This document shows positions 1 through 39,232 of a stretch of 39,232 nucleotides of DNA, piece after piece. The notes under the pieces are model-generated. The model worked only from the letters and a program-made list of their open reading frames with translations. It searched no databases and was not told the origin of the DNA. This stretch comes from Pseudofrankia coriaricola (GTDB taxonomy: Bacteria > Actinomycetota > Actinomycetes > Frankiales > Frankiaceae): the NCBI RefSeq assembly GCF_001854805.1, contig NZ_MBLO01000054.1:1-39232 (forward strand). The letters run 5' to 3'. Each line of letters starts with the position of its first letter. Within the stretch, counting starts at the first letter, position 1. The position numbers and the translations under genes are program-made.

Positions 1-198
1 CGCCGAGAAGTCGTAGTCGTCGAACTCGTTGAGGAAGCCGTGCTGGGCCGCGATCGAGTTCGCCTCACCCATCACGGCACTCTTGACCATGGTCACGTAC
101 TCGGGCCGCACCAGATCCTGGTCGATCTCGTCGAACGGGAGCTCGTCGAGCGTCCAACGCTTGCGTTCGTAGTGCCGGAAGACGTCATAACCGTGCAT
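1..198 (-). CDS. N-terminal fragment of a possible ferritin-like (diiron) protein
   Basis: The reading frame starts at ATG 198 and stays open for 66 codons to the window edge, so only the N-terminus is visible. A GGAGG lies 9 bases upstream of the ATG, which supports the start. The protein begins MHGYDVFRHYERKRWTLDEL and then has a helix-like stretch containing the motif MGEANS followed by AAQHGFLNEF. Acidic and histidine residues in such helices resemble the first helix of ferritin-like diiron oxidases found in natural-product clusters, but the diagnostic ExxH motifs would lie outside the window. It follows the type II thioesterase by 36 bases on the same strand, so it is probably part of the PKS operon. 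That a gene starts here is fairly sure; the family is a guess. Confidence 0.55.
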   Translation of the reverse strand, partial: MHGYDVFRHYERKRWTLDELPFDEIDQDLVRPEYVTMVKSAVMGEANSIAAQHGFLNEFDDYDFSA

Positions 199-234
199 TG
201 GGCTCAACCTCCGTCGAGATCGGGGCTCATCCGG

Positions 235-1116
235 CTACGGCCGGTCCCCGGCCGCGGCCCGGTCACCAGGCCCGCGGCCGGGCGAATCCCCGGGCCGTCT
301 GGTGCGTGGGGTGGGGATGTCGACCGCCGCCCGCGGACCCGCGGCGTGCTGGAACTCCGAGGCGGGGAGACCTCGGAGCTTGCCGAGAATGACCTCGACG
401 ACCGCCGCCGACTGCGAGTCCAGGTAGAAATGACCACCAGGGAGGACACACAGGTCGAATGACCCCTGTGTGTGGTCACGCCATCCGCGGGCGGCGTCGA
501 CCGAGACGGCGGGGTCCGCGTCTCCGGTCAGCGCCGTGACGGCACAGCGCAACCGCTCACCGGCGCGGTGACGGTAGCGGTCGACCGCCCTGTAGTCGCT
601 ACGCAGAGCCGGCAGGATCAACGGCAGCAGCTCGGTGTCACCGAGCAGCTTCAACTGCGTTCCGCCCAGCTGCCGCAGGTGGGCCAGCAGGGCCTCGTCG
701 TCGCGCTCGTGTATCGCCTCGCCGCCGTGAACCGAGGGCGCGGACCGAGCCGACGCGAACACGTGGATGACCGTGTCGGGCGTTGCCCGCTCAAGGCGCA
801 GCGCGACCTCGAACGCCAGCACCGCCCCCATGCTGTGGCCGAAGAGGGCCATCGGGCGGTCGGCGTGCCGAGCCAGGGAGTCACAGATCCGGTCGGCCAT
901 CTCGCCGATGTCCTCGATGCATTTCTCTGCCCGGCGGAACTGCCTTCCCGGATACTGAACGGCCAGCACCTCTACCGCGGGCGCGAGTGACCGGGATATC
1001 GGGTGGTAGAAGCTGGCGGAGCCGCCCGCATGGGGGAAACAGACCAGCCGGCAGGGGGCGAGTGGCGCGGGGTGAAAGTTCTGGATCCACAGGTCGCGTG
1101 CGGTTGTCATAGGCAT
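235..1116 (-). CDS. Type II (editing) thioesterase, alpha/beta hydrolase
   Basis: A stand-alone thioesterase of the RifR/TEII type, 293 aa from ATG 1116. Such enzymes free stalled or mis-primed acyl groups from PKS carrier proteins. The N-terminus has the family sequence CFPHAGGSASFY. The nucleophile elbow is GHSMG near residue 94, an aspartate sits in TGDADPAVS near residue 202, and the catalytic histidine is in GGHFYLD near residue 229. About 40 proline- and arginine-rich residues follow the normal end of the fold, making the protein longer than the usual 250 aa. The frame is open upstream to 1251 through the hairpin repeat, but that extension is repeat-derived. ATG 1110 is an alternative start; both have weak ribosome sites. 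It lies directly downstream of the PKS genes and is probably co-transcribed. Confidence 0.88.
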   Translation of the reverse strand: MPMTTARDLWIQNFHPAPLAPCRLVCFPHAGGSASFYHPISRSLAPAVEVLAVQYPGRQFRRAEKCIEDIGEMADRICDSLARHADRPMALFGHSMGAVLAFEVALRLERATPDTVIHVFASARSAPSVHGGEAIHERDDEALLAHLRQLGGTQLKLLGDTELLPLILPALRSDYRAVDRYRHRAGERLRCAVTALTGDADPAVSVDAARGWRDHTQGSFDLCVLPGGHFYLDSQSAAVVEVILGKLRGLPASEFQHAAGPRAAVDIPTPRTRRPGDSPGRGPGDRAAAGDRP

Positions 1117-1137
1117 TCGGACTGCCCCACTCCCATT

Positions 1138-1272
1138 AGTGCTTCTGGGGACGGGGGCCTCCGGAGGTGCGAAGGACGAGCATTTTCGCACCTCCTTTGG
1201 CCCTCTAGTGCTTCTGGGGACGGGGCCTCCGGAGGTGCGAAGGACGAGCATTTTCGCACCTCCTTTGGCCCT

Positions 1273-1274
<2 letters not shown>
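1138..1274. repeat. Tandem duplicated hairpin repeat, 69 + 68 bp
   Basis: Two adjacent copies of one unit, 1138-1206 and 1207-1274, differ only by one G in a G-run. Each copy holds a perfect 11-bp inverted repeat (GGAGGTGCGAA / TTCGCACCTCC) with an 11-base loop: 1163-1173 with 1185-1195, and 1231-1241 with 1253-1263. Copy 2 runs into the stop codon of the PKS gene (1273-1275). On the minus strand each unit contains GGAGGTGCGAAAATG, which imitates a ribosome site and start codon. The element fills the PKS-to-thioesterase gap. It could be a dispersed palindromic intergenic element, an RNA-processing or stability hairpin, or a weak terminator. The structure is seen directly; the role is inferred. 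Confidence 0.85.
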
Positions 1275-6807
<5,533 letters not shown>

Positions 6808-6870
6808 GGCGTTCACCCGTCGTCTCGGCGGTGCTGGATATCTCGACGTCGGTGAGGCCGTCAGGCCGAA

Positions 6871-6903
6871 GGGTGCGCGCCAATGGCGAAGCCGCGCGCA
6901 CCC
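6871..6903. other. Inverted repeat between the two PKS genes
   Basis: Perfect 10-bp arms, GGGTGCGCGC (6871-6880) and GCGCGCACCC (6894-6903), enclose a 13-base loop in the 117-base gap between the PKS genes. There is no T-run on either side. It could cause partial termination, pausing or processing that tunes the two PKS proteins. The role is inferred. Confidence 0.5.
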
Positions 6904-6924
6904 GGAGGCTCGAAGGCTCCGGTA

Positions 6925-15588
<8,664 letters not shown>

Positions 15589-15661
15589 CTGGACAGCCAC
15601 CTCCGATCGATCAGGTGTGTCAGTACGGAGTCGGAATCAGGGGTGGACACGGCGGTACTCG

Positions 15662-16519
15662 TCACCCGGCCGGCAGGATTCGGCGGGTCTGCCGGCCGAC
15701 GGCGAGCAACGTGCCGGATGGGCTCCACAGGCTGCTCGAGTCGACGCTCCAGGAGTCGCTCGCCTGTTCGGTACGTACCTCGATCAGCGACCAGCCGTCC
15801 CGCTCGCCGAGCCGGTCGAGACCGTCGGTGAAATGCACCGAGAACTCCGCCGTCGGAACCGGGACCGGCTCGGTCGTGAGCGCGTAGATCGCCGGCGGCA
15901 TCGAGTCCAGCATCACGACGGCGGCCTCGGCGGGGTCGAATCCCGGCTCCTCGAGCCGCATCCAGGCGACCAGGCTGGGATCCGTCCCGCCGCTCAGCGG
16001 CCGCGCGTCGCCGGCCATGCGCACCCGCAGGTGCTGGACGAAGGGGACCACCTCGGTGGTGAACCCGGCATCCGGGCAGTCCCGCGGCGGCGGCACGGCG
16101 GGCGGCCGGGTCGGCAGGTGGGTCGGAGCCGCCCGCGCGGCCAGCAGCGTCGTCGCCAGCACGGCCGGCGCGCCGCCCTCCATCAGGGCCGCGCGCGTGA
16201 CGACGCTCGCGGCGCCTCGCCGCACGACCTCGGTCGACAGGCGCAGCCCGCCGTCCTGGACGGGCCGAAGCAGGGACGCGTGCACCGTGCGGGCGTCGAG
16301 CCCGCCGGCGTGGGCGCGTGCGTGGCGCAGCAGCAACGCGACCGTCAGGCCGCCGTGGACGCCGCTCCACGACCACCAGCTCCGGTCGATCGGAGGGATG
16401 TCGAGGTCACCGCCGTTCGATGCCGCACCGCCGCGCACGCCGACGGGTGGGCCGCCGGCATCGCGGGCGTCGGTCGCGCGGCTCGCGCCCGCGACGCCGG
16501 ACTCGGGGACGCCTGCCAT
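15662..16519 (-). CDS. Double-hotdog acyl-CoA thioesterase family protein
   Basis: 285 aa from ATG 16519, supported by GGAGG 10 bases upstream. The sequence has two hotdog-like halves. The first carries WSGVHGGLTVALLLRHA, typical of the TesB/4HBT_3-like group; the second carries VVMLDSMPPAIYALTTEP and TAEFSVHF, typical of the C-terminal hotdog. Members hydrolyse acyl-CoA or acyl-carrier thioesters in the cytoplasm, though some clustered homologues have other acyl-handling roles. About 40 disordered Gly/Ala-rich residues precede the first hotdog. The gene is 35 bases after the flavoprotein gene and 73 bases before the first PKS start, so the three are probably one operon. Given the lack of a PKS thioesterase domain, it is a candidate chain-release enzyme. 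That role is an inference. Confidence 0.75.
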   Translation of the reverse strand: MAGVPESGVAGASRATDARDAGGPPVGVRGGAASNGGDLDIPPIDRSWWSWSGVHGGLTVALLLRHARAHAGGLDARTVHASLLRPVQDGGLRLSTEVVRRGAASVVTRAALMEGGAPAVLATTLLAARAAPTHLPTRPPAVPPPRDCPDAGFTTEVVPFVQHLRVRMAGDARPLSGGTDPSLVAWMRLEEPGFDPAEAAVVMLDSMPPAIYALTTEPVPVPTAEFSVHFTDGLDRLGERDGWSLIEVRTEQASDSWSVDSSSLWSPSGTLLAVGRQTRRILPAG

Positions 16520-16554
16520 CGTTCTTTCGCCTCCTGCCCGCGATGCCTGCCGGG

Positions 16555-17913
16555 TCACGCGTCCGCCGCGTGCCCCGCCGGCTCGGAGACGTCGACGAGC
16601 GACGGCCCGGCGTGCACCAGCCTGCTGATCTCGTCGACGTTGAGGAACTCGACCTCGCGCAGGTTCTCGAGGACCGTGTCGACGGCGAGGTCGTCCTGAG
16701 CCAGCACCGCCCGGGCGATCGCCGGCGGCGCGATGAACTCCGGCACGCTGATCAGCCGCGACCCGAAGAGGTAGGCGTGGCGGGCGGTCGCCTCGTCCCG
16801 TGCCGACGCGGAGAACATCAGCCGCTCCAACGCGTTGAGCGGACGGGCCGTCGCGAAGCTCTCGAATATCCGCTGGTAGCCGCCGACCTCGACCTGATGG
16901 CGGCCGGCGTACGCCGCCAGTCCTCCATCCAGGTCGCCCTCGCCGAGCACCGCGGGACCGAGCGCGTCGACGAGCCACGCCGCCGACTGCATCCCCCAGG
17001 CACAGCCGATGCCCCACATCGGGTCGGTCGACAGCGCCGCGTCGCCGATCAGCGCGAGCCCGGGCGCGAACGCCCCGCGCGACCGCAGCGGCATGTCGTT
17101 CATCCCGATGTACTTGGACACCAGCGGGACATCGTCGATCGGCGGAGCGTCCGGCAGCTCGCGGACGTACTGGTGGAAGGCGCCCGGTACGTCCTCGCGG
17201 AACGCCGCCAGGTGCTTGGGTGTCTTCTCCGGCGCGACGATGAGGACGCTGATGCCGTTGTCGTTCGGCATGCAGTAGGCGCCGTCCGGGTTCAGGAACC
17301 AGATCTGGGTGGGGGGATGGTCGCCCGGCTGCAGGTCCTGGAAGTAGGCGAAGTAGGCGAACCGGTTGTTCGGGGCCTCCCGCACGGGGACGCCGCTGAG
17401 CTGGGCGACCGTCGAGTCCCGGCCGTCGGCGCCGACGACCAGTCGGGCTCGCAGCGACGCCTCCTGACCACCGGTCGTCCGGGTCCGAACGCCGACGATC
17501 CGGTCGTCCTCGGAGATCAGGCCGGTCACCGACTGCCCGAGCCACAGTTCGACGCCGGGCGTCTGAGCGGCGAGCTCGCGCAGCATCGGGTCGAGGATCT
17601 TGCGCCGGAGGTTGAACCCGTGCGGCAACGTGCCGCCCGGCGCCGCCTTGGGCGAGATCCAGCCCCATTGCGTCCAGTAGTTGGACACGTGCGGCACCGC
17701 GCCGGCCGCCTCGAGCCGAGGCCGCAGCCCGAGGCGGTCGATCACGGGCACCGCGCAGGGCTGCAGGGTGTGCGTACAGAGCACCTTGTACGTCTCGATG
17801 TTGGAATGCTTTTCCAGGAGCAGTACACGAGCTCCCGCGCGGGCAAAGAGCGCGGCCGCGGTGCAGCCGGCAACGCTCGCACCCACCACGATCACGTCAG
17901 GATCGTTGGTCAT
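16555..17913 (-). CDS. FAD-dependent oxidoreductase (flavoprotein monooxygenase-like)
   Basis: 452 aa from ATG 17913, with GGAAGG 7 bases upstream. The N-terminus has a Rossmann dinucleotide fold, VIVVGASVAGCTAA, ending in LLLEK. VVGADGRDS near residue 170 and GDAALSTDPMWGIGCAWG near residues 289-305 are the second and third FAD motifs of the group A flavoprotein family, which includes aromatic hydroxylases, geranylgeranyl reductases and flavin halogenases. A WGWISP string occurs early (about residue 85) but is not the WxWxIP motif of halogenases, which lies much later in those proteins. The enzyme probably oxidises or reduces an intermediate or product of the PKS. The substrate cannot be read from the sequence. 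It appears to lead the operon that includes the thioesterase and PKS genes. Confidence 0.85.
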   Translation of the reverse strand: MTNDPDVIVVGASVAGCTAAALFARAGARVLLLEKHSNIETYKVLCTHTLQPCAVPVIDRLGLRPRLEAAGAVPHVSNYWTQWGWISPKAAPGGTLPHGFNLRRKILDPMLRELAAQTPGVELWLGQSVTGLISEDDRIVGVRTRTTGGQEASLRARLVVGADGRDSTVAQLSGVPVREAPNNRFAYFAYFQDLQPGDHPPTQIWFLNPDGAYCMPNDNGISVLIVAPEKTPKHLAAFREDVPGAFHQYVRELPDAPPIDDVPLVSKYIGMNDMPLRSRGAFAPGLALIGDAALSTDPMWGIGCAWGMQSAAWLVDALGPAVLGEGDLDGGLAAYAGRHQVEVGGYQRIFESFATARPLNALERLMFSASARDEATARHAYLFGSRLISVPEFIAPPAIARAVLAQDDLAVDTVLENLREVEFLNVDEISRLVHAGPSLVDVSEPAGHAADA

Positions 17914-18162
17914 GCGGTCACCTTCCCACGAGGACATGCCGCGGCCGGAGCCACAGCCGTTTGTTTCTCCGAACGGAGGCCGAATTCCTGGACAGGGCCC
18001 GACAAGGCGATGCCGACCACATCGGCGGCTGTCGCGGGCAGGCCAAAATAGAGGCGGCCAGGTATGTCCGGTTGACCAGAACCGTTTGCCCAGGAGCGGG
18101 GCGTCCTGAGGCATCGTCCCAGCTGCCGATCGGCGGCAACTGACTGAATCGACCGCGCTCGA

Positions 18163-18188
18163 GCGGATCACCCGGGCGGATCACCCGG
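18163..18188. repeat. Perfect 13-bp tandem repeat (GCGGATCACCCGG x2)
   Basis: Two head-to-tail copies at 18163-18175 and 18176-18188, about 250 bases before the flavoprotein start on the minus strand. A short direct repeat in a control region may be a binding site for a regulator. No protein can be assigned. Confidence 0.5.
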
Positions 18189-18338
18189 CCGCAGGTAAAT
18201 CAGGAACCCGTTCCAGATCCTTACCGGGACCCGGGTCCGACTATGTCTACTGGGATGTCACCGGCTCGGCGGCCGGCGCATTGAAGTGATCGAGAGTGCT
18301 ATGATCGGGGCTGTTGGCCAGGTCACGATCTCGCCGTC

Positions 18339-18367
18339 ATCCTTCGATCTGTCCTACGAGGAGTCAA
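18339..18367 (-). promoter_or_regulatory. Candidate housekeeping-type promoter, minus strand
   Basis: Read on the minus strand, TTGACT (18367-18362) is followed after 17 bases by AAGGAT (18344-18339). The spacing and the -35 match are good and the -10 is moderate. It would give a leader of about 400 bases before the flavoprotein gene, which is long, so this is only a candidate. Confidence 0.3.
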
Positions 18368-18460
18368 TGTTCGTCGAACAGCCGCGCCGATAGCATACGC
18401 GACCCAGGAGAATCGCAGCTTAATAGAACGGGTGAACCAGGTAGCTGCCTGTTGGCGGGG

Positions 18461-19375
18461 TCAGGTCAGAATAGAGTCTGCCGGATCTTCACCGGGCACG
18501 GTTGAGGGGTTTTCCGGCGCGCGGACATCGAAGACGGCGCCCGGCTCCGCCGTGAGCACCCGGCCGCCGTACACGGACTGCGCGGCTTCCCGCTGGGCGT
18601 CGACCCAGGAGGGCGCCGCCGAGACCAGATGGGTGAGAATCAGCGTGTCGGCACCGGCTTCGGCGGCCGCCCGCCCGGCCTCCGTCGCGCTCAGGTGCCC
18701 GTGCGCACCGTTGTCGGTGGTCGCCCGTGTCGCCTCGGCCAGGAACACGTTCACGTCGCGGGCCAGCGGCAGTAACCCGTCGGTCATTCCGGTGTCCCCG
18801 GTGTAGGCGAGGGTTCCGGCCTCGCTCTCGACCCGGATTCCACAGTTGGGAATGGCGTGTCGCAACGGATGAAGGCTCACCTCGCAGTCGCCGACCACGA
18901 AGGAGTCGTTCGGCCTGTACTCCCGAGTATCGAAGGCCACCTCGAACGCCCTTTCCAGGATCGGCAGCGTCGGGATCGGGAAGACGCGGATGAGCTGGTC
19001 GAGCAGGGCACGGCCGCCTTCGGGTACGTACAGCGGAATCGGCGGGTCCGCCTCCGCGCCAGCGCCGTCGACCACCTCTTTCGGAACCCCGTGGTCGCCG
19101 CGCATCCGGAGGGCCATGAGCAGCCTGCCGATCGGCAGCAGGTCATAACAGTGGTCGAGATGAAGATGACTGATCACGACCGCGCCGAGCTGCCGGGGCC
19201 GGAGTACCGCGCCCAACGCGGTCGCCGCGCCAGGGCCACAGTCCAGCAGGATATGCGCCCCTGGCGTCGTGGTGAGATAGCTCGAGCTGGGATGGCCTTC
19301 GGAGGGCACCCCACCACGACAACCAAGCACAGTCAGGCGCATCATGACATCCAATCGCTGGTCCACTGACGTCAT
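18461..19375 (-). CDS. MBL-fold metallo-hydrolase (RNase Z-like)
   Basis: 304 aa if translation starts at ATG 19375; GTG 19399 and ATG 19345/19342 are alternatives and none has a strong ribosome site. The core begins MRLTVLGCRGGVPSEGHPSS, a typical start of RNase Z-like MBL proteins. The metal site HLHLDH is near residue 70. Further candidate ligands are LRHAIPN, TGDTGMTD and the late HLSATEAG plus LILTHLV. These enzymes use one or two zinc ions to hydrolyse thioesters, lactones or phosphodiesters. In a PKS cluster a thioester or lactone hydrolase role is possible, but nothing in the sequence decides this. It sits between two FAD enzymes on the same strand, with 165 bases to the upstream gene and 547 bases to the downstream one. 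Confidence 0.85.
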   Translation of the reverse strand: MTSVDQRLDVMMRLTVLGCRGGVPSEGHPSSSYLTTTPGAHILLDCGPGAATALGAVLRPRQLGAVVISHLHLDHCYDLLPIGRLLMALRMRGDHGVPKEVVDGAGAEADPPIPLYVPEGGRALLDQLIRVFPIPTLPILERAFEVAFDTREYRPNDSFVVGDCEVSLHPLRHAIPNCGIRVESEAGTLAYTGDTGMTDGLLPLARDVNVFLAEATRATTDNGAHGHLSATEAGRAAAEAGADTLILTHLVSAAPSWVDAQREAAQSVYGGRVLTAEPGAVFDVRAPENPSTVPGEDPADSILT

Positions 19376-19540
19376 TTCCGGTAATGCGACCACCGCCACA
19401 TGTGGGCGGTGACGAAGGTTTGCCTCGCCGAGGCGGGACGCGGCGTCGGCAGATGTGCCGTCGACCGATGTGCCGCGCAGGTGTGCAGGTATGTCGCGCA
19501 GGTGTGTCGCCGACGGCGACGAGGGCCGACACCGTCGGAC

Positions 19541-20929
19541 CTACTGGGCCGGCAGCTTCCCGCGCCGGAGGATGCGGAACACCATGCCCGGCCGCAGCAG
19601 GGCCGACCGGGGGTCCACCATGTGCATCTGCCGCATGAACGTCCGCGCGACGACCGGGTCCACGTGCGAGGCGATCAGCATCCGCTTCACATAGGCGTTC
19701 ATCAGCCGGCCGCGGGTGGTACGCCGGCCCTCGACGGCGGGATGCGCGAGGTCGGCGCCCGTCGAGGTCTGCCAGGCAGTGTCGACCACGCGGCCGGCCT
19801 CGCGGTAGAAACGACCCGGCAGCCCCGGCCGGCTGGATGCCAGGCAGCGCTGGAGCACCCTGGCCTCCTGCGCCGCGGTCGTCATGCCCTGGGCGTACAC
19901 GGGATTCAGGCCACACAGCGCGTCGCCGATGGCGATGAAACCCTCGGGCGGCGTCGGCGTCCGCTCGTAGTAACGACGCCGCGAGCCACGAATGCGGTAC
20001 GGCACCGGATCGGTGAGCGGCTCGGCAATCATGAGAAGATCGTGGATGTCCTGGGACGGCAGCGTCCGGGCATAGGCGAGGAACCCCGCTTCGTCGTGCG
20101 GAGGGTGATCCCCGAGAGTGCCGCCGAGCGTCACCAGCCAGCGGTCGTCCTCGATCGCGACCGCCGCCGCGCCCCGCAGACCGGGCGTGACCGTCATGTT
20201 GACCGCGACGTCGCCGTCCAGATGCTCGGGCTTTCGCCGATATATCCGGGTCGTGTAGCAGGCGTCAATGTCGACCCTCTCCTCGGCCGGGCGCGGCTCG
20301 CCCAGCGCGGCCAGCCAGTCGGGCGCCCGGGAACCGCGACCGGTGGCGTCCACGACCAGGTCCGCGTTGATCACATCACCGCTCTCCGGGGCTTGCTGGC
20401 CGTCATCCGTGCCGCCGCGGGTCACCCGCACGCCCACGATCCGACGGGGGTGCCCGGGCGCCTCGACGAGACCGACAGCCGCCGTTCGCGGACACAGCTG
20501 AACCGTCGGCAGGGCCGCGAGCCTCGCCCGCAGGATGGTCTCGAGGAATGGCCGGCTCGCCAGGATCGTGTTCAGGCCGGCCGACGTCGACTGGGCTCGG
20601 AGCCCGGCGAGGTACCAGCGGGTGTTGACCAGCACGTCGCCCAGCGTCGCTCCGCGCTCGATCAGCTCCTCCGTCACCCCGGGGAAAAGCTCCTCCATGA
20701 TCTGGCGCCCGGAGTCCATCAGCCCGTGCAGGTGCCGGCCCTGCGGCACGCCCCGTCTGGGAACCATGTCCACCAGGTCGTCCCGGTCAATGACCGTCAC
20801 TGCGCGGAAGGTGTCGGTGAGGACCCTCGCGGCCAGAATGCCGGCGATGCCGGCACCGAGGACGACCGCGTGGTCGCGCCCATCCCCCCGCGACGGCCCG
20901 GTTCTGGCGGCCGCGTCGGAGTCTGTCAT
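19541..20929 (-). CDS. FAD-dependent epoxidase/monooxygenase, MonCI/Lsd18 (LasC) type
   Basis: 462 aa from ATG 20929, with GGGAGG 11 bases upstream. The FAD motif VVLGAGIAGILAAR is at residues 22-35. The following RRGVPQGRHLHGLMDSG, the central VVDATGRGSRAPDWLAALG, the YTTRIYR strand and the late GDALCGLNPVYAQGMTTAA (about 335) follow the order I recall for the polyether epoxidases MonCI and Lsd18. That resemblance is from memory, not an alignment. Those enzymes epoxidise polyketide alkenes using FAD, NAD(P)H and oxygen. Here a substrate could be the predicted methyl-diene chain, whose trisubstituted alkene suits such chemistry. Similar uncharacterised proteins are common in actinobacteria, so a different hydroxylation is possible. 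The gene is divergent from the LysR regulator and starts the minus-strand cluster. Confidence 0.8.
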   Translation of the reverse strand: MTDSDAAARTGPSRGDGRDHAVVLGAGIAGILAARVLTDTFRAVTVIDRDDLVDMVPRRGVPQGRHLHGLMDSGRQIMEELFPGVTEELIERGATLGDVLVNTRWYLAGLRAQSTSAGLNTILASRPFLETILRARLAALPTVQLCPRTAAVGLVEAPGHPRRIVGVRVTRGGTDDGQQAPESGDVINADLVVDATGRGSRAPDWLAALGEPRPAEERVDIDACYTTRIYRRKPEHLDGDVAVNMTVTPGLRGAAAVAIEDDRWLVTLGGTLGDHPPHDEAGFLAYARTLPSQDIHDLLMIAEPLTDPVPYRIRGSRRRYYERTPTPPEGFIAIGDALCGLNPVYAQGMTTAAQEARVLQRCLASSRPGLPGRFYREAGRVVDTAWQTSTGADLAHPAVEGRRTTRGRLMNAYVKRMLIASHVDPVVARTFMRQMHMVDPRSALLRPGMVFRILRRGKLPAQ

Positions 20930-21665
20930 CGTCCGTCACACCTCCCAGCCATCGGCCGATTCCCTGCCGATATAGATGGAGCGGTCCCGAGGCACGCTGG
21001 TCGCGTCCCGGTGCGGCCTCTTGGCGCCGCGGTCATCGTGGCGATCGTGGCCATCGCCGATCGAGCAGGTCAAGGCGGGTGAACAGGCGCAAATAGGGCC
21101 AGAGCCGCTGGCTATCACCCACCGCCATTGACCTGGGCCTTCTGCCGGCAATCCCACGGAGTTGGCCGCCCGTTCACTCCCTGGCCAACAGGATCTGCAT
21201 GCGCGGCATCCGCGCTCCGCGGCGCGACGCCGGCGACGACCCGGCACGACCCCACATGCCGCATGACCAGCGAAGCACGGCCTCGCCTGCCCAATACAGA
21301 GCCGCCGGACACTGGTTTTGGAACTCGACCGTGATCGACCTCACCAATTGCGCACTGCACTTGTAGCTTATAATTCGCCGTCGGATGCAATCACATCACG
21401 AGCACAGGATCGTGACCGCCCAGTGTCCCGCGCCCGTGCGCGCGCCGTGACCGGGGCGCGCCGGGTGCGATGACCAGAACCTCGGAACCGCTACTTCGCG
21501 GCGCCGCGCCGATCCTCGCCGCACCAAAACTCGCGATCATCGAGATACGCAAGACCTCGGCAGTTCCGCCTCCCAACACACGGCCGTAACCGCTCGTTAG
21601 TCGAGCCACCTAGACTCCGAGCAAGAGGGAGCTGCGAGCAAGAGGGAGCTGCGAGAGGAAGAATA
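20930..21665. other. 736-base divergent control region (epoxidase / LysR)
   Basis: No gene is supported here. The region separates the minus-strand epoxidase (start 20929) from the plus-strand LysR gene (start 21666), the usual arrangement for LysR control of a neighbour. A TATAAT hexamer lies at 21369-21374 on the plus strand, but no good -35 stands 16-18 bases upstream. A 17-bp tandem duplication lies just before the LysR start (separate entry). The GC content is lower near 21340-21400. Confidence 0.5.
21619..21652 (+). repeat. 17-bp tandem duplication before the LysR ribosome site
   Basis: GAGCAAGAGGGAGCTGC occurs twice without a gap (21619-21635 and 21636-21652). Each copy carries a GAGGGAG purine run resembling a ribosome site, and GAGAGGAAGAATA then leads to the ATG at 21666. 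The leader thus has three purine-rich runs. This may affect ribosome loading or be a recent slip duplication. Confidence 0.7.
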
Positions 21666-22574
21666 ATGGAGTTCAGACACCTCCTGTCCTTTCTAGCAGT
21701 CGCCGACGAACTACACTTCGGGCGGGCCGCGGCGAAGGTCCACCTGACTCAGCCAGCGCTGAGCCAGCATCTGCGCCGTCTGGAGCGGGATCTCGGCGTC
21801 CAGCTGATGGAACGAACCTCGCACGACGTCCGACTGACGCCCGCGGGCCGAGTGTTCCAGGTGGAGGCCAAGCGTCTCATCGACCAAGCGAAACGGGCGG
21901 AAGCCGCCGTACAGGACGTCGCGGCGGGCCGGACCGGATGGATAAGGATCGGATTCAATCTGCCGGCCGCCGAGCGTGTTCTGCAGCCCGCGCTGGTCAA
22001 GCTGAGCACGACCAACCCGGGCGTGGCAACGCACCTGTGGGAGCAGGGCAGCGCGCAGCAGTTGGAGCGCCTTCTCCAGGGACAGCTCGACGTCGGCTTC
22101 CTCTACGGACCGCAGCCAACCGGCGATCTACGCTCGCGAGAGATAGTCCGGATACGACTGGTCGCCATCGTCGGCGACCACCATGAATGGGCGGGACGAG
22201 AAAAAATCTCATTCCGTGAACTGGCTGAGCAGCCGTGCATGCTGTGTCGGCGCGAAACCTCTCCCGCCATGTACGACGCAATCCTAGCCGTCGCCCAACG
22301 GGCAAAGACGACCCTGCGAGTCATCGCGGAGACCGACGACACGGGCGAAGCAAGGCTCCGACTCGTGACTCGCTCCGTAACCGCGATCGCCTCCATGGAG
22401 CGGGCCCGAACCCTGAAGGGCACGGTGGCGGTGCCGATCGTCGACCCCGTGCCGGCCCTCCCCCTGCGGATCGTGTGGCGGCCCGCGGCGAGCAGGGCCG
22501 TCACGGCCCTGTTGGACAGCGTCGACGCGGTCCTCGCCGAACGCGCGGCGGTGCCCTCTCCCCGCCACGGTTGA
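21666..22574 (+). CDS. LysR-type transcriptional regulator
   Basis: 302 aa. The N-terminal winged helix-turn-helix is clear: MEFRHLLSFLAVADELHFGR, then AAAKVHLTQPALSQHLRRLE, then LGVQLMERTSHDVRLTPAG, followed by the linker helix (VFQVEAKRLIDQAKRAEAAV). Residues from about 90 to 290 form the substrate-binding domain (WIRIGFNLPAAERVLQPAL onward). The length is standard. It is transcribed away from the epoxidase gene, so it is the likely regulator of the minus-strand polyketide operon and of itself, with a small-molecule co-inducer. The downstream ABC operon is 674 bases away on the same strand and could be another target. The family is certain; the targets are inferred. Confidence 0.95.
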   Translation: MEFRHLLSFLAVADELHFGRAAAKVHLTQPALSQHLRRLERDLGVQLMERTSHDVRLTPAGRVFQVEAKRLIDQAKRAEAAVQDVAAGRTGWIRIGFNLPAAERVLQPALVKLSTTNPGVATHLWEQGSAQQLERLLQGQLDVGFLYGPQPTGDLRSREIVRIRLVAIVGDHHEWAGREKISFRELAEQPCMLCRRETSPAMYDAILAVAQRAKTTLRVIAETDDTGEARLRLVTRSVTAIASMERARTLKGTVAVPIVDPVPALPLRIVWRPAASRAVTALLDSVDAVLAERAAVPSPRHG

Positions 22575-23248
22575 CCGGGTCCGTCGTCCCAGACGCCCGA
22601 CCGCGGCGCGGGGGCGGCGAGGCGCGATAGGGCCCCGCGAACCAGGCGGCCGCGGTTCGATCCCACCGACGCCGCGACCCGAGTGGCAGGCAGGTCGACA
22701 ACAGACGCAGCTCGTGTCCGGACCTCCGACTGCCTCGGCTCTGCGCAACGGCGACTGTCCGCGTCGACCCTCGGACACGGTCGCCAGCCGACTCGGCCCC
22801 GAACCGGGCAGCCGCCCGCGTGCCGGCGGCGCCGAGGTCCACGCCGACGCCCGCACGCGCGCTCCGGCCTCTCGACGCTCCCGGGTTCGCCTGCCCCCGG
22901 TCGCGGCGGCCAAGGCCCGCCCGGGACCCGGCGCCCGCGCGCCGATGGCGATTAATTTTCGTTATGACGCCTTCAGAATGTCGGTGTTGCCTGCGGACAG
23001 AACGGCGAGCACTATCGCAGCGGCGGTCCTGCCCGCAATCGCCACGGGCCCCGGATCGGGTGCCTTCAACACCGGAGCGCTGGGTTGGCCAGCATGTTCC
23101 GGCGCATTCCGCGCCGCCGATACGGCTGGTCGAACGCGCGGATGACGGACGAGAGGCGAATGTTCGAACGCCGGTAGACCCAGGCTTCACCGACTGGACG
23201 TTTTGACGCCCGAACTTCCCGAAATACTTTTCCCGAGGGGGCCATGAA
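22575..23248. other. 674-base region without a supported gene
   Basis: Open frames exist on both strands but are low-complexity Arg/Pro/Ala translations without family features or ribosome sites. An AT-rich patch lies near 22948-22970. The last 50 bases contain a promoter-like pair for the ABC operon (separate entry). No clear terminator hairpin was found after the LysR gene. Confidence 0.5.
23203..23230 (+). promoter_or_regulatory. Candidate promoter of the ABC importer operon
   Basis: TTGACG (23203-23208) is followed after 16 bases by TACTTT (23225-23230). Transcription would start just before the GAGGGG ribosome site (23235-23240) of the binding-protein gene. The leader would be short, about 12 bases. 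Confidence 0.35.
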
Positions 23249-24604
23249 ATGATAGGCCGGATCCACTGCGGACGGCTGTGGCGGCTGGTGCCCGCCGCGC
23301 TCGCCGTCACCGGCGTGCTCGCCGCGGCCGCGTGCGGCGGCGGTTCGACGTCTTCGTCGACGGACGCACCGACCAGCGCGGCAGCGGCGGCGATCCCGAC
23401 GCTGGACAGCTCGACCAAGGTGACGATCAGTTTCCTGTCCTACAACTACGGCACGCCGGGCCTGGGCGGGACGGGCACGCAGGCGCTGCTCGACGCCTTC
23501 CACAAGGCGTACCCGAACATCACGGTCAAGCCGCAGGGCGTGCCCGTGGCGGACGTCCTGACCAAGCTGCGCACGGACACCGCGGCCGGCACTCCCCCGG
23601 ACGTCGCCCAGATCGGCTGGAGCAAGATGTCGGAGGCGCTGCAGGCCTTGCCGGTCACCCCGGTGCAGCAGATCCCGTCGGCCTCGGAGTGGCAGGCGCA
23701 CACCGCCGGCATGTCCGCCAACATCCTCTCGGCGGTCTCCAGCGGCGGCGTGGTGAAGGCGATGCCCTACACCATGTCCATCCCGATCCTCTACATCAAC
23801 GCCGACCTGTTCCGGAAGGCCGGCCTCGACCCGGACAAGCCCCCGACGACGATGGACCAGGTCAAGAAGGACGCCTTGGCCATCAAGGCGACCGGCGCCG
23901 AGGGCATCTACATCGGCGTCGCGGACGACAGCAAGTCCGACTTCCTGACGCAGTCCGTGGTGAACAGCAACGGCGGCAGCCTGGTCGGCAAGGACGGTGA
24001 GGAGACTGTCGACTCGCCGGCGGCGGTGGGTGCGCTGACGGCGATGGGGGACCTGACCAAGTCCGGGGCACAGCCGGCGGTGAGCTCGGCCAGCGCGGTG
24101 TCGGCGTTCACGAGCGGAAAGCTGGGCATGCTGCTGACCAGCACGGCGCTGATGACCAGCGCCCAGAAGGCCGCCACCGGCAAGTTCGAGCTGCGCACGT
24201 CCGGTTTCCCGACGTTCGGCAGCAAGCCGGCCAAGCCGACATACTCCGGCGCGGGCCTCGCCATCCTCGCCAAGGACGACGTGCACAAGCGGGCGGCCTG
24301 GGAGTTCGTCAAGTTCGTCACCAGCGAGGCCGGCTTCGAGATCATCACGTCGCAGATCGGGTATCTGCCGCTGCGGCCGGCGGTGGCGACCAAGCTCGCG
24401 GGCACCCCGATCCTGAAGCTCCTGCAGCCGTCGCTCAGCCAGCTCGACACGGTCACGCCGTACACCTCCTTCAAGGGGACGCAGGCGAACCAGGCCGTGG
24501 TCGCGCTCCAGGACGAGGCGGTGGCGCCGATCGTGCTGCGCGGGGCCGACCCCGCGCCGACACTGGCCTCGGTAGCGGACAAGATCCGGAAGCTCACCAC
24601 CTGA
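23249..24604 (+). CDS. ABC importer solute-binding lipoprotein (carbohydrate family 1)
   Basis: 451 aa from ATG 23249, with GAGGGG upstream; an ATG at 23244 is closed at once by TGA. The N-terminus is a lipoprotein signal: positively charged start, hydrophobic stretch and VLAAAAC with the lipidated Cys at residue 29, then a Gly/Ser/Thr linker. The mature part has binding-protein features such as LLDAFHKAYPNITVKPQG, PPDVAQIGW, MPYTMSIPILYINADLFRKA and AAWEFVKFVTSEAGFE, as in maltose- or glycerol-3-phosphate-type binding proteins. It would be anchored outside the membrane and deliver sugar or a related solute to the two permeases encoded next. The exact ligand cannot be told. Confidence 0.93.
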   Translation: MIGRIHCGRLWRLVPAALAVTGVLAAAACGGGSTSSSTDAPTSAAAAAIPTLDSSTKVTISFLSYNYGTPGLGGTGTQALLDAFHKAYPNITVKPQGVPVADVLTKLRTDTAAGTPPDVAQIGWSKMSEALQALPVTPVQQIPSASEWQAHTAGMSANILSAVSSGGVVKAMPYTMSIPILYINADLFRKAGLDPDKPPTTMDQVKKDALAIKATGAEGIYIGVADDSKSDFLTQSVVNSNGGSLVGKDGEETVDSPAAVGALTAMGDLTKSGAQPAVSSASAVSAFTSGKLGMLLTSTALMTSAQKAATGKFELRTSGFPTFGSKPAKPTYSGAGLAILAKDDVHKRAAWEFVKFVTSEAGFEIITSQIGYLPLRPAVATKLAGTPILKLLQPSLSQLDTVTPYTSFKGTQANQAVVALQDEAVAPIVLRGADPAPTLASVADKIRKLTT

Positions 24605-24613
24605 CCCACGACG

Positions 24614-25555
24614 ATGACCATCATTGAGGCACCCGCCTCACCGACCCTCCGGGGGCGCGCCGCCAGGCGTGCCCCCGGCACCGGTATCCGGACCCGGCTG
24701 GCACCCTGGGCCTACCAGGCGCCCGTCGTGCTCTCGCTCATCGTCTGGGTCTACGGGCCGCTCGTCTTCACGGCCGCGCTGAGTCTGCTCGACTGGAACC
24801 TGACCTCACCGTCGGGGTCCTTCGTCGGCCTGCGCAACTATCGCCGGTTGGTGGAGGAGCCGGAGTTCCCGGCGGCGCTTTCCCGCACGGCCCTTTACGT
24901 GCTCACGATGTTGCCCTTCGCCACCGTCGTGCCGATGGCCCTGGCGATCATGTTGTGGAAACGGCCGGGCCGAACCAGCGACGTCTACCGGTCGCTGCTG
25001 TTCCTGCCCGTCGTGCTCGCGCCGGTGGCTACGGCGCTGACCTGGCGGTTCATCCTCGACCCGCTCAGCGGAATCGTGAACACGGTCTTCGGCGAGATCG
25101 GCCTTCCGCAGCGTGACTGGCTCGGCGACCCGTCGACCGCGTTGTGGACGATCTCCCTGATCACGGCCGCCAGGTTCGTCGCGTTGAACATGCTGCTGTA
25201 CGGGGCGGCACTGGCGGCACTGGACCGCCGCGCGTTCGACGCGGCGAGGGTCGACGGCGCGACCGAATGGGAGATCACCCGGCATCTCGTCGTCCCGCAG
25301 CTCGGCGGCACGACCGTCCTGCTCGGCTTCCTGTGCCTGGTGTTCGCGGGCCAGTGGACGTTCACCAACATCGCGGTACTGACACAGGGTGGCCCGGTGG
25401 GAGCCACCGACAACGTCTACTACCGGCTCTACACCTACGCGTTCACCTTCTTCGACGCCGGAACCGCCGCCGCCGCCGCGGTCACCATCGTCGTCCTGCT
25501 CACCGCCCTGTTCGGGGCATCGTCACTGTTGCGGAGGCGCCGTGCGCAGTCGTGA
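24614..25555 (+). CDS. ABC sugar-type permease, MalF/UgpA-like
   Basis: 313 aa, starting 9 bases after the binding-protein gene. A short charged cytoplasmic N-terminus precedes a membrane helix (VVLSLIVWVYGPLVFTAALS). Further hydrophobic segments follow, consistent with six helices. The EAA-type coupling loop is seen in RRAFDAARVDGATEWEITRH with the following LVVPQL, which contacts the ATPase. An integral membrane subunit that forms the channel with the second permease. Membership of the binding-protein-dependent transport family is clear; substrate unknown. Confidence 0.93.
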   Translation: MTIIEAPASPTLRGRAARRAPGTGIRTRLAPWAYQAPVVLSLIVWVYGPLVFTAALSLLDWNLTSPSGSFVGLRNYRRLVEEPEFPAALSRTALYVLTMLPFATVVPMALAIMLWKRPGRTSDVYRSLLFLPVVLAPVATALTWRFILDPLSGIVNTVFGEIGLPQRDWLGDPSTALWTISLITAARFVALNMLLYGAALAALDRRAFDAARVDGATEWEITRHLVVPQLGGTTVLLGFLCLVFAGQWTFTNIAVLTQGGPVGATDNVYYRLYTYAFTFFDAGTAAAAAVTIVVLLTALFGASSLLRRRRAQS

Positions 25556-26489
25556 CCCCGGGCTCGCCGCGCTGGCGGGGCCGGCAGGGCCGCCGGCCCC
25601 GCCGGCCGGTCGAGACTCCCCGCCCGACCCGCCCGACCGGACTGGCCTGCCTGGCCGGGGAGCGCGGAGCGGCTGGGCCGGTGGCGCGCGGGGCGCGGGG
25701 CGCCACGCGGTGCTCGCGCTGACCGCCGTCGGAGTGCTGTTCCCACTGCTGTGGGGGTTGTCCGGGTCGTTCAAGCCGGGCACCGACGTGTTCGACGCCA
25801 ACCCGCTGCCGATCCCGGCGACGCTGGCGAACTACCGCTTCGCGCTCGAGGACTTCCCGATCGCCCGGCTGCTGCTGAACACCTTCATCACGGCGGCCGG
25901 GGTGACCCTGCTCCAGCTCGGCGCCGGGGTGCTGGCCGCCTGGTCGTTCGTCCGCTTCTCGCACCGTGGCCAGCGGGTGGTTCTCGCCATGGTCACCGTC
26001 GCGCTGGTGGTCCCACCGCAGGCGCTGATCATTCCACAGTTCCTGATGATCTCGCACCTGCACCTGCGGGACACCTTCGTCGGACTGGTCGTCCCCCAGC
26101 TGTCCACCTGCGCGCTCGCCGTGCTGCTGCTGCGCGAGCACATCCGCTCGATCCCGCCGACCCTGCTCGGCGCCGCCACCCTCGACGGCGCGACGCACGG
26201 CGAGACGTTGCGGCTCGTGGTGCTCCCGCTGCTGCGCCCGGCGCTCAGCGCGGTCGCGATCATCGTGTTCATCACCACCTGGAACGAGTACCTGTGGCCC
26301 GCGCTGGCCGCCCCCAGCCCTGAGCACACCACCATCCAGATGGGCCTGCGGCTGTTCAGCAACCAGGAGGGCCCCGACTACGGCCCCCTGCTGGCCGCGG
26401 CGATGCTCGCCACCCTCCCCGTCGTCGCCGTCTACCTGCTCGCCTCGCGGCGCATCACCGACGCCTTCTTGCAGTCCGGACTGCGCTGA
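25542..26489 (+). CDS. ABC sugar-type permease, MalG/UgpE-like
   Basis: 315 aa if translation starts at GTG 25542, which overlaps the end of the first permease gene by 14 bases and has GGAGG 4 bases upstream. The frame is open further upstream, but that part lies inside the first permease gene and translates to Ser/Pro-rich shadow sequence. The first 50 residues are Pro/Gly/Arg-rich and presumably cytoplasmic. Then come the first helix (AVLALTAVGVLFPLLWGLSG) and five more. The EAA loop is LLGAATLDGATHGETLRLVV followed by LPLLRP. It pairs with the first permease. The overlap suggests translational coupling and equal amounts of both subunits. Confidence 0.88.
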   Translation: MRSRDPGLAALAGPAGPPAPPAGRDSPPDPPDRTGLPGRGARSGWAGGARGAGRHAVLALTAVGVLFPLLWGLSGSFKPGTDVFDANPLPIPATLANYRFALEDFPIARLLLNTFITAAGVTLLQLGAGVLAAWSFVRFSHRGQRVVLAMVTVALVVPPQALIIPQFLMISHLHLRDTFVGLVVPQLSTCALAVLLLREHIRSIPPTLLGAATLDGATHGETLRLVVLPLLRPALSAVAIIVFITTWNEYLWPALAAPSPEHTTIQMGLRLFSNQEGPDYGPLLAAAMLATLPVVAVYLLASRRITDAFLQSGLR

Positions 26490-26525
26490 CATCCCGCCCG
26501 CGCTCACGGCAGGTTAAGGAATCCA

Positions 26526-27917
26526 ATGACACCTGGGATGTTCCCGACCCGGCAGGCCGATCTGGCCCTGACCCCGCCGAGGGCCCTCGGCGACGGGCCG
26601 CGCGACGCGCCCTCGCCGGGCGCGGCGCCCCCGGACGCCGGGCCGGCGGACACGGAGGCGGAGACGGACGCCGTGGCGGAGACGGAGACGGACGCCGTGG
26701 CGGAGGCGTCGGCGTCGGCCGGCCTGGAGGCGTCTGGCGCCGCGGTCGACGACGCCGACGCCGACGTCGGGGGTGTGCTGTTGGACGGGGTCGTGAAGCG
26801 GTACGGGACGCAGACCGTGCTCGACGTTCCCCGGCTGCACATCCCGCACCGGTCGTTCACCGTGCTCGTCGGCCCGTCCGGCTGTGGGAAGTCCACCGGC
26901 CTTCGGGTCGTCTCGGGCCTGGAGACGCCGGACTCCGGCACCGTGATGATCAATGGACGGGACGTCACCACGACCCCACCCGGCGGCCGCGGCGTCTCGA
27001 TGGTCTTCCAGGACTTCGCCCTCTACCCGCATCTCACGGTCGAGCAGAACATCGCCTTCAGCCTGCGGCTCGAGGCGAAGCACGACCGGCGCGGCGGCCC
27101 CAGCCGCGCCGAGATCGCCCGGCGGGTCACCGATGCCTGCGAGATGCTCGGCCTGCAGCCGCTGCGCCGCCGCCGCCCCGGGCAGCTCTCCGGCGGCGAA
27201 CGCCAACGCGTCGGCGTCGCCCGCGCCATCGTCCGGCGCCCGGGCGTGCTCCTGCTCGACGAGCCGCTGTCCGCGCTCGACGCCCAGCTGCGCCAGCATG
27301 CCCGCGCCGAGCTCATCCGGCTGCACCGCGAACTCGGCAACACCGTCATCCTGGTCACCCACGACCAGCTCGAAGCTCTGTCCATGGGCACCCACCTGGT
27401 GGTCATGAAGGCCGGCCGGATCGTCCAGGCCGGCTCCCCAAGCGACGTCTACCGCCGCCCCGCGCACACCTTCGTCGCCACGTTCGTCGGCAGCCCGGCG
27501 ATGAACCTGCACCATGTCGACGTCGTCTCCGATGCCCAGGGCAGCCGGCTGACCGCGGCCGGCATGTGGGCCACCGTGCCCACGGCTATCCCGCTGCCCC
27601 GGGTGAGGGTCGGATGGCGACCGGCCGACGGAACGCTCGAGCCCTTCGCGGCCGGCCGGCCGAGCGAGCCGGGTCTGAGCGTGGAGGGCACGGTGGACGT
27701 CATCGAGTTCACCGGCGACACGGCCGTCGTCCATGGCATCTCCCAGGGGGCCGCCGCCGGCCGGAGCGCTCACGATCTGCCTTGGACCGTCGTCATCCCG
27801 GCCCGGCAACCGGCTCCGGCTGTGGGAGAACGGGTCACGGTCCGCGTTCCCCACACCCACCTCCACCTGTTCGACCCCGACGACGGCCACCGGCTGGCCG
27901 AGGGGGCCGTGGGTTGA
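26526..27917 (+). CDS. ABC importer ATPase, MalK/UgpC-like, with acidic N-terminal extension
   Basis: 463 aa from ATG 26526. Walker A GPSGCGKST is near residue 116, the Q-loop in VFQDFALYPHL, the signature LSGGERQR, Walker B VLLLDEP, D-loop SALD and H-loop VTHDQ, so the ATPase is complete. From about residue 320 a TOBE-like regulatory domain follows (FVATFVGSPAMNLHHVDV onward), as in MalK-type subunits. Unlike the family norm, about 80 residues precede the core, rich in Ala, Asp, Glu and Thr with a repeated AETDAV / AETETDAV unit. A later start is possible but no better in-frame start is evident close to the core. It drives solute uptake at the inner membrane face with the two permeases. Confidence 0.93.
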   Translation: MTPGMFPTRQADLALTPPRALGDGPRDAPSPGAAPPDAGPADTEAETDAVAETETDAVAEASASAGLEASGAAVDDADADVGGVLLDGVVKRYGTQTVLDVPRLHIPHRSFTVLVGPSGCGKSTGLRVVSGLETPDSGTVMINGRDVTTTPPGGRGVSMVFQDFALYPHLTVEQNIAFSLRLEAKHDRRGGPSRAEIARRVTDACEMLGLQPLRRRRPGQLSGGERQRVGVARAIVRRPGVLLLDEPLSALDAQLRQHARAELIRLHRELGNTVILVTHDQLEALSMGTHLVVMKAGRIVQAGSPSDVYRRPAHTFVATFVGSPAMNLHHVDVVSDAQGSRLTAAGMWATVPTAIPLPRVRVGWRPADGTLEPFAAGRPSEPGLSVEGTVDVIEFTGDTAVVHGISQGAAAGRSAHDLPWTVVIPARQPAPAVGERVTVRVPHTHLHLFDPDDGHRLAEGAVG

Positions 27918-27926
27918 GCCCACGGC
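27906..27926 (+). terminator. Hairpin across the ATPase stop codon
   Basis: GCCGTGGG (27906-27913) pairs with CCCACGGC (27919-27926) around a 5-base loop that contains part of the stop codon. With the palindrome that follows it makes a double hairpin at the end of the ABC operon. Confidence 0.5.
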
Positions 27927-27930
27927 ACCC

Positions 27931-27964
27931 TCCCGCCGGGCGACCAGCTGGTCGCCCGGCGGGA
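27931..27964. terminator. Perfect 34-bp palindrome, likely bidirectional-type terminator
   Basis: The arms TCCCGCCGGGCGACCAG and CTGGTCGCCCGGCGGGA are perfect reverse complements with no spacer (17 bp each). It lies 13 bases after the ABC operon stop. There is no U-run, as is common for actinobacterial terminators. The position and strength favour a terminator; an operator role is less likely. Confidence 0.7.
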
Positions 27965-28398
27965 ACCTCCATTGCCGCGTGCTCGCCGCCGTCGGCCACC
28001 GGCGCGCCGGAGCCTGTTCGTCCTCGTCACGCCGCCGCGGCCGCCGGCTGATCGTCTCCTCGCCGTGATAGGCCGATTTGTATCGGCTCCGCAAGCTTGA
28101 CGGCGATCCAGGCCACGACCGAAGCTCGATTCAGGTTCACCGGTAGCAGTCAGCCTCGGACAGCATCGCCTCGCGGCAGTCGATCCCCGCGCGGATATTC
28201 GTGGCGCCGGCTCTTTATGCCGCGCGTCACGCCAGGAGCGATTCGCTCCCTCCTCCATCCGACCGACTATTCATCGCGTCGGCGGTATGAACAGCCCTCG
28301 AGCAATCCGCTCGCGCGATGAATCGCGAGCACCCCCGCCGAATACCCACCGACATTCGCCCACCGCGCGCCCGCCCTCGTGAGACAGGAGCGAAGAAG
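27965..28398. other. 434-base leader region before the acyl-AMP ligase operon
   Basis: No gene is supported. A small hairpin (GCCGAT 28072-28077 / ATCGGC 28082-28087, loop TTGT) is present. A TTGACG hexamer near 28096 has no convincing -10 at the right distance. The promoter of the plus-strand operon starting at 28399 probably lies here but could not be placed. Confidence 0.45.
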
Positions 28399-30084
28399 AT
28401 GCTCGCCGGTAGTGTCGGTAACCTCACCGACGCCCTGGCGGCGGTCGTCGCCGCCGATCCCGAGTGCCCGCTGTCGTTTCCCTCCGAGGGCCGGGACATC
28501 TCGGTCCGTGAGCTGGCCACGGCGTCCGGTGCCGCGACCGTCGCGCTTGCCGGCCTCGGGGTCGAGGGCGGCGACCGGATCGGGGTGCTCAGCCGCAACA
28601 GCCCGGACTTCCTGATCGCGCTGTTCGCCGCCGTGGGGGTGGGCGCGGCCGCCTGTCCCCTGCCGCTGCCGACCTCGGCCCGCGACCTGTCCGGCTACGC
28701 CAGCCGGCTGACCGGAATCATCGCGGCGGCTGGCATCAGCCGGATCCTCGTGGACGACAGGCTCGGCGGGATGGCCAGCCGGCTGGCCGAGGTGCTCGCC
28801 CCGGTGGAGCTGATCCCGGTGGGCAGCCTCACCGCCGCCGTCGGCGCCGGCGGGCCGCCGCGGCCGCACCACGCCGAACCGGGCGAGCTCGCGGTCGTCC
28901 AGTTCACCTCGGGCAGCACCGCGGCGCCGAAAGGGGTGCGGCTGACGCATCGCAACATCCTCGCCGGGACGGCCGCGATCGCCGAGGGCCTCGACATCCG
29001 TCCAGGTGAGGACCACGGCGGCCTGTGGTTGCCGATGTTCCACGACATGGGCCTGTTCGGCACCCTGGCCGGCATGTTCGCCGGGATTCCGATGACGGCG
29101 TGGTCCCCCGGGGCCTTCGTGCGGGACCCGGCGCGCTGGCTGCGGGGGTTCGCCGCTCTCGGTGGAACGATGTCTCCGGCTCCGAGCTTCGGGTACGAGG
29201 CCCTCGTCGAGTCCGTCCCCAGCGAAGAGGTGAGCCAGCTCGACCTGAGCCGCTGGCGGGTCGCCCTCAACGGGGCCGAGCCGATCCGGATGGCGGGCAT
29301 CGAGGGCTTCCTCGAGCACTTCGCGCCGGCGGGATTCACGCCGGCGGCGATGCTGCCGGTCTACGGGATGGCCGAGGCGACGCTCGCGGTCACCTTCCCG
29401 CCTCTCGGCCGGGCTCCGACGGCGCTCTGGGTCGACCGCGACCGGCTGGCCGCGGACGGCGTCGCGGTCGAGGTGCCGAGGGACGACCGACGGGCGCGCG
29501 GGCTGCCGGCGCTCGGCCAGCCGGTCCGCGGAGTGCGGATCCGGGTGGTCGACGAGCATGGGAACGAGGTCGCCGACCGCGCGATCGGTGACATCGAGAT
29601 CGCCGGCGATCCGGTCACCTCGGGCTACCTCACCGCCCCGAGTGCGTCTCCGGCACCCGCACCCGACGTGGACGGCTGGCTCAGCACCGGCGACCTCGGC
29701 TTCCAGCACGCGGGAGAGCTGTACGTCACCGGCCGTCGCAAGGAAATGATCATTGTCCGCGGGGTGAACGTCTACCCGGAGGACGCCGAGAGCGTGATCC
29801 GCGATGCTCCCGGCCTGCACCGCGGACGCTGCGTCGCGTTCGCCGACGTAGCGGCCGATGGCGCCGAGTGCATCACCGTCGTGGGCGAGAGTGCGCTGGA
29901 GGACCCGGCCGACCGGGCACGGCTCGCCGCCGATCTGCGTGCCGCCGTCTCGGGCGCGCTCAGCCTGCCGGACGTCGCCGTCCGCCTCGTCGGTCCCGAC
30001 GACCTGCCCCGCACCTCGAGTGGGAAGTTCCAGCGACTCGCCGCCCGGGAGCTCACACGGGAGGCCGCCCACCTGGATGCCTGA
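28399..30084 (+). CDS. Fatty acyl-AMP ligase (FAAL)
   Basis: 561 aa from ATG 28399, with AGGAG 8 bases upstream; the open frame to 28318 lacks a ribosome site. It belongs to the ANL adenylating superfamily. The P-loop-like motif FTSGSTAAPKG is near residue 170, LPMFHDMGLFG near 210, RWRVALNGAEPI near 290, PVYGMAEATLAVT near 320 and the C-terminal Lys in SSGKFQR near 540. The FHDMGL and YGMAEATLAVT forms are typical of FAALs, which make acyl-adenylates and pass the acyl group to a carrier protein rather than CoA. The free ACP encoded about 800 bases downstream is the natural partner. The substrate is a free carboxylic acid of unknown chain length, possibly the polyketide acid of the left cluster. 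Confidence 0.93.
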   Translation: MLAGSVGNLTDALAAVVAADPECPLSFPSEGRDISVRELATASGAATVALAGLGVEGGDRIGVLSRNSPDFLIALFAAVGVGAAACPLPLPTSARDLSGYASRLTGIIAAAGISRILVDDRLGGMASRLAEVLAPVELIPVGSLTAAVGAGGPPRPHHAEPGELAVVQFTSGSTAAPKGVRLTHRNILAGTAAIAEGLDIRPGEDHGGLWLPMFHDMGLFGTLAGMFAGIPMTAWSPGAFVRDPARWLRGFAALGGTMSPAPSFGYEALVESVPSEEVSQLDLSRWRVALNGAEPIRMAGIEGFLEHFAPAGFTPAAMLPVYGMAEATLAVTFPPLGRAPTALWVDRDRLAADGVAVEVPRDDRRARGLPALGQPVRGVRIRVVDEHGNEVADRAIGDIEIAGDPVTSGYLTAPSASPAPAPDVDGWLSTGDLGFQHAGELYVTGRRKEMIIVRGVNVYPEDAESVIRDAPGLHRGRCVAFADVAADGAECITVVGESALEDPADRARLAADLRAAVSGALSLPDVAVRLVGPDDLPRTSSGKFQRLAARELTREAAHLDA

Positions 30085-30246
30085 CCACATCACCCGATCG
30101 CCGCCCCAAGGCAGCCACCGGAACCCGCTGCCTGGATCCGCCGAGTGAACCGTCACCTGACCGCCGCCCGACTCGTCGCGCCTCCGGCCCCGAGGCCCAC
30201 GGGCGCGCCCTCCCGCCGCAGGTCCGATCGACAGGAGACATCCCGG

Positions 30247-30324
30247 ATGCACGGCTTCGGCATCAGCTTCGGCGTCAGCTTCCACGCCACCTTCCGCCAG
30301 CGGCTCGCGGACGTACCCGCATGA
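30247..30324 (+). CDS. Possible 25-aa peptide gene coupled to the hotdog thioesterase
   Basis: ATG 30247 to TGA 30324 encodes a peptide beginning MHGFGISFGVSFHATFRQ and ending ADVPA. A GACAGGAG ribosome site lies 9-10 bases upstream, stronger than anything before the next gene. Its stop overlaps the next start in ATGA (30321-30324). The peptide is Phe/Gly/Ser-rich in its first half and charged later. It may be a leader that carries ribosomes to the thioesterase gene, or a real small protein. No family is recognised. The ribosome site and overlap are seen; function is unknown. Confidence 0.45.
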   Translation: MHGFGISFGVSFHATFRQRLADVPA

Positions 30325-30884
30325 CGGTCGAGGACCCCATCGAGCTGCCCTGGCACGTCCTCGCGGACTACCGGTGCTTCGGTTGCTCGCCGCACAACCC
30401 GCACGGGATCCAGCTGCGGTTCACCCACCGGGGCGACGGCCTGCGGACGGTCTTCCGCCTGGGGCGGGCGTACGAGTCCTACCCCGGCGTGGTCCACGGG
30501 GGGCTGCTCGGGGTGATCGCCGACGAGATCATGGGCAACCTGATCGTCCTGCGGACCGGTCAGATCCCGTTCACGACGGGGATGCGGATGCGCTACGTCC
30601 TGCCCGTGACGGTCGGGGGCCGCTACGAGTGCGTCGCGCGGGTCCGGGACGGCGATGGCCAGCTCATCCACACCGAGGCCGAGATCCGCGAGGAGGACGG
30701 CCCCCTGGTCGCCACCGCCACCGCCAGCTACCGGACCGTCTCGCTCGACGCGGCCCGCGCGCGCATCTCACTGGACGCACCGGAGATCGCCCGACTGCGC
30801 CAGGCGCTGTCCGCCACCGGTCCCGCCGCCGAAACACCCACCAGAAGCGCTCTTCCGGAGGAGTCCCATGTCCGTGTCGACTGA
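30321..30884 (+). CDS. Hotdog-fold thioesterase (PaaI/4HBT-like)
   Basis: 187 aa from ATG 30321, which overlaps the upstream 25-codon frame by ATGA. A CFGCSPHNPHGIQLRF start is common in PaaI-like thioesterases. The hotdog helix and active region are YPGVVHGGLLGVIADEIMGN near residues 53-73, with His and the acidic residues that bind the thioester or activate water. Strands RMRYVLPVTVGGRYECVARV and ATATASYRTV follow. About 45 residues after the fold are low-complexity. Such enzymes release acyl groups from CoA or ACP. Between a ligase and an ACP, it likely edits or unloads the ACP. Its last 17 bases overlap the ACP gene. Confidence 0.85.
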   Translation: MTVEDPIELPWHVLADYRCFGCSPHNPHGIQLRFTHRGDGLRTVFRLGRAYESYPGVVHGGLLGVIADEIMGNLIVLRTGQIPFTTGMRMRYVLPVTVGGRYECVARVRDGDGQLIHTEAEIREEDGPLVATATASYRTVSLDAARARISLDAPEIARLRQALSATGPAAETPTRSALPEESHVRVD

Positions 30885-31131
30885 CGAACTCATCGACGAG
30901 ATCACCGGGATCGTGGCACAGGAGCTCGGCCTCTCCCCGGAGGCGGTGTCGCCGGACGCCGACCTGCGCACGGTCGAGGGCGCCGACTCGGTGAAGGTGC
31001 TGCGGGTGATCGCCCGCGTCGAGCGCGCCCGCGACGTCGAGCTCGAGGACGAGGACGTCTTCGGCGCCTCGACGATCCGCGAGGTCGCCGAGGTCGTCCA
31101 GCGTGCTCTGACCGAGACGGCCGCGGCATGA
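30868..31131 (+). CDS. Free-standing acyl carrier protein
   Basis: 87 aa from ATG 30868, with GGAGGAG 5 bases upstream. It overlaps the thioesterase end by 17 bases and the methyltransferase start by ATGA, so translation is coupled on both sides. The protein is acidic, of normal ACP length, and carries the phosphopantetheine site in EGADSVKVLR. The site is GADS rather than the GxDSL of PKS carrier domains. It should be the acyl carrier for the ligase encoded upstream and may present the acyl chain to the methyltransferase and the oxoamine synthase. Confidence 0.92.
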   Translation: MSVSTDELIDEITGIVAQELGLSPEAVSPDADLRTVEGADSVKVLRVIARVERARDVELEDEDVFGASTIREVAEVVQRALTETAAA

Positions 31132-31982
31132 GCGCCGTGACCAGCGCCATCCCCGAGACCGCGCAGACCAACCAGCACTATGACCTCGACCCGAGGATCT
31201 TCGGGCTGTTCCTGGACCCGATGCGCAAGTACTCCTCGGGTTACTACCGCGAGCCTGGCCTCACACTGGCCGAGGCCCAGGTCGCGAAGCTGCGTTTCGT
31301 GGCCGACCGCCTCGGCCTTCGCGAGGGCGACCGCCTGCTCGACGTGGGCTGCGGCTGGGGCGCGCTCATCCTGTTCATGGCCCAGGAGTACTCCGCGCGG
31401 GTCGTCGGGATCAGCCCGGCCGGCAACCAGCACGCCTACATCGCGAAGCGGGCCGGGGACCTCGGCGTGGCCAACCTGGTCAGCACCGTCCAGGGCCACT
31501 TCGAGCACGCCGCGCTGCCGGATGGCCCGTTCGACGCGGTGACGATGCTCGGTTCGATCGTGCACATGCCCGACCTCGTGCACGTGATGCGGCGCGCCCG
31601 GTCCCTGCTGCGCCGGGGCGGCCGGTACTACGTCTCGGAGAGCTGCTTTCGCAACGCGGCGGCCAGGGACGAGTTCGACCGCCGTGCTGGCACCGAGTTC
31701 GTCCGCGAGTCGATCTTCGGCTGGGGCGACATGCGCCCGCTGTCCGACCTCGTCCGCGCGGCCGAGGACGCCGGGTTCTCCGTCGTGAGCGTGGACGACC
31801 TGACCGACGACTACCGCCGCACGATCGACGGCTGGCTGCACAACGTCGACGCCAATGCCGCGGCCATCGAGCAGGTCTCACCGGGAATGGCCGCGACGCT
31901 GCGCCGCTACCTCGAGGTCGCCAACGCCGGCTGGGGCTACACGACCAAGCACTACGCCCTCGTCTGCCAGCGGTCCCGGTGA
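31128..31982 (+). CDS. SAM-dependent methyltransferase, cyclopropane-fatty-acid-synthase family
   Basis: 284 aa starting in an ATGA overlap with the ACP gene. The N-terminal QHYDLDPRIFGLFLDPMRKY with the following SSGYY is the hallmark of the CFA synthase and mycolic-acid cyclopropane synthase family. SAM motif I is LLDVGCGWGALILFMA (residues 70-85), followed by ARVVGISPAGNQHAYIAKRA. Members add a methylene or methyl group across or next to an alkene, often on lipids or ACP-bound chains; others C-methylate prenyl diphosphates. Here the likely target is the ACP-bound acyl chain, with a cyclopropane or methyl branch as product. The target is inferred from the gene order. Confidence 0.88.
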   Translation: MSAVTSAIPETAQTNQHYDLDPRIFGLFLDPMRKYSSGYYREPGLTLAEAQVAKLRFVADRLGLREGDRLLDVGCGWGALILFMAQEYSARVVGISPAGNQHAYIAKRAGDLGVANLVSTVQGHFEHAALPDGPFDAVTMLGSIVHMPDLVHVMRRARSLLRRGGRYYVSESCFRNAAARDEFDRRAGTEFVRESIFGWGDMRPLSDLVRAAEDAGFSVVSVDDLTDDYRRTIDGWLHNVDANAAAIEQVSPGMAATLRRYLEVANAGWGYTTKHYALVCQRSR

Positions 31983-32038
31983 GACCTCCGCCGAACCTTC
32001 CCCGCTGATCCAGCGTCGACGGCTGCAGGAGAGTACCC

Positions 32039-33166
32039 ATGGACACGATCGGAACGATCGACGAGCTACATACAGTGGCCGCCACTCTCACCGGACTTTC
32101 CGACTTCGGCCCCTCGGATTATCTGGAGGGACTCGAGGTGGTCCTGGCCTCCTACGAGAAGGAGGCCAGCCTGACTCCGGATGGCGTTCGGGCGATCCGG
32201 GACGAGCTGTGCGGAATCCTGGTCGCCCGCCTTCTCAGTGAGGCCGGCTGGCACAGGCACCCCGAACACGCCCAGGTCCCGATCGAGCGTCCGGTGTTCA
32301 TCGTCGGCATGCCGCGCACCGGTACGACCACCCTGCACCGCCTGCTCACCGCCGACCCGGCGAATCAGGGCCTCGAACTGTGGCTGACCTACGCTCCCCA
32401 GCCCCGGCCGCCGCGCTCGACCTGGCCCGACAACCCGATCTTCGAACAGGTCCGGCAGGGCGTCGGCGCGTTCATGGAACAACATCCCGGCTACCTGGGC
32501 ATTCACAACCGCACAGCTGACGGGGTCGAGGAGTGCTGGCTGTTGACCCGCCAGTCGATGCTCTCGGCGTACTTCGAGTTCACCGGCTACGTGCCCACGT
32601 ATTCCGCATGGCTGGCGGGTCAGGACTGGACCGGGGCCTACCAGCGGCATCGGCGCAACCTCCAGCTGATCGGGCTGAACGACCAGGGGCGGCGCTGGGT
32701 GCTCAAGTCCTCCAGCCATATGCCCTGCCTGGACGCCCTGCTGGCGACCTACCCCGACGCCCTGGTGATCCAGACGCACCGCCGGCCGGCCAGCGCGGTG
32801 CTCGGATCGGCGTGCAGCATGGTAAGCCACCTCGCGGCAGGCAAGTCCTCCACCTTCCACGGCCAGGCGATCGGCCCCGTCCTGTTCGACATGGCCACGC
32901 GCGCCCTCGAGCGGTTCGCCGCGGACCGGGCCAAGCACGATCCCGCCACGTTCTACGACGTCGAGTTCGACGCGTTCATCGCCGACCCACTGGCGGTCGT
33001 CGCCGACATCTACCGTCACCTCGGTTGGGAGCTGGCCGACGAGGTCGGCCCCGCCATGTTGGCGGTGCTGGCCGAGGACGCCCGTCTGCGTTCTCATCGC
33101 TACGAGCTGGCCGACTTCGGCGTCAACGCCGCGGAGGTCGACTCCCGACTCGGCGCCCTGCTCTGA
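32039..33166 (+). CDS. PAPS-dependent sulfotransferase family protein
   Basis: 375 aa from ATG 32039, with GCAGGAG upstream. The PAPS 5'-phosphosulfate loop is FIVGMPRTGTTTLHRLL near residue 87, and the 3'-phosphate region is VIQTHRRPASAVLGSACSM near 240. This matches the Sulfotransfer_3 group common in actinobacteria and mycobacteria. Such enzymes transfer sulfate to hydroxyl groups of lipids or small molecules, though some members of the group have lost this activity. It lies between the methyltransferase and the oxoamine synthase with gaps of 56 and 57 bases, so it is part of the same operon. A sulfated lipid-like product is suggested. Confidence 0.9.
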   Translation: MDTIGTIDELHTVAATLTGLSDFGPSDYLEGLEVVLASYEKEASLTPDGVRAIRDELCGILVARLLSEAGWHRHPEHAQVPIERPVFIVGMPRTGTTTLHRLLTADPANQGLELWLTYAPQPRPPRSTWPDNPIFEQVRQGVGAFMEQHPGYLGIHNRTADGVEECWLLTRQSMLSAYFEFTGYVPTYSAWLAGQDWTGAYQRHRRNLQLIGLNDQGRRWVLKSSSHMPCLDALLATYPDALVIQTHRRPASAVLGSACSMVSHLAAGKSSTFHGQAIGPVLFDMATRALERFAADRAKHDPATFYDVEFDAFIADPLAVVADIYRHLGWELADEVGPAMLAVLAEDARLRSHRYELADFGVNAAEVDSRLGALL

Positions 33167-33223
33167 CCGACGCGACACGGCACACCATCGCTTCCGAGCC
33201 GCACTCCTGGAAACGAGGAAATC

Positions 33224-34459
33224 GTGACCACCACGTCCACGAACCTGGCGCTGGACAACTGGGGCTTCTCCGAATGGATCGGCGCCACACGACGAAGCGG
33301 TGACTTCGTGGCGCCACCCGAGCTGGACGGCGTCAACGACGCGGTTGTCAGCATGAACGGCCGAAAAATGATCAACTTTGCCGGCATCGGCATCCTGGGA
33401 TGGCAGCACGACCCGCAGGTGCGCCGGGTCTTCGCCGAGACGGCGGCGGCGTACGGGCTGGTCGTCGGCGGCTCCCGGATGGTTCAGGGCGTGTCCCGGC
33501 CGCATCTGGAGCTGGAGGCGCTGGTAGCCGAGATCACCGGCAAGGAGAAGGCACTCACATTCGCCACCGGGCTGCTGGCCAACGTCGGCTTCGTCAATGC
33601 GATGAGTACCGCGTTCTCGTTCGACGACCGGCCCGGCGTCGACAACTCGGACGCGGTCCTCGTGCTCGACCGGCGCAGCCATTGGAGCATCTGGAAGGGC
33701 GCCGATCGATTCGAGCGGGGCCGCAACCTGTTCGCGTTCCGGCACAACGACACCGCCCATCTCCGGGAGGTGCTGGAGCAGCTCCGCGGCCGGCGGATCA
33801 TCGTCGGTTTCGAGACCGTGTACTCCGCGGACGGCTCGATCGCCCCGATCGGCGAGATCCTGGACCTGTGCGACGAGTTCGGCGCGGTCAGCTTCGCCGA
33901 CGACGCCAACGGCTTCATGGTCTACGGCAACGGTGGCCCCCGGTTCGCCGCCGAGTACGAGGCGCTCCGGCGGGTGACCTTCCTGATGGTGTCGTTCGGC
34001 AAGTCCGTCGGGCTGGGCGGGGGCGCCCTCGCCGGACCGGCCGACGCCCTCGACGCGTTCCACTACATGTCGGGCACGTCGCTGTTCACCACCAACATCC
34101 AGCCGCCGACGGCCGGCGCCATCGTCCATGTGCTGCGCCGGATGAGGCAGGACCCGTCGGTGATGGAACGCTACCTCGACCGGGTCGACCAGCTCCGCGC
34201 GCGACTGCTCGGGATCGGCTGTCTCATCAACCCGACACCGACCTATGTCACCTCGATCCTGGTGGGCGTCAGAGACCTCGCGCTTCGCGTCCGAGCGGAC
34301 TTCCTCGACCGCGGGTACCTGGTGCCGATGTTCGGCTACCCGGCGGTGAAGAAGGACGGGGCCGTGATCCGGCTGATGATGAACGATCGGCTGTCCGACG
34401 AGGACGTGGACGGATTTGTCGACACCCTCGCCGAGCTCAAGCGGAAGCACGGATTCTGA
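33224..34459 (+). CDS. PLP-dependent alpha-oxoamine synthase family protein
   Basis: 411 aa from GTG 33224, with GAGGA 4-5 bases upstream. It is related to 8-amino-7-oxononanoate synthase, serine palmitoyltransferase and CqsA. The PLP lysine is K260 in SFGKSVGLGGG. The ring-stacking His is in RRSHWSIWKGA, and the Asp that holds the PLP nitrogen is in FADDANGF. In that last motif family members have DD/E-A/S-His; here the His position is Asn229. Other landmarks are GGSRMVQGVSRPHLELE and TSLFTTNIQPP. The family condenses an acyl thioester with an amino acid, losing CO2, to give an alpha-aminoketone. The acyl donor is probably the ACP encoded upstream; the amino acid is unknown. The His-to-Asn change leaves some doubt about the exact reaction. 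Confidence 0.9.
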   Translation: MTTTSTNLALDNWGFSEWIGATRRSGDFVAPPELDGVNDAVVSMNGRKMINFAGIGILGWQHDPQVRRVFAETAAAYGLVVGGSRMVQGVSRPHLELEALVAEITGKEKALTFATGLLANVGFVNAMSTAFSFDDRPGVDNSDAVLVLDRRSHWSIWKGADRFERGRNLFAFRHNDTAHLREVLEQLRGRRIIVGFETVYSADGSIAPIGEILDLCDEFGAVSFADDANGFMVYGNGGPRFAAEYEALRRVTFLMVSFGKSVGLGGGALAGPADALDAFHYMSGTSLFTTNIQPPTAGAIVHVLRRMRQDPSVMERYLDRVDQLRARLLGIGCLINPTPTYVTSILVGVRDLALRVRADFLDRGYLVPMFGYPAVKKDGAVIRLMMNDRLSDEDVDGFVDTLAELKRKHGF

Positions 34460-34549
34460 GCCAGCTCCGCTCCGGTCGTTCCCCGACGTCCTGAACGACA
34501 GACGGATGGGGTCAGCCCGTCCGCGCGGTCACGATTCACGGAGGTGGCG

Positions 34550-37500
34550 ATGGCGACGGACTCACAGTCCGGGTCCGGGAGCCGGGTTCTCGACGAGCGG
34601 TCGAAACACCGGGCCGCCGAGCTCTACGCGACGGACCAGCAGATTCGGGACGCCAGACCGCTCGAGGCGGTCACCGCCGCGATACGGGAGCCGGGGATGT
34701 CACTCGGGCGGATCGTGGCGACCGTCATGGAGGGCTACGCCGACCGACCCGCGCTGGGGGAACGCGCGACGGAGCTGGTTACCGACTCCGCGACCGGCCG
34801 AACCACGCTTCGCCTGCTGCCGAGGTTCGACACGATCAGCTACCGCGAGCTGTGGTCGCGGGCGGGCGCGCTCGCCGCTGAATGGCACCACCATCCGCGG
34901 GTCCCGCTGCACGCGGGCGAACTCGTCTGCGTGCTCGGTTTCACCGGTACCGACTACGCCACGATCGAAATGGCCTGTGTCCGGTTCGGCGCCGTGTCGG
35001 TGCCCCTGCAGTCCAGCACGCCCGTCGGCCTCCTGAAGTCGATCCTCATGGAGACCGAGCCGCGCATTCTCACGACCAGCGTGGAACTGCTGCCGACCGC
35101 CGTCGAATGCGCCCTGGCCAGCAGGTCGCTGCGCCGCCTGGTGGTCTTCGGCTACCAGAGCGAGGTGGACGAGCATCGTCGGCGGTTCGAGGCCGCGCAC
35201 CGGCGCCTGGCCGAGTCCGGCAGCCCGGTCGTGCTGGACTCGCTGACCGACCTGCTCCTGCACGGAACGGCCCTGCCGTCGGCGCCCTCCTTCGAGGACG
35301 GCCCGGATGACACCCGGCTGGCCTCGCTCCTCTACACGTCCGGCAGCACCGGGACGCCCAAGGGGGCCATGTACACCGACCGCCTGGTCGCGATGGCGTG
35401 GCGCGGCGGATTCTGGCCCCGGTCGGAAGACCTGCCGATCATCTCCTTCAACTGCATGCCCATGAGCCATGTGTCGGCGCGCGGCACACTGGTCGGCACG
35501 CTCGCCGCCGGCGGGATCAGCCAGTTCGCGGCGACGAGCGACCTTTCCACGCTGTTCGAGGACATGGCCCTGGTCCGGCCCACGGCGTTACGACTGGTGC
35601 CACGCATCTGCGACATGCTGTTTCAGCGATACCACGCCGAACTGGACCGGCGGGCAGCCGGCCCGGGCGACCGGGCCTCGATCGAAGCGGACGTGAGGAA
35701 CGAGCTGCGCGAGCAGTGCCTCGGCGGGCGCCTGGTCTGGATCGGTACCGGGTCCGCTCCGCTGTCCGCCGGGATGGCCACATTCATCGAGTCGTGCGTG
35801 GATCTTCCGGTGCACGACGGCTACGGCTCGACGGAAACCGGCCGACTGCTGGTGGACGGGAAGGTGTCCCGGCCGCCGGTGATCGACTACAAGCTCGTCG
35901 ACGTACCCGAACTGGGCTACCTCCGCACTGACTCGCCGCATCCACGCGGCGAGCTGCTGGTCAAGACGGGCGCCATCATCCCTGGGTACTACAGGCGTCC
36001 CGAGATCACCACGGAGATCTTCGACGACGGCTACTACAAGACCGGCGACATCATGGCCGAGATCGGGCCGGACGAGCTGGTCTACATCGACCGCCGCGCC
36101 AACGTGCTGAAGCTGTCCCAGGGCGAGTTCGTGGCCGTCTCCCGGCTGGAGGCCCTGTTCGTCAGCAGCCCTCTGGTTCAGCAGATCTTCGTCTACGGCA
36201 GCAGCGAGCGCGCCTACCTGCTCGCGGTGGTGGTGCCCACCCGCGAGGCCATCGAACGTGCCTGGGGGTCCACCGCGGACCTCAACGCGGCGGTCGGCGA
36301 ATCACTGCGGCAGACCGCGAAGAACACGGGCCTGAGCCGTCACGAGATCCCCCGTGACGTGCTGATCGAGACCGAGCCGTTCAGCACCGAGAACGGCCTG
36401 CTCTCCGACGCTCGCAAGCTTCTGCGCCCGAATCTCGAGGGCCGGTACCGCGAGCGTCTGGAGCAGCGGTACGCGGAACTCGCCGCCTGGGAGGTCGACG
36501 AGCTGAGCGCACTGCGCCACGCCGGCCGCGGCCAGCCCGTGCTCGACGCGGTCCGGCGGGCCGCCGCGGCGCTGCTGGGTCGCGCGGGCGGTGAGGTGCA
36601 CCCGGAGGCGCACTTCACCGATCTCGGCGGCGACTCCCTGTCCGCGCTGTCGTTCTCCAACCTGCTCGCGGAGATCTTCGGGATAGACGTTCCGGTGGGT
36701 GTCATCACCAGTCCCGCGAATGGCCTGCGGCGGGTGGCGGACCACCTGGAGAAGGCGCTGGTGTCCGGACCGACACGACCGACCTTCGCGACCGTGCACG
36801 GCACCGGCCGGACGCGGGCCAGGGCCACCGATCTCGCGCTGGACAGGTTCATCGACGCCGCGACGCTCGCCGAGGTCGGGGCACTGCCGCGACCGGCCGG
36901 AGAGGCCCGCGTCGTACTGCTGACGGGCGCGAACGGCTACCTCGGCCGCTTCCTGTGCCTGGAATGGCTGGAACGGCTGGCCCTGACGGGTGGCACGCTG
37001 ATCTGCCTCGTCCGGGGCGCCACCGCCGACGCGGCGCGCAAGCGGCTCGCCGCTGTGTTCGACGCCGGCGACCCCGGCCTGCTCCGGCGCTTCCAGCGCC
37101 TGGCCGTGCCGCACCTCCAGGTCGTCGCGGGCGACGTCAGCGAACCCGGCCTGGGGCTGGACGAGCCGACCTGGCGCCACCTGGCCGAAACCGTCGACCT
37201 GGTCGTCCACTCCGCCGCGCTGGTCAACCACCTGCTGCCGTACGAGCAGTTGTTCGGTCCCAACGTCGTCGGCACGGCGGAGCTGATCCGGATGGCGCTC
37301 ACCACACGAATCAAACGGTTCTCCTACGTGTCGACCGTGGGCGTGATCGCCGCCCAGTCGTCGGCCTCCGACGAGGAGACGGACATTCGTCTCTCCAGCC
37401 CGGTTCGCCAGCTCGACAGGAGCTACGCCGGCGGTTACGGGACGAGCAAATGGGCCGGCGAGATCCTGCTGCGGGAAGCGCACGACCTGTCCGGTCTGCC

Positions 37501-38089
37501 GGTGGCCGTCTTCAGGCCGGATCTCATCCTCGCGCACAGCCGGTACGCCGGCCAGGTGAACGTGCCCGACGTCTTCACCCGCCTGCTGATCAGCCTCGTC
37601 GCCACCGGCATCGCGCCGCGTTCCTTCTACCCCGGCACCGATGGCGGCCGGGCGCGCGCGCACTTCGGCGGGCTGCCGGTCGACTTCACCGCGGCAGCCG
37701 TCACCGCGCTCGGCGAGCGATCCGTGGCCGGGTACCAGACCTTCAACGTCCTCAGTCCGAACGACGGCTTCTCCCTCGACGTGCTCGCCGGCTGGCTGGT
37801 CGAGACCGGTTGCCCCGTGACGCGGATAGACGATTACGACGAGTGGTTCACACGCTTCGAGACCGCCCTTCGCGCGATACCGGAGAAGCAAAGGAGGCAG
37901 TCACTGCTCCCCCTTCTGTCCGCCTTCAGCCAGTCCGCCCGGGCCGTCAGCCGCGCCGGATTCCCCGCCGACCGGTTCCGCGCCGCCGTACATGCGGCCG
38001 AGATCGGCTCCGGAAGGGGTATTCCCGACATCTCGGCGTCATTGATCCGCAAGTACGTCACCGACCTGCGCGGGCTGGATCTGATCTGA
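34550..38089 (+). CDS. Carboxylic acid reductase (CAR): A-T-R domains
   Basis: 1179 aa from ATG 34550, with GGAGG 5 bases upstream; GTG 34544 overlaps that site. The adenylation domain covers about 1-640, with [15 protein letters not shown] near 262, [14 protein letters not shown] near 303, GYGSTETG near 426 and [16 protein letters not shown] near 515. The carrier domain has [11 protein letters not shown] with Ser696 for phosphopantetheine. The reductase domain has [11 protein letters not shown] near 790, YVSTVGV, and the catalytic Tyr963 and Lys967 in [10 protein letters not shown]. This is the full Nocardia/Mycobacterium-type CAR layout, which reduces a free acid to an aldehyde using ATP and NADPH. 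It needs a phosphopantetheinyl transferase encoded elsewhere. It is 90 bases after the oxoamine synthase and probably co-transcribed. Its substrate here is unknown. Confidence 0.96.
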
Positions 38090-38545
38090 GCCGCGGCCGA
38101 GCACCGACGTGCGGACGTGCGGACGTGGTTTCGCCTCAGCGCCCATGCCGAGTTGCCTGTCCGCGCCGAGAGACACCGAGGCGACTACGGCCGCGCGCGG
38201 TCCCGACGACGGCCCTGGCGCGGCGTGGCCAGCGCCTCCGGCCGGCGAAATAGTGGTCGCGCACGGCTGTGACGACGTCCGGAAAAGGAAACCAGACGAC
38301 GTTGACCCGTGGACCGGATTTCGAGAACCTCACGTGGGAATAATTCTTTCCGACCGGATCTCCGGTGGTGCCGACGGTGCCGACGGCAGGTTCGATATCA
38401 GCCTCTTATCGCACGATGAAAGAGCACGACAATCCCTTGCCCCGCCCCGGCGGCGACCAGACGATAACGCCGCCGGACGGCGGTGCTTCTCGCAATGCGC
38501 ACCCGAGGTAACAGCCCGGGTCGGCACCACGAAGGAGCGGGACCC
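38090..38545. other. 456-base region between CAR and P450 genes
   Basis: No gene is supported. Just after the CAR stop there is a short direct repeat of GACGTGCG (about 38105-38125). An AT-rich patch (GGAATAATTCTTTCC, about 38336-38350) may be part of a promoter for the P450 gene. No clear terminator hairpin was found. Confidence 0.45.
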
Positions 38546-39232
38546 ATGACCTCAGCCCAGATCGAGAACGTCGTCCCCGACGCGGTCGACCTGTTCACCA
38601 CCGCCCACCGCCTCGACCCCTACCCGGGCTACCGCCGGCTGCGCGAGGCCCCCAGCCTGACCGACATCCGCCTCGGCGACACCGAGGTGACGGTGCTGTC
38701 CAGGTTCGCCGACTGCGCCGCCGTGCTGCAGAGCGCCACCTGGGGGCACGGCAACGCCGACCGGCTCAGCCCGTTCTGGGACCAGGAAGCGAGCCTGCCG
38801 GGCTCGTTCATCCGGATGGACCCCCCGGACCACCGACGCCTGCGCGGCCTGGTCAACAAGGCCTTCAGCGCCCGGATGGTCGCCGACCTCACCCCCATGA
38901 TCACCCGGCTGGTCGACACCCTCGTGGACCGGGCCGTCGAGGCCGGCGGGCTCGACGTGGTCCGGGACCTCTCCGCGCCGCTCGCACTCGCGATGGTGGG
39001 CCAGCGGCTGCTCGGCGTACCCGAACAGGACGCCGACCAGCTGCGAGCCTGGGAGCTGGCAATCGCCCGCGGCACCGACCCGGAACCGCTGCTGACCACC
39101 GAGGAGATCACCCGCCGCGACCAGGCCGGAGCAGGCGTCGTCGCATACCTGATGGACCTCATGGAGCGCCGCCGCGCCCACCCCGAGAACGACCTGCTCA
39201 GCCGGCTCGTCGCCGTCGAAGAAGCCGGGGAC
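38546..39232 (+). CDS. Cytochrome P450, N-terminal 229 residues (runs off window)
   Basis: ATG 38546 has AAGGAG 8 bases upstream. The frame is open for 229 codons to the window edge. The sequence has bacterial class I P450 features: DPYPGYRRLREA near residue 25, FIRMDPPDHRRLRGLVNKAF near 90 (the conserved C-helix region), and VGQRLLGVPEQDADQLRAW. The oxygen-binding helix, ExxR and haem-binding Cys are outside the window, so function is judged from the first half only. It probably hydroxylates or epoxidises the product of the preceding pathway, with a ferredoxin partner. It may belong to the same cluster or begin a new unit, since 456 bases separate it from the CAR gene. Confidence 0.92.
   Translation, partial: MTSAQIENVVPDAVDLFTTAHRLDPYPGYRRLREAPSLTDIRLGDTEVTVLSRFADCAAVLQSATWGHGNADRLSPFWDQEASLPGSFIRMDPPDHRRLRGLVNKAFSARMVADLTPMITRLVDTLVDRAVEAGGLDVVRDLSAPLALAMVGQRLLGVPEQDADQLRAWELAIARGTDPEPLLTTEEITRRDQAGAGVVAYLMDLMERRRAHPENDLLSRLVAVEEAGD

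Follow-up and report, generated by a model that had tools for sequence, protein, structure and literature searches.

A reduced acyl-ACP tailoring cluster joined to a sulfotransferase/α-oxoamine synthase/carboxylic acid reductase cassette in Pseudofrankia coriaricola: a possible route to a sulfated, sphingoid-like aminolipid

Gene content of the locus

The window, a 39,232-nucleotide stretch of DNA from Pseudofrankia coriaricola, contains a run of plus-strand genes that begins with a fatty-acyl-AMP-ligase-like enzyme (FAAL) at 28399-30084 (PF00501, 183.6 bits); an alternative start lies at 28318. The best match among solved chains is to 3pbk, a FAAL, with an E value of 2e-76. In the profile search the top NCBIfam model was NF006624, likewise a FAAL model, with a score of 394 bits that lies below its cut-off of 600, and the second-ranked model is named as a CoA ligase. 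Following the FAAL are a hotdog-fold thioesterase (TE) at 30321-30884 (PF03061, 36.3 bits), an acyl carrier protein (ACP) with a GADSV motif at 30868-31131 (PF00550, 53.6 bits), a SAM methyltransferase (MT) of the CMAS fold at 31128-31982, a PAPS-type sulfotransferase (ST) at 32039-33166 (PF13469, 163.4 bits), and a BioF/SPT/ALAS-like, PLP-dependent α-oxoamine synthase (AOS) at 33224-34459. The AOS scored 204 bits with TIGR00858, below the cut-off of 426. A full-length carboxylic acid reductase (CAR) with A-PCP-R architecture is encoded at 34544-38089 (NF041592, 1752.7 bits versus a cut-off of 1300).

These seven genes are open, full-length frames, and the motifs checked in the AOS, the ST, and the MT agree with their families. 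The TE and ACP genes overlap by 17 bases, and the remaining intergenic gaps in the run measure 56, 57, 84, and 456 bases. The first-pass annotation described ATGA overlaps along the run; the one between the ACP and MT genes is present and is the sole such overlap between intact genes, and the others were not found. A vestigial open reading frame, discussed below, also overlaps the TE gene by ATGA. Promoter and terminator scans were uninformative, with 1 and 1 found versus 0.5 and 4.0 expected. The same genes occur in the same order in relatives, and the run is thus beyond chance.

The last gene, at 38546-39232 on the plus strand, encodes a cytochrome P450 of which the N-terminal part is present before the contig ends, and its membership in the cluster is doubtful. 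Profile searches bore out the eight families named in the first-pass annotation, with the P450 incomplete; for the fragment itself Pfam assigned no family, and four NCBIfam models were matched below their cut-offs. Positions 38453-39232 of the window recur exactly, over 780 bases, at the ends of two other contigs of this genome, C243 and C160. The full-length P450 gene on C160 belongs to PF00067. Because of this identity, the link between the P450 and the cluster amounts to one contig end within a repeat that is shared by three, and the P450 was downgraded from a firm cluster member.

The methyltransferase and the tailoring clusters

The MT belongs to the CMAS family on the basis of its match to PF02353 (155.8 bits versus a cut-off of 27), and all NCBIfam models for cyclopropane fatty acid synthases fell below their cut-offs. 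According to the available portion of PMC9821293, the bicarbonate ligands of CmaA1 are E140, H167, and Y232. Throughout the family members aligned (13 of 13), the glutamate is matched by a valine (V145 of the MT) and the histidine by a serine (S170), the latter assignment depending on alignments near a gap; the tyrosine alone is retained. With two of the three bicarbonate ligands replaced, identification of the MT as a cyclopropane synthase was rejected, and of the earlier proposal of methylation or cyclopropanation the second half is unsupported. The MT probably methylates an acyl-ACP without formation of a cyclopropane. AmxMT1 from anammox bacteria is likewise a SAM methyltransferase that lacks the bicarbonate site; in the portion of PMC9821293 available, its proposed substrates are ACP-bound chains, and it is compared with the C-methyltransferases of polyketide synthases (PKSs). 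Caution is thus warranted, in that not every gene of the CMAS family encodes a cyclopropane synthase.

The FAAL-TE-ACP-MT segment has as its paralogue a cluster widespread in the host family: of 35 family genomes sampled, 29 contain the MT of that cluster. In the tree, the FAAL falls in the type B clade with a support of 100/100, and the TE is 72-79% identical across the six type B loci in which it was matched. In type B relatives there are also two diiron genes, together with an SDR and a pair of P450s. In genome G001 the order is P450-P450-FAAL-X-TE-ACP-MT-DES-SDR-ST-AOS-CAR, where X is a ferritin-like diiron gene, and the same order is observed in Frankia sp. AgB1.9 (L030). The locus in the window is a cut-down version of this longer cluster, as its run is without five type B genes, namely the pair of P450s ahead of the FAAL together with X, DES, and the SDR.

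A vestige of X, consisting of 25 codons and the ribosome-binding region, is located at 30247-30324 on the plus strand, as judged by alignment to X 5' ends. In the relatives X sits between the FAAL and the TE; in the window its remainder is gone. Locally aligned with the 5' end of X from each of four relatives, the vestige scored 33, 51, 52, and 50, versus shuffle maxima of 34, 33, 30, and 37, and thus the maximum was exceeded in three of the four.

A type A cluster appears to adjoin the window contig, and it may provide the oxidations that are carried out by X, DES, the SDR, and the P450s in the relatives. The possibility that the type A cluster and the window PKS form a single gene cluster is not supported, as the stretches of G005 beyond X carry no nucleotide match to that PKS. 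Conserved synteny reaches upstream as far as a sugar-type ABC importer at 23249-27917 on the plus strand (binding protein, two permeases, and ATPase, assigned by Pfam). This importer lies upstream of type B clusters in L063, L064/L097, L067, and L099, with its ATPase end in L066, and it is also found close to the type A copy in both L009 and L069. A LysR-family regulator (PF03466/PF00126) is encoded still further upstream, at 21666-22574 on the plus strand, and homologues lie close to type A loci and to some of type B (L009, L060, L061, L062, L065, L066, L069, and L070).

The overall make-up of the locus is composite, with a FAAL-TE-ACP-MT segment to which ST-AOS-CAR has been added. The CAR is most similar to those in the G001 and G003 clusters, at 71% identity, whereas other CARs, from 10 genomes, are at 45-57%. 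The reading of the eight genes as a single evolutionary unit does not survive, given the five missing type B genes, the three-gene cassette, and the placement of the P450 in a repeat.

The sulfotransferase/α-oxoamine synthase pair

In 10 of 10 loci with an AOS at least 64% identical, the ST gene lies directly upstream of the AOS gene on the same strand, with a gap of 46-168 bases. The ST and AOS distances correlate with an r of 0.98, a value reached in none of 5000 permutations, and the correlation holds without Streptomyces nanshensis. ST-AOS is thus a conserved unit within the ST-AOS-CAR cassette. Elsewhere, including in S. nanshensis, the pair stands alone, mostly with an SDR, which follows it in five of seven stand-alone loci (L026-L029 and L031). 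An MFS exporter comes after the SDR in L026, L028, and L029. In L031 it is an acyltransferase that follows the SDR, and PfaD/FabA-type genes precede the pair. Such SDR, acyltransferase, and PfaD/FabA-type neighbors point to a lipid logic. In L026, the SDR linked to the AOS scored 155.6 bits with the model for 3-ketodihydrosphingosine reductase, against a cut-off of 400, and six other SDR models gave higher scores. The scan of genome contigs yielded two named loci only. A plasmid search gave a single match of 46%, in Eleftheria terrae, without an ST match, and there were no matches in the viral contigs searched.

The best match of the ST among solved chains is 2zq5 (E value of 1e-120). Residues P92, R93, T94, T96, T97, R248, and S257, which we take to form the 5'- and 3'-phosphosulfate motifs, are invariant in 10 of 10 sequences, and the ST thus carries the PAPS motifs. 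Likewise invariant in 10 of 10 AOS sequences, and retained in 22 of 22, are K260, H153, and D226, presumably the PLP lysine, the stacking histidine, and the conserved aspartate. Note that in this subfamily DDAN replaces the D-x-x-H motif, with N229 in the position of the histidine in 22 of 22; the histidine is present in five of five solved AOS chains compared, two of which are near-identical. Additionally, as read from alignments, I55 occupies the asparagine position of ALAS, SPT, and BioF, and is isoleucine or valine in 22 of 22. In light of I55 and N229, another amino acid substrate or another chemistry is possible. Scores with the SPT models (160.7, 151.6, and 108.9 bits) all lie below the cut-offs.

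Proposed pathway and its alternatives

We suggest, with a probability of about 0.45, that the locus encodes a two-module secondary-lipid pathway leading to a sulfated, sphingoid-like aminolipid or a cyclized derivative. In the first module (FAAL, ACP, TE, and MT), the FAAL would convert a free acid to an acyl-AMP and load it onto the ACP, the MT would methylate the carrier-bound chain, and the TE could set the acid free. In the second, or head group, module (ST, AOS, and CAR), the AOS would condense the acyl-ACP with an amino acid in a decarboxylating reaction to yield an α-aminoketone, the ST would transfer sulfate from PAPS to a hydroxyl on either the AOS product or the chain, and the CAR would reduce a free acid, be it the TE-released chain or an omega-acid, to an aldehyde. 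Acid loading, condensation, and sulfation, all proposed previously, fit the enzyme families and the conserved ST-AOS pairing. The ACP is a putative acyl donor for the AOS; against this role, six of the seven stand-alone ST-AOS loci show no FAAL or ACP match within the stretch, the FAAL match in L028 being just 34%. Also arguing against the proposed pathway are I55 and N229 of the AOS and the absence from the window copy of the SDR that would supply a hydroxyl beside the amine for sulfation.

It is conceivable, if unlikely, that two independent pathways are simply neighbors, with FAAL-TE-ACP-MT producing a methylated fatty acid, as in type A, and ST-AOS-CAR drawing on other acyl donors, such that no joint product is made. 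Indeed, the AOS is missing from five of eight genomes with a type B cluster, and thus the cassette is not required for the core product; the stand-alone ST-AOS operons are also in keeping with such independence. Against it, in the window as well as in G001 and AgB1.9 the cassette and the other genes form one run with short gaps, and CARs from the clusters resemble one another more than they do other CARs. It is distinctly improbable that the copy in the window is a paralogue in decay with no product of its own: the deletion scar of X and the loss of DES, the SDR, and the upstream P450s would be expected of decay, but the seven remaining genes are open and full length, and the AOS, ST, and MT motifs examined follow their families. 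Similarly doubtful is a role for sulfate as a leaving group, whereby the AOS product would be reduced to an amino alcohol, sulfated by the ST, and then subjected to displacement (giving an aziridine, a pyrroline, or another N-heterocycle) or elimination (giving an enamine or alkene), for although ST-AOS(-SDR) is tightly linked and cyanobacterial olefin synthases, as described in the available portion of PMC11837247, sulfate a FAAL-loaded chain via an ST before elimination, those enzymes require KS-AT-KR and an ST-TE module that are not found in the window run, the ST partner here is an AOS rather than a TE, and the exporters beside the stand-alone operons are equally compatible with a stable product.

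For the proposed aminolipid pathway, the closest known logic by analogy is that of sphinganine synthesis by SgaABC in Pseudomonas fluorescens MYb115. As described in the available portion of PMC12134224, the AOS SgaB takes serine and acyl thioesters as its substrates, thus joining a thioester chain and an amino acid as proposed here, and the neighboring SDR, SgaC, is proposed to reduce the product, an arrangement matched by the stand-alone ST-AOS-SDR loci. In that system an iterative PKS builds the chain, whereas the window run has a FAAL and ACP, an ST, and a CAR instead; the word "sulfotransferase" does not occur in the text of PMC12134224. Membership in the Sga type or in the olefin synthases was rejected, as the genes of 28399-38089 include no PKS or stand-alone SDR and no KS, AT, or KR. 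In the vitroprocine-type amino-polyketides of Vibrio, a fatty or polyketide chain is joined to an amino acid and an SPT-like enzyme is suspected; these compounds derive from tyrosine or phenylalanine, and the available portion of PMC4523872 mentions no sulfate, FAAL, or CAR.

The AOS is also related to cysteate-C-fatty acyltransferase (28eh, E value of 1e-22), and the sulfonolipid pathway likewise employs an AOS to give a sulfur-bearing sphingoid analogue. There, the sulfur arrives as the C-sulfonate of the amino acid; a sulfotransferase, as in the window, would yield an O- or N-sulfate instead. The JamABC and polyyne starters combine a FAAL, a free ACP, and desaturases, with oxidative tailoring on the carrier, and we know of no AOS or CAR among them. 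The relatives of the window locus similarly contain a FAAL, an ACP, and two diiron genes, the latter of the soluble ferritin and acyl-ACP-desaturase types; none is present in the window run. Jamaicamide (JamABC) and caryoynencin-type polyynes are among the products listed with FAALs in PMC11837247 (Table 2, in the portion available).

The earlier statement that no described pathway has this gene set is uncontradicted by the open-license PMC papers searched, in which no description of the set was found; nor was a product of the family-wide acyl-ACP tailoring cluster found. More speculatively, and somewhat unlikely as a whole, ST-AOS(-SDR-exporter), with its DDAN-type AOS, may serve actinobacteria as a portable module for making either O-sulfated lipids of the sphingoid type or amino-alcohol sulfates, one that was plugged into the family-wide tailoring cluster in Pseudofrankia-like strains, giving a lipid class without a described relative.

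The analysis separates two testable units that were joined in the earlier reading, namely an acyl-ACP tailoring cluster and a co-evolving ST-AOS pair. The host, a soil bacterium, belongs to a family of nitrogen-fixing plant symbionts. Should sulfated aminolipids be what the pair makes, it would represent a further route to sulfur-bearing sphingoid lipids beside that from cysteate.

The type B cluster of the window

Gene calls and profile searches of the run at 28399-39232 confirmed the fatty-acyl-AMP-ligase-like protein (FAAL), hotdog thioesterase (TE), ACP, CMAS-family methyltransferase (MT), PF13469 sulfotransferase (ST), α-oxoamine synthase (AOS) and carboxylic acid reductase (CAR) named in the first-pass annotation. 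The P450 at the window end is represented by its first 229 residues. The gap between the FAAL and the TE is 236 bases, and those that follow are -17 (TE-ACP), -4 (ACP-MT, an ATGA overlap), 56 (MT-ST), 57 (ST-AOS), 84 (AOS-CAR) and 456 bases (CAR-P450).

The 11.2 Mb genome holding the window contig, C54, contains a second copy on contig C243, with identities of 54% (FAAL), 52% (TE), 62% (ACP) and 73% (MT). After the MT, that copy continues with a gene for a diiron desaturase-like protein (DES, PF03405), with P450s and with an epoxide hydrolase, and the window genes for an ABC importer and a LysR protein have homologues there. At E 1e-70, the MT is matched in 30 of 393 class genomes, namely 29 of the 35 from the family Frankiaceae and one from outside it. 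A well-supported branch separates two paralogous cluster types, A and B, in both the MT (99/96) and FAAL (100/100) trees, one non-family row in each having been kept out of the grouping. Both trees place the window copy in type B.

As read from G001, G002, G004, G034 and Frankia sp. AgB1.9 (L030), the type B order is P450c-P450-FAAL-X-TE-ACP-MT-DES-SDR, where X encodes a ferritin-like protein of 262 residues and P450c is one of the two P450s ahead of the FAAL. The best natural solved relative of X is the acyl-ACP desaturase DesA2 (E 5e-4), although a designed helix bundle scores higher. The type B locus of G027 has the same gene set but with a split P450 and no FAAL match, and that of G030 is truncated at a contig end. 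Compared with this order, the window run contains none of X, DES and SDR. A vestige of X lies within its FAAL-TE gap, however, as a ribosome-binding region and ∼25 codons resembling the X start. The vestige aligns above the shuffle maxima for three relatives (51, 52 and 50 versus 33, 30 and 37) but not for a fourth, G001 (33 versus 34). Since X also sits between the FAAL and the TE in four type A loci (L060, L062, L068 and L070), its absence from the window would most simply be explained by deletion. Homologues of two minus-strand window genes, encoding a metallo-β-lactamase-fold protein (18461-19399) and a weakly halogenase-like flavoprotein (19541-20929), adjoin several of the compared clusters.

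Contig ends and neighboring genes

Positions 38453-39232 form an exact 780-base repeat, with a sharp boundary, of the ends of C243 (L010) and of contig C160 (L011), which may have arisen by recent duplication or mark a break in the assembly. The opposite end of the window (1-198, minus strand) encodes the N-terminus of an X gene, 92% identical to G005 over 216 bases, and C160 holds the C-terminal part of an X gene. In G005, X, P450c, P450, two further P450s and DES lie together in a single type A cluster, and such a cluster seems to lie just beyond the left end of the window. The exact repeat, the split X ends and the G005 layout together suggest that C243, C160 and the left end of C54 lie next to one another, and that the P450 block following the CAR was either duplicated there or misplaced.

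A type I modular polyketide synthase occupies 235-15600 of the minus strand. Profile searches delineated, all on that strand, a thioesterase (235-1251), a KS-AT-DH-KR-ACP module (1273-6816) and a two-KS protein (6925-15600); no nucleotide match to the synthase was found within the compared G005 stretches. The adjacent minus-strand reading frame (15662-17668) carries the acyl-CoA thioesterase domains 4HBT_3 and 4HBT_3C at residues 429-661, and these domains, near 15686-16384, possibly form a separate gene.

The methyltransferase active site

The best profile matches of the MT are CFA and mycolic-acid synthases. In PMC9821293, His 167, Glu 140 and Tyr 232 of CmaA1 are described as conserved, and ring formation as requiring bicarbonate and its ligands; PMC11387697 names the same ligand types and reports lower activity when they are mutated. 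In all 13 aligned MT sequences, the glutamate and histidine ligand positions are occupied by valine and serine, respectively, such that the CFA-style cyclopropanation considered in the first-pass annotation is unlikely. The position aligned with the CFA-synthase cysteine is a serine in these sequences, except for an alanine in one.

The sulfotransferase, oxoamine synthase and reductase

The ST-AOS-CAR cassette occurs in three of eight type B clusters (the window, G001 and G003, the last treated here as AgB1.9), and a genome search revealed no AOS match in the remaining five genomes. In G001 and in AgB1.9, whose AOS is 85% identical to that of the window, the cassette is flanked by the SDR on one side and a second thioesterase gene on the other; these two genes are directly adjacent in G002 and G004. 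G002 falls into one group with G001 and G003 by its MT but lacks the cassette, so the history of the cassette would be either gain with loss or transfer. Across ten genomes searched, the cluster CARs are alike at 71%, with a G005 CAR at 57% and others at 45-47%. The described pathway closest in logic is SgaABC (PMC12134224); a search of open-licence papers found no description of the FAAL-ACP-MT-ST-AOS-CAR set.

The motif DDANGF is present in 22 of 22 members of the AOS subfamily, with histidine at that site in the five ALAS, SPT and BioF chains compared. The PLP lysine is retained, as is Arg 383, which we take to be the carboxylate ligand. Of the 392 genomes searched in the genus of Streptomyces nanshensis, 12, among them that of S. 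nanshensis itself, have such a synthase at E 1e-90. Six loci from this genus (L086-L091) are similar by gene sizes; the one scanned with profiles, L091, contains AMP-ligase/aldehyde dehydrogenase, TPP-enzyme and condensation-domain genes, the first two of which are likewise found in L084. Across the Streptomyces-group loci L084-L093, whose oxoamine synthases carry the DDAN motif, the set seems recurrent, two of the loci having been scanned. On the Eleftheria terrae plasmid NZ_CP106952.1 (L032; 19959-24486), the genes after a synthase of the subfamily encode a SAM methyltransferase and a GNAT/flavin fusion, an arrangement that may resemble the MT-GNAT-ACP-AOS architecture of SxtA.

A search at E 1e-60 found the AOS in eight of the 58 relatives, and one at E 1e-80 found it in nine of the 393 class genomes. 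Close loci were defined by an AOS identity of at least 64%, and in all ten (the window, L022-L029 and L031) the ST lies directly upstream of the AOS, at 46-168 bases. Seven of the ten loci are stand-alone. In five of these (L026-L029 and L031) an SDR follows the AOS, accompanied in L026, L028 and L029 by an MFS exporter; L024 has an MFS gene and no SDR match, and neither is present in L025, where the contig stops soon past the AOS. In L029 the pair is preceded by a gene for an MMPL protein, and in S. nanshensis (L031) PfaD/FabA-type genes lie upstream and an acyltransferase downstream. No match to the window ST was found in the stretches at 12 of 12 distant AOS loci (39-48% identity; L032, L039 and L084-L093). 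The ST and AOS distances correlate with r = 0.98, a value reached in 0 of 5000 permutations. Given that PF13469 matches number 12 in the window's genome, 13 in G001 and 4 in G016, the pairing with the AOS selects one sulfotransferase among many.
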